From: Runella sp. MFBS21
GTDB taxonomy: Bacteria; Bacteroidota; Bacteroidia; Cytophagales; Spirosomataceae
Length of the DNA: 64,000 nucleotides
Direction: 5' to 3'
Assembly (NCBI RefSeq): GCF_029433105.1
Contig: NZ_JARNTW010000010.1
Location: forward strand, 1-64,000
A program made the position numbers and the translations under genes. The notes under the pieces are model-generated. The model worked only from the letters and a program-made list of their open reading frames with translations, searched no databases and was not told where the DNA came from. Shown one piece after another: positions 1-64,000 of the stretch. Position 1 is the first letter of the stretch. Every line of letters starts with the position of its first letter.

Positions 1-46
1 CTTCTTCCTTGAAGCGCTCGAAATTAAAGGATTCGTCAGTTTTCAT
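1..46 (-). CDS. 5' end of a CDS leaving the window, possibly IS256-type transposase
   Basis: Reading leftward from an ATG at 46-44 gives only 15 codons (MKTDESFNFERFKEE) before the window edge. The pattern FxFxxFKEE near the start resembles N-termini of IS256-family (mutator) transposases in Bacteroidota, which I recall as beginning with a short acidic stretch followed by F(D/N)FExFK. This is too short to be sure. Just to its right, at about 101-120, the sequence GGTGACACAGTTTAGTTTAC has the look of an IS256-type element terminus. If the reading is right, the element abuts the CRISPR leader and its transposase is transcribed away from the array. It could equally be any unrelated small protein. 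Confidence 0.3.
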   Translation of the reverse strand, partial: MKTDESFNFERFKEE

Positions 47-156
47 TGTGTCTATAAGTTAAAACTAAGTTACTTATTTTCCCCCTTTGATTCAATTTGG
101 GGTGACACAGTTTAGTTTACAATCTCGAAAGTCTTTATCGGAAAGTACTTCTTTGG
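47..156 (+). promoter_or_regulatory. CRISPR leader-side flank, possibly interrupted by an insertion-element end
   Basis: These 110 bp separate the left-edge ORF from the first CRISPR repeat. The array decays at its right end, so the leader (promoter and adaptation signals) must be on this side. The segment contains a C/T-rich tract (about 77-90) and GGTGACACAGTTTAGTTTAC at 101-120. If the latter is an insertion-element terminus, only about 35 bp of original leader would remain next to repeat 1, shorter than the leaders of most active arrays. No classical promoter is obvious. Confidence 0.4.
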
Positions 157-2633
157 CTTTCAATTGCACCTGTTGGTATTGAAACTTGTAATCAACGCGC
201 CCATTCTGGAGGAAATCGAGAACTTTCAATTGCACCTGTTGGTATTGAAACATATTGTTATTGCACCGCATAAAGGTCCTGTACCTTCTTTCAATTGCAC
301 CTGTTGGTATTGAAACTCTCGAGCAAGTAACCTGCCAGCCAAATCATCTTCGTCTTTCAATTGCACCTGTTGGTATTGAAACTATTGTATTCAATCCTAA
401 CTGGAGTGTCGCTACTTCTTTCAATTGCACCTGTTGGTATTGAAACGTATTCAGTGTAGAAGCATTGACTTAACCGCAAGAGCTTTCAATTGCACCTGTT
501 GGTATTGAAACTCGCTGTCGCTTCTGAAATAACCTTTAACTTTCATATCTTTCAATTGCACCTGTTGGTATTGAAACAAAAACAGGAAATACTTCCCCAT
601 TTTTAATTTCGCTTTCAATTGCACCTGTTGGTATTGAAACTAGCATACCCTACAATACTACTTTTCGCAAATTTCGCTTTCAATTGCACCTGTTGGTATT
701 GAAACCGAACCATGACGTTCCAAATCGTTACGAAGCTAAGACTTTCAATTGCACCTGTTGGTATTGAAACTGGTACCCAATTGGCCATCCACATTTACCT
801 GAACCCTTTCAATTGCACCTGTTGGTATTGAAACAAAAATTGCCACGCCAATAAGACCAATGAAAGTAACTTTCAATTGCACCTGTTGGTATTGAAACAC
901 ACGTAGGCTTTGTTTACCTCCAATAGCTTTGCGCCTTTCAATTGCACCTGTTGGTATTGAAACCAATTGCCGCAATGATTGAGAGGATTAAAGATTTAGC
1001 TTTCAATTGCACCTGTTGGTATTGAAACGTGTCAATATCCTCGCCAATGATTACGTTATAGCGGTCTTTCAATTGCACCTGTTGGTATTGAAACAACTTT
1101 TGGCAGCAGGGGAGGCGAGGGAGATAGCGGCTTCTTTCAATTGCACCTGTTGGTATTGAAACTGGTATGGTGGATTCTTTTTTCTAGCACATGCTTAGAC
1201 TTTCAATTGCACCTGTTGGTATTGAAACGTGAGCAGATTAGTCGAGATGCCGTGGTGAGACTCCTCTTTCAATTGCACCTGTTGGTATTGAAACGCTGGA
1301 TTGATAATTCTCATGATACACAAGAAAACACTTTCAATTGCACCTGTTGGTATTGAAACAAGTGACCCCATATTTTTGTTGTACGTCCGTCCCACTTTCA
1401 ATTGCACCTGTTGGTATTGAAACCTTGTATCTGAGTCTCCTGCGATTATTATCGCAAACTTTCAATTGCACCTGTTGGTATTGAAACGCGGCGTTACTAA
1501 TCACATTGTTGGGCCAGGCATTACCCTTTCAATTGCACCTGTTGGTATTGAAACTAGTCAATAGCGTTGACTTGCGCATCGATTACTTCCCTTTCAATTG
1601 CACCTGTTGGTATTGAAACGCGCAAAAGCTACACCCTCAGAGAAAAAGGCATACCTTTCAATTGCACCTGTTGGTATTGAAACTAAAGTTTTTGCCGGTC
1701 GTTGGATTGGTCGGCAAACTTTCAATTGCACCTGTTGGTATTGAAACGCCTTTTCATGCTTCTGAAATTTTAAGGGTTTTCAATCTTTCAATTGCACCTG
1801 TTGGTATTGAAACTGTATTATTTTTCAAAAAAACGATAGATGGGTGGTTCTTTCAATTGCACCTGTTGGTATTGAAACAAGGGTCAGGCGTCAACAGCGG
1901 CCAAAACATACTACTTTCAATTGCACCTGTTGGTATTGAAACTACAAACCCCTGCATACTAGGATTAGGCTTAAAGCGGCTTTCAATTGCACCTGTTGGT
2001 ATTGAAACACACTAACCGTGCGCACCTCCTCTTTTACTTTTACTGCTTTCAATTGCACCTGTTGGTATTGAAACCCAATAGAAACACTAGGGTGCAGGAG
2101 ATAATTAATCCCTTTCAATTGCACCTGTTGGTATTGAAACACGTTTTGACGGTTGCTTGAGAGCTGCCCCACGTTCTTTCAATTGCACCTGTTGGTATTG
2201 AAACCTTATCTGCTCGTTGCTTACCGCCATCATCCCGCCTTTCAATTGCACCTGTTGGTATTGAAACATTTGTCGAAAGCCCCTTTATTTGCGTTGTAAA
2301 TCGCCTTTCAATTGCACCTGTTGGTATTGAAACTTTTGTTTATTTTCGACCAATATTTACAATCAAAATCTTTCAATTGCACCTGTTGGTATTGAAACTA
2401 CCAGTGGTGGTAGGAATTGGGGTAGTACCATTGCTACTTTCAATTGCACCTGTTGGTATTGAAACATTCACTTCTTGCTGATGAAAGCGGCGTATTCGAA
2501 CCTTTCAATTGCACCTGTTGGTATTGAAACTTCTCTGGCTTTGGTGAGTACGTGTCACCGAATGTCCCTTTCAATTGCACCTGTTGGTATTGAAACAAGG
2601 TACAAAAGTAACCCTAGCGCGGTCGGTAGCTGT

Positions 2634-2897
2634 CTTTCAATTGCACCTGTTGGTATTGAAACAAAACTGTTTGTCCCTCTTTTAGTTTTAAAAGTTCTTC
2701 TTTCAATTGCACCTGTTGGTATTGAAACGAGTGCCAAAACCCTAGTATATCGGACATTAAGACCTCTTTCAATTGCACCTGTTGGTATTGAAACAAAACT
2801 GTTTGTCCCTCTTTTAGTTTTAAAAGTTCTTCTTTCAATTGCACCTGTTGGTATTGAAACGAGTGCCAAAACCCTAGTATATCGGACATTAAGACCT
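2634..2897 (+). repeat. Tandem duplication of two repeat-spacer units inside the array
   Basis: The 132-bp block 2634-2765 (two repeats and two 37-nt spacers) is repeated at 2766-2897. The spacer starting AAAACTGTTTGTCCC occurs at 2663-2699 and 2795-2831. The spacer starting GAGTGCCAAAACCC occurs at 2729-2765 and 2861-2897. This is most simply an intra-array recombination between repeats, not repeated acquisition. Confidence 0.95.
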
Positions 2898-5800
2898 CTT
2901 TCAATTGCACCTGTTGGTATTGAAACCTTTCGACGATATTGTTACTTACTCGAAGATATTTCCTTTCAATTGCACCTGTTGGTATTGAAACGAAGGCTGC
3001 TAAGCTCTACATTTTTCTCCCTAAAAACTTTCAATTGCACCTGTTGGTATTGAAACTCCTTAAAAGTGACTTTATGCCCTTTCGGGACTTGTTCTTTCAA
3101 TTGCACCTGTTGGTATTGAAACCCGTAGTTGGCGAAGTATCCCGCTGGCCGCAAGAACACTTTCAATTGCACCTGTTGGTATTGAAACAGTCTTCGGCAA
3201 TATCAAAACTGATAAGTGTTGGATCTTTCAATTGCACCTGTTGGTATTGAAACGTGGGTAGGGTTACAGGTCAAGTTCAAATTGAAGTGTCTTTCAATTG
3301 CACCTGTTGGTATTGAAACTATGTCAAGCCTAATAAGCAATATCATTCCAAAACTTTCAATTGCACCTGTTGGTATTGAAACTATACCATTTTTGCATAA
3401 TAGGCAGGTATTTCATTACTTTCAATTGCACCTGTTGGTATTGAAACAAAATTTACACTTTCGGCCCGAGTTTTCTCTTTTACTTTCAATTGCACCTGTT
3501 GGTATTGAAACCCGTTGGCGACCGTGATTCTGTATCGCGTGTTGTCGGCTTTCAATTGCACCTGTTGGTATTGAAACAGGAGTCCATTGCCAAAATTGAA
3601 AACATTGTTTCTCCTTTCAATTGCACCTGTTGGTATTGAAACAAACTACTGAAGGAGCTAGACAGTAAGGAGCTGAGCGGCTTTCAATTGCACCTGTTGG
3701 TATTGAAACAAAGCCTGTTCATGGTTTGGTTGGCCGAACTCATCACTTTCAATTGCACCTGTTGGTATTGAAACCCATTGACCCTCTGCTCACTGTCGAA
3801 GAGACAGCGCTTTCAATTGCACCTGTTGGTATTGAAACGTTTTCCACCACACTGGATTGATGCCCAATATATTTCTTTCAATTGCACCTGTTGGTATTGA
3901 AACATAGGCGCTTCATCTTATAGCGCCACTGATTATCGTACTTTCAATTGCACCTGTTGGTATTGAAACTGGACGGGGAAGTGACCAAGAAAGTCGAGCG
4001 CAAAGTCTTTCAATTGCACCTGTTGGTATTGAAACGCGATTTGCAGCACAACAATAAGCACCGCATCGGCTCTTTCAATTGCACCTGTTGGTATTGAAAC
4101 ATATGCCCCCGGGCATTGCCTGTGTTGCCTTTTTCCTTTCAATTGCACCTGTTGGTATTGAAACGTGTTATCATAGCCCAAGCATTGTTTGTAATTCATA
4201 ACTTTCAATTGCACCTGTTGGTATTGAAACGCGCGCCTAGCTCGCTGGTGGCCACTGTAGCAGCTCTTTCAATTGCACCTGTTGGTATTGAAACGATACC
4301 CTGAAAGAAGTACAAAAGCAAATACACGTTTCTTTCAATTGCACCTGTTGGTATTGAAACTACACAACGGGGAATTTTATTTCTTTGCTCATTTTAGCTT
4401 TCAATTGCACCTGTTGGTATTGAAACCCGCTGAAAGGTGGCAATTGGTAAAGAAGATAACCACTTTCAATTGCACCTGTTGGTATTGAAACCTTTATAAT
4501 TTTATTTCAATGAGCTTAAATACTTATCACTTTCAATTGCACCTGTTGGTATTGAAACGTGATGAAGGTGTTGTGTTCACCTTCGCGTTTAAACTTTCAA
4601 TTGCACCTGTTGGTATTGAAACTGCAACTTCTTCGAGTCTGGCGATAGCCCTGTAATTTCTTTCAATTGCACCTGTTGGTATTGAAACAGGTTGCAAGCT
4701 CTTTACCGCTTGTACCCAAGTTGCTTTCAATTGCACCTGTTGGTATTGAAACCAGCAAGTAGTGCCACACAAGCAGAAACGGCGTCCTCAGCTTTCAATT
4801 GCACCTGTTGGTATTGAAACGAGTTTTATGAAGCTCTCAAACAAAAAGGACCTACTTTCAATTGCACCTGTTGGTATTGAAACTAGATGATGTTATCTCT
4901 TGCGCCTATCAAAAACATTGCCTTCAATTGCACCTGTTGGTATTGAAACTGAAATCGGCTACTTTCTTATCCTTTGCATCAAACAAACCTTCAATTGCAC
5001 CTGTTGGTATTGAAACTTGGTAATTATAAACTTTTTAAATTTTTAATGTCATGCCTTCAATTGCACCTGTTGGTATTGAAACTAAGCAAATGTTAGAATC
5101 AATTGTATCTGCATCGGCAACCTTCAATTGCACCTGTTGGTATTGAAACGCTCAGGTTCGGGCGGTAATTCGGCTTCAGGCTTCAACCTTCAATTGCACC
5201 TGTTGGTATTGAAACAAATTGTAGAAAAAATATTTGGTTGGCAAACTGAAACCTTCAATTGCACCTGTTGGTATTGAAACAGGAAGAGGTAATCATGAAG
5301 AAAGTGCGCGAAGAACCTTCAATTGCACCTGTTGGTATTGAAACGCAAAGATAAGCGCTCTCAAGTGATTGAGTATGTTTCCTTCAATTGCACCTGTTGG
5401 TATTGAAACCTACGATAGCGATACCATTTAGCCGTTGCGCTTCGCCTTCAATTGCACCTGTTGGTATTGAAACTATATTTGGCATCGGTAGCTCATTGTC
5501 ATTTTAATTACCTTCAATTGCACCTGTTGGTATTGAAACTCGTTTGTGCGTTCAAAGTTGCTTCGTAAGCATCTCCCTTCAATTGCACCTGTTGGTATTG
5601 AAACGTGGTTAGCATTGAGGCACAAGAAAACTTCACAGCTGCCTTCAATTGCACCTGTTGGTATTGAAACAAGAAATGTTGAACAGAGTTTACAAATTAT
5701 CATGCAGCCTTCAATTGCACCTGTTGGTATTGAAACCTAGTGGGCAGCGCTTTGCGGAGGTAGATGTATTGGTCCTTCAATTGCACCTGTTGGTATTGAA

Positions 5801-5996
5801 ACTCAAGCTCGAAACTCTTTCCTCGAAAAGCAAACTTCCTTCAATTGCACCTGTTGGTATTGAAACTCGTTTCCTCTTTCGCTCAGGAGAGGTGGATTGA
5901 TCCTTCAATTGCACCTGTTGGTATTGAAACGTGGGAGGTGCAGGTGGTTCTACTAACTTGGCAGCAACCTTCAATTGCACCTGTTGGTATTGAAAC

Positions 5997-6095
5997 TCGT
6001 CAGAGCTTACGGTATCATTGGGGTCATACTTCCTTCAATTGCACCTGTTGGTATTGAAACTCGTCAGAGCTTACGGTATCATTGGGGTCATACTT
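5997..6095 (+). repeat. Single duplicated spacer unit
   Basis: The 35-nt spacer starting TCGTCAGAGCTTACGG occurs at 5997-6031 and again at 6061-6095, separated by one repeat. This is a second, independent duplication event, located in the older C-type half of the array. Confidence 0.95.
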
Positions 6096-7136
6096 CCTTC
6101 AATTGCACCTGTTGGTATTGAAACTGCTGAGGGTGGTATTGAATGTTTGCCCCGTGAAGCCTTCAATTGCACCTGTTGGTATTGAAACGCGGTATCGAAC
6201 TAGGTTCTAAAACTACTTCCGACCTTCAATTGCACCTGTTGGTATTGAAACTTACGATGATTGTCTCTACCTTTCCGTTTTTACCGTAGCCTTCAATTGC
6301 ACCTGTTGGTATTGAAACATTTGAGAAGGAGAGCGGAGAGGAGATAATGGTCATCGCCTTCAATTGCACCTGTTGGTATTGAAACTTTGGCATATTTGTG
6401 AATCTGACACCTCTAATAACGCCTTCAATTGCACCTGTTGGTATTGAAACTTTTGTATTAACAGGACACAAAATCAACCTCCTAGTTCCTTCAATTGCAC
6501 CTGTTGGTATTGAAACTTTAGCCGAATAACCTTGCCAGTAGACTTTTCTTTTCCTTCAATTGCACCTGTTGGTATTGAAACCTGAATTTCGCGGTTTTTT
6601 ACCCTATTTTTTACCTCCTTCAATTGCACCTGTTGGTATTGAAACTCGAAAAAACGGTAACGGTAAGGAGAGCGTACAAACCTTCAATTGCACCTGTTGG
6701 TATTGAAACAAATTTCCAGCGCTGGCTCACCCTTGGCCAATCGCCCCTTCAATTGCACCTGTTGGTATTGAAACCAGGGATCACGGTTTCGGGGAGCGGA
6801 GCTAACAACGTCCTTCAATTGCACCTGTTGGTATTGAAACTCCTTGACCTGTCCCGTTTCCACCGCATCAGGATAACCTTCAATTGCACCTGTTGGTATT
6901 GAAACTCGGGCATGCTTCCAACGGGTTTCAAATCAATTACTGCCTTCAATTGCACCTGTTGGTATTGAAACGCGCTTGGAAATTCGATTTCGGCACCATT
7001 GGGAAGGACCTTCAATTGCACCTGTTGGTATTGAAACCTGTCGCTACCTCATTACCACCTCGTAATACCCTAACCTTCAATTGCACCTGTTGGTATTGAA
7101 ACTTGTCAAATATGGGTATTTTGAACACTTGCCATG

Positions 7137-7165
7137 CCTTCAATTACACCAGCATTCTGAACCCC
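7137..7165 (+). repeat. Degenerate terminal CRISPR repeat (trailer end)
   Basis: The sequence begins CCTTCAATTACACC, matching the C-type repeat at 13 of its first 14 positions, then diverges while keeping a TTCTGAAC echo of the 3' end. Decay of the last repeat is the usual sign of the leader-distal end and fixes array polarity. Confidence 0.85.
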
Positions 7166-7253
7166 TGTGCCATTTTGTTGGAAAGATGGGCAAACTTACT
7201 AATGTAAACCAAGAAATTATAGATTGGCTTTGAGTATATTATTACCCATAATT

Positions 7254-7991
7254 TTAACCTACACCGGCAATTATTTTATGCTTATTAGCGTAAATCTTTG
7301 CTACATCATCATTTTTAATTCTGAATTTTGTGCCGTGATTTCTTATGGCTGACCCACGGCCTTCATTCGTTCGGGCATCAAAGTCAACGCAAATAACGCC
7401 CTCCAGGATTGCCTGAATAAAGCCTGTTATATCCGGCTCCCAATAGGCCGTTGCTTCCTTATACGTTACACTTCGAGGATTAGAGTGCATTTCTCCTTCA
7501 ATGACGATTAACCGTCTCAGCTTGGAAGAAAGTGCATTTAAAATGGTATTATGCAACCAGTAGGGAGTTGCGCCGGTCTGTGCCGTGTTCTTAATGATGA
7601 TCCTGTCGGTTTCATTCAGTACACAAAAACCACGCTTCGTTTGACCGCTTATGGTATGACGAAAACTGATACGCCCCTGTGCATCGGTCCATCCATAATC
7701 ATTGACGACCTCTTTAATGATTCCCTTCGGTTCGGGGTCTTTGTGAAAAAGAGTTAAAAGAGCCGTTCCGCCATGGAATTTAATTTCCCAATCGTTCAAA
7801 TCAGGAGAGTCCGCATTATTTTCCTTTATCCCTAGCAGATCTTCAAGGTATCTGCCCGGCGCACCGCTGCCGTTATACTTGCCGTCTGTGGGGAAAGCCC
7901 AAGTTCCCGCTTCAAGAATCTCGGCTATTTTTTTAAAGCTGGCCGTTGCTGAACGAGGTAAATTCGCAGGCATTGGCAGCTTTGGGGGCAT
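7254..7991 (-). CDS. Type II restriction endonuclease, MvaI/BcnI family
   Basis: The 245-residue protein has the MvaI/BcnI-type core. A GAPGRYLEDLLG segment (residues 43-54) is followed by PDLNDWEIK, where D64, E69 and K71 have the D-x4-E-x-K spacing of the family's catalytic site; E50 would be the further acidic residue. Family members cut CC-W/S-GG-like sites as monomers, but the exact site cannot be read from sequence. Its ATG overlaps the stop of the upstream methyltransferase gene by one base (TAATG), so the two are translationally coupled, with the methyltransferase made first. It lies directly beyond the trailer end of the CRISPR array. The gene looks intact and full length. Confidence 0.88.
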   Translation of the reverse strand: MPPKLPMPANLPRSATASFKKIAEILEAGTWAFPTDGKYNGSGAPGRYLEDLLGIKENNADSPDLNDWEIKFHGGTALLTLFHKDPEPKGIIKEVVNDYGWTDAQGRISFRHTISGQTKRGFCVLNETDRIIIKNTAQTGATPYWLHNTILNALSSKLRRLIVIEGEMHSNPRSVTYKEATAYWEPDITGFIQAILEGVICVDFDARTNEGRGSAIRNHGTKFRIKNDDVAKIYANKHKIIAGVG

Positions 7992-8842
7992 TAGGTTCCT
8001 ACTGTGCTTTTATTTTTGTGAGTGATTACCTTTTTAATACGATTCTTTGCCATTTTGCAATACTCAGCGGACAGCTCCGCACCGATCCATTCTCTATTAA
8101 GATGTTCGGCGGCAATCGCGGTAGTACCGGAGCCCATAAAAGGATCCAACACAACACCGCCATTCGTGGCAGCTATGCATCTTTCCGCCAATTCAATCGG
8201 GAAAGGGGCAGGATGCTCATTGTCACGGGCCTGCGGTATTTCCCACACATCGCCCATTGCGTTTGCTTTCGGGGCCAGTTTAAAGTCCGGTTTTGCGATA
8301 AGATAGATAACCTCATACGTTGGTAAAAAATAACCGGCATTAAAGTTAATGCCGCCTTTGCGCTTCCAAATAATGATTTGTCTTACCGGAAAGCCGGCAA
8401 CAATGTCTGAGCGATCCTGTAAGAGGCCGTCCTGTACCCGCCATTTGTGGTTATAAAAGATGGCACCATCCTGTTTTAAAACGCGCATCATTTCCGTTAA
8501 GCATCTGCGTTGCCATTGAACATACTCTTCATGCGGCATGCAATCGTCATGGTCAGTATAGCCGTTAATCAAACTGGCATTGGACCATTTGCCACCCCGT
8601 CCGTCCTTCATCCCGTTGCCGGTAGAGTTTTTAAGATTGTAAGGCGGTGAGGTAACGATGACACTAACGCTTTCTTTGGGGAGCTGTTTCATTAGGTCAA
8701 TGCAGTCGGCGCAGTGAATTTTACCAATCCATGGTTTTAAAGATTTAATTACGGGTCTCTGGAGGCGTACCGGTTCAACAACTTTCAGGATAAGCTGGGA
8801 GGAAACCGGCTTCGATTGTAAGAGTACTGCATTACGCGGCAT
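7991..8842 (-). CDS. Site-specific DNA methyltransferase (probably N4-cytosine) of a type II R-M system
   Basis: The 283-residue protein carries methyltransferase motif IV TSPPYN at residues 64-69 and the AdoMet-binding motif I DPFMGSGT at 233-240. Motif IV before motif I is the beta-class order. SPPY, not DPPY, favours N4-cytosine methylation, matching what is known of methyltransferases paired with MvaI/BcnI nucleases. It is the protective partner of the downstream endonuclease, with which it shares a TAATG junction. The start is supported by a strong GGAGG located 6 nt upstream of the ATG, which is unusual for Bacteroidota and fits recent transfer. An inverted repeat lies 30-59 bp upstream of the start. 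Recognition sequence unknown. Confidence 0.9.
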   Translation of the reverse strand: MPRNAVLLQSKPVSSQLILKVVEPVRLQRPVIKSLKPWIGKIHCADCIDLMKQLPKESVSVIVTSPPYNLKNSTGNGMKDGRGGKWSNASLINGYTDHDDCMPHEEYVQWQRRCLTEMMRVLKQDGAIFYNHKWRVQDGLLQDRSDIVAGFPVRQIIIWKRKGGINFNAGYFLPTYEVIYLIAKPDFKLAPKANAMGDVWEIPQARDNEHPAPFPIELAERCIAATNGGVVLDPFMGSGTTAIAAEHLNREWIGAELSAEYCKMAKNRIKKVITHKNKSTVGT

Positions 8843-8871
8843 GAACCACCTCCAACAATAAAGCGAAAAGA

Positions 8872-8901
8872 GATAACGGATGATACTTTTCCATCGTTAT
8901 C
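8872..8901. promoter_or_regulatory. Inverted repeat upstream of the R-M operon, candidate operator
   Basis: GATAACG (8872-8878) and CGTTATC (8895-8901) form a 7-bp perfect inverted repeat separated by 16 nt, just upstream of the methyltransferase start. AGATAACGG occurs again near 9015-9023. R-M operons are often autoregulated through such sites. No controller protein gene is seen, so this is only a candidate. Confidence 0.35.
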
Positions 8902-9031
8902 ATTCTATGGCAGCTACCTAACTGGTGTCAATAACTATGTTAAGGGTCAAAATTTCAATATCCTACATATTGAGTAAAGAAAGAATATTGGAACAAACTC
9001 TAAAGAATTAATGAATAGATAACGGTCTCAT

Positions 9032-9172
9032 TCACCTTATAAGCCTCTTCTGCGAATTTACATTGATGTATTCTGCTTTCTTCTCCAACCGTTTCAGTGC
9101 CTTGGCCACAGACAAAAATCTAGTTCATTCAATAGTCAAGGGTTCATCTCCGAAGATATTATCTTCGGTCAT
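9032..9172 (-). pseudogene. Small ORF with strong ribosome-binding site and an in-frame TGA
   Basis: An ATG at 9172-9170 is preceded at ideal distance by AAAGGAG. It opens MTEDNIFGDEPLTIE and stops at TGA (9127-9125). In the same frame a further 30 codons (TRFLSVAKALKRLEKKAEYI and onward) run to a second TGA at 9034-9032. The downstream part is charged and helical-looking. This looks like a roughly 46-codon gene broken by one nonsense change. A 15-residue peptide gene, or chance, cannot be excluded. It resembles no family I can name. The Shine-Dalgarno matches the foreign style of the neighbouring methyltransferase gene. Confidence 0.3.
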
Positions 9173-9360
9173 TTTGCTACTCCTTTGGGCTATTTTTTTG
9201 GCGATATTTATCATCTTTCAGAGATGGCTGAGGTAGGTTTATATTTCAAATTTTGTGTTTTACTTAGCTGATATTTTATAAAGTATATACCTGTATAATT
9301 ATTTAAAAAACGCCTCCAATATTGCTTTTGTTTATCAGCAATTTATCCCTAACAAGGTGG

Positions 9361-9466
9361 TCATGCGGCGAATATACCGTCCAATTACCGCAAACTATGC
9401 GGCAATTATCTTGACAATGCGGTAATTACATGCTACATTTACCGCACAACAAGCGGTGAATACAAT
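9361..9466 (+). promoter_or_regulatory. Fic gene promoter with clustered TTACCGC/GCGGTAA operators
   Basis: TTGACA (9411-9416), a 17-bp spacer and TACATT (9434-9439) form a textbook sigma70-type promoter ending about 27 bp before the Fic start codon. Around it are repeated half-sites. One palindrome is TTACCGCA (9385-9392) with TGCGGCAA (9398-9405). A half-site TGCGGTAA (9418-9425) lies between -35 and -10. A second palindrome is TTACCGCA (9439-9446) with GCGGTGAA (9453-9460). In both palindromes CCGC and GCGG are exactly 7 bp apart. Another GCGG occurs at 9365-9368. A repressor bound here would block the promoter; the Fic protein's own C-terminal winged helix is the obvious candidate. Confidence 0.6.
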
Positions 9467-10582
9467 ATGTACATCCATCAACGACCTTTATGGCCTCATT
9501 TTTCATGGGATCGGCAAGTGATTATGGATTTGCTGGCTTCCGTTCGCCATAAACAGGGGAAACTCATTGGCCGAATGGAAAGCTTAGGCTTCCCTTTGCA
9601 GGAAGAAGCCGTGCTGCAAACATTGACCTTAGAAGTTCTTAAATCCAATGAAATTGAAGGCGAAATCCTCAATGCCGAACAGGTACGCAGCAGTATTGCC
9701 CGCCGTCTAGGTATAGACATTGGAGCACTCTCTCCCACAGACCGCCATATCGAAGGGGTGGTGGAAATGCTATTGGATGCCACGCAGCATTACGATCAGC
9801 CTCTTACAGAAGACCGCCTCTTCGGCTGGCATGCCGCGCTGTTTCCTACAGGACGCAGCGGTATGTACAAAATCACCGTAGGAAATTGGCGGGATAATGA
9901 GAATGGCCCGATGCAAGTAGTATCAGGACCTTTAGGTCGTGAGAGGGTTCATTTTGAAGCTCCCTCTTCCGAACGACTACCCCAGGAAATGGCTCAGTTC
10001 ATAGAATGGTTTAATACCCAAAACAACATAGATCCTGTGCTCAAGGCGGCTATGGCTCATTTGTGGTTTGTGACCATTCACCCATTTGATGACGGTAATG
10101 GGCGTATCGCCCGCTCTATTGCTGATATGCAACTGGCGCGTGCGGATGGAAGTCATCAGCGCTTTTACAGCATGTCTGCCCAAATTCGACTAGAACGCAA
10201 AGACTACTATCATATTTTGGAAAAGACACAACGGGGAGATTTAGACATCACAGAGTGGGTTTATTGGTTTTTGACTTGCCTGGACAGGGCATTATCAGCC
10301 ACGGAAGACATTCTTACCTCAGTAATAACCAAAGCACGATATTGGAAATTTTTCTCTGAGAAAAACATCAATGACCGTCAAAAATTGATGCTCAATAAAT
10401 TATTAGATGGCTTCGATGGGAAACTCAATACATCCAAGTGGGCCAAAATCACCAAGACTTCAACGGATACCGCCTTGAGAGATATACAAAATTTAGTGGA
10501 GCAGGGTGTTTTGGTCAAAGAGGATTCAGGTGGTAGAAGTACAAGTTACAAGCTTGAAACCCGTATCCCAAAGAGCAATTAA
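9467..10582 (+). CDS. Fic family protein with N-terminal DUF4172 and C-terminal winged helix
   Basis: The 371-residue protein has a DUF4172-type N-terminus (about 1-85), a Fic core and a C-terminal winged-helix-like region (about 290-371). The core contains HPFDDGNGR (205-213), matching the HxFx(D/E)GNGR motif used for AMP transfer from ATP to a protein hydroxyl. SNEIEG at 60-65 fits the (S/T)xxxE(G/N) inhibitory motif placed N-terminal to the core, so the enzyme is probably autoinhibited (class II). Targets are unknown. Fic proteins of this layout are often solitary and suspected to be toxin-like or regulatory. The ATG is supported by the promoter geometry upstream; no clear Shine-Dalgarno is present. 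It sits next to the R-M genes and the CRISPR array. Confidence 0.9.
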   Translation: MYIHQRPLWPHFSWDRQVIMDLLASVRHKQGKLIGRMESLGFPLQEEAVLQTLTLEVLKSNEIEGEILNAEQVRSSIARRLGIDIGALSPTDRHIEGVVEMLLDATQHYDQPLTEDRLFGWHAALFPTGRSGMYKITVGNWRDNENGPMQVVSGPLGRERVHFEAPSSERLPQEMAQFIEWFNTQNNIDPVLKAAMAHLWFVTIHPFDDGNGRIARSIADMQLARADGSHQRFYSMSAQIRLERKDYYHILEKTQRGDLDITEWVYWFLTCLDRALSATEDILTSVITKARYWKFFSEKNINDRQKLMLNKLLDGFDGKLNTSKWAKITKTSTDTALRDIQNLVEQGVLVKEDSGGRSTSYKLETRIPKSN

Positions 10583-11423
10583 AAACGCTAAAAAATAGAC
10601 CCATTGATAATTTATCTACGGCAGTCGCTTCACTTTTCAGAGAAGGCTTGTACTAAAATAAAATTGTTGGAAAAAATGAGATAGGAAAAGTAAAGAATCT
10701 AATGTTGTTGTACCTATGTTGTACCAAACAAAAAAATATATTGTTTATTTTGCGTAAGTACCTGTATATTAATCGATTATGCTCTTGTAAAATATCTACT
10801 TGGGGAGGTTCAAAGCCTCGCGATGTTTGGTTTGATATGTATTAATTTGTAAAAGCCTTTTTTAAGGCTTGGTTTATTAGTATGAGCTAACAATTTTTTT
10901 TTAAAATCAATTCACTCTATCCTGATAATTTTATTAAAAACCTTTGACTGGGATGCTGTAGGATAGCAACATGCCCTGAAACATGGTTTTGAACAGGTCT
11001 CGGTATTGCAAGACCGTCGTTTGTTGGCGACCGCCTACTGCCAAAGCATTGGTCATGCGTCGATTCCCTAGGCGTAAATTAGTAAATGACATGTACCAGA
11101 AGGTATTCTGCAAAACAGTGAAACTGTAGTTCTGAGAAGGACCAGTAAGTCAGCTAGAAATAATGTAATGAGACATTGATTTATGAGAGGGCGATTTGTG
11201 ATAGTAAAAGATATAAACGTTAGCAGTTTAAAAGAGTAAAGATTGTCTCTCTAATACGCCCGTTTTGCGAGACAAATTTTATTTTATAAACGGGCGTTTA
11301 TGAGACAAGAAATCTGGTTAGGAATGGTCAGTCGATGTCGTGATTGCTATAACAGATTTACTTAACGGTTTGTTGCACAAGCAGTTCGTGTTTAGTTTTG
11401 TATAAACTAACACATTTCTAGCT
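10583..11423. other. Gene-free gap with possible coding debris
   Basis: No intact gene is visible. On the plus strand at about 10969-11070 one reading frame gives HALKHGFEQVSVLQDRRLLA and a little more before a stop at CCCTAG. It is more GC-rich than its surroundings and looks like a gene fragment, perhaps from a mobile element, but I cannot name it. TTGTACC is repeated at about 10710-10730. A long nested inverted repeat lies at 11243-11308 and is listed separately. Confidence 0.4.
11243..11308. repeat. Nested inverted repeat
   Basis: TTGTCTC (11243-11249) and ACGCCCGTTT (11256-11265) on the left are mirrored by AAACGGGCGT (11288-11297) and GAGACAA (11302-11308) on the right. A second GAGACAA lies in the loop at 11269-11275. 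The inner arms pair perfectly over 10 bp. It could be a terminator-like hairpin, a mobile-element end pair or a regulatory site. It lies about 115 bp upstream of the lipoprotein gene. Confidence 0.7.
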
Positions 11424-11813
11424 ATGACAAGTAAAACAATTTCGCTTCGATTTGTCCTGTATTTATTACTGGGATTCACCCTGTTTTCATGCAATAAAAG
11501 TGAGGAACCCGCTCCGGGAAATTCACCAGAACAATTCATTGCCAATAAATGGTGGTGTCCCGGCGGAAACTTTGCCCAACAATATTTTGCTGCAGACGGC
11601 AGTTGGCAACAACGACTCAAAATAACTGACACGCCCGATACTGGAAAATGGAGTTTTTCATCGGATAAAAAAACCATTAATATTTCTGATGTCAAAGGTG
11701 GCAGTACTACACAACTCTTAACGCAGTGGAGTTATATGGTTAATCGATTAGAAAGTTCAGCTCTGGATATCAATTATTCAGGCATTGCCATTAGTTACAC
11801 GCCTTGTCCTTAA
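11424..11813 (+). CDS. Small lipoprotein, lipocalin-like, function unknown
   Basis: The 129-residue protein has a lipoprotein signal with lipobox LFSC, acylated cysteine at C23, followed by a short polar linker and a beta-rich domain. The layout (a WWCPGG start, then KITDTPDTGKWSFSSDKKTI) resembles lipocalin-like lipoproteins common in Bacteroidota, where the phrase for a sum of 'TGKW' type recurs. No catalytic residues are evident. The gene stands alone between two hairpins. The function is unknown and the family call is by general pattern only. Confidence 0.7.
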   Translation: MTSKTISLRFVLYLLLGFTLFSCNKSEEPAPGNSPEQFIANKWWCPGGNFAQQYFAADGSWQQRLKITDTPDTGKWSFSSDKKTINISDVKGGSTTQLLTQWSYMVNRLESSALDINYSGIAISYTPCP

Positions 11814-11820
11814 CCAACGA

Positions 11821-11848
11821 AGTAGCCGGCAATCAATTGCCGGCTACT
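11821..11848. terminator. Perfect 13-bp hairpin downstream of the lipoprotein gene
   Basis: AGTAGCCGGCAAT and its exact complement are separated by only CA. It begins 8 bp after the lipoprotein stop codon. There is no long T tract, so it may be a weak terminator or an mRNA-stabilising end. Confidence 0.65.
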
Positions 11849-12117
11849 TACCGATAGTGGCCAGCGATTTGATCAATGAAATTCTGGCTTTGAAAAATTC
11901 GGAAAAATTTAAATCAAGAGCATCAGGCAGGGGTAAGGGACTGCCGCTTCAAGAGACGTCGAATCTAATTGCGTTGTTTCTTAATTGTTTTTCAAAGTGT
12001 TGATATTGCCCTTGTACATTTTGTATGACAAAAGAAAAAGCAATAATTAAAGGAGTAACTACAATGCGGTATATTGTCATAAAGAAATATAAGTTATGTT
12101 TTTATATAAATAAATTT

Positions 12118-12160
12118 GTAACTGTTTAGGTAGCTTTCAATGGGCTACCTAAACAGTTAC
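12118..12160 (-). terminator. Perfect 17-bp hairpin downstream of the HTH-TM-PKD-like gene
   Basis: GTAACTGTTTAGGTAGC (12118-12134) pairs with its exact complement at 12144-12160 across a 9-nt loop. It lies about 30 bp past the stop of the minus-strand gene ending at 12192. The region 11849-12117 between the two hairpins shows no gene. Confidence 0.7.
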
Positions 12161-12191
12161 TGATTAAAATTAATTTTATGAGACGGACAAG

Positions 12192-13427
12192 TCAGTATCG
12201 CTTCAATTCAAATCGTTTCACTTCGCCCGTGCCAAAAAACTGGATGCGCGTACCTACAATTGTTCCGATGTTATGCTCAATAGGACGACTAAAAGCCAGT
12301 TTGTCATTTACAAAAACCTTCATCGAATGACTTTTTACTTCGCAACGAACCTCTACCCAATCTTTGAAATCAACGCCTAAACCTGATAAATCTTCGGTGT
12401 GGCCGTCAAAAATGCGGTTGTTGAGTATGACCTCTAAATCTGCTACGCATCCTTTAGCACAAAGTGGTATTACTGTTGTTCCTTTGGTACCAAGTAAGGA
12501 TATTTTGGTTTGCTGACACACACCATCACCTTTCCCAAAAGTATTTCTCAACGATGTTTCCATTACGAAGTGCTGACTCGGTACCGCCATTGTTTTTTGT
12601 ACTTTAAACAAACTTACCCACGGCACTGACTGGAACAAACTTGGTTTAGCTTGCTCCAGGTCAGCCATTGTGATGTCGATAGGTTTGGAATAGTCAACCT
12701 GTTTTTTAGAAAAATAAATAGGAATAGGTTTCTTGTCCATCATGCGCAGCCAACCGTCAGTTTCGATGATTAAATCGTGGTTTTGTATAACCGAGTCATT
12801 GAGTACGAGTTGAATAGGGTAAACCCCCGGAGTATAATAAGTGTGTGCCCATTGAGACTTGTGTTTATCTACTTTTATGCGTTGGTGCGTGTCTTGGTTT
12901 TGTAGAATAAACACACTGTCGGCGTTGGAGTCCATGACATTGTATTTAATAAAAACGGTATTGGGTAAACCCTTCGTTATGAATTGACTGCTGAAGCGGA
13001 TATGATGATACCGAAGATTTGGGGTATAATTCCAAAAAGCTGACAACGAATGAGGCATCAGTAAAATGAAAAGACACAACATCATACTGAATCTAAACCG
13101 GTTAGGTTGGGAAATAGCAACTGTAACAGAAGGTATAGTAGGAGGAGGCAGTAGAGCCACTTGTGTGCTGTTGAATGTACGCCAACTATCATAACCTGCA
13201 AATTGTGCCAACGCATTGAGTGTTCCCAAGTTAGGAGTACTGTCGTAAGGTATCTTTCCCCAGAGCCTTTTTAGGGTGCTGGTGCTCAATTGTGTGCGTG
13301 TTTCTTCAAAAATACGTTCACTGAGGTTTTCAAAATCTTGATTTTGCCAGTGTTCACTACTTCCCCAAGCCAGTTTTTCTTCGATGGACTTTTGGCATTT
13401 TTTGAGCGAATGTGCTTCTTTATTCAT
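12192..13427 (-). CDS. Membrane-anchored protein with N-terminal helical domain and extracytoplasmic beta domains
   Basis: The 411-residue protein has a cytoplasmic helical region (about 1-95) with the pattern LSTSTLKRLWGK, then NALAQFAGYDSWRTF. This pattern recurs in Bacteroidota proteins and could be DNA-binding or regulatory. One membrane segment follows at about 113-132, then an extracytoplasmic part. That part has a PKD-like beta segment (about 140-215, GVYPIQLVLNDSV) and a C-terminal lectin-like segment (about 275-411) ending KRFELKRY. I recognise the architecture but not a function. A transmembrane sensor that couples an outside ligand to an inside helical domain is one reading, by inference only. 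Confidence 0.65.
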   Translation of the reverse strand: MNKEAHSLKKCQKSIEEKLAWGSSEHWQNQDFENLSERIFEETRTQLSTSTLKRLWGKIPYDSTPNLGTLNALAQFAGYDSWRTFNSTQVALLPPPTIPSVTVAISQPNRFRFSMMLCLFILLMPHSLSAFWNYTPNLRYHHIRFSSQFITKGLPNTVFIKYNVMDSNADSVFILQNQDTHQRIKVDKHKSQWAHTYYTPGVYPIQLVLNDSVIQNHDLIIETDGWLRMMDKKPIPIYFSKKQVDYSKPIDITMADLEQAKPSLFQSVPWVSLFKVQKTMAVPSQHFVMETSLRNTFGKGDGVCQQTKISLLGTKGTTVIPLCAKGCVADLEVILNNRIFDGHTEDLSGLGVDFKDWVEVRCEVKSHSMKVFVNDKLAFSRPIEHNIGTIVGTRIQFFGTGEVKRFELKRY

Positions 13428-13567
13428 TTGAAAATGAATGATTTATGAGTTTGAACAAATCTGAATATATTTGAAAAAGCCTTGATTTGTGCGCTATTAT
13501 ATGCAAGGTACTTTTGTCAAAAAGTATAATGTATAAAATTATCTGATCACGTCTAAATTTTTGAAAT

Positions 13568-14686
13568 ATGAACCACGTATCGCGTCGAAAATTCTTACAA
13601 AATATAGGTTTGGGTAGTTCGTTGTTATCGGTTTCCGGCCTCACTTTACCGTCTAACAACTTTATTAACTCCAACAACGACCAAAAACTCAATGTGGCAC
13701 TTTGTGGCTTAGGACGATATGCCAATGCCGTAGCGTATGGATTAGAATCATCAAACTATTGCCGTTTGAGCGGACTGGTTTCGGGAACGCCCACCAAGGC
13801 GGCCGAATGGGCAAAAAACTACCGTGTACCTTCACAAAATGTATACAATTACCAAAATTTTGATAAGATTATCAGCAACAAAGATATTGATTTGGTATAT
13901 GTACTCTTGCCCAACGCCATGCATAAGGAGTATGTCATTAGGGCCGCAAAGGCAAAAAAACACGTTATTGTAGAAAAACCTATGGCACTCAACGCTAAAG
14001 ACTGTGAAGAAATGATAAAGGTGTGTGAAGATGAAGGAGTGCAGCTGGCAGTGGGATATCGGTTACACTACGAACCCACACATTTGGAAATCAAAAGATT
14101 GGGACAAGAGAAAGTATTTGGGCAAGTAAGGTACATTGAGGCTTCGTTGGGTTACAAAACGGATGCACCGGGCGATCCTAATGAATGGCGAATGAAAAAA
14201 GCCTTATCGGGCGGCGGGCCATTGATGAATTTGGGTGTGTATTGCATCCAAAGTGCCAGGTATGTACTTGGAGAAGAGCCGATTTCTGTAACTGCGCAAT
14301 TTGGCCCCAATACTAACAAAGCGTATTTTGCGGAGGTAGAAGCATCTATTTCGTGGCAACTATACTTTCCCGGCGGAGCGGTTTGTTCCTCAGTGAGTAG
14401 TTATAACTTTGCCATTGACCGGTTTTATGCAGGAGCCGATAAAGGTTTTTTTGAGTTAAGTCCTGCCTTGAGTTATGGGCCATTCAAAGGACGGACTTCC
14501 ACCGGTGAATTGAATTTTCCGGTTATCAACCAGCAAACCCAGCAAATGGATGAAATTGCCCGGATTTTATTGACTAATCAACCCCTTCCCACGCACATTG
14601 CGGGTCAGGAAGGTTTAAAAGACATGCGGATTGTGGATGCCATCTACAAAGCAGCAAAGACAGGTAAGAAGATTTTGATAAGATAA
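13568..14686 (+). CDS. Tat-exported Gfo/Idh/MocA family oxidoreductase
   Basis: The 372-residue protein starts with a twin-arginine signal (RRKFLQ at 6-11 followed by a hydrophobic stretch), so it is probably folded with its NAD(P) cofactor and exported. A Rossmann domain follows, with an ALCGLGRYAN nucleotide-binding turn near residue 45. VEKPMA supplies the EKP lysine typical of the Gfo/Idh/MocA family. The C-terminal half has the GGGPLMNLGVYCIQSARYVLG segment pattern of glucose-fructose-oxidoreductase-like enzymes. Such proteins act on sugars or inositols. It is a single-gene unit and its substrate is unknown. The divergent gene at 12192-13427 leaves about 140 bp of shared promoter region. 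Confidence 0.88.
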   Translation: MNHVSRRKFLQNIGLGSSLLSVSGLTLPSNNFINSNNDQKLNVALCGLGRYANAVAYGLESSNYCRLSGLVSGTPTKAAEWAKNYRVPSQNVYNYQNFDKIISNKDIDLVYVLLPNAMHKEYVIRAAKAKKHVIVEKPMALNAKDCEEMIKVCEDEGVQLAVGYRLHYEPTHLEIKRLGQEKVFGQVRYIEASLGYKTDAPGDPNEWRMKKALSGGGPLMNLGVYCIQSARYVLGEEPISVTAQFGPNTNKAYFAEVEASISWQLYFPGGAVCSSVSSYNFAIDRFYAGADKGFFELSPALSYGPFKGRTSTGELNFPVINQQTQQMDEIARILLTNQPLPTHIAGQEGLKDMRIVDAIYKAAKTGKKILIR

Positions 14687-15003
14687 GAACATGCCCACAA
14701 ATAGATCTCGACAGAAAATGGCATTGTTATCGTTAAAATAGCTTTATGCCTTACCAATGCTTATTGATGTCAATTATCTGTCAGTTTCAGTACAATGTAT
14801 CAATCACGACTTTGCTTAACACATATCAAGCACTACTTGTATTGCATTTTCACAAAGCCCTTGTTTCAGCAGGCATAACTACTTGAATTAATTATAAGCG
14901 CAAGCATACCGATTTAACCTGTAGTTTATTTCGGTATACTTGCACTTTGCGCTAATAAAACTAAGAAGTTAGAGCTGAAAGGTTTTGTAAGAGTGAAAGA
15001 CAC
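14687..15003. other. Gap of about 317 bp containing a terminator-like hairpin
   Basis: No gene is visible. GCAAGCATACCG (14900-14911) pairs with CGGTATACTTGC (14932-14943) with one mismatch, flanked by AGCGC and GCGCT. It lies downstream of the minus-strand gene ending at 15004 and may terminate it. Confidence 0.5.
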
Positions 15004-16575
15004 TTAATGGAGTTCAATATCTTTCGAAAGAAAACGGCCATCAATGGCATATAATCCGGGAAACTTCACAATAGGCGTAAGTTCACTACCATCAGGTCGG
15101 CATCTGAATAAGATATCATTTGCCCTAAATACGACGAAATTGGCCTCAGGAAATGACCACACATCAATACTAAGGTTTGTCATTCCGGTGTTAATCTCAT
15201 TTATTAAATAGTTCGAAATACGCTTGTAAGTATTGGTGTTAAGATCGTAAATATACGTTCCTTGGGTCGCGGTCGTGATTTCTTCGTTGTCAATCTTTCT
15301 TCCTGATTTAGCATTGAAAATAATATGTGAATTATCCGTCCACTTATACTGGTTGTCGGTAAACGGAATAGGAATGACTTTTTCAGTCAAATTTTTAACA
15401 TCTAGTACCACAACCCCCGTTTCTTGGGTCCAATAGCTTCTATTGCCTCCAACCCATCCTGCATTGCCTAAGAGGAGCCGACTTGAGTCAGGCGAAAACT
15501 CTTTTAGGAGTCCATGAGAAGTACCGACAACGCCCGTAAAGCCATTGGGCATAAACAAAAAACTTTTGGCGCTGGAACTCATATATGAGGTAGGGATAGG
15601 GACCGATGGTTTTTTTGCTTCAAAATCTTTCACTGAAAATGCAGGCTGATCATTGTCAGTTAACCCACCCTCCCCGTTATAGGTCGGAAACCCACACAAC
15701 AAAGCTTTTGTTTGGGTTCTGTTCAACCACATTGAATGAAATGACTTGGGACTGCTGCGAAGAAATAGTTGTTTTTCCAACGACCACCAACCACTTTTGG
15801 AAGGATCATTTATATCAGTTGCATAAAACCAATCAGTGATATAAGTATTATTGTTAATCCAATCACCATCTATTTCTTTAAATTTTCCGGTAGTTAAATT
15901 AATCATCTTATCAACTTGGAAGCTTTGCTGTCCTACGATAGCGTTCTCTCCTTTCACAAATAAGATTTCTCCCGTCATGGCACCATTGAAGGTAAGTTGG
16001 GTCGGTGTTGAAAACTGACCTTTTGTTATATCAAAATCAACCTTCCAAATATCATTATTAAAAGTCAAATACCCTTTTGACCAATCCGTAGATAGTTTTA
16101 CGGAGCTTCTGTCTAGGGCTGATCCTTTGCTAACCGTTGCCATTTCTACATCGTATTTGAAAACACCCGTTGAATCGAATCCTAGCAAATGATCTCGACT
16201 GCCAGGGATTCTATTAAACAGCATTTTATGTTTTGTAGAATAATAAGTTTCTCCTTTGCCTGGCCACCACGACACTTCTTTTCCGGTTCGTATGTCAAGA
16301 ATTACACCATAACCACTGAAATTACCTTCTGCGGGCGAGAGATAGTTGGTATTGGTAGATAAGGTATAATAAGGTTTAGTTTCTATGGCATCAGATGTCC
16401 CTCTATGAACCAAAAGATAGTATTTGTAGTCGCTAGGTAGCAATGCACCTTTCAAAGTACTTTTGTTAGAAGTGGTAGTGGTTTTAACGGGTTTAGCGTT
16501 AGATTTGGTTTGTGAATAGGCAAAGTTTACAAAGGCAAGCAGTAAAAGCACTATAATGAGTCTTTCTTGTTTCAT
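15004..16575 (-). CDS. Secreted beta-propeller-like protein, function unknown
   Basis: The 523-residue protein has a signal peptide (hydrophobic stretch about 6-20, ending AYSQ) and a threonine/serine-rich linker. The rest is beta-rich with repeated blocks ending in short aromatic-glycine turns, e.g. GVILDIRTGKEVSWWPGKGE, GWWSLEKQLFLR and GTYIYDLNTNTYKRIS. These blocks look like TolB/WD-type propeller blades. No catalytic signature is visible. The gene has no operon partner and probably encodes a periplasmic or surface protein. The family is not recognised. Confidence 0.6.
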   Translation of the reverse strand: MKQERLIIVLLLLAFVNFAYSQTKSNAKPVKTTTTSNKSTLKGALLPSDYKYYLLVHRGTSDAIETKPYYTLSTNTNYLSPAEGNFSGYGVILDIRTGKEVSWWPGKGETYYSTKHKMLFNRIPGSRDHLLGFDSTGVFKYDVEMATVSKGSALDRSSVKLSTDWSKGYLTFNNDIWKVDFDITKGQFSTPTQLTFNGAMTGEILFVKGENAIVGQQSFQVDKMINLTTGKFKEIDGDWINNNTYITDWFYATDINDPSKSGWWSLEKQLFLRSSPKSFHSMWLNRTQTKALLCGFPTYNGEGGLTDNDQPAFSVKDFEAKKPSVPIPTSYMSSSAKSFLFMPNGFTGVVGTSHGLLKEFSPDSSRLLLGNAGWVGGNRSYWTQETGVVVLDVKNLTEKVIPIPFTDNQYKWTDNSHIIFNAKSGRKIDNEEITTATQGTYIYDLNTNTYKRISNYLINEINTGMTNLSIDVWSFPEANFVVFRANDILFRCRPDGSELTPIVKFPGLYAIDGRFLSKDIELH

Positions 16576-17543
16576 TGAGTGTAAAGATTAGTTAATTGCC
16601 CTAAATATCGGAGTTAAAAGCCTTACATCACTATGAAAACAAAAAAACTTATCCTATGAGGTGCCCTGTAAGTGGCCCTAAAATTTACGAAATTATCATT
16701 TTCAATGGCGTTCCATTGACGGTTGAATAGTGGATTACAGTAGTGTAGAAATCACGACTTTTCTTGATAATTTCCCACAAATGTTGGAAGTAGACTTTGA
16801 TTATCTGAGCGGAAATTTGTTGGGAGGCGGAATAAAGAAGGACGTCTAGCGACAGCCGAGTTGTCTGATTGGTTTCATGTCTGAGTATCCCGTTGTCTCT
16901 ACGCTGCTCTCTACCGTTCAGTTTGATTGAACTGTACCTGCTGCATTCTTTCTGTAAGGGTATGTCAATCGCTTTTTGGACTTCGGCTAAATTCAAACTT
17001 TTTAAACAGGGAAGGGTGGTTTTTTTTTCTTTATGGAAAAAGCATGAAACGCATTAATATAAATAATATTGTCTGATACGCATAAAATAATAGGAAGTGA
17101 AAAATGAAAAATTACTGGAATTCCAGTATTGGAATAAAGAAGAAATATATAAACCTTTGTGGAAATTAATTTAATACTGATTGAATATACTTCAAGGTGT
17201 ACTTTTAACTAAATGTCCAGAGCCTATTGACTTATAAAGTTGTGTGCACAATGAAGTATGTAGTTGGTATTGTTATACGCTATGTAGATTGTAAGTAATG
17301 AAAAAGGTAGATGGTAGGAGACTGATGTAGCTATACTACTATTTGCTGGTTAGTTTTTTTGTTGTACTTTAATTTAAAGTTTGTGTTTCTTTGTGAATTG
17401 ATTAGTGGTGTAAACATATGGCAAAAATAATTTTTCATTTAATATCTAATGAAAAATATGTTTCACAATCTCTGAATTTTAAGTGAACTGTAATATTTTT
17501 TTGTTTTTGTAAAAAAATACAAAATTTAATTATAAATAAATTT
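16576..17543. other. Gene-poor gap of nearly 1 kb
   Basis: I see no convincing gene. A 103-codon minus-strand frame at 16685-16996 has no recognisable pattern. A perfect 16-bp palindrome, TACTGGAATTCCAGTA, lies at 17113-17128 and may be an operator. The right part becomes very AT-rich toward the next gene. Confidence 0.5.
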
Positions 17544-18659
17544 ATGAAATGCTTTATTTTTATTTTATCTGTAATGGGGTCATGTGCAGTAAAAGGACAA
17601 GGTGTTTTTAAAATAAGCTTGATACTGCCAGAAGAGTTGGAGATAGACAAGTTAAATGTTTTTTACGACAATGGTATAAGTGAAGATAAGCTTAAGGTGT
17701 CGCGCAAAAATGGGCCGCTGTTTTTGACTGGAAAGTATTTTTCAAAATATGTGTTTTTGAAGTTAGTGTATCCAGATACAAGAAAAGAAGGTAATAAGTT
17801 TATTGGGACTTTTTTTGCGAATGACAAGCCAGGAGTGATAAGGATAGTTAAATCTGACAGTATAAATCCGTTTCAATATTACAAATTAAAGAATGTACTA
17901 GCTCCGAATGAATTAGGAAAGTCAAGATTTGACGATTTTATTAAGAAAGAACATGTTGATTTTGTGAATTTTATACAGAAATATACTGACCAAATGAATG
18001 ACTCTTTGGCTAGTATAGCTTTTGAGAAGTCAGATAAACTAATGAATAAAAAAACTGAATTTGTTATTAAAAATAACAGTAATTATTATTCGTTTTGGGT
18101 GTACAGAAGAGAGGTTGTCTATAATCATATGATAACTCCGGATAGTTTAACTAAAATTTTTAATACTTTTACTGAAAGCTTAAAAAGTAGTAGAGAAGGT
18201 AAGGAGGTGAAAAAAATAATTGCTGGATTAGACCTGAGAAAAAACCAATTCATTGATAATGTAAGAATAAAAGACATAAATGGAGATTTTATTAAAATTA
18301 TAAATAATGAGAAAAAGTATGTGTTGTTGAATTTCTGGGCATCATGGTGTGCTCCTTGTTTGAAAGAAGTTTCAATAGTTTTAGATATAAAGAAAAAATA
18401 CTCAGATTACGTAGACTTTGTATTTGTGAGTGCCGATGAAGATATATTGGATTTTGAAAAAGCTGTTAAAAAGTTTAATATTATAGGTAGACATGCCTTT
18501 ATTAATGATGACTTAATGAAGGCTTTTGGCGCTCAAGTGATACCTAAAGTGTATTTAATTAAATCTGATGGCTTAGTTTTGTATAATAGGAATGAAGAAA
18601 AAGATTTTAAGTTAGAGTATCTAGAAAAATTGATAGAAAAAGAAATATCTATGAAGTGA
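17544..18659 (+). CDS. TlpA-like thioredoxin-fold disulfide reductase, AT-rich
   Basis: The 371-residue protein has a short signal-like N-terminus (about 1-20), a DUF4369-type N-terminal region of beta structure and charged helices (about 21-235), and a C-terminal thioredoxin domain. WCAPC at residues 268-272 is the redox CxxC, preceded by LLNFWASW. VIPKVYLI supplies the cis-proline segment. Proteins of this build are periplasmic thiol-disulfide reductases that keep cysteines reduced, for example for cytochrome maturation. The gene is markedly more AT-rich than its neighbours, with many AAA, TTT and ATA codons, suggesting a different origin. The stop is followed by a run of 20 T. Confidence 0.85.
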   Translation: MKCFIFILSVMGSCAVKGQGVFKISLILPEELEIDKLNVFYDNGISEDKLKVSRKNGPLFLTGKYFSKYVFLKLVYPDTRKEGNKFIGTFFANDKPGVIRIVKSDSINPFQYYKLKNVLAPNELGKSRFDDFIKKEHVDFVNFIQKYTDQMNDSLASIAFEKSDKLMNKKTEFVIKNNSNYYSFWVYRREVVYNHMITPDSLTKIFNTFTESLKSSREGKEVKKIIAGLDLRKNQFIDNVRIKDINGDFIKIINNEKKYVLLNFWASWCAPCLKEVSIVLDIKKKYSDYVDFVFVSADEDILDFEKAVKKFNIIGRHAFINDDLMKAFGAQVIPKVYLIKSDGLVLYNRNEEKDFKLEYLEKLIEKEISMK

Positions 18660-18664
18660 ATTTG

Positions 18665-18684
18665 TTTTTTTTTTTTTTTTTTTT
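18665..18684 (+). repeat. Run of 20 T residues
   Basis: An uninterrupted T20 tract starts 6 bp after the TlpA-like stop codon, followed by GAGG and a second T7 run. It is likely unstable in length and could act as a transcript-release tract, but no hairpin precedes it. Confidence 0.8.
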
Positions 18685-19112
18685 GAGGTTTTTTTAGAGA
18701 AAATAAAATTTCAATAAACTGTATACGTGCCTTATCTTATGGGTTAGTATATTGCATAAAGAGTAGGGGTTAGTTGAAGTATTGATATGTAAAATTTATT
18801 GTTCCTATTGACTTGAAATAATGGAGTGCATTCCTATAGATGTATGTGTAGCAGCTAATACAAACATTAATCAGTGTTTGACTAATGGATTTTTTTTAAT
18901 TCTCTGGATATTCCTCTGCTTTATCATGAAGTCCCGCCCTCATACAGTATTTCGCTGAAATCAGAAGGCCAACGCAACTGATTCTTATGACTTTCTTAAT
19001 ATTATTTTTGTTTTGTCAGCCTTAGTGATAATTGATATTGTAATGTTTTTTTACAGATAAAATAATTAATTTCGAATCCTCATACACTCAACCTGATTCT
19101 ACCTACGCTACA
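18685..19112. other. AT-rich gap, nothing recognised
   Basis: About 430 bp without a plausible gene, tRNA or clear hairpin. The right end should hold the promoter of the gene starting at 19113. Confidence 0.4.
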
Positions 19113-19781
19113 GTGAAGCCATTCCTCATTTTTATTGCCTGCCTTGTGGGGCTTGATACAGTCGCTCAAACAGGGGTTTTTGTTAACGAAAAAGGTGAAA
19201 AATACACCGAATTCGACTACAAAATGTCGTCGGAATCATTGATAAAAAACAAATACAAAGGAAGTATTTATTGGAAAGATACGCTTACCCTTGGCAGATT
19301 CTCGGTAGCTGGAGGTGATACGGTAGCCAAGCTTGTGCTGCTTGATCTGTTGAACCAACAATTTTTAGTTCACTTTGAAGATAACACTCGCGCAATTACC
19401 AATACGAATCTTACCTTAGACGGGCATCATTTTGTATGCATCAAAGGTCGCTTTTATGAGCCACTCTCGGTAGGGAAAGTGAAGGTATTAGTACATCATT
19501 CTTGCGTTTTGAAGGAATATGCTAAGGGGTATAAAGATGGGCTTCCTGAATCCTTGGATAATGATTTTCGGGGAGAAGTAGTTCGCAAAAAAGATTTTTA
19601 CCTGCTTTTTCCCAACCATAAACTACGGCCCATTCAGCTTACTGATTATTCTGTTTCATTGGCTTTAGTACGCCATTATGAGTCTATCGAATGGCATATT
19701 GAACAATTCGGAAAGAAAATCAACAACGAAGCTGATGTGATTCAACTCTTGCATTTTCTGGAGGTCAGAGGTGTTTTTTAG
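19113..19781 (+). CDS. Secreted protein of unknown function
   Basis: The 222-residue protein appears to start at GTG (19113), because a signal peptide begins right there (KPFLIFIACLVGLDTVAQ). The mature part opens GVFVNEKGEKYTEFDYKMSS and contains a central HHSCVLKEYAKGY segment. No known domain or metal site is evident. It is probably periplasmic. No operon partner is close: the upstream gap exceeds 400 bp and the next gene converges. Confidence 0.6.
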   Translation: MKPFLIFIACLVGLDTVAQTGVFVNEKGEKYTEFDYKMSSESLIKNKYKGSIYWKDTLTLGRFSVAGGDTVAKLVLLDLLNQQFLVHFEDNTRAITNTNLTLDGHHFVCIKGRFYEPLSVGKVKVLVHHSCVLKEYAKGYKDGLPESLDNDFRGEVVRKKDFYLLFPNHKLRPIQLTDYSVSLALVRHYESIEWHIEQFGKKINNEADVIQLLHFLEVRGVF

Positions 19782-19884
19782 AAATTGTTTCACCCTCTCA
19801 CACAATGAGTGTTGTGTGAGAGGAAAGCAGGTTCCGATACTTCGACAGCTTTAACTGTGAAGACCAAATAGTGGTAAGAATAAG

Positions 19885-22713
19885 TTATTCAATTACCACT
19901 TTGGTCGTCGCTGTTTTCAGTCCTTGACTTACCCTGATAAGATACGTTCCTTTGTTCAATTGGGTGTGGAAATAGCCATTTTGCTGTCTAAATGGTTGAG
20001 TTCTGCCTAGCATATCAAACAATTCGACTTTTCCTTCTGAGAGACCTGGCGAGAAATCTAACTTAAAAGTTCCATTATTAGGGTTGGGAAAAACACTGAC
20101 CGAACTTTGTTGTTGCGGTGACTCGGTACCTAACAAACCGGGACTTATGTGGATATACAAAGCCGCTGAAAAGTGATTACATTCATTGTGGCTTGCTTTT
20201 ACCCTATAATATCCAGACGCTTTCACCTCATATTTCATACTAGTGGCTCCGTTGATATTGATACTGTCTTTTTGCCATTGATAAGTCCAACTGGGATTGT
20301 CATTGGCTTCCAAAATTACAGAAACAGTACCTCCGCTAGGGTTTGGACTTACGACTGGGGTGATTTTGACAATTTGAGCATTCGGAACAGGTAAAAAGGT
20401 AATCGTAAGTTCATTGGAGGAGTGCCTACCACAATCAGCATCGATGGCCACTACGTTGTAACTGCCTCCTGCTCCCGCACTTACTGAAATCACGGTGTCA
20501 CTTAATCCCAAGGCTTTTCCATCTTTCTGCCATTGATAACTGAATCCCGAAATAGCACCAACACTCAACTGCACAGGTTCATTGGCACAGGCCAGGGTTT
20601 TAGTGGCTTTTATCTGAGGCACCGTGCATTCTTTAACCACCAAACGCTCGATTTTTCCCTTATAAATGATGAGAATCTCTTCCTCTGACACTGGATAAAT
20701 GCTGCTGATTAAGTCCAAATTAAGCTCTTTAGGGATAATAAATGTGGAATCTGCCGAGCCGTCAGTATTTAATCGCATGAATTTATTGTAATCACCAAAT
20801 CGCCCGAAAATGATGATTTTTTGATTGGTTTGAAGATAAGCCTTATAAACATAGGGAGACGGCCCATTGTCAGACAAAACGGCCTTGAAGGTATTGTCAT
20901 ACGACCCGTCAGTATTGAATCTTTTTAACTCTTCCTGATAATCACTGCCCATCAAGAGTTTACCGTCTTTTTGAATAGCCCTTAAATCCAAAGTCTGATT
21001 GGTAAGCTCAAACGAAGGGTCAGGTGTGCCATTGGCTAGAAGACGAGAGAAAGCAAAATTGTTTATCTTTAAATCATACATTCTGATCAGAAGTTTGCCA
21101 TCTTCCAACAAATAATAGGAAGAAAAATCGGGTTGTAGAGCGAGTTGATGAAAGGCATTTTGAGGATTGACCGCTTGCCCTTGATTATCAACAATTTCTC
21201 TTTTTGGGGGGATGCCATACCGAGACCAAGGTATTATCAAGAATAAATTATTCGGTAAAGGAAGTGTTGTAGCACCAGTTCTTACAAATCGTTCATCGAT
21301 ACTACCGTCAACTTTTATTCGGTAAGTTTTGGGAAGCGAGTCCCATTCTGGCGATAGATTTATAAGCAACGAACCGTCGTTTAAGTTGTACAAATTCATG
21401 ATGTTGTTGGCCAAAAAACTGCGATTCGAAGTAAAGGAGGTCGGTTGTGTAATTTTTTTTGGTTGAAAAATAAACGTGTTGTCGAAGCTGCCGTCTTTGT
21501 GGAGTCGATACAGGTCGGAGCTAGAGTTTTGTTGGATATCTGCTAAAATTTGATTGTCTTTCAATAACGCCTGAATTGATTTTACACCTGATCGGTGAAG
21601 GCGTACAGAAGATTTTTGAAGCACATTTCCTGCACCGTCAATCCACGTAAGGTCATTGATGTGATTTGACAGCAAAAAGGTGCCGTTAGCAAGCGATGTA
21701 ATTTGATAGCCAAATGCAGGGTTGATGAGTGTTGTATCCTTAAGTAAGGGAGTGATTTCATTCGTAATCGTATTGATTCTATAAGGCATTTTTTGAGTAG
21801 ACTCCACAATGGTACCGTCGGATAAAAGAGAGCTTTGTCGAGAATCAACTTTTATTGAAAGCGGCAAAGAATATTTTTTTTCAAGGTTTCCGTCGGCACT
21901 AAAAATAAAATAGGTGTTGGAGTTTAGGTCTTTCAGAAACAGCTTTCCATTAGGAAAGATTGAAAACTGAGCTATATCCAAAGAGGTTGAAGAAAAGGCT
22001 GTATTATTTTGACGAAGGTGGAATTTGTTTTCTAATTGTCCGTCTTTCTTGAATAGTTTGACGGTAATGGTGTCAAAGCGAGCACCACCGATTAAAACTT
22101 TATCGTCAGCGGTTAGGCCCAGAAAACGACTGTTGTCATCAAATTTTTCCTGAGCAAAGCGGAACGTAGTGTCTGGGCTTCCATCACTCAATAAGCGAAG
22201 CAGTTCATATTTTTGACTCTCTGTTGCCAAATTAAGAACAACTATCTTACCGTCTGATTGAATCTTTAGCCCATAAACAAAATAATTTCCTTTAGGTCTG
22301 TAAATCGTATCAACACCTCGATCGTTAAAATTGATTATTTGCTGAATGGATGAATATTTAGCATCAGGAATGATTACCGTTTTTCCATCTGGGAAAACTT
22401 TAGAGGCTGAAATTTCATAAATCGGATGAATATACGTTTGTTGGAAGGTTTGATCGTAGCTTCCATCTTTATTGATTCTCAACGTATTGCCCGACAGGTG
22501 TTTGTCGTCGATGTAGTCAAATTTTTGGGTGATTAGGATGACTTTTCCATCTGGCAAAACTAGGGGAGACTGGCTTGCTCCAGCAGCGACTTTATCGCCC
22601 ACAAAATCAGGACTTTTAAATTGAGAGTCTAGTACGTAAGTTTTCTTGTTTTGTGCATAGCTACCAGAAACAACACTCCAGGCTAAGAATAATAGAATGG
22701 CTGCTTTTTTCAT
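19885..22713 (-). CDS. Secreted delta-60 repeat protein with Ig-like domains and T9SS type A sorting domain
   Basis: The 942-residue protein has a signal peptide (about 1-20). A long array of delta-60-type repeats follows (about 40-660), recognisable by the recurring phrase DGS(Y/F/A)D(N/Q/S)TF, as in NTDGSYDNTF and KDGSFDNTF. Two Ig-like segments (about 690-850) contain the YQWQKDG-type strand. A C-terminal sorting domain (about 865-942) starts VFPNPNNGTFKL and ends with TYLIRVSQGLKTATTKVVIE. The tail directs export by the type IX secretion system and attachment to the cell surface. Delta-60 repeats are thought to form propeller-like extracellular modules. Its role is unknown; adhesion or surface binding is an inference. 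Confidence 0.9.
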   Translation of the reverse strand: MKKAAILLFLAWSVVSGSYAQNKKTYVLDSQFKSPDFVGDKVAAGASQSPLVLPDGKVILITQKFDYIDDKHLSGNTLRINKDGSYDQTFQQTYIHPIYEISASKVFPDGKTVIIPDAKYSSIQQIINFNDRGVDTIYRPKGNYFVYGLKIQSDGKIVVLNLATESQKYELLRLLSDGSPDTTFRFAQEKFDDNSRFLGLTADDKVLIGGARFDTITVKLFKKDGQLENKFHLRQNNTAFSSTSLDIAQFSIFPNGKLFLKDLNSNTYFIFSADGNLEKKYSLPLSIKVDSRQSSLLSDGTIVESTQKMPYRINTITNEITPLLKDTTLINPAFGYQITSLANGTFLLSNHINDLTWIDGAGNVLQKSSVRLHRSGVKSIQALLKDNQILADIQQNSSSDLYRLHKDGSFDNTFIFQPKKITQPTSFTSNRSFLANNIMNLYNLNDGSLLINLSPEWDSLPKTYRIKVDGSIDERFVRTGATTLPLPNNLFLIIPWSRYGIPPKREIVDNQGQAVNPQNAFHQLALQPDFSSYYLLEDGKLLIRMYDLKINNFAFSRLLANGTPDPSFELTNQTLDLRAIQKDGKLLMGSDYQEELKRFNTDGSYDNTFKAVLSDNGPSPYVYKAYLQTNQKIIIFGRFGDYNKFMRLNTDGSADSTFIIPKELNLDLISSIYPVSEEEILIIYKGKIERLVVKECTVPQIKATKTLACANEPVQLSVGAISGFSYQWQKDGKALGLSDTVISVSAGAGGSYNVVAIDADCGRHSSNELTITFLPVPNAQIVKITPVVSPNPSGGTVSVILEANDNPSWTYQWQKDSININGATSMKYEVKASGYYRVKASHNECNHFSAALYIHISPGLLGTESPQQQSSVSVFPNPNNGTFKLDFSPGLSEGKVELFDMLGRTQPFRQQNGYFHTQLNKGTYLIRVSQGLKTATTKVVIE

Positions 22714-23025
22714 TGAATAATTATCAGTAAATACTAGAAATGGTTTTGATTCAATCCATTATAAGAAAGACATTATGAAAGACGAAGAAACAGAGGTAAA
22801 GAGTTGTATGTAAAAAGAGGAATAGACTTCTTTTCATGTTCCACTCATACACTGGAGACTCTCAAAGAGTAGACAAAACTGAAGCGATTTTGCCTTGCTA
22901 TTTCGATGTTAAGAGCATCTAGTAGTTATAGATTGAATGCAGGGGGCTGGGCTAACTGATTCATAGCGTATCCAAACGGATACTGGCCATGAGTTTGGGT
23001 TTTCGTAACCGGAGGGGATTGGATA
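22714..23025. other. Gap of about 312 bp, nothing recognised
   Basis: No gene or strong hairpin is visible. It separates two minus-strand genes, so the left part should hold the delta-60 gene's promoter. Confidence 0.4.
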
Positions 23026-23373
23026 CTATCTGGATTTAGCAGCCGTAACTTCGAAAGGTAGGGGAGATATATTTTGTAAATCTAGCTCTGGAGAAGTAAG
23101 AAAATAGCCAGTAACATAAATTTTCAAATTGTTTTTTTTGAATTCCTCAGACAGGCCACAACTACCCCACGCCACTCCATTGGTATCAGAAATAAGCATA
23201 TAGCCACTGTACAAGCCTCCAGAAGCAACGACCGTCACAGGGGCGTTGACAACATGTTGAGCGCGACTTAGATTGGTGCTACCATAGCAGCCCGCTACAG
23301 CAGGATTAGGCGTGTCTTGTTTACAACTTACCGATGCAACCAACAAAGTCAATAAGAGTAAATAGCGATACAT
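23026..23373 (-). CDS. Small lipoprotein, function unknown
   Basis: The 115-residue protein has a clear lipoprotein signal, MYRYLLLLTLLVASVSC, with the acylated cysteine at C17. The mature part is a single small domain. It has a cysteine in AGCYGST and another in WGSCGLSEEF, which might form a disulfide. No family is recognised. It stands alone on the minus strand. Confidence 0.65.
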   Translation of the reverse strand: MYRYLLLLTLLVASVSCKQDTPNPAVAGCYGSTNLSRAQHVVNAPVTVVASGGLYSGYMLISDTNGVAWGSCGLSEEFKKNNLKIYVTGYFLTSPELDLQNISPLPFEVTAAKSR

Positions 23374-23574
23374 GGTTTTTTGTGGTTATTGCTGAGATGC
23401 TGTTTAAATTTTTTTAAACAGTAAATACGAGAGGGTTCCAATCAATCTATTTTCTGTCCTAAGGACGTTGCTTTGTCGAAAAAAGTTGGAATTAAAATAT
23501 CTTTTTATTGGCAGCATCTCACTCATGTTCGTCTTTGCAACGGTAAGAAAACGAGGGGATTAGTCTCCATTCTA

Positions 23575-25710
23575 CTACTTCCAAAATCCATAATAACGTC
23601 CTATCCAATAAGCGGCCAGAAAATAACTGCCACTTTCTTCCGTTTTTCCGTCGTCGCCCGCATCAAAATGTTTGGGGTTGGTATTCCAGCGCGAAATATT
23701 GCTTTCGGGCGTAGGAATAGGCTTCGTAGATTGAAGCTTCCCTGAACGGCTTACGAGTTGGTCTTTGGGCAAGTCCCACCGATGACTGTTTTCCATGGTC
23801 CAGTTTACCAAATCCAAGGGGTACTGTTGGATTTCTTGAAGAGCTATTTGTAAATCACAATCCTTGTTGAGCATCACACTACTCAATACGTTCCAGACGG
23901 GCATGTGGTCGTTGCGGACGGCCTGCCAACTTCTTAGCAAACTTTTTTGATAAAGCTCCCGATGAGGGTCGCCTTGGCTGTAGCGAAGTAGATTGTAATA
24001 AGGAAAAAAATTGAGGATATCGTCCGAATGACTTGTTTCAAAAGGCCCAAAGATTTTGGCTTGTACCGCATTTTTAGCGTAGCCGTGCTGCGTGACTAGA
24101 TACTGATAATGTTTTTCAAATTTTGAATCGCCCGTGAAATGATAAGCAGTTTTCAAAAAAGAGAGAATTTGGAGCGAATTAAGTCCTCTTTCATACATCC
24201 AATTGGGTGAATGATTGAGCGAGTCGGGATGCCATATACCCCAGCGTGTAGGTTTTCCATCAAAGTCAATCAAGTGATAATTGTTGTCAACAATATGGTC
24301 AACAATGCGCTTGATTAGCTGCCGGACACGTTTTTTTTGAGCCGAATCTGCCACCATATCATAAAAAAGAGGTAGCGTAAACAAATGCCCCGTGATTTCG
24401 TCAGAGCTAGTATCATCAAGCCATTGCCATTTGCCATCAGGGGACGAATGCCATTTTTTAGGATGTGGCGACCGCGACTGTGTCACTATGTCGGTAGCGG
24501 TGGCGTAGGAGCGGGCAGGGTAGCCCGATATACCCGTTACGGTTTCGAGCCTTTCCAAAGCTTCAAAAGTTTCAATGGCACGGGCTTTGGCTGCCGAATC
24601 GCCCGTAGCCGCATAGCGAAAACATTCGGCTAGTAAATAACACGAAGTCCAAAGACCGTCGTTGTCTTCATTGTCTGAATAACTACTTGATATATCTCCC
24701 TGAATTTTTAATTTGGAGCGATTGATAAGCCCGCGACGATTGTGCCGCAGTGCGGTGACTTTTTCAAAGAGATCTGCTTTTTGCGCCAAAGTCATCGGTT
24801 GTTGTTTGATTTGAGAAATACCTTCGGGCGTAGCAATCCAAACCGTCAGTGAGTCGATGACCAAAATGTCGTTTACTTGACCATGAGGCATCCATCGTTT
24901 ACCATGATAATAATGCCAACTTGAATCTTTTTTGATAACGCCCTTATGAGTACCCATCCAGATACCATCGTGGGCCGGGCGCACTACTCTGACTGGGCCA
25001 TAAGGCAAGCCATCTGCACCGCGTAGTGTCCAGTGGTCGCCGTTGTCGGCGATACAACTCACCGCCCATACACTACCAAAAATCATATCCTTACCTTGAT
25101 TGTAAGGAGAAAGAGCATAGTAGGTCTCTTGATTGCCTATGGCCATTAAGGTCTCGTCGAGGTTTACCCATTTATCATCTTTTCTCCGCCAAAGCCCCTT
25201 CGTAGTGGCTATGTACAAGCTTCCCGCTGCATCTTTGACTATATCGTTTACCCGGATTGGTTTTATGAGGGGCGAAAAATCCCAACGGTCTTCCCACTTC
25301 CATAATCCCCCAGTAGTACCTACCCATAATGTATTTTTGCTTTCCCAAAACAAACACACAATCGTATCATTGACCGCTAAGGGAGGCGACCCCATGTTTT
25401 TTGTATTTTTTTCGGATTGAATGTTCTTAGCCGAAGCCATCCACACGTTGCCGTCCAAATCAAGCGTGGCTGTGCGCCATCCCGTGCCTTGACGCCGACC
25501 CGTCCATTTCCCGTCTTTTTGCCTGAAAACGCCTGCGGAAGTAACAGCTACTACATTTGCCTCAGAATTGAATAATTTAATAACATTTTTACCAGCTTCG
25601 TCAGGGAGGATAATGTCGGTTTTGACTGTTTGCAAATAAGTTTCTTGTGCCAAACAGGCCGATATAGGGAAACTGAGCAAAATCAGTAAAAAGGTTTTAA
25701 TAGAAGACAT
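23575..25710 (-). CDS. Secreted protein: two-component-regulator-type propeller fused to an (alpha/alpha) toroid domain
   Basis: The 711-residue protein has a signal peptide ending ACLAQ. An N-terminal propeller follows (about 25-320), built of blades with the reg_prop pattern, e.g. NTLWVGTTGGLWKW, GSLYIATTKGLWRR, DGIWMGTHKGV and LTVWIATPEGISQI. The C-terminal half (about 335-711) is helical with a six-hairpin-toroid look: YSDNEDNDGLWTSCYLLAECFRYAATGD, later MYERGLNSLQILSFLKTAYHFTGD, as found in glycoside hydrolases or lyases. Reg_prop propellers usually precede sensor kinases, whereas here no kinase is present. I infer an extracytoplasmic carbohydrate-active or binding protein; the substrate is unknown. 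Confidence 0.75.
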   Translation of the reverse strand: MSSIKTFLLILLSFPISACLAQETYLQTVKTDIILPDEAGKNVIKLFNSEANVVAVTSAGVFRQKDGKWTGRRQGTGWRTATLDLDGNVWMASAKNIQSEKNTKNMGSPPLAVNDTIVCLFWESKNTLWVGTTGGLWKWEDRWDFSPLIKPIRVNDIVKDAAGSLYIATTKGLWRRKDDKWVNLDETLMAIGNQETYYALSPYNQGKDMIFGSVWAVSCIADNGDHWTLRGADGLPYGPVRVVRPAHDGIWMGTHKGVIKKDSSWHYYHGKRWMPHGQVNDILVIDSLTVWIATPEGISQIKQQPMTLAQKADLFEKVTALRHNRRGLINRSKLKIQGDISSSYSDNEDNDGLWTSCYLLAECFRYAATGDSAAKARAIETFEALERLETVTGISGYPARSYATATDIVTQSRSPHPKKWHSSPDGKWQWLDDTSSDEITGHLFTLPLFYDMVADSAQKKRVRQLIKRIVDHIVDNNYHLIDFDGKPTRWGIWHPDSLNHSPNWMYERGLNSLQILSFLKTAYHFTGDSKFEKHYQYLVTQHGYAKNAVQAKIFGPFETSHSDDILNFFPYYNLLRYSQGDPHRELYQKSLLRSWQAVRNDHMPVWNVLSSVMLNKDCDLQIALQEIQQYPLDLVNWTMENSHRWDLPKDQLVSRSGKLQSTKPIPTPESNISRWNTNPKHFDAGDDGKTEESGSYFLAAYWIGRYYGFWK

Positions 25711-25923
25711 GTGGAGAATTTTTAAGATTCATTGGCAAGCTAACCAATCATAATACGCTCTTTGGTTTGATTTAGGCTATAAATAGACAGAGGTAAATTG
25801 CTGACGGATAAGAGCGTGTTAGTGAAACTATTACTAAACTGTTAAATCATAGAAAAAGGGTAGAAAATGTACCAAAATAAAGGTTGTTTAAGTATATTGA
25901 CATCCTACAAAATCATTTAGGTT

Positions 25924-28578
25924 ATGCCACATCCATGGTTTTTAAAAACGATTGACGAAACTGCCTCGGAAACTTCTACCGAAATTCATGCTGGACTTAG
26001 CAATGAAGTAGCCCAACAGCGATTACTTGAAAACGGTCCCAATATCTTGCAGGCGGCCCAAAAGCAACCGATTTGGTTGATGTTTTTTCACCAACTCAAC
26101 GATGCTTTGATTTTTGTGCTTTTTGGTGCAGTGGCTATCACTTTTTTTATGGGAGAATACGTAGATGGAGCCATTATTTTGATAGTCATTTTTATCAATG
26201 CAGTCTTAGGAGTATTTCAGGAAGTAAAAGCAGGCAACGCCATAGAAGCGCTCAAAAAGCTTGCTTCGCCCAAAGCTTTGGTAAGAAGAAATGGTCATCA
26301 AATAGAAGTGTCATCGGAGGAGATTGTGGTAGGAGATATAGTAGTATTGGATGCGGGTCGGTATGTGCCCGCAGATTTGAGATTGGTAGAAAGTGCCAAT
26401 CTGAAAATAGATGAAGCAGCACTGACGGGCGAATCTGTCCCCGTCGAGAAAGATGCCAAAGCCATTATTGAAGAGGCTCAGGCACCCCTCGGCGACCGTC
26501 TCAATATGGCCTATATGTCTACCTTGGTGACTTACGGTAGAGGCATGGGGATTGTGGTGGAGGTAGCCAACCAAACGGAAGTTGGTAAAATCGCCACTAT
26601 CATCAGCCAAGAAGAAAAAACGGTGACTCCTTTGGAGAAAAAACTAAATGAACTGGGCAAAACGCTAGGTATCATTGCTGCGGCGATTTGTGTCGTTATG
26701 TTTGGGATAGGTTATCTACAAGGCCGCGACCTTACCGATATGTTTTTGACGGCGGTTTCGTTGGCAGTTGCTTCTATTCCAGAAGGTTTAGCGGCTATTG
26801 TGGCGATTGTGTTGTCGCTGGGAGTTACCAAAATGGCCAAACAAAATGCCATTATCAAGAAATTGCCTGCCGTGGAGACCTTGGGGTCGGTCAATATCGT
26901 TTGCTCCGATAAAACAGGAACCTTGACCCAAAACAAAATGACGGTCACGCATTATTTTACGTTTACGGATGGAGTGGCCAAGGTCCAAAAAAAAGAAAGT
27001 ATTTCTGACGAAGCTTCTTTATTGGTGAAAGCAATGGTGCTCAATTCGGATGCCACCCTCCAAGACGAAAAATCGACCGGAGACCCGACAGAAATAGCCT
27101 TGTTGATGCTAGCCGATGATTTAGGCATGGACAGAAATGAAATCCACGCATCGCAACCGCGAATAGATGAATTGGCTTTTGATAGTGACCGCAAAATGAT
27201 GTCTACCTTGCATCAAGAAAACGACAATTTTATAGTATATACCAAAGGTGCCGTTGACAACCTCATTCTCAAATGTAAATATGTGATAGAACAAGGGGAT
27301 ATTATCCCTTTCATAGATACGCATCAGGTAGTACTCATGGAGGCGATTGATCAAATGTCGGCGCAGGCGTTGCGTACTTTGGCTGTGGCTTATAAGTCTA
27401 CTCATACTCAGGTGGCGCACCATGATTTTGAAGAAGAACTGGTGCTTATTGGCGTAGTGGGAATGATAGACCCTGCAAGAGATGAAGTAAAAGACTCAAT
27501 TAAGTTAGCCAAAGAGGCAGGTATCATCACTATCATGATTACGGGCGATCATAAAACTACGGCGGTAGCGATAGCCAAAGAACTCGGGATTGCCGAAGAA
27601 AGTGAGCAGGCTATTACGGGAACGGAACTCAATCAGATGTCAATCGAAGAGTTAGAAAAACAAGTGGGCAATTATCGGGTTTTTGCAAGGGTATCACCTG
27701 AGCATAAAGTAAATATTGTAAAGGCTTTTCAGGCTCAATCCAACATCGTATCAATGACGGGCGATGGGGTCAATGACGCGCCTTCTCTGAATGCGGCGGA
27801 TATTGGGGTGGCAATGGGCATTACTGGAACCGATGTCGCCAAAAATGCTTCGGATATGATTTTGGCCGACGACAATTTTTCTACCATCATCTCGGCCATA
27901 GAAGAAGGACGAAATATCTACAACAACATCAAAAAATCGGTGGTATTTTTGCTTTCTAGCAATCTAGGGGAAGTGATTACGATGCTTGTGGCGATTGTGG
28001 CAGGAATGCCTGTGCCTTTGCTCGCTACTCAGTTGTTATGGATTAACCTAGTGACCGATTCTTTGCCAGCAATCGCCTTGGGAATGGACCCTGGTAGTAA
28101 GGATGTAATGAAGCATCGCCCCCGCAAAGCCAACGAAAGTTTTTTTGCTCACGGCGCCATTAGCAATATTATCCTAGGTGGATTGTCGATTGGAGGAGTG
28201 ACTATTGTCTCGTATTGGTTGGGCTTTAGCGAGTATGGTTATTCTCCTTTTGATACAGATGTACCTGCTCATATATTAGGATATGCTCGCACGATTGCTT
28301 TTATTACAATTATTGCGTGTCAATTATTTTATGCCTTGGCTCTACGACACCCTCAACAAAGTATTTTTAAAGTGGGTATTTTCAAAAATAAATACTTGAT
28401 TGGAGCAATTGTACTTGGGTTTCTTTTACAAATCGTGTTGTTGGAGGTTCCTTTTTTAGCACAAGCTTTCAAATTGCAACCCTTGCATCTTAGATCTTGG
28501 CTCGAAATCATGGGGTTAGGGGTATTTCCTTTGGTGTTAAACGAGGTGTTTAAACTCTTTAAAAAAATAAGCAAATGA
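25924..28578 (+). CDS. P-type cation-transporting ATPase (P2 type, probably Ca2+)
   Basis: The 884-residue protein is a complete P2-type ATPase. It has an N-terminal cation ATPase domain, the TGES actuator loop (LTGESVPVEKDA), SIPEGL in TM4 and the phosphorylated aspartate D329 in CSDKTGTLTQ. FDSDRKMMS lies in the nucleotide-binding domain and TGDGVNDAPSL in the hinge, with a C-terminal four-helix cation ATPase block. PEGL in TM4 fits Ca2+ and Na+/K+-like pumps. By resemblance to bacterial PMR1/SERCA-like enzymes, Ca2+ export is most likely. It is a single-gene unit in the inner membrane, and an antiporter gene follows after about 320 bp. Confidence 0.9.
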   Translation: MPHPWFLKTIDETASETSTEIHAGLSNEVAQQRLLENGPNILQAAQKQPIWLMFFHQLNDALIFVLFGAVAITFFMGEYVDGAIILIVIFINAVLGVFQEVKAGNAIEALKKLASPKALVRRNGHQIEVSSEEIVVGDIVVLDAGRYVPADLRLVESANLKIDEAALTGESVPVEKDAKAIIEEAQAPLGDRLNMAYMSTLVTYGRGMGIVVEVANQTEVGKIATIISQEEKTVTPLEKKLNELGKTLGIIAAAICVVMFGIGYLQGRDLTDMFLTAVSLAVASIPEGLAAIVAIVLSLGVTKMAKQNAIIKKLPAVETLGSVNIVCSDKTGTLTQNKMTVTHYFTFTDGVAKVQKKESISDEASLLVKAMVLNSDATLQDEKSTGDPTEIALLMLADDLGMDRNEIHASQPRIDELAFDSDRKMMSTLHQENDNFIVYTKGAVDNLILKCKYVIEQGDIIPFIDTHQVVLMEAIDQMSAQALRTLAVAYKSTHTQVAHHDFEEELVLIGVVGMIDPARDEVKDSIKLAKEAGIITIMITGDHKTTAVAIAKELGIAEESEQAITGTELNQMSIEELEKQVGNYRVFARVSPEHKVNIVKAFQAQSNIVSMTGDGVNDAPSLNAADIGVAMGITGTDVAKNASDMILADDNFSTIISAIEEGRNIYNNIKKSVVFLLSSNLGEVITMLVAIVAGMPVPLLATQLLWINLVTDSLPAIALGMDPGSKDVMKHRPRKANESFFAHGAISNIILGGLSIGGVTIVSYWLGFSEYGYSPFDTDVPAHILGYARTIAFITIIACQLFYALALRHPQQSIFKVGIFKNKYLIGAIVLGFLLQIVLLEVPFLAQAFKLQPLHLRSWLEIMGLGVFPLVLNEVFKLFKKISK

Positions 28579-28899
28579 GTGTCTAATCCCTTGCTTCTAC
28601 TTATCATTGAGGGGTGACAAATGGGGGTTGGCGCGCTGCTCAAAACACCTAAGTTATTCACCATTTTATTGAAAACAAACGCTGGTGTTTTAGAAAGTAT
28701 GTGTTATTTTTTGCGTAAATTATGAACTTTTTGGAGAAATGACCTCTTTTAAAAGGAGAGGTTCTTTTCAATAGACCCGCTTTACTTCCGACAAAAAATC
28801 GTTTCTGTTATCTTCTTTGGGTGCTTGTACTTGCTTTAAATGTAGGCAAGGCGTGTTTGTTTTAGTTAGTTTTTAAAAACCATAAACCCTTAGTAATAT
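28579..28899. other. Gap of about 320 bp upstream of the antiporter gene
   Basis: No gene is visible. Weak symmetry elements occur: AAAACACC (28642-28649) with GGTGTTTT (28684-28691), and an imperfect hairpin around 28742-28765 (GACCTCTTTT to GGAGAGGTTC). I do not recognise a riboswitch. Confidence 0.35.
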
Positions 28900-30153
28900 A
28901 TGGAGTTGTACTATTCATTTTCAGTACTTATTGTTCTTGCAGCCATATTTTCATATCTCAATGAGCGCTTTCTTAAGTTGCCTTCCACTATCGGCATTAT
29001 GCTGATGGCCATGCTTGTGTCGATTGCGCTCGTTATTACTGGCAATATCTTCCCTAATTTATTTGCGGGTTTTTCGGGCTTGATTGCTAATCTTGATTTT
29101 ACTGAAATATTGATGGGTGCAATGCTCAATTTCCTACTTTTTGCAGGAGCTATTCACATCCGTCTCAAAGACTTGAAAGAGCAGCGCGCACCTATTATTG
29201 TATTTTCTACCGTAAGTGTGATTATTTCCACGGTTATTGTGGGTTTTATCAGCTATTATATTCTTCAGTTTTTTCACCTGAATGTTCCGCTCATTCAATG
29301 CCTGGTTTTTGGAGCATTGATTTCGCCAACCGATCCTATTGCCGTATTAGGGATTCTCAAAAAAGCCGGTGTGCGTAAGTCGTTGGAAACCAAGGTAGCT
29401 GGTGAGTCATTGTTCAACGACGGCGTATCGGTTGTGGTGTTTGTGGTATTGTTAGAGCTTGCCAAAGGAGAAGATGTCGATTTGTCATTTGGGAGTGTGA
29501 GTTGGCTGCTTGCCAAAGAGGTGCTAGGCGGATTTGGAATGGGGATATTGCTCGGGTTTATTGGGTCAAGAGCCATGCAACGAATCGACAGTGCCAATGT
29601 ATCGGCCTTGATTACTTTAGCGATTGTAATGGGTGGTTACTTGATTGCACAAGCGATGCATATTTCGGGACCTTTGACCATGGTGGCTGCTGGACTTGTG
29701 ATTGGGAATTATGGAAAAGCAACGCGGATTTCGGTCACCACGCGCGATTATCTAGATAAATTTTGGGAGCTGATTGATGAAATTCTGAATGCTATTCTCT
29801 TCTTAATCATTGGGCTTGAATTGTTGCTCATCCCTGATATTACCAAATACTGGCTCGTCGGTTTGATTAGCATTGTAGTGGTGCTATTTGCAAGGTTTAT
29901 CTCGATATGGATACCCACGCTTATTATTCCTTTCAAAACAAAATTTGATCGCCAAACCATTACTATTTTGGTGTGGGGCGGTCTTCGAGGGGGAGTTTCG
30001 GTAGCGTTGGCACTATCGATTGAAAAAGACCTGAACAAAGATTTGTTTTTGGCGATTACTTACTTTATCGTCATCTTTTCTATTTTGGTGCAAGGGCTTA
30101 CGGTGGGCAAGCTCACACAGTCTAAAAACACCCCTAAACTTTCAGAAGTCTAA
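28900..30153 (+). CDS. Sodium:proton antiporter, CPA1 (NhaP-like) family
   Basis: The 417-residue, highly hydrophobic protein has about 12 membrane segments. FGALISPTDPIAVLG is the family's ion-binding and unwound-helix motif. GESLFNDGVSVVVF provides the conserved ND-type aspartate of electroneutral CPA1 antiporters. WGGLRGGVSVALALS in the C-terminal half is also typical. It exchanges Na+ (or K+) for H+ across the inner membrane, serving pH and salt homeostasis. The start ATG follows a long gap. A strong terminator lies 28 bp after the stop, so the gene is its own unit. Confidence 0.92.
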   Translation: MELYYSFSVLIVLAAIFSYLNERFLKLPSTIGIMLMAMLVSIALVITGNIFPNLFAGFSGLIANLDFTEILMGAMLNFLLFAGAIHIRLKDLKEQRAPIIVFSTVSVIISTVIVGFISYYILQFFHLNVPLIQCLVFGALISPTDPIAVLGILKKAGVRKSLETKVAGESLFNDGVSVVVFVVLLELAKGEDVDLSFGSVSWLLAKEVLGGFGMGILLGFIGSRAMQRIDSANVSALITLAIVMGGYLIAQAMHISGPLTMVAAGLVIGNYGKATRISVTTRDYLDKFWELIDEILNAILFLIIGLELLLIPDITKYWLVGLISIVVVLFARFISIWIPTLIIPFKTKFDRQTITILVWGGLRGGVSVALALSIEKDLNKDLFLAITYFIVIFSILVQGLTVGKLTQSKNTPKLSEV

Positions 30154-30181
30154 ATCACAAATTACGTTTTCATAACATTAC

Positions 30182-30212
30182 AAAACCCGTAGGCGATTTA
30201 CCTACGGGTTTT
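30182..30212 (+). terminator. Rho-independent terminator after the antiporter gene
   Basis: AAAACCCGTAGG (30182-30193) pairs with its perfect complement at 30201-30212 across a 7-nt loop. The complement ends in a T4 run, making it usable in either direction. Confidence 0.8.
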
Positions 30213-30354
30213 GCAGTATTAGGTACTTCTAAAATCTTCAAGAAAGTGATTTGAAGGGGGGCATGTCATATTAAAAAAACCTTGAGCTACCGAGCGAGGG
30301 GCTAATGTTTGTGGCTCATCCCACATATTGCTACCAAACGAGGGCATTTTTCCC

Positions 30355-30362
30355 TAACTTTG
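30355..30362 (+). promoter_or_regulatory. Candidate Bacteroidota -7 element for the helicase gene
   Basis: TAACTTTG matches TAnnTTTG and lies 34 bp before the chosen helicase start. No well-spaced -33 TTTG is seen, so the call is tentative. Confidence 0.35.
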
Positions 30363-30395
30363 TTTTTGTTTTCTATCAAAATCAAATTTTATCTA

Positions 30396-32714
30396 ATGAC
30401 AGGTTATTTAAGCGGATTAAACGAACCACAAGCCCAGGCCGTTACGCACGGAGAAGGGCCTTTGATGATTATTGCGGGGGCAGGTTCGGGCAAAACGCGT
30501 GTATTGACTTTTAGGATTGCGCACCTTATCGAAAACGGCGTGGATCCTTTTCGGATTTTGGCGCTGACTTTTACCAACAAGGCTGCGGGCGAAATGCGCG
30601 AACGTATCGAAAAAGTGGTAGGACAAGAGGCAAGAAATATTTGGATGGGAACTTTTCACGCCGTTTTTGCCAAAATGTTGCGTATCGAAGCTCGTTACTT
30701 AGGCTATACTTCTGATTTTTCTATTTATGATACCGACGATTCCAAATCACTCATTAAGAGCATCGTAAAAGAACTGAATTTGGATGATAAAACTTATAAG
30801 CCCAACGTCGTTTTTAATCGTATTTCGGGGGCAAAAAACAACCTCATTTCGGCGGATGAGTACTTGGCAAATCCGCTGTTTAGGGCCGATGATGAAGCCG
30901 CTAAACTGCCCGAAATTGGGCGACTTTACAAGGCTTATAGCACGCGCTGCTTTCAGGCCAATGCCATGGATTTTGATGATTTGTTGTTTAATACCAACGT
31001 CTTATTTCGCGATTTTCCCGAAATCCTGAACAAATACCAACACAAATTTAAGTATGTATTGGTAGATGAGTTTCAGGATACCAACGTAGCTCAGTACTTG
31101 ATTACCAAAAAATTGGCGGCAGTACATCGAAACATCGCGGTGGTAGGCGACGACGCCCAGAGTATCTATGCTTTTCGCGGTGCCAATATCCAGAATATCC
31201 TCAATTTTGAAAAAGACTTTCCAGAGGTACGGGTGGTGAAATTGGAGCAAAATTACCGCTCTACCCAGACCATCGTCAATGCGGCTAATTCGGTGATTGC
31301 TCGCAACAAAGGACAATTGAAGAAGAGCGTTTTTACGCAAAATGCGGAAGGGGTACTGATTGATGTCGTCAAAGCCAATTCCGACAATGAAGAAGGGCGA
31401 TTGATAGCGACGGCGATTTTTGAAGAAAAAGTAAACAAAGGACTCAAAAATACCGATTTCGCGATTTTGTACCGTACCAATGCGCAATCAAGAGCTTTTG
31501 AAGAGGCGCTTCGCCGACTCAACATCAAGTACCGAATCATCGGTGGATTGTCGTTTTATCAACGCAAAGAAATCAAGGATTTGTTGGCGTATTTGCGCTT
31601 TATTGTCAATCAAAACGACGAAGAAGCTTTCAAACGTATCATTAATCTTCCCAAACGGGGTATTGGCGATACAACCGTGGCCAAAATCGCAGTGACCGCC
31701 GCCGAAAACCGAGTGCCGGTATGGGAGGTAGTGGCCAATATTACAAAATATATTTCAGGGCGAGCGACTATACCCATTGAGGGGTTTGCTTTTTTGATAA
31801 AGAGTTTCAAATTACTTATTGAAGAAGGTAAAGATGCTTATACGGTAGCGGCACACGTGGCCAAAACATCGGGTATCTTGAAAGAACTCTACGAAGACAA
31901 GACTGTCGAAGGTTTAAGCCGCTATGAAAACGTGCAAGAGTTGCTCAATGCCATCAAAGAGTTTGTGGATAATACTGATATTGAAGATAAAACCATGAGT
32001 TCGTTTCTACAAACGGTATCGCTCTTGACCAATGCCGACGAAAACGAAGATGACGGCGATACCGACCGCGTAACCCTCATGACCATTCACGGTGCGAAGG
32101 GACTAGAGTTCAAAAATGTATATGTGGTAGGTTTGGAAGAGGGGCTTTTTCCGAGCCAAATGATGCTCGAAAAACGAGAGGATTTGGAAGAAGAAAGGCG
32201 CTTGTTTTACGTGGCTATTACCCGCGCCGAAAACAAACTTACTTTTTCGTATGCCGAAAGTCGTTACAATTGGGGGCGCTTGAATATGTGTGAGCCAAGT
32301 CGATTTTTATACGAAGTAGATCAACGTTTCTTGACGACTTCGAAAGGGCGTCGCTCGGGTGGATTTGACGATTATCGCAACAATGCCGAACCTGCCGCCA
32401 TGAATTTTATTCGCAAACCCGTGGGTAATTCTAGCCCCCAACCCTCGAAGGCAGTATCAGGTGTTGCTAAACCTCCTGCTACTCAAAAAGATAATACTCC
32501 TTCGGCGGCAGGTAGCACATCGTCTGAGCCTTTTGTTCCGAGCGATACTTCAACCCTTGAAGAGGGCAATCGCGTCGAGCATCCTAAGTTTGGGAAGGGA
32601 ACCGTCAAGAAAATGGACATCAATGGCAATGACCGCAAAGCGGTGATTCATTTTGATGGCGTAGGCGAAAAAACACTCCTGTTGAGTTTTGCTAAGTTGC
32701 GTATTTTGAGGTAA
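30396..32714 (+). CDS. pcrA/uvrD: ATP-dependent 3'-5' DNA helicase, UvrD/PcrA type
   Basis: The helicase of about 772 residues carries all SF1A motifs: GAGSGKT (28-34), LTFTNKAAGEM, DEFQDTN, GDDAQSIYAFRGA, EQNYRST, TIHGAKGLEF and FYVAITRA. The C-terminal segment VEHPKFGKGTVKKMD is the Tudor-like domain by which PcrA/UvrD contacts RNA polymerase. It unwinds DNA in nucleotide excision repair, mismatch repair and removal of stalled complexes. The reading frame is open 87 bp further upstream, but I chose ATG 30396 (MTGYLSGLNEPQ). That start gives the usual family N-terminus, and the longer version would overlap the putative promoter element. Confidence 0.93.
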   Translation: MTGYLSGLNEPQAQAVTHGEGPLMIIAGAGSGKTRVLTFRIAHLIENGVDPFRILALTFTNKAAGEMRERIEKVVGQEARNIWMGTFHAVFAKMLRIEARYLGYTSDFSIYDTDDSKSLIKSIVKELNLDDKTYKPNVVFNRISGAKNNLISADEYLANPLFRADDEAAKLPEIGRLYKAYSTRCFQANAMDFDDLLFNTNVLFRDFPEILNKYQHKFKYVLVDEFQDTNVAQYLITKKLAAVHRNIAVVGDDAQSIYAFRGANIQNILNFEKDFPEVRVVKLEQNYRSTQTIVNAANSVIARNKGQLKKSVFTQNAEGVLIDVVKANSDNEEGRLIATAIFEEKVNKGLKNTDFAILYRTNAQSRAFEEALRRLNIKYRIIGGLSFYQRKEIKDLLAYLRFIVNQNDEEAFKRIINLPKRGIGDTTVAKIAVTAAENRVPVWEVVANITKYISGRATIPIEGFAFLIKSFKLLIEEGKDAYTVAAHVAKTSGILKELYEDKTVEGLSRYENVQELLNAIKEFVDNTDIEDKTMSSFLQTVSLLTNADENEDDGDTDRVTLMTIHGAKGLEFKNVYVVGLEEGLFPSQMMLEKREDLEEERRLFYVAITRAENKLTFSYAESRYNWGRLNMCEPSRFLYEVDQRFLTTSKGRRSGGFDDYRNNAEPAAMNFIRKPVGNSSPQPSKAVSGVAKPPATQKDNTPSAAGSTSSEPFVPSDTSTLEEGNRVEHPKFGKGTVKKMDINGNDRKAVIHFDGVGEKTLLLSFAKLRILR

Positions 32715-32737
32715 CAAACCACAGGTGATTAGATAAT

Positions 32738-32765
32738 AAAAAAAGGGGATGCTCCCCTTTTTTTT
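32738..32765. terminator. Bidirectional terminator between helicase and rhodanese genes
   Basis: A7, then GGGGA, loop TGC, TCCCC and T8 form a compact stem flanked by A and T tracts. It serves the plus-strand helicase gene and the converging minus-strand rhodanese gene. Its T run reaches into the rhodanese stop codon. Confidence 0.8.
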
Positions 32766-33141
32766 ATTTTAACCCTTCTTTGACCAAGTCAGGGTAGCCG
32801 CCTCCTTCGAGGTTATAAATGTACTTGAAACCAGCTTCTTTCAACACTTTAGAGGCTTTGGCACTTCGGCTTCCTGCTTTACAATACACAAAAACAGGCT
32901 TGTCTTTGTCAAGTTTTTCTACTTGCTGCTTGAAGCTATCGTCCATCACATTTATGCCCTGCGCGGTGTTTATTTTGCCTTCGCTCCATTCTTTGGGAGT
33001 ACGTACATCTAGTACTTGGGCATCGGGGGTAGATTTTAACTTTTGCACAAATGTTTTTAAATCAAGGTTGTTTTGAGCAAAAACGCTTTGATTTATTCCA
33101 AAAAAAGCAAAAATAATCAATGAAGAAAGGAAGGTTTTCAT
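32764..33141 (-). CDS. Periplasmic rhodanese-like sulfurtransferase
   Basis: The 125-residue protein has a signal peptide (MKTFLSSLIIFAFFGINQSVFAQ) and a single rhodanese domain. LDVRTPKEW opens the domain and VYCKAGSRS (C87) is the active-site loop, a CKAGxRS variant that can carry a persulfide. Single-domain periplasmic rhodaneses move sulfane sulfur, for example from thiosulfate, or simply bind it. It is the last gene of the minus-strand run nirB-nirD-kinase-regulator-TauE, 39 bp after the TauE stop. Pairing with a TauE/SafE permease is common and points to sulfur compound handling. Confidence 0.9.
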   Translation of the reverse strand: MKTFLSSLIIFAFFGINQSVFAQNNLDLKTFVQKLKSTPDAQVLDVRTPKEWSEGKINTAQGINVMDDSFKQQVEKLDKDKPVFVYCKAGSRSAKASKVLKEAGFKYIYNLEGGGYPDLVKEGLK

Positions 33142-33180
33142 TTGAAAAGAGGATAAGATTTTGGAATCGTTAGTGATTGA

Positions 33181-33981
33181 TTAAGACAAAAATAGCTCTT
33201 TAAAAATAATATATATACCCATTGTGAGGATAAAATAGCCGAAAATCGGTTTGAGTTTGTCTCCGCTTATTTTGTGGGATAAAGCACTGCCTACCATAAT
33301 TCCGAGGATAGCAATGGTGGAAAATTGTAATAGAAAGCGCCAATCTATGAGATGATGTAGAGCATAGTCGCGCCAAAAGCCCATGAAGGAATTGGCCGCG
33401 ATAATGACCAAAGAAGTACCAACGGCTTTTTTCATAGGGGTTCGAGCCATTAAAACCAAGGCTGGAATAATCAAAAACCCGCCTCCTGCTCCTAAAAAAC
33501 CCGTAACTACTCCTACCAAAAGCCCTTTATAAATCAGCGCCCAAGGGTTGAATTGTCCATTTTTATGGCTTAGTTCGCTATGCTCGTCGTGGTTGCGTAT
33601 CATTGAATAGGAAGCAATAAGCATCAAAATAGCAAACAGCAGCAAGAGAAAAAGAGACTTGTGCAGAATAAAATAGGAGGTGTGGAAAATAACGTCGGGA
33701 AGAAGTGGAAGTAGCACACTTCTAGATAAATACACACTTATCATGGATGGTACGCCAAACATAAAAGTCATGGGCCAGTTGATATTGCCAGACCCTGCCC
33801 GTACGGTGGCACCTACCAAACTAGTAATACCCACAATAAAAAGCGAGTAAGTGGTAGCAAGTAGTGTATCTATCGAAAACAAATACACCAAAATGGGTAC
33901 GGTTAGAATAGCCCCACCGCTACCGACCAGCCCTAGCGATAGACCCATCAGCAATGCCCCTACAAAACCGACTATTTCCAT
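33181..33981 (-). CDS. TauE/SafE family sulfite/anion permease
   Basis: The protein is about 266 residues with eight or so membrane helices. It shows the two TauE/SafE half-repeats beginning LMGLSLGLVGSGGAILTVP near the N-terminus and VVTGFLGAGGGFLIIPAL in the middle. The family exports sulfite or related organic sulfur anions; other substrates exist. I set the start at ATG 33981 (MEIVGFVGALLMG) because it begins directly with the first helix. An ATG 63 bp further up would add a polar tail and overlap the response-regulator gene by 26 bp. It is transcribed together with the regulator upstream and the rhodanese downstream. Confidence 0.85.
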   Translation of the reverse strand: MEIVGFVGALLMGLSLGLVGSGGAILTVPILVYLFSIDTLLATTYSLFIVGITSLVGATVRAGSGNINWPMTFMFGVPSMISVYLSRSVLLPLLPDVIFHTSYFILHKSLFLLLLFAILMLIASYSMIRNHDEHSELSHKNGQFNPWALIYKGLLVGVVTGFLGAGGGFLIIPALVLMARTPMKKAVGTSLVIIAANSFMGFWRDYALHHLIDWRFLLQFSTIAILGIMVGSALSHKISGDKLKPIFGYFILTMGIYIIFKELFLS

Positions 33982-34018
33982 ATCGTAAACATGGACAAAG
34001 TTTGGCACTTTGCCAATG

Positions 34019-34672
34019 TTAGAGGAGTTTTTCTTCCAAAGCAAGTTTTACCAATTCGGCGGCATTGTGTACTTGGAGGCGTCGCATCATATTGGCGCGG
34101 TGGTTGTCTACCGTACGCACGCTGAGGTTGAGTTGGTCGGCAATTTGGCGGCTACTTAGGCCATCAACGAGCAGTTTGAGTACTTCTTTTTCTTTTTTAG
34201 AAAGTAGTGTTTTACGCGACTCAGAGGCTTTTTCTACCCGCTGAACTTGCGAAAGATAGCCATTGACAATAATGCTTGCGACCGAAGCACTGAAATATTT
34301 GTCGCCATTTTTAACGGTGTGAAGAGCCGTTAAAATTTCTTCACGAGTGGCGTCTTTGAGCAGATAGCCGTACGCACCTGCTTCTACCGATTTCAGGATA
34401 TAAGCATCGTCGTTGTGCATCGACAAAATCACAGGTCGGATTTGGTTGCTTTGTTTCACTACTTTTTTTACCAAATCGATACCTGATATCCCCGGCATCG
34501 AAATGTCTACGAGCATGATTTGAGGAGCCAAAACCATGATTTTTTCGAGGGCTTCCTCGCCCGTAGAAGCTTCGCCAATTACTTCTACTTCGCCCGTATT
34601 TTCTAAAATCGACCTAAGCCCATTTCTTACAATGGTATGATCATCAACGAGTAACACTTGGATTTTTTTCAT
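34019..34672 (-). CDS. NarL/LuxR-family response regulator
   Basis: The 217-residue protein has a receiver domain (about 1-120) with the acidic pair D10/D11, the phosphorylated D56 in LVDISMPG, and a conserved lysine in LLKDA. A LuxR-type helix-turn-helix follows (about 150-200, with VDGLSSRQIADQLNLSVRTV). It is encoded 15 bp downstream of its cognate kinase gene, and behind nirB and nirD, so it most likely controls nitrite/nitrate-responsive genes including this operon. Confidence 0.93.
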   Translation of the reverse strand: MKKIQVLLVDDHTIVRNGLRSILENTGEVEVIGEASTGEEALEKIMVLAPQIMLVDISMPGISGIDLVKKVVKQSNQIRPVILSMHNDDAYILKSVEAGAYGYLLKDATREEILTALHTVKNGDKYFSASVASIIVNGYLSQVQRVEKASESRKTLLSKKEKEVLKLLVDGLSSRQIADQLNLSVRTVDNHRANMMRRLQVHNAAELVKLALEEKLL

Positions 34673-34687
34673 TATTAGTTTAGATGA

Positions 34688-36118
34688 TTATTGAGGAATT
34701 TGTACCAATATCTCGGTTCCTTCTCCTATGATTGAGTTTATTTTTAAAGTTCCGTCTAGTAAATGAGCTCTTTCTTGCAAATTGTGAAGGCCATGCTGAG
34801 GTGCCTGCGTCGGATTCTTCTTTTTACTGATTTTAAATCCTCGGCCATTGTCTTTGACTTGGAGGACGATTTTCTGGGGTTTGGAAGTCAATGATAATGT
34901 GATTTGGTCGGCGTTGGCATGTTTGAGGGCATTGTGGAGTGCTTCTTGCGCAATTCTGTAAAGTCCAATTTCCACATTGGGGTCAAAGCGCTGGTCTTGG
35001 ACATTTGACGAAAATGATAGAGAAGCGTTGGTATTACGAGCAGAAGCATCCGTCAATTGTTTGAGAGCCATTGAGATGCCGAAATCGTGAAGAACAGGCG
35101 GCATAAGATTGTTGGAAATATGGCGTACTTCTTGTATCGTTTGTCCTACCAAATCGCGCAGACTAAGAATATTTTGACGTTCGTTTTCTTTCAAATCGGC
35201 AATATCCACCAGGCTTTCAGTCATCATTTTAAGTCCTGTAAGCATTTGTCCCACACCATCGTGCAATTCTTTCGAGAGTCGTTTGCGTTCGTTTTCTTGT
35301 CCTTGTACAAGCGCCGCTGCGTGTATTTTGTGCTCTTTTAATTCTTGACGGTGGCGATTTTGGGTAGCCTCCAACAACTGAGCTTGGGTGATACGGAGCT
35401 GCTGGTAAGCTTCATTGAGCTCTTTGTTGGTTTGGGCGGTTTTTTCGCGGGCTTCTATCAATTGCAAAATCGATTCTCGAAGTTTGGCAACGGCCGGTCT
35501 AAAAATAAAGAGTCCTTCTAAAAACAAAACAAAGAGCGTCAGAGCCATCAGTAACATCTCAATATTTCGCAGATTGGTTACTTTCTCTTTGGCTTCCTTG
35601 TCGTATTGAAATACAATGCGATCCATTTTTCGCAAAAAAACCAGTTCATTGTCAAAGATGTTTTTAAGGACAGAATCGGTATTGGGGAGAGGAGTACGTT
35701 TTTCTAAACTAGTTAAAACCAAATGGGAATTGGAGCGAATGGCCTGAAAATGAGGCTCAATATCGTCAAACATTTTTTGAAGTGTACTGCTGTTGCGGGT
35801 CTTTGCTTGGATGTCAGCCAAATCCCCCGTTTTCAATTGATGATGATGTAGCTCCCAATCGGCCAATACTTTTTTGAATTCCAGCAAGTGAATTTCTGGA
35901 TGAGCCAAATCGGGGCGTTGGGTGAGGAGCAAGGCGGTTTTGGCAATCAACTGACTCTGGAAGCGTTGGCGGCCCGCATAGTTGACAAGCCAAGAGTCAT
36001 TGAGGCCAGCTTTGAGGGTGTTTTGAACCAAAATTTGCCCAAGTATCGTCAGGAAAGCAACCAACGATAACGCCACAATGTATAATCGGGTAAATCGCCT
36101 AGGGATACGTATGGGCAT
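34688..36118 (-). CDS. NarX-like sensor histidine kinase with PilJ-type input domain
   Basis: The 476-residue kinase has membrane segments at about 10-30 and 187-207 flanking a periplasmic helical domain. This domain contains WLVNYAGRQRFQSQ (about 43-56), which matches the AGRQRMLSQ signature of PilJ/NarX sensor domains; in NarX this segment binds nitrate. A coiled-coil linker (about 210-280) leads to a HisKA_3 dimerisation helix with ELHDGVGQML (H286) and a HATPase domain (NDNGRGF, GLHNLQERA). With the adjacent regulator it forms a two-component system. The genetic link to nirBD makes nitrate or nitrite the likely signal, by inference. Confidence 0.9.
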   Translation of the reverse strand: MPIRIPRRFTRLYIVALSLVAFLTILGQILVQNTLKAGLNDSWLVNYAGRQRFQSQLIAKTALLLTQRPDLAHPEIHLLEFKKVLADWELHHHQLKTGDLADIQAKTRNSSTLQKMFDDIEPHFQAIRSNSHLVLTSLEKRTPLPNTDSVLKNIFDNELVFLRKMDRIVFQYDKEAKEKVTNLRNIEMLLMALTLFVLFLEGLFIFRPAVAKLRESILQLIEAREKTAQTNKELNEAYQQLRITQAQLLEATQNRHRQELKEHKIHAAALVQGQENERKRLSKELHDGVGQMLTGLKMMTESLVDIADLKENERQNILSLRDLVGQTIQEVRHISNNLMPPVLHDFGISMALKQLTDASARNTNASLSFSSNVQDQRFDPNVEIGLYRIAQEALHNALKHANADQITLSLTSKPQKIVLQVKDNGRGFKISKKKNPTQAPQHGLHNLQERAHLLDGTLKINSIIGEGTEILVQIPQ

Positions 36119-36215
36119 TTTAACTATAATGAATAAATCTCAAATAAAACATACGATTAAGGATGCTTTGGTCGAAGCTCTTCTTCAGAGAAAAGGTCCG
36201 ACCAAAGCGGGGTTT

Positions 36216-36554
36216 TTAGACCCCAATAAAAACAAAACCTTCTTCAATCTTGACGGGGTAGACATTGATGCAATAGTCTTCTCCTTGAAGATTAAGCCCC
36301 GTTTCGAGCGAAAATGTTTTTTTGTGAAAAGGACAAGCCACTTTGGGATGCCCTTGCTGATCACCAATCATACCTCGGCTCAGGATCATTTGATGTTTGT
36401 GCGGGCATTCGTTGTCGGTGGCATACCATTTGTCAAGTTGTTTGAAATGAAAAACCGCAATTTGTTTGTCATGATATTTGACACAAGCACCCCCATTTTC
36501 GGGGAAAGCTGCGATGGGTGCGGCTTTAAACCAAGTTATATTTTTGTTTGTCAT
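36216..36554 (-). CDS. nirD: Nitrite reductase small subunit (Rieske-type)
   Basis: The 112-residue protein has the Rieske-like fold of NirD. ECPHKH and ACPFHKK supply C-x-H and C-x2-H pairs, so this subunit appears to keep [2Fe-2S] ligands, which E. coli NirD lacks. It starts 21 bp after the nirB stop, on the same strand, and is followed 97 bp later by the kinase gene. It partners NirB in the cytoplasmic NAD(P)H-dependent reduction of nitrite to ammonium. Confidence 0.9.
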   Translation of the reverse strand: MTNKNITWFKAAPIAAFPENGGACVKYHDKQIAVFHFKQLDKWYATDNECPHKHQMILSRGMIGDQQGHPKVACPFHKKTFSLETGLNLQGEDYCINVYPVKIEEGFVFIGV

Positions 36555-36575
36555 CGTCTTTTTTGTTGGGTAGGA

Positions 36576-39080
36576 TTACCAGTCGGCAGGTCTTTTTTGG
36601 GTTCTCATTTCTACAAATTGCAGACTCGGGTCGGCTTCTTCCGAATTCACAAAGTGCGTAAAACGACTTCTGATTTCGGGAGTTTCGACGGCCACACGCC
36701 ATTCGTCATGGTACGTATCAATCAGATAGGCCATTTCTTTTTCGAGTTCGTGACAGATGCCTAAACTATCGTTGATAATGACGTCGCGTAGATATTTAAG
36801 TCCTCCTTCGAGTTTGTTGAACCAAGTAGCCGTACGCTGAAGCGGTTCGGCGGTTTTGATATAAAACATCAAAAATCGGTCGATGTATTTGATACAAGTT
36901 TCGTCGTCGAGGTCGCTAGCAAATAGCACGGCGTGCTGAGGCTTGATGCCGCCGTTGCCACACAAGTAGAGATTCCAGCCCTTTTCGGTAGCGATGATAC
37001 CAAAATCTTTGCTTTGGGCTTCGGCGCATTCTCTTGTACAGCCCGATACGGCACTTTTGAGTTTGTGGGGAGCCCTAATTCCTTTGTAGCGATTTTCGAT
37101 ACGAATGGCATAGCCTACTGCATCTTGTACGCCAAAGCGACACCAAGTACTTCCTACACAGCTTTTGACGGTGCGCAGGGCTTTGCCATAAGCGTGCCCA
37201 CTTTCAAAGCCAACTTCGATGAGTTCTTCCCAAATCAAGGGCAATTGTTCTACGCGAGCACCAAATAAATCGACTCGCTGCCCTCCGGTAATTTTACAGT
37301 ACAAATCATATTTTTTAGCTACTACTCCCAGCGCGATAAGTTGGTCGGGGGTGATTTCGCCGCCCGGTACGCGTGGTACTACTGAGTAGGTTCCACCTCT
37401 TTGGATATTGGCTAAGTAGCGGTCGTTGGTATCTTGAATGACGGCTTGCTTCGCAATCACCTCATTGTAAATACTAGCTAGCATGGAAGCTACGGCAGGT
37501 TTACAAACCTCACATCCACAGCCTTTTCCATGAGCTGTCAATACCTCCTCAAAAGTACGCGTCTCCGACATTTTGATGAGATGATAAAGCTCTTGGCGCG
37601 AATAGTCAAAATGCTCACATATGACTTTTTTTATCGTTTTTCCTTGTTTTTTCAAGGTCTCGGTGAGCAAGTCAGAGAGCATAGGTACGCATCCGCCGCA
37701 TCCTGTACCTGCTTTGGTGCATTTTTTTATGGCCGCGACATCGGCTAAATTTTGGGACTCAATGGCGTCGCAGATAGTGCCTTTGGTGATATTTTCGCAA
37801 GAGCATACACTCGCGCTATCGGGAAGTGCCGATATGCCCGCCCCTGCGGTAGCTTCTCCTTTGCGGGGAGCTAAGATGAGGTCTTCGGGCGAAGGTGGCA
37901 GTATCATCTGATTTTTGGTCATTTGGAGAAGCATATTATAATTGTCAGCTTCTCCTACCAGTATCCCGCCTAATAGATATTTTCCGTCGGTCGATACATT
38001 CAGGCGTTTGTAGATTCCTTTAAGCTTGTCTTCTATGACAAGGGTATTATGGGGAATATGCTCACAAAAAGGCTCGCCAAAACTTGCCACATCTACGCCA
38101 ATCAATTTGAGCTTGGTGGACATATCAAAAGGTTTGAAAGTTTTGTCGATTTGACCACTAACAAGATTGGTAGCCACTATATCGGCCATTTCATAGCCGG
38201 GAGCGACAAGACCATAAATCATATTTTGATAAAGCGCACATTCACCAATAGCATGTATATGGGCATCGGAAGTAGTGAGGGCGTCATCTACGATGATTCC
38301 GCCGCGTGGCCCTACTGCCAGCCCTGCCTGCTTGGCCAGCTCATCGCGTGGACGAATCCCCGCCGAAATAATGACCATATCGGCTTCCAAATAACTTTGG
38401 TCGGTAAAGGATAGCCCTTTGACTGCCACATCACCATCAAAAAAAGCGGTGTTTTTGTTGAGGTGAATTCCAATGCCGAGCTGCTCCATTTTGGATTTGA
38501 GCATGTCAGCACCAGCGGTGTCGAGTTGTCTTGGCATGAGCCGAGGTGCAAACTCTACGACTTGGGTTTCAAGTCCCAAATCAAGTGCTGCTTTGGCAGC
38601 TTCTAACCCCAACAAACCCCCGCCAATCACCGCAGCACGGTTGGCATTTTTTGCATAAGCGATAATCGCATCGAGGTCTTCGATCGTACGATACACAAAT
38701 ACCCCTTCTTTTTCAACTCCTGCTACCGCTGGTACAAAAGCCGAAGAACCCGTGGCTAGTATCAACTTATCGTAGGGAATTTGCAGGCCCGTGTGCGTCA
38801 CAACAACGCGCGCCTGAGGGTTGATTTGAGTGACGCATTCGCCCGTGAGAAGTCGAATGCCATTGTCGAGATACCAACTTGCAGGAGCCATTGAAAGCTC
38901 TTCTGCCGAGGTACCCGAAAAATACGCGGACAGATGAACCCGGTCGTATGCCGGACGAGGTTCTTCGCCAATCACCGTGATAGAAAACGAGCCGCCACCC
39001 GCTTTTGTCAGCAACTTTTCGCAGAATTTGTATCCTACCATGCCGTTGCCTACTACCACTACCTTTAGAGGTTGTGTCAT
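36576..39080 (-). CDS. nirB: Nitrite reductase large subunit, NAD(P)H-dependent
   Basis: The 834-residue protein is of normal NirB length. An N-terminal FAD/NAD-binding part has GNGMVG (11-16) and GGGLLGLEAA. Two BFD-like [2Fe-2S] segments follow in the middle, with cysteines in SVCSCENITKG and GTGCGGCVP, then GKGCGCEVCKP. The C-terminal sulfite/nitrite reductase repeat domains carry the siroheme-[4Fe-4S] cysteines, in KSCVGSTWCRFG (about 638-649) with SGCTRECAEA and CGNGG (about 675-710). It reduces nitrite to ammonium using NAD(P)H. It leads the nirB-nirD-kinase-regulator-TauE-rhodanese run. Confidence 0.95.
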   Translation of the reverse strand: MTQPLKVVVVGNGMVGYKFCEKLLTKAGGGSFSITVIGEEPRPAYDRVHLSAYFSGTSAEELSMAPASWYLDNGIRLLTGECVTQINPQARVVVTHTGLQIPYDKLILATGSSAFVPAVAGVEKEGVFVYRTIEDLDAIIAYAKNANRAAVIGGGLLGLEAAKAALDLGLETQVVEFAPRLMPRQLDTAGADMLKSKMEQLGIGIHLNKNTAFFDGDVAVKGLSFTDQSYLEADMVIISAGIRPRDELAKQAGLAVGPRGGIIVDDALTTSDAHIHAIGECALYQNMIYGLVAPGYEMADIVATNLVSGQIDKTFKPFDMSTKLKLIGVDVASFGEPFCEHIPHNTLVIEDKLKGIYKRLNVSTDGKYLLGGILVGEADNYNMLLQMTKNQMILPPSPEDLILAPRKGEATAGAGISALPDSASVCSCENITKGTICDAIESQNLADVAAIKKCTKAGTGCGGCVPMLSDLLTETLKKQGKTIKKVICEHFDYSRQELYHLIKMSETRTFEEVLTAHGKGCGCEVCKPAVASMLASIYNEVIAKQAVIQDTNDRYLANIQRGGTYSVVPRVPGGEITPDQLIALGVVAKKYDLYCKITGGQRVDLFGARVEQLPLIWEELIEVGFESGHAYGKALRTVKSCVGSTWCRFGVQDAVGYAIRIENRYKGIRAPHKLKSAVSGCTRECAEAQSKDFGIIATEKGWNLYLCGNGGIKPQHAVLFASDLDDETCIKYIDRFLMFYIKTAEPLQRTATWFNKLEGGLKYLRDVIINDSLGICHELEKEMAYLIDTYHDEWRVAVETPEIRSRFTHFVNSEEADPSLQFVEMRTQKRPADW

Positions 39081-39515
39081 GAAAAACGTATGTTTATAAT
39101 CCCTAATAAAGACTCCTCCGTGAAGAGGTACTGTTGTTTATGTACTACAAAAAAAGAAAATTTTTTATGTTTTATTGTGAAGTAAATTATTTGATAATAA
39201 CAGTTTAGTTTAATATGTACTTTGTTTTTTTCAACTAAAAAATGAATAAATATCAAATTGTGTTTAATTTTTACCTAAAAATATTACTTAATTTTGTGAT
39301 TATAGATATTTTTGGTTGAAAATTTTTATAATAATCATATTAGTAAAATAATATTTCAAAAAAGTATTTGTAAAGTACAAAAAATAGGAGCCTAAGCGCT
39401 TGTGTATTTTTAGTAATAACCATCAAAACTGAGCAGAGACATCGAGCATTGGAGTAGAGATTTCCGTCAATTTTTACCTATTTTTGTCGCTTTATTCTTC
39501 AATTTGATATAAGGC
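39081..39515. other. AT-rich divergent intergenic region between nirB and mutS
   Basis: 435 bp without a gene. It must contain the nirB promoter (left) and the mutS promoter (right). TATTTTTG at about 39479-39486 resembles a Bacteroidota -7 element about 30 bp before mutS. I looked for FNR-type (TTGAT-N4-ATCAA) and NarL-type sites and saw no convincing match. Confidence 0.45.
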
Positions 39516-42188
39516 ATGGCTCGTACCGGAAAGACTACCACAGAACCCCTCAAACCTAAAGAAACACCGCTCAATCGTCAATACAATCAAATCAAGTCCA
39601 AATACCCCGGCGCTATGTTGCTATTTAGGGTAGGGGATTTTTACGAAACTTTTGGTGAGGATGCCATACGGGCAAGTCGGATTTTAGGGATTGTGCTTAC
39701 CAAACGCAACAATGGAGGAGCTCAGGAGGAATTAGCGGGCTTTCCGCATCATTCGCTTGATACTTATTTGCCCAAACTTGTACGGGCGGGGGAGCGCGTA
39801 GCGATTTGTGACCAACTCGAAGACCCTGCCGTGGCGAAGGGTATTGTACGCCGTGGCGTGACGGAGCTTGTGACACCAGGCGTTTCGTTTAATGATAATG
39901 TGCTAGATACACGACGAAACAATTACTTAGCGGCGGTGCATTTTGGTAAACAAAACAACTTTGGGGTCGCTTTTTTGGATGTTTCGACGGGAGAATTTCT
40001 GACTACCCAAGGCACCAAAGAGTATATCGAAAAACTACTACAGAGTTTTGCGCCTTCGGAGGTGCTTTATTGTAAAAAACATCGTCAAGAGTTTGGGGAG
40101 TTGTTTGGTGATAAATTCCATACCTTTTCGCTCGAAGATTGGGCTTTTACGCATGAGTTTGGGTATGAGATTCTTATCAAACATTTTCAGACAACTTCAC
40201 TCAAAGGCTTTGGCGTAGAAGCACTTACCGACGGGATTGTATCCGCAGGGGTGATTTTGAGGTATTTGGCTGATACAGAGCACAAAGAAGTAAAGCACAT
40301 TACGCGTCTGACTCGCCTCGACGAAGAAAAATACGTATGGCTCGACCGCTTCACGATTCGTAACCTTGAGCTAGTATATCCGCAGCAAGAAGGCGGCGTG
40401 CCTTTGATTCAGATACTAGACCAAACCGTGACACCGATGGGCGCGCGCTTGCTACGCAAATGGCTGGTATTGCCTTTGAAAGACAAAGCCCCGATTGAGG
40501 AGCGTTTGCAAACGGTTGAGTATTTTTTACAACATGACGAATTGTTGGAGGAAATTACTCAACACCTCAAACAAATAGGTGACCTTGAGCGACTTATTTC
40601 TAAAGTGGCCGTGAGGCGTATCAATCCGCGCGAGTTGGTGCAACTCAAAAAATCACTGAGTCATATTGCGCCGGTGAAAGAGCTACTCCAAAAGGCGTGG
40701 AATGAAGAGAAAAAAGCCCAAGAAGAAGGAGAAACGGTGACGGCTTCTACGCCGTTGCGTAAATATGCCGACCAACTCAATGCTTGCGAGTTTTTGTTAG
40801 AAAAAATAGAAGCCGAACTGCGCGAAGACCCACCGACCGTGACCAACCAAGGGGGGATGATTAAGTCAGGAATAGATGCCGAGTTGGATAAATTACATCA
40901 GTTGGCTTTTTCGGGTAAAGATTATTTGATTCAGATTCAGAATCGGGAAATTGAGCGGACGGGTATTACTTCCCTCAAAATTGCTTACAACAAGGTGTTT
41001 GGCTACTATTTGGAAGTAACCAATTCTCACAAAAACCGCGTACCTGCCGACTGGATTCGGAAGCAGACCCTAGTGAATGCCGAGCGATATATTACGCCCG
41101 AATTGAAAGAATACGAAGACAAAATCCTGAGCGCCGAAGAAAAGATATTTGTGATTGAGCAGCGTCTTTTCAATGACTTGGTGATGATGGCCAACGACTA
41201 CGTGGCAGCCGTACAGCAAAACGCCCGTGTGGTGTCGGTATTGGATGCCTTGGCGTCGTTTGCGCGGGTGGCCCGCAAAAACAATTATCATAAGCCTCGC
41301 ATTACCGACGAAAAATCGTTGAATATCAAAGAAGGACGCCACCCGGTGATTGAGCAGCAACTGCCTTTGGGCGAAAGTTATGTGCCAAATGACCTCTATC
41401 TTGATGACCAAAAGCAGCAAATTATCATCATCACGGGGCCCAATATGGCTGGAAAATCGGCTTTGTTGCGCCAAACGGCTCTGATTGTACTCATGGCACA
41501 AATGGGTAGTTTTGTACCTGCTACCGAAGCTGAAGTGGGATTGGTGGATAAGATTTTTACCCGTGTGGGTGCTTCCGACAACCTGAGCCGTGGCGAAAGT
41601 ACGTTTATGGTCGAAATGACCGAAACGGCGAGTATTCTCAACAATCTCAGCGAACGAAGTCTGGTATTGATGGACGAAATTGGGCGTGGAACAAGCACTT
41701 ATGATGGCGTGAGTATTGCGTGGAGTATTGCGGAATTTTTGCACAATCATCCTCGGCATCGGGCCAAAACGCTCTTTGCAACGCACTACCACGAACTCAA
41801 CCAATTGGCCGAAGATTTTCCGCGTGTCAAAAACTACAATGTGGCAGTAAAAGAAGTCGGCAACAAGGTGATATTTTTACGTAAATTGAAAGAAGGAGGT
41901 AGTGAACATAGCTTCGGAATCCATGTGGCCCAAATGGCAGGAATGCCGCAGGAAATTGTACTACGTGCCAACGACATCCTGCACAGTCTCGAAAAAAGCC
42001 ACCAAAAACAAGAAACGACCAAGGCAGTAAAAGAAATGCCAAAGGTCAATTATCAAATGACGCTTTTTGAACCCCAAGACCCACGCATAGAAGAACTCAA
42101 AACGAAGCTCAAAAGTCTAGATATTAATACGTTGTCGCCCATAGAAGCACTTTTAAAGCTTAATGAGTTACGGCGCTTGGTAGAATAA
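39516..42188 (+). CDS. mutS: DNA mismatch repair protein MutS
   Basis: The 890-residue protein has all MutS domains. Domain I has [11 protein letters not shown], where the phenylalanine-x-glutamate of the mismatch wedge corresponds to the FYE element. Connector, lever and clamp domains follow. The ATPase domain has Walker A GPNMAGKS (641-648), the signature segment [11 protein letters not shown], Walker [17 protein letters not shown] and a conserved histidine in ATHYHEL. It recognises base mismatches and recruits MutL. A C-terminal tail with [11 protein letters not shown] is the usual beta-clamp or tetramer region. Its start lies directly downstream of a TATTTTTG box. Confidence 0.96.
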
Positions 42189-42263
42189 AATTTTAGCATA
42201 TAGCTTACTGCTTAAAGCATACAGCCCAATAATTACAGCCTTTTTAAAAAATTCGTACCTTCC

Positions 42264-45167
42264 ATGAAACATCTAAATTGCCTAATGGTCGTTTGCTTGA
42301 TGCTTTGTATCCAAAGCTTACAAGCTCAAATGTCTATGGATCCTTATTGGCAAAAATTCTTCCCGACGCATGGGGTTTCTTTTAGACTAGCTAAGATTGA
42401 TTTAAAAGCGGGAAGGAAAGTAACTAGCCTATCGCTGAGTGATTATGAGAAGGAGTGGGGCGAATCACTCGCTGCATTTACTGACCTTGAAACAGTCACT
42501 ATATGGGTATCAAACTCACAAACTGATACGGTAAAATTGGCGAAAATCCTTGAACAATTAAGTCAATTGCCAAAGTTGCGTAATTTAACCATGAGTAATT
42601 ATGAAAACCCAAACAGGAAGCTACAATTACCTTCAAATTTTCATATACTAAAAAATCTAGAGGGCTTATCTCTCATTGGTTTTGACGTTGCTAATTTGTC
42701 AGCTGTTTTGCCTAAAATGGATAAACTCACTGCATTACAGTTGGTTTTGCCATCGGGTTGTACCTTGCCAGAAGATATTCGTCGTTGCAAAAATCTCAAA
42801 GCGTTATCTCTTTCACTTCCATACCCTGTTGTATTTCCAGATTGGATAGGCGAACTGAAATCTTTAGAATCCTTGATTTTGCAACTTCATACTTTAGAAG
42901 GACTAAGTCAGCAGAGGGATTTGTCAGATATACAAGATTTTTTGCCGCAGCTTACTTTATTAAAACACCTTGACATTAGAAATTTTCACCTCAAAGGTTC
43001 TTATTTTGCTGGGCTGCCTTCCTCGCTTGTTCATTTGAGTTTGACTAATTCAAATTTGAGCGAAGTCGGTCTTTTTTGGAAGCAACTCAATCGGTGCCAA
43101 CAGCTCGAAACCCTTAGGATAAACTACGGTACTATCGCTCCCGAAGGTGTTGCGGCTACTCTTTCATTGCCTGCCTTAAAACAATTGGAATTGATTGAGT
43201 TGCATGAAGACAATTTACGCAAACACCGCTGGACTTCCCTGCCTGATTTCTCAACCTGCCAACAACTACAAATCGTACGTCTCAATAAATCATTGACTTC
43301 GAGTACTTTATCATACCTCGAAAACCTACCGGCATTGCAGGAACTAAACCTAGCCCAAAATGACCTTGAGACATTGCCTGATTTGGCGAAAATGAAGTCA
43401 TTGAAAAAACTTGTTGCCCAAGAAAATAAACTCACAGCACTGCCCAAAAGTATTGGGAAATTGGAAGAACTAGAAGTGATAGATATGTCACAAAATGAAC
43501 TGAGGGATTTGCCTGCTGCACTTTTTGAACTAAGGTCATTGAAGCAACTCTCGCTTAGACAAAACAAACTTGAGAAGATACCATCTCAGCTAGAAAATCT
43601 CACTCAGCTCACAGGGTTGAATCTGATGAATAATCAACTTTCTGCTTTGCCTAAAGGTATCGGTGATTGTACCGCTTTACAGACTCTCTTACTCAACGAC
43701 AATGCAATCGCTTCGCTGCCTAGCTCAATAGGGCAACTCCGTCGCCTCAAAACGCTACAGGTATCCCATAATCCGCTTACTTCTTTGCCCGAAACCATCG
43801 GCGATTGTGACAGTTTGCAGTCGTTGGTGGTAAGTCATTCTTTGTTAGAAACGCTCCCCTTATCGATAGGCAAATTACAAAGACTTGAGCTCTTAGAGAT
43901 AAACAATGCTCTGCATTTTGAAAATAGAAAAGCCGAAAATACCCCAAAGTACCAAAGTCGATTGCGGTATTTGCCCGCGACAGTGGGCAATTGTCGTCGG
44001 CTTCGTACGTTAGATTTGTCCCATAACAAATCGTTGGAAGAGGCAAAATTGTGGCCTGTAATTCAGCAGCTTCGTATGTCAGAAGGGTATATCAACCTGT
44101 CAAGTTGCGATTTAGATTCTATCCCGATGGAGGGCTGGGAAGAAACCCAAATCCCTAACTTACAATTGCTACAAAATAATATATCAAAATTGCCGACAGG
44201 CTGGTTTAGAGCAAAAGGTATTAAATCCATTAATCTGCACGCTAATAAACTTCCAGCGACGCTCAATCGTGATTTTTCTTCTTTTGAAGAACGTTTGTTG
44301 ATAGGTGAAGAAATCGGAGTATATGTTCCTAAACCCTTTCCTAAGACCAAAGAAATGGCACGGGCCTACATCATGCAAGCGACTCAGCAGCTCAATCGCG
44401 GAAACATCGGGACGTTTGTGAAGTATATGAACCATTCGCAACAAGCCGACTCGACCGAGGGTAGGTGGAATACCGAACTATGGTCGAGGTATTATTTTCA
44501 TACCCATCAATACCGCCGTGCTATCGATAGCATGAATGTGGTAATTGGTCGCTATTTTGATTTTGCCAAAAACAATCCCGCCGTTCGGCAAGGGCTTCCT
44601 GTAGCGCTGATGGTGGATTTTCGGGGACAGGCCAAATGGAAACTCAAAGATACGCTAGGGGCAATCCAAGATTTTGAAATGCTCGTCAACGAATACCGGC
44701 TTTTTGCGCCTCATCTTTGGGGGCGTTTGGGTTTGTTGTATCGTTTGTACAGTCCTACCAGAGGTAAAAGCGGTGCGACTTTCGATAAGGCTATTGATAT
44801 GTATGAAAACGTAAGAAACCCACCGCCGATGGTGCAATTGAGCGCGGCAGAAGTTTATTTGATGAACGAGCAGCCCGACAAAGCCTACGAATATCTATTT
44901 GGTTTGGATACTTCAAAGTTTAGAATCGCCGAAAAATGGGTGGCAGATTATTTGATATTAGCTTCTAAAATTGCCCAACAACAAGCCGGAGAAGACGAAG
45001 TAGAGGATTTTGAGAAAAAACTAAAAGCACAAAAAGTAGAAATCAAAAACTGGAGTTATCAGTTGTTTGAGGATGGACTTGGCACCTTGGCACTTTCTTC
45101 GGAGCGCAAATCGCTTCTACGTCGCCTCACCGCCGCTATGAAGACCCAAAGTGTAGTGTGGGATTAG
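42264..45167 (+). CDS. Secreted leucine-rich repeat protein with TPR-like C-terminus
   Basis: The 967-residue protein has a signal peptide (about 1-21, ending LQAQ). Two blocks of leucine-rich repeats follow (about 70-350 and 350-640). The second block has canonical 23-residue bacterial units, such as LPKSIGKLEELEVIDMSQNEL and TALQTLLLNDNAIASLP. The C-terminal third (about 690-950) is helical with TPR-like features (LNRGNIGTFVKYMNHSQQ, KLKDTLGAIQDFEML). LRR domains bind proteins or glycans; the specific role is unknown. The stop overlaps the stop of the converging DUF5522 gene by 4 bp. Confidence 0.82.
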   Translation: MKHLNCLMVVCLMLCIQSLQAQMSMDPYWQKFFPTHGVSFRLAKIDLKAGRKVTSLSLSDYEKEWGESLAAFTDLETVTIWVSNSQTDTVKLAKILEQLSQLPKLRNLTMSNYENPNRKLQLPSNFHILKNLEGLSLIGFDVANLSAVLPKMDKLTALQLVLPSGCTLPEDIRRCKNLKALSLSLPYPVVFPDWIGELKSLESLILQLHTLEGLSQQRDLSDIQDFLPQLTLLKHLDIRNFHLKGSYFAGLPSSLVHLSLTNSNLSEVGLFWKQLNRCQQLETLRINYGTIAPEGVAATLSLPALKQLELIELHEDNLRKHRWTSLPDFSTCQQLQIVRLNKSLTSSTLSYLENLPALQELNLAQNDLETLPDLAKMKSLKKLVAQENKLTALPKSIGKLEELEVIDMSQNELRDLPAALFELRSLKQLSLRQNKLEKIPSQLENLTQLTGLNLMNNQLSALPKGIGDCTALQTLLLNDNAIASLPSSIGQLRRLKTLQVSHNPLTSLPETIGDCDSLQSLVVSHSLLETLPLSIGKLQRLELLEINNALHFENRKAENTPKYQSRLRYLPATVGNCRRLRTLDLSHNKSLEEAKLWPVIQQLRMSEGYINLSSCDLDSIPMEGWEETQIPNLQLLQNNISKLPTGWFRAKGIKSINLHANKLPATLNRDFSSFEERLLIGEEIGVYVPKPFPKTKEMARAYIMQATQQLNRGNIGTFVKYMNHSQQADSTEGRWNTELWSRYYFHTHQYRRAIDSMNVVIGRYFDFAKNNPAVRQGLPVALMVDFRGQAKWKLKDTLGAIQDFEMLVNEYRLFAPHLWGRLGLLYRLYSPTRGKSGATFDKAIDMYENVRNPPPMVQLSAAEVYLMNEQPDKAYEYLFGLDTSKFRIAEKWVADYLILASKIAQQQAGEDEVEDFEKKLKAQKVEIKNWSYQLFEDGLGTLALSSERKSLLRRLTAAMKTQSVVWD

Positions 45168-45373
45168 TGTTTCTCCTCTTTCTTAAATCCATAGGGACAA
45201 TGACGGCAGCCATTTTTGCAACAGTAGCCGCGCTTGAGGTGATAGGTAGCCGTAAACACCAAAAAACCATTAGGGTCAGTATAATAATCTTCCTCTGCTA
45301 AGCCGTGGCGCTTAGCAGTTTTACTTTTACTAGAATGAGAAGAAGGTAGCTCGCTCAAAGTATTTTTAATCAA
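45164..45373 (-). CDS. Small DUF5522-type protein with cysteine cluster
   Basis: The 69-residue protein contains the DUF5522 core: YYTDPNGFLVFTATYHL followed by RGYCCKNGCRHCPYGF. The four cysteines in CC-x3-C-x2-C suggest a metal or Fe-S site. It is widespread in Bacteroidota and its function is unknown. It converges on the LRR gene with a 4-bp overlap. Confidence 0.85.
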   Translation of the reverse strand: MIKNTLSELPSSHSSKSKTAKRHGLAEEDYYTDPNGFLVFTATYHLKRGYCCKNGCRHCPYGFKKEEKH

Positions 45374-45398
45374 AACTGGTTTATAAAACTTTAAACAA

Positions 45399-45445
45399 GA
45401 CTTTCCAAGTTTACAGCTTTACTGGTTATCGAAACTTGGAAAGTC
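45399..45445. repeat. Palindromic element upstream of the DUF5522 gene
   Basis: GACTTTCCAAGTTT (45399-45412) pairs with its exact complement at 45432-45445 across a 19-nt loop. It resembles, in style, the AAGGTTCCAAACCTTG palindromes after susD, and it may be a dispersed intergenic repeat of this genome. Its place 5' of the minus-strand DUF5522 gene makes a terminator role less likely. Confidence 0.65.
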
Positions 45446-45599
45446 TAATTTTGTATGAATACTTATATCAAAGAATTTTTTGTAAAACTTTGCAAATTTT
45501 GACCTAAAAGACCCAAAGTCGGTCGCAAACTTGCAAATATGAAATCATCAACGCGGGATAAACGTGTTGAGAAAGAAGATTGTTTGAAAAAATAAAAAA

Positions 45600-46847
45600 T
45601 TAAGTCAGTTTGACCCCAAATAAATCTTTGGAACGTAACCACACCCAGGTCACAATCACCATCGTAAGTCCACCCCCAATCAATACGGAAGGAACGGTGC
45701 CAAGAAACTTGGCCGCGACGCCTGATTCAAATGCGCCGATTTCATTGGATGAACTAATAAAGACGCTATTGACTGCAATAACCCGCCCCCGCATATGGTC
45801 GGGTGGTACTACTTGAAGGATAGTTTGACGAATGACAACGCTGATCGCATCAAAAGCCCCTGTTAAAAACAACATCAATACCGACAACCAAAAGTTAGTC
45901 GAAATTGCAAATACCAGCGTAGCTACTCCAAAACCTGCCACTGCAATGAGCATATTGCGCCAAGCGTGGCGCGTAGGGGCAAAATAGGCCGTTGAAAAAA
46001 CCGTAATCACCGCGCCTACCGAAGGCGCAGCACGCATGATACCAAGCCCTTCGGCGCCTACTTTGAGAATATCTTCGGCAAATACGGGCAAAATCGCAAT
46101 AACTCCACCAAACAATACCGCCGCTAAATCGAGGGAAGTGGCATAAAAAAGGATTTTTTTATCATACACAAACTTGATACCTTCTTTGATGCTTTGCCAT
46201 ACGTTGGTTTGAGGGTCGGTGACTTCGGGGATGGGTTTTTTAGAAATCAAGGCTAACAAGATTTGGCTAAAAGCAAATAGACCCACCACTACCCAAAGGG
46301 TATTGACAAGCCCAATATAAGCGTATAAAAATCCAGCAATGCCAGGCCCTGCAATAGCCCCTACTTGCCAAAAAGTACTACTCCACGTGGCGGCGTTGGA
46401 ATAGGCTTCACGCGGGGTCAAAAAAGCTTTGAGGGAGGATGAAGCGGGTGAATAAAACCCTTTGGCAAACCCAATTACGGCCAAAATAGCATATACAATC
46501 AGTAGTAAATGGGTAGTGGAAAAATGAGAACGATGAGACGGATGCATAACCCATATCAACGCCAACGAACAGCAGAGTATCACACTTTGGCTGATTTGCA
46601 TGATGGTTCGTTTGTCTTTGCGGTCGGCATAGTGCCCCCCAAACAAGGCAATAGATATATAAGGAAGGGCTTCTGCTAAACCAATAAAACCCAGCGAGAG
46701 TGGGTCGTGCGTCATTTTGTATAGCTCGTAGCCAATGACTACTTCCTGAATCATGATGGCAGCCGTAATGAGGCTATTGGCCGAAATCAACCGTACAAAT
46801 TCAGGATACCGCAGGGCGGCGTAGGGGTCGTTGGGGTAAGTTTTCAA
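45600..46847 (-). CDS. Major facilitator superfamily transporter (MFS_3/EntS-like)
   Basis: The 415-residue protein has about 12 membrane helices. The inter-helix 2-3 signature is GGHYADRKDKR, and the second half contains GAFDAISVVIRQTILQVVPPDHMRGRV, a segment typical of the EntS/TIGR00900-like exporters. Substrates of this branch include siderophores and drugs, and the actual substrate is unknown. It is separated from the upstream LacI gene by about 60 bp on the same strand, so co-transcription is possible. Confidence 0.85.
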   Translation of the reverse strand: MKTYPNDPYAALRYPEFVRLISANSLITAAIMIQEVVIGYELYKMTHDPLSLGFIGLAEALPYISIALFGGHYADRKDKRTIMQISQSVILCCSLALIWVMHPSHRSHFSTTHLLLIVYAILAVIGFAKGFYSPASSSLKAFLTPREAYSNAATWSSTFWQVGAIAGPGIAGFLYAYIGLVNTLWVVVGLFAFSQILLALISKKPIPEVTDPQTNVWQSIKEGIKFVYDKKILFYATSLDLAAVLFGGVIAILPVFAEDILKVGAEGLGIMRAAPSVGAVITVFSTAYFAPTRHAWRNMLIAVAGFGVATLVFAISTNFWLSVLMLFLTGAFDAISVVIRQTILQVVPPDHMRGRVIAVNSVFISSSNEIGAFESGVAAKFLGTVPSVLIGGGLTMVIVTWVWLRSKDLFGVKLT

Positions 46848-46910
46848 GATATTCTAAACTAAGGTTACTACCTACAGTTTTTAACCTAATTCGCCCAAAT
46901 AAAGTTGCTT

Positions 46911-48062
46911 CTAGGGTCTTAAATTCACCGAAGAATTACGAACAATGAGCTTTGTAGGAAGTGTATGTGTCACATTATGAGGATGTTCCATTTGTTCTAA
47001 TAATAGCTTTGCTGCTTGCCGCCCCATCTCCCATACAGGTTGCTCAATGGTGGTTAGTGATGGCTCAATAATGGCCGAAACAGGGTCGTTGCTAAAGCCC
47101 ACGATTCCTAATTCTTGGGGAATCTTAACTCCTCGGCTTTTAGCAACGAGCATGATTTCGATGGCTGTGGGGTCATTGATAGCAAAAATAGCATCAGGAG
47201 GCTGTGGCAAACTAAGCAGATAATTGGCGTAAATACGGGCTTTTTCTTCCGACAAATCATAATGAATGACGAGGTCGGGGTCGAGTGGAAGTCCGTGTTT
47301 TTGCAAAGCATCTCGGTACCCATTCAATCTCAATCGGCTTACTAACAGTGAGTTGGGGCCTGCCAAGTGAGCAATACGCCGATAACCTTGTGCAATCAAA
47401 TGCTCTACTGCCTGAAAAGCTCCGTTATAATCGTCCACAATTACCTGTGGAGTTTCTAATTCGGGACAAACACGATTGAAAAATACCATAGGAACTTCTT
47501 TACGCAATACAGCCCTGAAATGGTCGAAATTGTTGGTTTGAGCCGTAACCGATACTAGAAGCCCATCTACGCGGCTGCTCATGAGGGCTTTGACGTTGGC
47601 CATTTCGGTTTCGTAAGATTCGTCCGACTGACAAATCATCACGTTGTACCCCGCCTTTGAAAGTACTTCTTGTGCCCCCATAATCATGGTAGGAAAGAAA
47701 TAATGCCGAAACTCTGGTACTAGAATCCCTACGATATTTGTCCGACTTTTCAAAAGGGCATTGGCTAAGGGATTTGGTTGATATTCCAACTGTTGGGCCA
47801 AGTCCAAAATCATTTTGCGCGTTCCTTCATGAATGTCTGAATGCCCCCGCAACGCCCGCGAAACCGTCGATTTGGAGATGCCAAGTTGATGGGCAATATC
47901 CATGATAGTGACTTGGTGGTGACGTTTGTTTTCGGTGGTAGCTGAGGGTGTAGGTAACGTAAAATGATAGTCACAATCTTTACAAAAATACCGCTGTTTT
48001 CCGCGCGTAATCCCAGCTTTTTGCACAAAATCAATTTGCAAACATTTCGGACATTTTATCAT
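46911..48062 (-). CDS. LacI-family transcriptional regulator with an N-terminal InsA-like zinc ribbon
   Basis: The 383-residue protein starts with a zinc ribbon: C4-x2-C7 and C27-x2-C30 in MIKCPKCLQI and GKQRYFCKDC, the pattern of IS1 InsA-type transposase ribbons. A LacI helix-turn-helix follows at about 51-75 (VTIMDIAHQLGISKSTVSRA) with hinge region. The periplasmic-binding-protein-like effector domain occupies about 110-383 (VGILVPEFRHYFF, AIFAINDPTAIEIM, GIVGFSNDP). It is divergent from susC with palindromes between them, so it most likely represses or activates the SusCD locus in response to a sugar. The extra ribbon is unlike E. coli LacI. Confidence 0.92.
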   Translation of the reverse strand: MIKCPKCLQIDFVQKAGITRGKQRYFCKDCDYHFTLPTPSATTENKRHHQVTIMDIAHQLGISKSTVSRALRGHSDIHEGTRKMILDLAQQLEYQPNPLANALLKSRTNIVGILVPEFRHYFFPTMIMGAQEVLSKAGYNVMICQSDESYETEMANVKALMSSRVDGLLVSVTAQTNNFDHFRAVLRKEVPMVFFNRVCPELETPQVIVDDYNGAFQAVEHLIAQGYRRIAHLAGPNSLLVSRLRLNGYRDALQKHGLPLDPDLVIHYDLSEEKARIYANYLLSLPQPPDAIFAINDPTAIEIMLVAKSRGVKIPQELGIVGFSNDPVSAIIEPSLTTIEQPVWEMGRQAAKLLLEQMEHPHNVTHTLPTKLIVRNSSVNLRP

Positions 48063-48176
48063 CTAAAATTTGTATTATTTTAAGTTTATGGGTGTGTGTT
48101 GAAAGGATTGGTAAAAAAACAAAATATTCCTAACAAAGTGATAAATGGTTTTTAAATACTCCTATCGACATCAGTT

Positions 48177-48298
48177 TCGGGAAAGTTCCCGATAGTTTTT
48201 GTGAATAAAATTCAATTTTTTCTGTTGATTATTTAAGAATGACCTCTAACTTCCAGCAAAATCAGGTTTAAAACACCTCAAAAGCACTTTATAGGTGT
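48177..48298. promoter_or_regulatory. Candidate LacI-type operators in the regulator-susC intergenic region
   Basis: TCGGGAA (48177-48183 counting T48177) and TTCCCGA (48186-48192) form a 7-bp palindrome with a 2-bp centre. ACACCT (48273-48278) and AGGTGT (48293-48298) are an inverted pair 14 bp apart, immediately 5' of the susC -33 element. Either could bind the divergent LacI-type regulator. Based on symmetry only. Confidence 0.4.
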
Positions 48299-48300
48299 GC

Positions 48301-48330
48301 TTGTTTTAATCATTAAAAATTGTATATTTT
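48301..48330 (+). promoter_or_regulatory. susC promoter, Bacteroidota type
   Basis: TTG at 48301-48303, exactly 19 bp, then TATATTTT at 48323-48330. This fits the TTTG-N19-TAnnTTTG consensus except for the first and last base. The start codon is 23 bp downstream. Confidence 0.55.
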
Positions 48331-48353
48331 TTACTTTTTAAACCTTTAATCCT

Positions 48354-51300
48354 ATGCTAGGAAAATTACGAATATGGTTGTTAGTCTGTGGCCTGCTGTC
48401 CAATGCTTATGCCCAAGACTTGACCATTAGAGGAAAAATCACCGACGGTTCGGGGGGGACGCTTCCGGGGGTCAATGTAACGGTAAAAGGTACGCAGAAA
48501 GGAGTGGTGTCGGATGGAGAAGGTAAGTACCAACTCAACGGCGTACCTACTAATGCAACTTTGGTATTTTCGTTTATTGGTTATCTCAAACAAGAGCTAG
48601 AAGTCAACAATCGTAGTGTGATAGATGTGGTGCTAGAAGCTGACGTAAAAGCCCTCAATGAGGTGGTAGTCGTGGGATATGGTACGCAGCGCAAAATCGA
48701 AACCACGGGTTCGATTGCTTCCGTCAAATCGTCGGATTTGGTACAGACACCCGTCGCCAACGTAGCTCAGGGCTTGCAAGCGCGTGTCTCGGGAATTCAG
48801 ATTAACCAAAACTCAGGCTCGCCAGGCGGAAACGTCAGCGTCCGAATTCGCGGTACCAACTCTATCAATGGAACTTCAGAGCCGCTGTATGTGGTAGATG
48901 GCATTCAGATTTCTAACGGAGGGGGTATCAATGATGTTAGTCCTCTTTCGACCATCAACCCTAATGATATCGAGAGCGTAGAAGTACTGAAAGATGCATC
49001 GGCCTCAGCGATTTATGGAGCGCGTGCAGCCAATGGCGTGGTACTTATCACCACCAAACGCGGTAAAAGCGGCGGGACTCGCGTAACGCTTGATAGCTAT
49101 TATGGAATGCAAAAAGTGGCAAAAACCCTTCCTACGCTCAATGCGGCCGAATTTGCACAGCTAGAAAATGAAGTTTTTAAAAATAGTTATTACAAAGACC
49201 CTGCCTCCTTGGGTGAAGGAGTCAACTGGCAAAATATCATTTTCCGCGAAGCGCCCATTCAAAACCACCAATTGTCTATCAATGGAGGTAATGATAAAAC
49301 CCAAGTGGCGCTTTCGGCCAATTACTTTGACCAAGACGGCATTATCATCAGTTCTAATTTCAAACGTTATTCGTATCGGTTGAATCTCGACCACAAAATC
49401 AGTAATCGTGTTAAAGTCGGAACGAGTATCTTAGGAAGTTATTCGGTTAACTCAGGTGTGCAGACGGGTTCTACTAGTCAAGGAGATGCCGATGTAGTAA
49501 CGGGTACCATCTTAGGTGCGGCTATCGGCGCACCACCCAACTTGAAGCCTTATCGTCCTGATGGAAGTATTTTCCCTTTTGGAGAACAAGAAGACGGACG
49601 CTATCGCGAAGTAACCAACCCCTTAGGGCTTGCAGCGATATTGAACAAAACAGCGCTAAAAAGGACATTGATAAATCTTTATGGGGAAGCTACGATTTTG
49701 AATGGCTTGACCTATCGGGCGTCTTTCAACGTAGATTTACAAAACAATATCACCGACCGCTATTCACCTCGCTCTATCATCAGTGCGCGTGATTTGAATG
49801 ACAACTCGGGCTCAGGTTCGAAAGCCAATAGCAATTTCTTGGGGCTATTGCACGAAAGTATCTTGACCTATTCGCAAACGATTGCCCAAAATCATAGCTT
49901 GAAATTTACGGGGGTATTTGCCTCACAAGCTGAATTTGCCAATGCCAATTCCATCAGTGCTTCGGGCTTCCCTAACGACGCTACCCAAAACGAAGCGTTG
50001 CAGTTGGCCCTCAACCGCACTGTCAACAGTAGTCGTAGCAAGCAGCGTCTAGATTCTTACATGGGGCGGGTAAACTATGGCTACAAAGACAAATACTTCC
50101 TAGATTTGACCGCTCGCGTGGATGGTTCAAGCCGCTTTGGAGCCAACAACAAGTATGGGTTTTTCCCGGCGGTTTCGGCGGCGTGGCGCTTGATTGAAGA
50201 GCCTTTTTTGAAAAACGTAACTTGGCTTTCTGACCTCAAACTACGGGCAAGCTACGGTATCACGGGGAATGCAGGCGGTATTTCGCCTTACCAATCGTTG
50301 AGTACGGTAGCTGCTACGGGAAGCGATTATGTTTTCAACAACGCCTACGTAACAGGCATCAATCCAACCGGAATTGCTAACCCTGATTTGCGTTGGGAAA
50401 AATCGACCCAAACCAACGTCGGATTGGATGTAAGTTTGCTTAACAATCGCTTTAGCTTGATTGTGGATGTGTACGATAAAATCACAAGAGATTTGTTGTA
50501 TATCAAGACATTACCGCTTTCGTCGGGCTATGCAAGTATTACTGGAAACTATGCTTCTTTGGAAAACAAGGGGATTGAGTTTGCAGCCAATGCCCGTATC
50601 TTAGATGGGCCAATTAAGTGGAATGTATCAGCCAACGTGACGCGTAATCGCAACAAAGTACTAGACCTTGACGGCGGAACTACCACCGAACGTTTTATCA
50701 CGAGCTATACCATTTTGAAAGTGGGCGAACCGTTGGGCTTGATTAAATCTTACATTTTTGACGGAATCAACCAAACAGGAGAAACTATTTTGCCTGGCTA
50801 CGATGGGCGTTTGGGTGGACATAAAATCAAAGACTTGAATGGTGACGGTACTATTACCTCAGCGGACCAAACCATTACGGGAAATCCTAACCCTAATTTT
50901 ATCTTTGGTTTTTCTACCAATCTTGCCTACAAAGGCTTTGACCTTAGTGCGTTCTTGTCGGGTTCGCAGGGCAATGATATTTATAATCTTAGCCGCTTGT
51001 CATTTGAAAACCCACTGGGGCAGCGCAACTTGTTGAAAGGCGTCGTAAATCGCTGGTCGCCTACCAATCCGAGCAATCAGTACGTCAGTGCTGCGCAAGG
51101 TGGTCGTTTGCCAGTGAGCAATTACTACGTAGAAGATGGTTCATACATTCGTTGCAAAAACGTGACATTGGGTTATACCCTACCTGCTATCAAAGGCATC
51201 CAGAACATTCGGGTGTATGTGTCGGCCAACAACTTATTTACCATTACCAATTACAGCGGATTTGACCCTGAGGTAAATACGTTTGCAGGTTCCAATACGG

Positions 51301-51371
51301 TCATTGGTATCGACAACTTCGTGTATCCACAAGCGCGCTCGTTCTTGGGAGGTATTCAAGTAACGTTTTAA
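48354..51371 (+). CDS. SusC/RagA-family TonB-linked outer membrane transporter
   Basis: The 1005-residue protein has a signal peptide (ending AYAQ) and a carboxypeptidase-regulatory-like domain (about 22-95, GTLPGVNVTVKGTQKGVVSD). A TonB-box-like LNEVVVVGYGTQ follows, then a plug with VRIRGTNSINGTSEPLYVVDG and the SusC signature EVLKDASASAIYGARAANGV. A 22-strand-type barrel ends in the terminal aromatic strand ARSFLGGIQVTF. It imports oligosaccharides or similar ligands captured by the SusD partner, using TonB energy. It starts the plus-strand locus that continues through at least the hydrolase gene ending at 61758, and the divergent LacI-type gene probably controls it. Confidence 0.96.
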   Translation: MLGKLRIWLLVCGLLSNAYAQDLTIRGKITDGSGGTLPGVNVTVKGTQKGVVSDGEGKYQLNGVPTNATLVFSFIGYLKQELEVNNRSVIDVVLEADVKALNEVVVVGYGTQRKIETTGSIASVKSSDLVQTPVANVAQGLQARVSGIQINQNSGSPGGNVSVRIRGTNSINGTSEPLYVVDGIQISNGGGINDVSPLSTINPNDIESVEVLKDASASAIYGARAANGVVLITTKRGKSGGTRVTLDSYYGMQKVAKTLPTLNAAEFAQLENEVFKNSYYKDPASLGEGVNWQNIIFREAPIQNHQLSINGGNDKTQVALSANYFDQDGIIISSNFKRYSYRLNLDHKISNRVKVGTSILGSYSVNSGVQTGSTSQGDADVVTGTILGAAIGAPPNLKPYRPDGSIFPFGEQEDGRYREVTNPLGLAAILNKTALKRTLINLYGEATILNGLTYRASFNVDLQNNITDRYSPRSIISARDLNDNSGSGSKANSNFLGLLHESILTYSQTIAQNHSLKFTGVFASQAEFANANSISASGFPNDATQNEALQLALNRTVNSSRSKQRLDSYMGRVNYGYKDKYFLDLTARVDGSSRFGANNKYGFFPAVSAAWRLIEEPFLKNVTWLSDLKLRASYGITGNAGGISPYQSLSTVAATGSDYVFNNAYVTGINPTGIANPDLRWEKSTQTNVGLDVSLLNNRFSLIVDVYDKITRDLLYIKTLPLSSGYASITGNYASLENKGIEFAANARILDGPIKWNVSANVTRNRNKVLDLDGGTTTERFITSYTILKVGEPLGLIKSYIFDGINQTGETILPGYDGRLGGHKIKDLNGDGTITSADQTITGNPNPNFIFGFSTNLAYKGFDLSAFLSGSQGNDIYNLSRLSFENPLGQRNLLKGVVNRWSPTNPSNQYVSAAQGGRLPVSNYYVEDGSYIRCKNVTLGYTLPAIKGIQNIRVYVSANNLFTITNYSGFDPEVNTFAGSNTVIGIDNFVYPQARSFLGGIQVTF

Positions 51372-51398
51372 GTCTCAATCTTTCAAAAAGCATTCATT

Positions 51399-52886
51399 AT
51401 GAAAAAATATAATAGACTCATCGGCTTATGTACTGCCCTTTTGGTGCTCAATACAAGCTGTAATCTAGACGAAACCATTTATTCCTCCATTTATACCGAG
51501 GCTTTTTACAAAACAGCTGCTGATGCCGAAAAAGGGCTTGTCGCCGTCTATGACCCTCTGGGAGATATGGGAGGGGGACCCGCTTTGACCATTGTATCTG
51601 ACTTTAGTGCTGATCAGTGCTATCCACGGGCGGTAGTAGGGCGCAACACCCTGACGCTTTTTGCTTATGATGCCAACTACACCACCCAACGCACGGCGGG
51701 GCGTACCAACGAATCGCCGCAGCAAATTTGGGCGTCGTGCTATGATGGTATCGAAAAGGCCAATTGGATTATCGAAAAAGTACCTGCGGCTGTTATGGAT
51801 GAAACACGCAAAAAACAAATCGTGGGCGAAGCTTATTTTATGCGGGCGTTTTATCACTGGAACCTGACCAAAAACTTTGGTGATGTTCCGGTCAAGATAA
51901 AACCAAGTACCTCTGAAGCAGAAGCAACCATTCCTAAAAGCACGAAAGCCGAAGTTTATAAGCAGATTTACAGCGATTTAGACCAAGCACTTGCCGCAGG
52001 CCTGTTGTCATATCCAGCCGTTGAGAAAGGCCGCCCTTCTAAAGAAGTTGTAAATGCGCTGTATGCCAAAGCGGCTTTGTACAACGAAGATTGGCAAAAA
52101 GCTTCGCAAAAAGCGCAAGAAGTTATCAGTTCGGGCAAGTATTCGCTCATGCCCGATGTACGCGATGTGTATCGGTATGATAAAGAAGATGCCGCACGGG
52201 TTGAAAATATGTGGGCTTTTGAAGTAGCGCCAATTTCGCCAGGACGTGGTCATCAACTTACGGGCCTATGTGGCCCTCCCGGCAACGCGGGAGCGGAGTA
52301 CGCTCGTACATCGTTTGGGTCAATGTTTGCTTATCAATCCTTTTTTGATTCGTTTGACCCCGCCGACAAGCGTCGCCAATTGCTAGACACAACCTATTTG
52401 GATAGAAGTGGAAAAATTGTGCCTCAACGTAGCATTACGCCGATTACGACGCAAGGTGTTTTGATTAAAAAATACCAAGACCCAAACACCATTGTAGGAC
52501 AAATCCCCAACATTCCAATTTTGCGCTTGCCTGATATGTACTTGATTGCGGCTGAAGCCGAAGCTCGTTTGAACGGAGCTACTGCCGCTGCTTATGGATT
52601 TGTAAACGTTATTAGGAAACGTGCAGGCCTGCCTGATTTGAAAGCCGGCTTGAGCAAAGATGCATTCATCGATGCCGTGTTGCAAGAGCGTTCGTGGGAG
52701 TTTTTTGCGGAAGGTGACCGTTGGTACGACCTGACTCGCACCGACAAGTTTATGAGTGTGATTCCCAAAGCCGTCAATAATGTCTATCCAACGCGTACGC
52801 CAACGGCCAAAAACAAGTATTTTCCGATTCCATTAGATGAAATAAATGCTAATCCTAAGTTGGAGCAAAATCCTGACTGGAAGTAA
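51399..52886 (+). CDS. SusD/RagB-family surface nutrient-binding lipoprotein
   Basis: The 495-residue lipoprotein has lipobox LNTSC with C21. The family's TPR-type helices and C-terminal segment are present, e.g. GEAYFMRAFYHWNLTKNFGDVPV, PILRLPDMYLIAAEAEARLNG and LQERSWEFFAEGDRWYDLTRTD. It binds the glycan at the surface and forms the lid on the SusC barrel. It begins 27 bp after susC. The last codons (LEQNPDWK and stop) have been copied several times in the region immediately downstream, each copy joined to a palindrome. Confidence 0.96.
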   Translation: MKKYNRLIGLCTALLVLNTSCNLDETIYSSIYTEAFYKTAADAEKGLVAVYDPLGDMGGGPALTIVSDFSADQCYPRAVVGRNTLTLFAYDANYTTQRTAGRTNESPQQIWASCYDGIEKANWIIEKVPAAVMDETRKKQIVGEAYFMRAFYHWNLTKNFGDVPVKIKPSTSEAEATIPKSTKAEVYKQIYSDLDQALAAGLLSYPAVEKGRPSKEVVNALYAKAALYNEDWQKASQKAQEVISSGKYSLMPDVRDVYRYDKEDAARVENMWAFEVAPISPGRGHQLTGLCGPPGNAGAEYARTSFGSMFAYQSFFDSFDPADKRRQLLDTTYLDRSGKIVPQRSITPITTQGVLIKKYQDPNTIVGQIPNIPILRLPDMYLIAAEAEARLNGATAAAYGFVNVIRKRAGLPDLKAGLSKDAFIDAVLQERSWEFFAEGDRWYDLTRTDKFMSVIPKAVNNVYPTRTPTAKNKYFPIPLDEINANPKLEQNPDWK

Positions 52887-52891
52887 AACCC

Positions 52892-53257
52892 AACGTAGGC
52901 AAGGTTCCAAACCTTGCCTACGTTAACCACTAGACGATATAAGTTGGAGCAAAATCCTGATTGGAAAAACTCAACGTTGGCAAGGTTCCAAACCTTGCCA
53001 ACGTTCCAAGCCAAGGTTAACCACTAGACGATATAAGTTGGAGCAAAATCCTGACTGGAAAAACTCAACCTTGCCAACGTTCCAAGCCAATGTTAACCAC
53101 TAGACGATATAAGTTGGAGCAAAATCCTGACTGGAAGTAAAACATAACGTAGGCAAGGTTCCAAACCTTGCCTACGTTCCAAGCTAAGGTTGTAGACCTT
53201 AGTAACGCTCAAAAACTTGAAATCAACGTTGACAAGGTTCCAAACCTTGCCTACGTT
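52892..53257 (+). repeat. Tandem array of 33-bp palindromes joined to copies of the susD 3' end
   Basis: The palindromes have arms of 15 nt around a CCA centre, type AACGTAGGCAAGGTT. They lie at 52892-52924, 52973-53005, 53146-53178 and 53225-53257; the last is imperfect, and a half copy lies at 53067-53081. Between them the end of susD (52856-52889, TAAGTTGGAGCAAAATCCTG and onward) recurs at 52940, 53034 and 53110. Each recurrence is preceded by TTAACCACTAGACGATA, itself similar to the susD codons for PLDEI (CATTAGATGAAATA). The copies carry a small deletion and substitutions, so they no longer read as SusD. A further CTAAGGT/ACCTTAG hairpin lies at 53184-53202. The array fills the whole gap to the next gene. 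Confidence 0.9.
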
Positions 53258-53274
53258 CAAAACTCAAAGCTATA

Positions 53275-54435
53275 GTGTCAAAACTTAAACACATCACTTA
53301 CTGTTTTTTACCACTTGGGTTTTCCACAAAACTTGGTAGGAATGCTAGTATTTTATGTGTTTTCTTATCGGTAACCATTTCAGCGTTTTCCCAAATTCCC
53401 TTAAGTACCAAATCCTATACTGTCACAATCAATGACTCTACGGAATACACGCTAAAGTTGGCTTTGGACAATACAGGACAACCGCACTATTTCTTTAGCA
53501 ATATTTTCACACCGGTCTGTCTTACAGGCGAATGTAAACCGGTTTATATTAATTTTTATTGGGATTTGTTGGGTAACTATACGCGTTTCGATTTGCCCCC
53601 AAGAACCGAGTTGACTCGCATGGATCATAAGCCTTTTAAGCCAGAAGATTATGAGAAATTGCAGAATATTTTGGCAAATAGTCGCTCCCTTTTAAAAGAT
53701 GTTTCGATGGAGGATTTGGTGGGCAAAGGCACCGAAAATCTCGCCGATTCGGTAGATGCCAAAGCAGGTGCGACGCTCAAAACCGTCAAAAACGAGGTCA
53801 TCGACGGAGCGGTATATACTTGCTACACCTTGTGGCACATCGCGCACGGAAAAGTCGTGGCAGAGATGCAGCGAATCACGGAGACTTTTAAAAGTGAGGA
53901 ATTGTTGCATCGATTTTTGACCGACCACAATCATCATTATCAATACTGGGCCATGGAACGCTTCATGACCGATGAAGGAAAAGTGACAACGGGTTTTGAA
54001 GCTGATATACAGCAGGTGATTCGTGGTAAAAATATCTTTACGGCTCGCTATGCTTTACAAAAAGTTAATAATCAGTTTTTTGCGGATAAAGCCCGCCAAC
54101 TTTGGCTTTGGGAAACTTATCAATTGGCCTCTTATGCTTTACAAATAGCAATTTTGAAAAAAATGATAAACCTGTCGTTTATGGACAAAATACAGGAAGC
54201 GATAGCTCAACAATTGAGCAATACGAATCACGAGCAAGCTACTCTTTTGTTAAAAATATTGTCGACGCAGTCAAAATTGTCGGATAAGACTCAGCTCATT
54301 TTGGCAGTTCAATTGCCTTCCTCAACCACGGCAAGCCACATTTATGATTTATTATTAAAACAGGCTCCCAAAAATAAGGAAGTAAGACAACGTATGACTG
54401 AATTTAATAAAGCACTCAATCCAACCAAAAAATGA
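53275..54435 (+). CDS. Secreted protein with FMN-attachment-like motif, candidate ApbE substrate
   Basis: The 386-residue protein starts at GTG 53275, the only start upstream of a signal-type hydrophobic segment (about 24-40, ending AFSQ). The N-terminal region has a CLTGEC pair (C82, C87), and then DAKAGATLKT at 161-170. This resembles the D-x-x-(S/T/A)-G-A-T motif in which ApbE links FMN to the threonine (here T167). It is followed by GAVYTCYTLWHIAHG. The C-terminal half is helical, HEAT-like. ApbE and an FAD oxidoreductase are encoded just downstream, with a 1-bp gap to the latter. I infer a periplasmic FMN-carrying redox protein. The first serine/threonine position of the motif is alanine, so modification is not certain. 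Confidence 0.6.
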   Translation: MSKLKHITYCFLPLGFSTKLGRNASILCVFLSVTISAFSQIPLSTKSYTVTINDSTEYTLKLALDNTGQPHYFFSNIFTPVCLTGECKPVYINFYWDLLGNYTRFDLPPRTELTRMDHKPFKPEDYEKLQNILANSRSLLKDVSMEDLVGKGTENLADSVDAKAGATLKTVKNEVIDGAVYTCYTLWHIAHGKVVAEMQRITETFKSEELLHRFLTDHNHHYQYWAMERFMTDEGKVTTGFEADIQQVIRGKNIFTARYALQKVNNQFFADKARQLWLWETYQLASYALQIAILKKMINLSFMDKIQEAIAQQLSNTNHEQATLLLKILSTQSKLSDKTQLILAVQLPSSTTASHIYDLLLKQAPKNKEVRQRMTEFNKALNPTKK

Positions 54436-54436
54436 C

Positions 54437-56239
54437 ATGAAACCATTTCTAAAAACTCTATTTCTCCTGCTATTGTCACTACATTTGGTGGCGCAAGAAC
54501 ACATTTTTCTGGAAACCGAATCATTTGCCGAAAAAGGAGGTTGGGTGATTGACCAGCAATCTTTTGTGGTCTTAGGCTCTTCTTATCTGATGGCTCACGG
54601 CATGGGTCGCCCTGTCAAAGACGCTACTACCACCGTTCAATTCCCCAAAAAAGGTAAATATCGGGTGTGGGTACGTACCAAAGACTGGGCACCTTTTCCT
54701 AAAGGGCCAGGCAAATTCCAGATTGTGCTTAATGGAAAGCCTTTAAATCAAGTTTTTGGAGAAAGCGGTTCGGATGTATGGAAATGGTATGCTGGAGGAG
54801 AAATCGACGTTCAGAACGAAGAAGTAAGCGTAGCTTTGCATGACCTCACAGGCTTTAACGGCCGTTGTGATGCCATTTTGTTTACGAATGCATCGGGTTT
54901 TACGCCGCCAGAATCTTTGGAGGCAATGACTGCTTTTCGCAAAAAATTACTAAATCTCACCGACAAACCTGCCAATACTGGCCCCTTTGATTTGGTCGTA
55001 GTTGGAGGTGGAATCGCCGGAACTTGCGCTGCGATTTCTGCTTCTCGGATGGGCTTAAAAGTAGCGTTGATTCAAGACCGACCCGTGTTAGGGGGCAACA
55101 ATAGCTCCGAAATCAGAGTGCATTTGATGGGAGATGTTGACAAAAATCATTACCCAAAACTAGGGCGGATTGTAAGAGAAATGGACAATGGAGACCCCGG
55201 CAATGGTAATCCTGATGCTAAAGAATACGGCGACGCCCGCAAAACGGCTATTGTAAAAGCCGAGCGCAACATTTCTTTGTTTTTGAATACCCACGTATAT
55301 CAAGTCGAAAAAGAAGGCGATAAAATTGTGGCGGTGATTGGACGAGACATCGCCACCAACAAAGAAACTCGTTTTACTGGAACATTTTTCTCTGATTGTA
55401 CGGGTGATGGTACGATTGGTTATTTGGCAGGGGCCGATTACCGAATGGGCCGTGAGAGCAAGGCCGAAACCGGTGAATCTCTGGCATCCGAAAAAGCCGA
55501 CGACTTTACATTGGGAACTTCCAATTTGTGGGCATCTTTGCCACGTGATACGGAGACTTCTTTTCCCGAAACACCTTGGGCAATTCAGTTTTCGGACGAA
55601 TACCACATCGACGATACCAAGGCTGATTGGCAGTGGGAAACAGGCTTTGGTAATTTTAACACCATTACGCAAGCCGAGCAAATCCGCGACCATAACTTAC
55701 GGGCGATTTATGGCAATTGGTCGTACTTGAAAAAGAACAAAGCCACTAAATATGCCAAGCATGAACTTGCTTGGGTAGCTTATATCGGCGGAAAACGCGA
55801 GTCGCGACGATTGATGGGCGACCATGTACTCAATCAGATGGATATTCAGGAAGGTAAGCAATACCCCGACGGAACCGTGACAGCGACTTGGACTATCGAC
55901 CTGCATTTTCCTGATGAGCGCAATAAAAAATATTTCGAAGGACAAGAGTTTTTTGCGGGGACGAAGCACATCAAAGTGGCGCCTTATACCATTCCTTATC
56001 GTTGTTTGTATTCCAAAAACATCAGCAATTTATTCATGGCAGGACGCAACATCAGTACTACTCACGTGGCTTTCGGAAGCACTCGTGTGATGCGTACCTG
56101 TGGTATGATGGGAGAAGTTGTAGGATTTGCGGCTTATTTGACCAAAAAATTCAATACTACGCCACGCGGCGTTTATCAACAATACCTGCCCGAACTCATG
56201 GCTATTATTAAAGATGATGTGCCATCGGCGAAGCCTTAG
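54437..56239 (+). CDS. Secreted FAD-dependent oxidoreductase with N-terminal carbohydrate-binding-like domain
   Basis: The 600-residue protein has a signal peptide (about 1-19, ending LVAQ). A golvesin/xanthan-lyase-like beta domain follows (about 20-155, with KGKYRVWVRTKDW and FNGRCDAILFTN). The FAD_oxidored domain begins FDLVVVGGGIAGTCAA (GxGxxG near residue 190) and contains a motif LGGNNSSEIRVHLMG, then DCTGDGTIGYLAGADYRMG and a C-terminal NLFMAGRNISTTHVAFGSTRVM that completes the FAD site. Secreted members of this family occur in Bacteroidota polysaccharide loci, where they may oxidise sugars or cyclitols. Its start is 1 bp after the preceding stop, and ApbE follows 68 bp later. Confidence 0.88.
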   Translation: MKPFLKTLFLLLLSLHLVAQEHIFLETESFAEKGGWVIDQQSFVVLGSSYLMAHGMGRPVKDATTTVQFPKKGKYRVWVRTKDWAPFPKGPGKFQIVLNGKPLNQVFGESGSDVWKWYAGGEIDVQNEEVSVALHDLTGFNGRCDAILFTNASGFTPPESLEAMTAFRKKLLNLTDKPANTGPFDLVVVGGGIAGTCAAISASRMGLKVALIQDRPVLGGNNSSEIRVHLMGDVDKNHYPKLGRIVREMDNGDPGNGNPDAKEYGDARKTAIVKAERNISLFLNTHVYQVEKEGDKIVAVIGRDIATNKETRFTGTFFSDCTGDGTIGYLAGADYRMGRESKAETGESLASEKADDFTLGTSNLWASLPRDTETSFPETPWAIQFSDEYHIDDTKADWQWETGFGNFNTITQAEQIRDHNLRAIYGNWSYLKKNKATKYAKHELAWVAYIGGKRESRRLMGDHVLNQMDIQEGKQYPDGTVTATWTIDLHFPDERNKKYFEGQEFFAGTKHIKVAPYTIPYRCLYSKNISNLFMAGRNISTTHVAFGSTRVMRTCGMMGEVVGFAAYLTKKFNTTPRGVYQQYLPELMAIIKDDVPSAKP

Positions 56240-56307
56240 GTGATGGAATTGTGGTACGCTGAGACAAAAGTGCTGCTAACCTGTGCTTTAGCACTTAAAA
56301 TCAAAAG

Positions 56308-57288
56308 TTGATGAAAACGACGATAATGATTCTTGGTGGTTGGATGTTAGCCTTTGCATCTGTCCTGGCAAACGAGCCGATGATTCTTTTGCAAGGACAG
56401 GCACAAGGTACCACCTATCATATCAAATATGTTGATGCTCATCAACGGTCTTTCCAACGACAGATTGACTCATTATTGGCTGAGATTGACGAATCTCTTT
56501 CTATCTATCGCTCCGACTCGGAGATTTCGGAGTTCAATCGTTCTATGAGTTTTCGGTTTCGATTACCCCATTTTTATGCTGTACTCAAAAAATCAGAAGA
56601 AATATTTCACCAAACTCAAGGTGCTTTTGACCCTACCGTAATGCCTTTGGTAGAGGCGTATGGATTTGGTTCTAAAAAAATGCCTAAGGGAGAGTTCGTT
56701 AACAAAGATTCTTTGTTGCAATATGTTGGTTTTCAGTATATAAAATTTGATTCGGTAAAAGTCGCGAAACTCAAACCTCATGTTCGTTTAGACCTCAATT
56801 CGATTGCACAAGGGTACAGCGTGGATCAAGTAGCTACCTTATTAGAATTACAAGGCATTCAAAACTATATGGTCGAAATTGGGGGCGAGATTCGTACAAA
56901 AGGGCAAAAAAACGACGGACAAGCGTGGGTCATTGGCATCGAAAACCCTCTACATCCAGCGAAGTTGCAAACCAAAATGAATCTCACCAATCGCGCCATG
57001 ACTACGGCGGGTAATTATCGTAATCGGTATGAAGCCAATGGGCGCTTGTTTAGCCATATCATCAATCCTAAAACGGGTGAAATGGAGCAAAATGCGATAC
57101 TCAGTGTAACAGTTTTTGCCAACGATGCTATCACGGCTGATGGATACGATACCGCATTTTTTGTGATGGGGCTAGAGGCTACCAAGCGTTTTCTGACAAC
57201 CCGCAAAGACCTTGATGTATATATCATTTATGGGAATGAAAAGGGGAATTTGAGTACTTATTCAACTGAGGGATTAAAGACTTTATAA
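56308..57288 (+). CDS. apbE: FAD:protein FMN transferase (ApbE)
   Basis: The 326-residue protein has a signal peptide (about 1-21), so it acts outside the cytoplasm. ApbE features are GTTYHIKY near the N-terminus, DLNSIAQGYSVDQVA (the flavin-binding KG-like segment), GGEIRTKG, the AMTTAGNYRNRY loop, HIINPKTG, and DAITADGYDTAFFVMG, whose acidic residues bind the catalytic Mg2+. ApbE splits FAD and attaches FMN to a threonine in (S/T)GAT-type motifs. The protein encoded at 53275 carries such a motif, and the partner FAD oxidoreductase lies between them. The stop abuts the next start directly (TAAATG). Confidence 0.93.
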   Translation: MMKTTIMILGGWMLAFASVLANEPMILLQGQAQGTTYHIKYVDAHQRSFQRQIDSLLAEIDESLSIYRSDSEISEFNRSMSFRFRLPHFYAVLKKSEEIFHQTQGAFDPTVMPLVEAYGFGSKKMPKGEFVNKDSLLQYVGFQYIKFDSVKVAKLKPHVRLDLNSIAQGYSVDQVATLLELQGIQNYMVEIGGEIRTKGQKNDGQAWVIGIENPLHPAKLQTKMNLTNRAMTTAGNYRNRYEANGRLFSHIINPKTGEMEQNAILSVTVFANDAITADGYDTAFFVMGLEATKRFLTTRKDLDVYIIYGNEKGNLSTYSTEGLKTL

Positions 57289-59214
57289 ATGAAAAAAACG
57301 ATAAATTTATTTTCGTGGTATTTATTTGGTTGGCTATTAATAAGTCACACTCATCTTTTGGGCCAAACCCAAATTTTGGTCAATCAAGCTGGGTATAATC
57401 GCGGCGAAGCAAAGCGTTTTGTGTGCTTAGGAGCTAAAGATGGCACTAAGTTTAAAATCGTGAATATGGCTTCCCACCGCGCCGAATTTGAAGGAGAACT
57501 CATCAATCAGGAAGGGTGGTTTACGACTTTCAATCCCGTCTCCAAAGACGAATTTAGAATCGAAATAGAAGGCTTTATCCCTTCCGTTCCTTTTTGGATT
57601 GCCGACCACCTCATCGAAAAACTATCCTCAAAACTAGGCTACGAGTTCTTCATCGACGTGCGTGGCTCCGAAGACCCAATCAATGCCAATTTGCCCAAAG
57701 TATACGGCGGAGGCCCTTCGCGCGATGGGGGCGCGTATGGGTTGGAAACAATTTTTGAATGCCTCCAATACGCTTCAAATCCGTCGTTGTATGACCGCTG
57801 GAAAACGGAATTTGGGGACAAAAACACGCCCGATTTGATTGATTTGATTTTGTGGCATGCGGAGTTTGCTTATGCCCATGTGGCTTATCAAGGCCCCGTA
57901 GGCAACCGCCACGGCTCACTAGGCTACGAGGGCCAACCGCGCATGAACTATGATTATTGGAATTTACTAGACCAGCTTTCGGTCGTCTGTGCCGCTTACC
58001 ATGATTTTCTGAAACCTTATTTACCCCGCGAAAAATACCTCAAGTATCGACAAGTCTGCAATGAAAAATGGACGCAATACGACCGCCACAAAGTGGTTCG
58101 CTATTGGACTTACAGCAACAAATGGGTAGATGCAGGTTTTCAGGAATTCAACGAAATGGGCAATGCTTACGGGCAGTCGGTCTTTAGCAATTTGTTTATG
58201 TATTTGTGCGAAAAAAACGAGCCCAACGGCACGCCTCAGCAGTACCTAACGTGGGCCCAAGAAAGTGCAAAAGACATCATTCAACACTGGGATTTCAACA
58301 ACCCCCGCCACATGTGGTGGATTCGAAACGCCGAGCATATTACGCCGCAAGCCTTGGCCTATTTTTTACTGGTAGCGCCCGAACATGCCCCCCAAGGCAC
58401 CAAAGAAAAATTGCAGGCTTGGGCTACGCACATGCACCAAAAAACCAATAATTTTTGGAAATACCGCGTCCACAGCGAAACCGAATGGGCGCATCCTAAA
58501 ACCAAAGAATTGGGCGGCGCTCCTGCCCTGGGCGGATCGATGTTTGCCGTAGCGCATTTGCTCAACGACCGTCGCTTGCGAGACATTGGGTGGGCACAAG
58601 TTGATTTTGTGTTTGGAGTCAATCCCGTAGGCGCGCATTTGAGCAATAAAAGTCCCGAGCGGTTAGCGATTGGTGGATATTGGGAGGGCGTCGAAAACGG
58701 CTGGCCGTCGGCTCATCCGAATGGCTACGGGATGCTGGGTAAAGTGCGGGGTACGCTTGATGGCTCACCGCTCGACAAAGATTTTCAAAAATCTGCTAGT
58801 ACTACTCCAACAAGCAACGACCCCAAAGACTTGATTGGCAAGGACGCCTATGCTACCGAAGGTTGGTGTGTCTCCAACCGTGGTTGGCAGGCGACGCTCA
58901 CTTTTTCGACGCTAGGTAGCCACCGAGTGACTTTTTTGGATGCTTCCGAAAAAGAAATCAAACAAACCAAAGCGGGGCAAACGGTAATTGTTGAGCTAAA
59001 AGCTGCTTTGAACATGGACTGGGATAAGGTAGAAAAAGGGCTTGTCACGTTGAAAATCAACGGCAAAAGAAGTGATACGTTAGAGGTGGTCGAAACGGGT
59101 GAAAACACGGGTGTTTTTAGAGCTAATTATAAAATTCCGACCGATTGTCGCTCGCTGGAAGTTGCCTACGGAACGATGGGATTTGCCCAAAAAGCAGCGC
59201 TATTAATCAAATGA
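57289..59214 (+). CDS. GH9-like secreted glycoside hydrolase
   Basis: The 641-residue protein has a signal peptide (ending HLLGQ). A CelD_N-type Ig-like domain opens with ILVNQAGYNRGEAKRF, as in family 9 cellulases. An (alpha/alpha)6 barrel follows (about 115-500), containing RNAEHITPQALAYFLLVAP and VDFVFGVNPVGAHLS, the latter like the YxxG-x-NP segment of GH9. The classic DAGD motif is not evident, so the catalytic site may differ or the family may be a distant relative. A C-terminal beta domain (about 530-641) resembles a surface-attachment domain. It is probably co-transcribed with apbE, which it abuts. Confidence 0.7.
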   Translation: MKKTINLFSWYLFGWLLISHTHLLGQTQILVNQAGYNRGEAKRFVCLGAKDGTKFKIVNMASHRAEFEGELINQEGWFTTFNPVSKDEFRIEIEGFIPSVPFWIADHLIEKLSSKLGYEFFIDVRGSEDPINANLPKVYGGGPSRDGGAYGLETIFECLQYASNPSLYDRWKTEFGDKNTPDLIDLILWHAEFAYAHVAYQGPVGNRHGSLGYEGQPRMNYDYWNLLDQLSVVCAAYHDFLKPYLPREKYLKYRQVCNEKWTQYDRHKVVRYWTYSNKWVDAGFQEFNEMGNAYGQSVFSNLFMYLCEKNEPNGTPQQYLTWAQESAKDIIQHWDFNNPRHMWWIRNAEHITPQALAYFLLVAPEHAPQGTKEKLQAWATHMHQKTNNFWKYRVHSETEWAHPKTKELGGAPALGGSMFAVAHLLNDRRLRDIGWAQVDFVFGVNPVGAHLSNKSPERLAIGGYWEGVENGWPSAHPNGYGMLGKVRGTLDGSPLDKDFQKSASTTPTSNDPKDLIGKDAYATEGWCVSNRGWQATLTFSTLGSHRVTFLDASEKEIKQTKAGQTVIVELKAALNMDWDKVEKGLVTLKINGKRSDTLEVVETGENTGVFRANYKIPTDCRSLEVAYGTMGFAQKAALLIK

Positions 59215-59247
59215 ATCAAACAAAGTTGAGGGACAAAAAATAAAACG

Positions 59248-61758
59248 ATGACCAAAACAATACGCACCTTATTGGCAGTGGCTTTCTTAATAATAGCTGG
59301 GGAGCTATGGGCACAGAAGAGTCTGGTTTTAGAAAATGAAGCTGTGAAAATGCTTTGGGAAAACAGCGCAGTAGGTTGGAAAATCAAAACATTATCCGTT
59401 AAAAAAGGAAATTCTTGGGTAGCATTAAAAACACCTTCGGGAGAAAATACCTTAGTTTTTAGTGCCGAAAAACCCAAAATGACTCCCGATTCAGTTTTTA
59501 AATCTATTACTGGTGAAACATTTCCAGGAGAGGCTTATCATTACCAAACGAAGCAATGGGCCGAAAGTACCAATCCCGTATCGTTGAATACAGCTGGTAA
59601 AGCACTTCATTTTTTTGCAAAAAATGGCAAACAAATCAAAACTAACCAACTCAGTTTTGAAACAGAAAATGAAGTAGCAAAAATCACTACTGAGTGGAGT
59701 TTTGATCCCCAATTTCCAACCGATATATGGGTCAAACAAACACTGACGCCTAAATCCATGGGCTATTTTTCATTGGCTACGCCTACGCTTGCTCATGTTA
59801 GTGAGGCCGATATGGCTTGGGTATCGGTGCCAGGTTATTTTCAAGGAAATTATATTCAGCCCAATTTTGCCTTGGCTTATGCCTATGGTCATGGGGCACC
59901 TGCTTTGCCCGTCGTCTATCGTGAGCGTTCGGCTAGTACGCTAAGCCCTTTGGTAACGACCAAAAGCGGAATTACGATTTCGGTCATACCCGATCCTGCG
60001 CTTTGTCGCGACCCTTGGGAAAAAGACAAAAATACCATGCATGCTTGGAACGTGGGGTTATCACACAAAAATCGTAAATCTCAACTTGCTCCTACACTGT
60101 ATTTTCCGGTGTTGGGGGAGCCGAAGTCTGAGCTGAAAGCAGGGGAAACCGTGAGCTATTCTTTTCGTTATAGTTTAATAGATGGCGATTGGTTTAAGGC
60201 AATTAACCATGCCGTTTATGATATTTTTGAACTCAAACAAAGCCTTGCGCTTCGCCAAAGTAAGCAGTCGCTCACCGACCGTATTCAGAAAATGCACCAT
60301 TATCTGACCGAACCCAAAACGTCGCTTTGGAATATTGAAGAATATAAGGGCTTGAAAATTGGGGCACAATCGTATTTAGGTGGAGTGGTAGGTTCGCAGC
60401 GAGATGCCATGAAAAACTCTGACTATGGCGCGATGTGGATGCTTGCCAATGCCACTAAAGATAGCTTACTCACCAAAAATGTATTGCCTTATGCCCTGAA
60501 TTTCAAGATCGTACAACAGATTACGGACGAAGGTTTTTTTAAAGGAGCCTTAGCAGGGCAGTATTATTTAGCTAAATCAAAACGATTTACGGAAGAGTGG
60601 GGCGAGGTAGTGGAACCCATCGCCGTGACTTACTATACGATGTTGGATTTAGGCAATATTCTACTTTTTGAACCTAACAATACCTCCTTGCGAAATTTGT
60701 TGAGTAATGGTGCCGAATGGTTGCTCAAAAATCAAAAGCCCGATGGTAGCTGGGCCGTGGCTTACGACCGCAAAAATGAGCAAGAAATCTTCCGCGACAT
60801 CAAAGATGTACGGCCTACTTTTTATGGGTTGTTGGTAGCGTATCGGATTCTCAAAGACCCTAAATACTTGGCAGCGGCGCAGAAAGGAGCAGATTGGTTT
60901 GTGAAAAACGCTGTCGAAACAGGTGGCTTTTTAGGGGTATGTGGCGATGCTCGCTATGCCCCCGATTTTGCCACGGCGCAGTCGGCACAGGCGTTGCTAG
61001 ATTTGTACGACCTTACTCAAAAAGAGAAATACAAAAATGCGGCTATTACTGCTGCAAAAATATACACCACCTCTATATACACTCACCCCATCCCAAATCG
61101 TAACCCCAAAACCGTCAACGGCAGCCCTCGAGAGGATTGGGAGATAACCCAAGCAGGTCTTAGTTTTGAACACGGTGGCATTTTTGGGTCTTCCAATTCC
61201 CAAGGACCTATTCAGTTGGCAAGTCATACGGGGCTGTTTTTACGGATGTTTCAACTGACAAAAGAACCCATTTTCGCCGACTTGGCACGGGCAGGAGTCT
61301 GGGGGCGTGATGCTTTTGTGGATGCCAAAACAAGCGTAGCGTCTTACTATTGGCAAGCTATGAATCGTGGCGCAGGGCCTTATCCACACCACGCTTGGTG
61401 GCAGATTGGCTGGATTACGGACTATCTGATGGCTGAAGCGGAGGTTCGTTCTAATGGTCAAGTGAAGTTCCCTCGTGGGTTTGTGACGCCTAAAGTAGGC
61501 CCTCACCAAAGTTATGGATTTGAAGCGGGTCTTATCAACGGTACCAAAGCCAAACTCATCGTTGATGAAAACCTCGTTAAAATCGATAATCCGACCATTG
61601 ATTACCTCTTAGCAGAATCGGAACAGAAAGATAAGCTATTTGTGATTTTGTTGAATAACCGTTCTCAGGCAACTGATTTTCAGGTCACTATCAACGGTAA
61701 GTCCTACAAAAAACAATTGGCAGGGGTGGGATTGGAAGTGATGACGGTAGCGAAGTGA
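59248..61758 (+). CDS. Secreted (alpha/alpha)6-type carbohydrate-active-like protein
   Basis: The 836-residue protein has a signal peptide (ending LWAQ). An N-terminal beta-sandwich region (about 24-330) is followed by a long helical toroid (about 340-740). The toroid has hairpin repeats such as LLKNQKPDGSWAVAYDRKNE, AAQKGADWFVKNAVETGGFLG and QSAQALLDLYDLTQKEKY, typical of glycoside hydrolases, lyases and terpene-cyclase-like folds. The C-terminal small beta domain contains TIDYLLAESEQKDK. It begins 34 bp after the GH9-like gene and completes the locus. I do not recognise a specific family; action on the same glycan is inferred. Confidence 0.65.
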   Translation: MTKTIRTLLAVAFLIIAGELWAQKSLVLENEAVKMLWENSAVGWKIKTLSVKKGNSWVALKTPSGENTLVFSAEKPKMTPDSVFKSITGETFPGEAYHYQTKQWAESTNPVSLNTAGKALHFFAKNGKQIKTNQLSFETENEVAKITTEWSFDPQFPTDIWVKQTLTPKSMGYFSLATPTLAHVSEADMAWVSVPGYFQGNYIQPNFALAYAYGHGAPALPVVYRERSASTLSPLVTTKSGITISVIPDPALCRDPWEKDKNTMHAWNVGLSHKNRKSQLAPTLYFPVLGEPKSELKAGETVSYSFRYSLIDGDWFKAINHAVYDIFELKQSLALRQSKQSLTDRIQKMHHYLTEPKTSLWNIEEYKGLKIGAQSYLGGVVGSQRDAMKNSDYGAMWMLANATKDSLLTKNVLPYALNFKIVQQITDEGFFKGALAGQYYLAKSKRFTEEWGEVVEPIAVTYYTMLDLGNILLFEPNNTSLRNLLSNGAEWLLKNQKPDGSWAVAYDRKNEQEIFRDIKDVRPTFYGLLVAYRILKDPKYLAAAQKGADWFVKNAVETGGFLGVCGDARYAPDFATAQSAQALLDLYDLTQKEKYKNAAITAAKIYTTSIYTHPIPNRNPKTVNGSPREDWEITQAGLSFEHGGIFGSSNSQGPIQLASHTGLFLRMFQLTKEPIFADLARAGVWGRDAFVDAKTSVASYYWQAMNRGAGPYPHHAWWQIGWITDYLMAEAEVRSNGQVKFPRGFVTPKVGPHQSYGFEAGLINGTKAKLIVDENLVKIDNPTIDYLLAESEQKDKLFVILLNNRSQATDFQVTINGKSYKKQLAGVGLEVMTVAK

Positions 61759-61943
61759 TTAGGGCTTTACTCCTTCTTTAAAGGAAGAGGTATCTTTTTA
61801 AGTATTTCGTTCGCCTTTTCTAGTTTTTCAGAAAAGGGAGGTTTATTGTCTTTCGTTTTTAACGGTAAAGATGCCCTTTTTTCAACCTTCGATTTAGATT
61901 CAACTCTCATAATTCTGTGAATTTTATGGTGAAAGTTAACAAA

Positions 61944-62383
61944 TTATTTTTTTCTAATCAAAAAAGCTTCGTAAGCTTTATTTGCTGTAAAGGGCTCAAG
62001 TTGAGAGTTGATAAGCCCCAATACGTCAAAAAAAGAGGTAATCTCACTCAAACTATGGTTTATAGCAATTCTGTAAAGCCGAGTTCGCGATAGGGTGTTT
62101 CCTGAAAAATAAATGATATGCTCAGGATTGGTGGAAAGATAATAGATAACAATTTGAAAAATGGTGGCTAAAATTTTCTCCATATCGCCATTATCAGTAA
62201 TGATAGTATCATCAATTTCGCCAGTGTTAGGGTCATAATCTGCTAAGCCAAGATTATAAATGCTTGGAACAGAAGTCTGTCGAAAAGCGACAACTTTATT
62301 AATGACCCCTTTTGAACCAATGCTTTCAAAAAAAAATCCGTGGAAGTTAGGTTTGAATAAAATAAGTAATTAGGGTAATTCAC
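61944..62383 (-). pseudogene. DUF6934-like small gene with a -1 shift in a 9-nt homopolymer
   Basis: The C-terminal part, from ATG 62183, reads MEKILATIFQIVIYYLSTNP and ends EPFTANKAYEAFLIRKK, in the style of DUF6934 proteins. Upstream the same frame stays open without an ATG through ESIGSKGVINKVVAFRQTSV to FFF at the A9 run (62328-62336, T9 on the coding strand). One base away in frame, a GTG at 62383 gives MNYPNYLFYSNLTSTDFF, a plausible family N-terminus. With one more T the two parts join into a single protein of about 147 residues. The gene is therefore frame-broken, phase variable, rescued by slippage, or affected by a sequencing error. Confidence 0.6.
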
Positions 62384-62420
62384 AATTCTGAATTTTTAAA
62401 ATTTAACTCATTTTAGACGC

Positions 62421-64000
62421 TTGAACTCACTCATAGATACCGCCGTCATCTTCATATTTTCGGCCTTTGTGCTCGGAATTGGGATGCTGTTTGCTCGTAC
62501 GGGGCGCAACTTAAAATCGTTCTTTGCGGGCGGAGAAGCCGTCCCTTGGTTTATTGGAGGACTGTCGCTTTTTATGTCTTTTTTCTCGGCGGGTACGTTT
62601 GTGGCTTGGGGGTCGATTGCCTATAAACATGGCTGGGTGGCCGTGACTATTCAATGGACGATGTGTGTGGGAGCTATTGTGACAGGATTGTTTTTATCTC
62701 CTCGGTGGCGAGCTACTGGAAACCTCACCGCAGCGGAATTCATCCGCGAGCGCCTCGGCGAACGCGTTCAGAAGACCTACATTGGGATTTTTACTTTGGT
62801 ATCTGTTTTTATTAAAGGTTCTGTGTTGTATCCTGTGGCTAAATTGGTGAGTGTTTCGCTAGGCTTTCCGCTGGTCGAGTCTACCATTGTATTGGGCATT
62901 TTTATGATTGCTTATACAGCCGTAGGCGGACTTTGGGCGGTGATGGTCACTGATATTTTACAGTTTGTGATTCTGACGGCTGCGGTGTTTATTTTACTCC
63001 CCTTGTCGCTCAATAAGGTCGGTGGTTTTGATAGTTTTACGCAACAAGTCCCCGACGATTTTTTCAACTTCCTTCACGGCGAATATACCTTCGGTTTTGT
63101 GATGGCTTTTGTATTTTATCACATTGCTTATATCGGCGGCAACTGGACATTCGTTCAGCGCTATACAAGTGTAGATAGCCCAAAGTCGGCGCGGAAAGTA
63201 GCCTTTCTTTTTGCGGCTTTGTATTTGGTAAGCCCGATGATTTGGATGTTGCCACCCATGATTTATCGCGCACTCAATCCTGCCCTTACAGGTCTAGATA
63301 CTGAAAATGCCTACTTGCTTATTTGTAAAGCTGTATTGCCGCCAGGTTTGCTGGGCTTGATGCTTACGGGGATGTATTTTTCCACCTCTGCCAGTGCCAA
63401 TACCACTCTAAATGTCGTCTCTGCCGTTTTTACTAATGATATTTATAAAGGTTTTATCAATCCCAAAGCTTCTGACCAACAACTGATTAAAGTAGCACGG
63501 CTTTCTTCGTGGGGATTTGGACTAGGCATGATTGTGATTGCGCTGTTGGTTCCTGCGGCAGGGGGAATTGTAGAAGTGGTATTGAGTATTTCGGCTATTT
63601 CGGGTGGGCCATTATTAGCGCCACCACTTTGGGCGCTGTTTTCAAAACGTATCAACGGAAAGACTACTTTCTGGATTACGATTGTCGGGTTGACGGTCAA
63701 TCTCTTCTTTAAAGTGCTGTCACCTTGGTTATTAGATTTTAAACTAAGCCGTGCCGTCGAAACTATCGTGGGTATTGGTCTGCCGTTGGTGTTGTTGCTG
63801 GCTTATGAATTGTATGCTCGTTCAAAAGGACTGATTGCCGAAGAGTATGAAGCGTATCTCATCTCTAAAGCAACCCGCAAAGCCGAAAAACTCGCCGAAA
63901 CGGAAGAGGAAGCTTTGGAAATAAAACGCCAAAATCACTTCGGAATGAGGGTTATTGCGGGAGCATTGGTATTTGTAGCGGTAGTATTGCTGGGTTTAAG
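62421..64000 (+). CDS. Sodium:solute symporter (SSS family), 3' end outside the window
   Basis: An open frame runs from TTG 62421 to the right edge without a stop. It encodes over 525 residues of a hydrophobic protein. ARTGRNLKSFFAGGEAVPWF is the SSS signature after the first helix, followed by LSLFMSFFSAGTFVAWGS, YTAVGGLWAVMVTD and YFSTSASANTTLNVVSA, the region of the Na+ site. A hydrophilic segment occurs late (KAERKAEK-like helices). The family imports sugars, amino acids or organic acids with Na+. No ATG precedes the first helix in frame, so TTG is the best start (MNSLIDTAVIFIF). It may bring in the products of the neighbouring polysaccharide locus, by inference. Confidence 0.9.
   Translation, partial: MNSLIDTAVIFIFSAFVLGIGMLFARTGRNLKSFFAGGEAVPWFIGGLSLFMSFFSAGTFVAWGSIAYKHGWVAVTIQWTMCVGAIVTGLFLSPRWRATGNLTAAEFIRERLGERVQKTYIGIFTLVSVFIKGSVLYPVAKLVSVSLGFPLVESTIVLGIFMIAYTAVGGLWAVMVTDILQFVILTAAVFILLPLSLNKVGGFDSFTQQVPDDFFNFLHGEYTFGFVMAFVFYHIAYIGGNWTFVQRYTSVDSPKSARKVAFLFAALYLVSPMIWMLPPMIYRALNPALTGLDTENAYLLICKAVLPPGLLGLMLTGMYFSTSASANTTLNVVSAVFTNDIYKGFINPKASDQQLIKVARLSSWGFGLGMIVIALLVPAAGGIVEVVLSISAISGGPLLAPPLWALFSKRINGKTTFWITIVGLTVNLFFKVLSPWLLDFKLSRAVETIVGIGLPLVLLLAYELYARSKGLIAEEYEAYLISKATRKAEKLAETEEEALEIKRQNHFGMRVIAGALVFVAVVLLGL

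Follow-up and report, generated by a model that had tools for sequence, protein, structure and literature searches.

Descriptions of glycan loci in Bacteroidota mostly feature hydrolases and lyases arranged around a SusC/SusD importer. What, then, is the role of an FAD oxidoreductase and a flavin transferase that are encoded within such a locus? An earlier note on a 64,000-nucleotide stretch of DNA from Runella sp. MFBS21, hereafter the window, had described a secreted-type protein with the motif DAKAGAT (the GAT protein), an FAD oxidoreductase (FADox) and the FAD:protein FMN transferase ApbE in succession behind susC and susD. The open reading frames (ORFs) and Pfam matches agree with that description, with export judged by eye: genes for a SusC-like receptor, SusD and, at 53275-57288, the GAT protein, FADox and ApbE follow one another on the plus strand (Table 1).

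Layout of the locus

Table 1. Features of the locus, numbered from the first nucleotide of the window.
Feature	Position	Strand	Basis
Divergent LacI-type regulator	46911..48062	-	PF00356 + PF13377
SusC-like TonB-dependent receptor	48354..51371	+	Plug + CarbopepD_reg_2 domains
SusD	51399..52886	+	PF07980, E 5.7e-35; PF14322, E 7.5e-25
GAT protein, putative ApbE-flavinylated electron carrier, 386 aa	53275..54435	+	Profile likeness to FMN_bind; structure model
DAKAGAT codons, residues 161-167; T167 = predicted FMN site	53755..53775	+	T in 79/79 relatives
FADox, FAD oxidoreductase, 600 aa	54437..56239	+	PF12831, E 5e-76, 257.1 bits (cut-off 27), residues 185-580, model positions 1-408 of 416
ApbE, FAD:protein FMN transferase, 326 aa	56308..57288	+	PF02424, E 1.6e-77, 261.1 bits (cut-off 25.6), residues 34-305
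Cellulase-type N-terminal Ig-like domain protein, possible hydrolase	57289..59214	+	PF02927 (CelD_N), 26.8 bits (cut-off 24.6)
Probable alpha/alpha-barrel protein, possible hydrolase or lyase	59248..61758	+	PF07470 (GH88), 25.8 bits, below cut-off 26.6
Sodium:solute symporter, cut by window end	62421..63998	+	PF00474, E 1.5e-41

Neighbouring susC and susD homologues are one mark of a polysaccharide utilisation locus, and Pfam identifies both genes here; the SusC-like receptor is 99% identical to its R. zeae homologue. One base separates the GAT and FADox genes and 68 bases lie between those of FADox and ApbE. The GAT gene starts with GTG, with an identical GTG in R. zeae, and that of ApbE with TTG, an ATG following 3 bases further on. 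From its position, we infer that the LacI-type regulator is tied to the locus.

The module had also been placed upstream of hydrolase genes. The matches bear this out only in part: the 57289 protein has a CelD_N domain, but Pfam gave it no catalytic-domain match, and the GH88 match of the 59248 protein falls below the cut-off. Homologues of the latter are present in 40 of 79 named loci (defined below), and a GH2 enzyme is encoded beyond the window end. Neither an electron acceptor nor a quinol-side donor was recognised within the window, and no GMC oxidoreductase or Gluconate_2-dh3 gene was recognised among the locus ORFs, part of which were searched with Pfam. A plasmid origin of the module was rejected, as tblastn against plasmids gave two weak partial matches at 25-26% identity.

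The GAT protein and its candidate flavin site

The GAT protein matched no Pfam or NCBIfam model. Its N terminus is hydrophobic and, as judged by eye, the protein is apparently exported. The structure prediction consists of a beta-rich N-terminal part and a helical-repeat C-terminal tail that makes up a large part of the model, and fold searches with the whole protein were filled by these repeats. The cut-off of the FMN_bind model (PF04205) was reached by none of 56 family members, two of which gave weak matches (best E 0.013). Since the FMN_bind model does not reach this family, Pfam-based surveys would miss GAT proteins as candidate ApbE substrates. Profile comparison of the N domain with FMN_bind gave a score of 33.5 (P 2e-4, hhalign probability 45.6), relative to a maximum of 26.0 among 60 column shuffles and 21.3 for the reversed control; the hhalign probability for the whole protein was 18.3. 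The alignment places the candidate site and a tryptophan in register. At the level of profiles the N domain thus resembles FMN_bind, although the match is modest.

The motif DAKAGAT occupies residues 161-167, so T167 had been numbered correctly in the earlier note, which had named a lack of conservation around this residue in orthologues as grounds for abandoning the idea. We observed the threonine in all 79 named loci, read in corrected frames (88 confirmed relatives, of which 80 were kept and 79 are distinct), so on this count the idea stands; many of these loci are close relatives and the counts are thus not independent. A wider alignment likewise has threonine in all 106 readable rows, many of them duplicates. 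Three cysteines are also kept among the 79 relatives, C183 in 79 and both C82 and C87 in 78.

The ApbE site consensus given in PMC12052999 is D-x-x-[S/T]-G-A-[S/T]. The window protein has the D, G, A and T of this site but alanine at position 4. Of the 79 relatives, 32 have alanine at this position, 45 have S or T and 2 have G. ApbE is encoded locally in 24 of the 32 loci with alanine, 12 of the 45 with S or T and neither of the two with G; this trend follows genera and was therefore given no weight. Among the 38 non-overlapping ORFs of at least 100 aa in the window, one carries the pattern D..[STA]GA[TS], and shuffling the GAT protein 200,000 times yields a motif of this type in 0.13% of cases. 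In a census of 1073 ORFs, the 98 with the motif comprised 75 GAT proteins, 19 NQR/RNF subunits (assigned by reading) and 4 exported Gfo/Idh rows. Despite an alanine where the consensus has S/T, flavinylation of the GAT protein appears likely.

Partners of the GAT protein across genomes

In 71 of the 79 named loci, the GAT gene has a PF12831-type gene as its same-strand neighbour, 67 of them from the ORF scan and four (L050, L060, L067, L090) removed by the ORF filter and adjacent in the locus listing; such a gene is further away in two loci and not found in six. Both gene orders occur (55 and 12 of the 67), and L114 has repeated pairs. Within Runella, 9 of 13 genomes carry a total of 11 GAT genes, all of which touch a PF12831 gene. 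The second GAT protein of this genome reads DAISSPT, has no local ApbE and keeps a PF12831 partner.

The pairing was also read from the side of FADox in 198 genomes, with up to 6 candidates per genome scored and GAT neighbours read among the matches listed. Among 28 matches of at least 70% identity, 27 have a GAT gene no more than 270 bp upstream and the remaining one starts at a contig end, so the pairing holds for 27 of 27 assessable genes. At 44-53% identity, 10 of 26 matches have a GAT neighbour and 16 do not. This rules out that every FADox has a GAT partner and indicates that this type of enzyme can work without one. Gene-by-gene reading of 9 of these 16 loci found no GAT-like motif protein and no C..CH motif, and they therefore do not point to a cytochrome in the place of GAT. 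Two GAT-less loci have other motif-bearing neighbours, an exported Gfo/Idh protein with DGISGAT just upstream of FADox (L164) and an 810-aa protein with DIRAGAS (L168). Planctomycete, Verrucomicrobia and Kiritimatiellae records also contain distant putative carriers of the GAT kind, usually with no PF12831 gene next to them.

FADox itself carries an N-terminal beta domain (model pLDDT 83.1). Its best Foldseek matches include fumarate reductase, succinate dehydrogenase, flavocytochrome c3 and urocanate reductase at a TM of only ~0.3. This resemblance is a generic one and cannot tell the readings apart. By eye, the N termini of GAT-paired FADox proteins look Sec-exported and those of GAT-less relatives Tat-like. 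In the literature searched, we found no described function for secreted PF12831 enzymes.

The segments SHIINPKTG and TADGYDTA of ApbE, which align with the solved ApbE 6nxi, are presumably its catalytic-histidine and metal-site segments. A general-base histidine is described for ApbE in PMC12052999. The ApbE N terminus is hydrophobic by eye, and the enzyme may be exported. The window ApbE belongs to a clade (100/99) of 40 rows, of which 37 entered the tree through GAT/FADox loci. The other three come from 10 ApbEs of three Larkinella genomes that were collected regardless of their neighbours, and each of the three lies directly behind a GAT paralogue that reads DAVSSAT. Seven genomes have a single ApbE. 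All seven encode GAT proteins (1-4 each), none a DUF2271 or DUF3570 protein and one (G212) an FMN_bind protein, leaving GAT as the only candidate substrate in six of the seven among the four families searched.

GAT, FADox and ApbE occur together in 36 of the 79 loci, and ApbE is not local in the other 43. The five-gene set, which adds both downstream genes to this core, was found in three loci, all Runella. The earlier note knew of no described locus with this exact set. None was found in the literature searched, a body that lacks the bulk of subscription journals and all of bioRxiv. The three-gene core, by its recurrence, is not unique.

Proposed function, alternatives and known systems

We propose that 53275-57288 encodes two proteins that form a redox unit, together with the enzyme that matures it. 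ApbE would transfer FMN from FAD to T167 of the GAT protein outside the cytoplasm. FADox would oxidise a substrate imported via the SusC/SusD locus, most likely at a hydroxyl group of a sugar in a glycan fragment. The FMN on the GAT protein would take up the electrons, and the GAT protein would deliver them to a respiratory acceptor encoded elsewhere; the helical-repeat tail may dock a partner. A covalent FMN on T167 and an extracytoplasmic electron path, as the earlier note had suggested, thus appear well supported by comparison, given the invariant threonine, the nearly constant adjacency of FADox, the ApbE in the cluster or beside a paralogue, and the six genomes in which GAT is the only candidate substrate. 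On these sequence comparisons, the GAT protein is very probably flavinylated by ApbE, and FADox and GAT probably form a redox pair. Taken as a whole, a sugar-oxidising FADox with an ApbE-matured flavin carrier that feeds respiration is the best explanation, and we hold it with modest preference.

We are least sure of oxidation as opposed to reduction, of the sugar substrate and of the acceptor. Gene company suggests the sugar: both GAT loci of this genome come after SusD, 59 of the 79 loci have a SusD-like gene, and the only ApbE of G206, G207 and G213 sits among Gfo/Idh, xylose-isomerase-like, GMC-oxidoreductase and Gluconate_2-dh3 genes (Pfam on G206 only). The earlier note had suggested, as a possibility, that the bound sugar is oxidised before its hydrolysis. 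Oxidation of a sugar by the module, whatever its place in the order of steps, is on this basis plausible, at slightly less than even chances. The same genes bear on a reductase module, in which membrane electrons would pass through the FMN of GAT to FADox and an extracytoplasmic substrate, in the manner of flavinylated reductases of the fumarate or urocanate type. Such a direction fits the FMN_bind-linked FAD enzymes named in PMC8238504 (fumarate, urocanate and methacrylate reductases), all of which are reductases, and the fumarate and urocanate reductases among the Foldseek matches. However, these matches do not discriminate, FADox is mainly PF12831 and not PF00890, the window showed no recognisable quinol-side donor, and sugar-import genes at the loci, with ApbE among sugar-dehydrogenase-type genes in three single-ApbE genomes, argue against it. 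We consider a reductase unlikely.

Doubt about the flavin itself arises from the alanine at position 4. The window GAT protein might no longer be flavinylated and instead assist FADox in docking or assembly, while ApbE serves another protein; the large helical repeat, the DAISSPT paralogue still paired with PF12831 and the NQR subunits of this genome, which carry flavin sites, would all suit such a role. Yet the NQR operon encodes a separate ApbE, the NqrC of this genome (DAISGGT) is likewise off-consensus, T167 is invariant, window-clade ApbEs lie beside GAT-family genes, and single-ApbE genomes carry GAT, all of which make a docking role quite improbable. The same invariant, attachment-type site would be left unexplained if ApbE mainly supplied or recycled periplasmic flavin for apo-FADox and GAT were a flavin chaperone, which we regard as very unlikely even though a Sec-type FADox paired with GAT, as opposed to its Tat-like relatives, would need FAD outside the cytoplasm and an FAD-hydrolysing ApbE relative is reported from Treponema (PMC4767422). 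Mere co-regulation of functionally unlinked genes would suit the 43 loci without ApbE. Glycan loci also collect genes freely. The adjacency of FADox and GAT in 71 of 79 loci and at every one of the 27 close FADox genes that could be assessed, in both orders and in the repeated pairs of L114, makes so loose an association hardly credible.

If the flavin-carrier reading is true, the glycan loci of Bacteroidota would gain an oxidation step as well as a path for electrons into respiration, GAT would be a new ApbE substrate family outside the FMN_bind model, and the role of many secreted PF12831 enzymes would become testable. That some Bacteroidota degrade glycans partly by extracytoplasmic oxidation, with PF12831 enzymes passing electrons to undescribed, ApbE-flavinylated, helical-tailed carriers and on to respiration, is offered tentatively. 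Within this reading, an exported Gfo/Idh protein with a similar flavin site may replace the GAT carrier in a few lineages.

Known systems resemble parts of this proposal. GMC oxidoreductase and Gluconate_2-dh3 genes, which we take to mark periplasmic glycoside 3-dehydrogenase clusters, surround the only ApbE of G206, G207 and G213, whereas the window has PF12831 and GAT with neither of the two recognised. In PMC6232662, ApbE and SusC are listed on one large island. The ApbE/FMN_bind systems (NqrC, RnfG; PMC8238504, PMC12052999) share ApbE and an apparently exported partner of D..(S/T)GAT type, and the GAT N domain aligns with site and tryptophan in register. In contrast, GAT lies below the PF04205 cut-off (0/56), carries a helical-repeat tail, has a PF12831 partner and resides in SusC/SusD loci. 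The DUF2271 and DUF3570 substrates of ApbE (PMC8238504) are also exported motif proteins beside ApbE and outside FMN_bind, but GAT is another sequence family and the window ApbE another clade. Judging from the genes read, proteins of both families are encoded next to further ApbEs in this genome (L118, L116). Flavinylated fumarate-reductase-like enzymes (PF00890 with FMN_bind; PMC8238504) likewise combine an FAD enzyme of related general fold with an FMN-carrying unit; FADox, however, is mainly PF12831, the putative FMN unit, GAT, is a separate protein in every locus read, and the direction of electron flow may be opposite.

Pairing of the GAT protein with a PF12831 oxidoreductase

A single base separates the gene for the GAT protein from that for the PF12831-type FAD oxidoreductase (FADox); 68 bases lie between FADox and ApbE, and the gene at 57289 follows ApbE without a gap. 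Beyond the window end, a GH2 enzyme and a second PF12831 protein extend the series that runs from SusC to the symporter. Runella zeae is the closest named relative for this locus (99% identity for SusC, 96% for FADox).

Features of the Runella locus and of related loci (a locus handle precedes coordinates outside the window)
Feature	Position	Strand	Remark
LacI-type regulator	46911-48062		divergent, ahead of the SusC-to-symporter series
SusC-like receptor	48354-51371	+	
SusD	51399-52886	+	
GAT protein	53275-54435	+	
FADox	54437-56239	+	
ApbE	56308-57288	+	
Protein with cellulase-type Ig domain	57289-59214	+	
Probable alpha/alpha-barrel protein	59248-61758	+	
Sodium:solute symporter	62421 onwards	+	
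Second PF12831 protein	L120:5034-7346		771 aa, lacks an evident signal sequence; follows symporter and GH2 genes
Members of ~830-aa family	L069:5293-7854; L082, L084, L091, L162, L169		
808-810 aa proteins adjoining GAT-less FADox genes	L163:6652-9075; L168:2969-5398		the L168 protein carries DIRAGAS
PSCyt1 proteins beside distant GAT	L112:8982-10001; L102:1723-4953		
Motif-bearing Gfo/Idh	L158:9787-10995	-	VDG[VI][ST]GAT
Motif-bearing Gfo/Idh	L148:2-1240	+	VDG[VI][ST]GAT
Motif-bearing Gfo/Idh	L164:3711-4949	+	VDG[VI][ST]GAT

We observed a PF12831-type gene directly beside the GAT gene, in the same orientation, in 71 of the 79 named loci; the locus counts are not independent, because Dyadobacter, Larkinella, Spirosoma and Chitinophaga contribute many of the loci. 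Of these, 67 come from an ORF-filtered count (55 downstream and 12 upstream of GAT) and four were found adjacent outside the filter. The gene is present at a non-adjacent position in two loci (L104, L107) and is not seen in six (L101, L102, L105, L109, L112 and L113), some of which are on short contigs. All 11 Runella GAT genes, which come from nine of the 13 genomes, lie immediately next to a PF12831 gene. Likewise, when FADox was matched at 70% identity or more (198 genomes), 27 of 28 matches have a GAT gene no more than 270 bp upstream and the other starts at a contig end; one locus (L114) carries the pair twice in succession. Counter to this pairing, 16 of 26 matches at 44-53% identity have no GAT neighbor.

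Several other features of these loci were observed. By eye, FADox relatives of about 50% identity that have no GAT partner (L162, L165, L166, L167, L169, L170) have Tat-like starts, and the N-terminus of the GAT-paired window FADox looks Sec-type. A family of about 830 aa, with SGIYP.LA.YN.EGECGTGAVVPW, is found in 15 of the 79 named loci and next to FADox genes that lack a GAT partner; its L069 member has no Pfam match at 1e-5. A similar symporter and a long PF12831-like protein are found in L084 and L114. The LacI-type regulator has an IS1/IS1595-type N-terminal zinc-binding domain before its helix-turn-helix (33.1 bits, cut-off 28), and similar cysteine-rich starts are present in L070 and L097. 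Within the gap between susD and GAT (52890-53250), AAGGTTCCAAACCTT occurs in four exact copies, of which three lie in 15-17 bp palindromes, and the gap also has repeats of the susD 3' end. The rest of the window contains no further exact copy, and one is found in Runella zeae (L036).

The predicted flavin site and its fold

The motif DAKAGAT occupies residues 161-167 of the GAT protein. The pattern D..[STA]GA[TS] is present in only one of 38 window ORFs and arises in 0.13% of 200,000 shuffles of the GAT protein. The earlier note had made its prediction of FMN attachment at T167 depend on conservation in orthologs, and we observed that T167 is kept in all 79 named loci, which come from one collection scan. 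In the same loci A166 is kept in 79, D161 in 78 and G165 in 74, and position 4 of the motif is T in 34, A in 32, S in 11 and G in two. C183 is also invariant, and C82 and C87 are each kept in 78 of 79, so a C82-C87 disulfide is possible. Relative to the published ApbE-site consensus, D-x-x-[S/T]-G-A-[S/T] (PMC12052999), DAKAGAT deviates at one place, position 4. The section of that paper that gives this consensus reports that T-to-A abolishes modification and that D, G or A changes have partial effects, and holds no data on position 4. The FMN site of NqrC in the source genome (L117, G000:C1) and some relatives (L123, L127-L130) is DAISGGT rather than SGAT, which suggests that this lineage tolerates departures from the site.

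No Pfam or NCBIfam model matches the GAT protein at E <= 0.001, and the PF04205 (FMN_bind) model does not include it; none of 56 family members reaches the FMN_bind cut-off, two giving weak matches (best E 0.013). Profile comparison of the whole protein with nine FMN_bind proteins was likewise weak (score 32.2, probability 18.3). The N domain compared with 14 FMN_bind proteins scored 33.5 (P 2e-4, probability 45.6), against a maximum of 26.0 for 60 column shuffles, 21.3 for the reversed profile, 16.5 for FADox and 12.5 for the GAT C domain, and the site, a tryptophan and a histidine are in register in this alignment. The structure model (pLDDT 89.7, pTM 0.80) combines an N part rich in beta structure with an armadillo/HEAT-like repeat that sets in near residue 206. 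The site lies at the beginning of helix 162-172, and residues 158-163 are poorly resolved. Our reading is that the GAT protein is distantly related to FMN_bind and carries a docking tail.

ApbE and its candidate substrates

Of the 79 named loci, 36 combine GAT, FADox and ApbE, so this three-gene core is not unique. The earlier note had regarded its exact five-gene set as undescribed; the full set is present in three of the 79 loci, all Runella. Of the 43 loci without a local ApbE, 21 were traced to their genomes, and all 21 have ApbE elsewhere.

Three results tie ApbE to the GAT family. When all 10 ApbEs found in three Larkinella genomes were taken irrespective of neighbors, three fell in the clade of the window ApbE (40 rows, support 100/99, 37 having entered the tree via GAT/FADox loci), and each of the three lies directly behind a GAT paralog with the off-consensus motif DAVSSAT. 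One such locus (L159, read over 19 kb) has the order SusC, SusD, a 460-aa PF12831-like enzyme, GAT paralog, ApbE. Seven genomes, of unstated completeness, have a single ApbE (G206, G207, G209, G210, G212, G213, G214); each encodes between one and four GAT proteins. In a search that covered these four families, DUF2271 and DUF3570 were found in none of the seven, and an FMN_bind protein in one (G212). Finally, [VILM]D[AGVTI].[ASTG]GAT matched 98 of 1073 ORFs in loci L036-L170: 75 GAT proteins, 19 NQR/RNF subunits by our reading, and four rows (three genes) of exported Gfo/Idh proteins. Since a GAT, FMN_bind, ApbE or FADox gene was the reason for picking these loci, the telling point is that the motif is almost absent from other proteins.

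In two Dyadobacter genomes the FADox locus has no ApbE, and the gene directly upstream of another ApbE encodes an exported Gfo/Idh protein with VDGVTGAT. A third protein of this type (L164) has VDGISGAT at the same aligned place and lies just upstream of a FADox without a GAT partner. By eye, these exported proteins have Tat-like N-termini; the motif is missing from related Gfo/Idh neighbors of ApbE in four other genomes. The motif-bearing proteins could serve the same enzymes as a second carrier, and are possible new ApbE substrates.

Sugar-locus context and proposed electron path

BLAST clustering placed a SusD-like gene in 59 of the 79 named loci; by our estimate, at 66 SusD genes in 7.88 Mb about one random 17-kb stretch in seven would hold such a gene. 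Both GAT loci of the source genome directly follow SusD. The second consists of SusC, SusD, a 453-aa PF12831 enzyme and GAT (motif DAISSPT), then by eye sulfatase- and glycosidase-like genes, and lacks ApbE. Distant GAT members adjoin GH106 (L113) and GH43 (L109) genes or, in L102 and L112, proteins with planctomycete cytochrome c (PSCyt1) domains, which are possible electron acceptors. Among the single-ApbE genomes, neighborhoods were examined in four (G206, G207, G209 and G213). In G206, G207 and G213 ApbE lies amid Gfo/Idh, xylose-isomerase-like, GMC-oxidoreductase and Gluconate_2-dh3 genes (Pfam-confirmed in G206), which are probably glycoside 3-dehydrogenase clusters; in G209 only Gfo/Idh and xylose-isomerase-like neighbors were seen.

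In the proposed mechanism, FADox would draw electrons from a glycan-derived substrate and pass them to GAT-bound FMN, and a respiratory acceptor encoded elsewhere would complete the path. The direction of electron flow is its weakest point, because the examples of flavinylated FAD enzymes given in PMC8238504 are reductases and comparison of the FADox fold does not discriminate direction. The GAT family, its PF12831 pairing and its SusC/SusD setting were not found in the literature searched, which covered few subscription papers and no bioRxiv preprints, so this is no proof of absence. ApbE, flavinylated carriers and PF12831 enzymes are all of known kinds.
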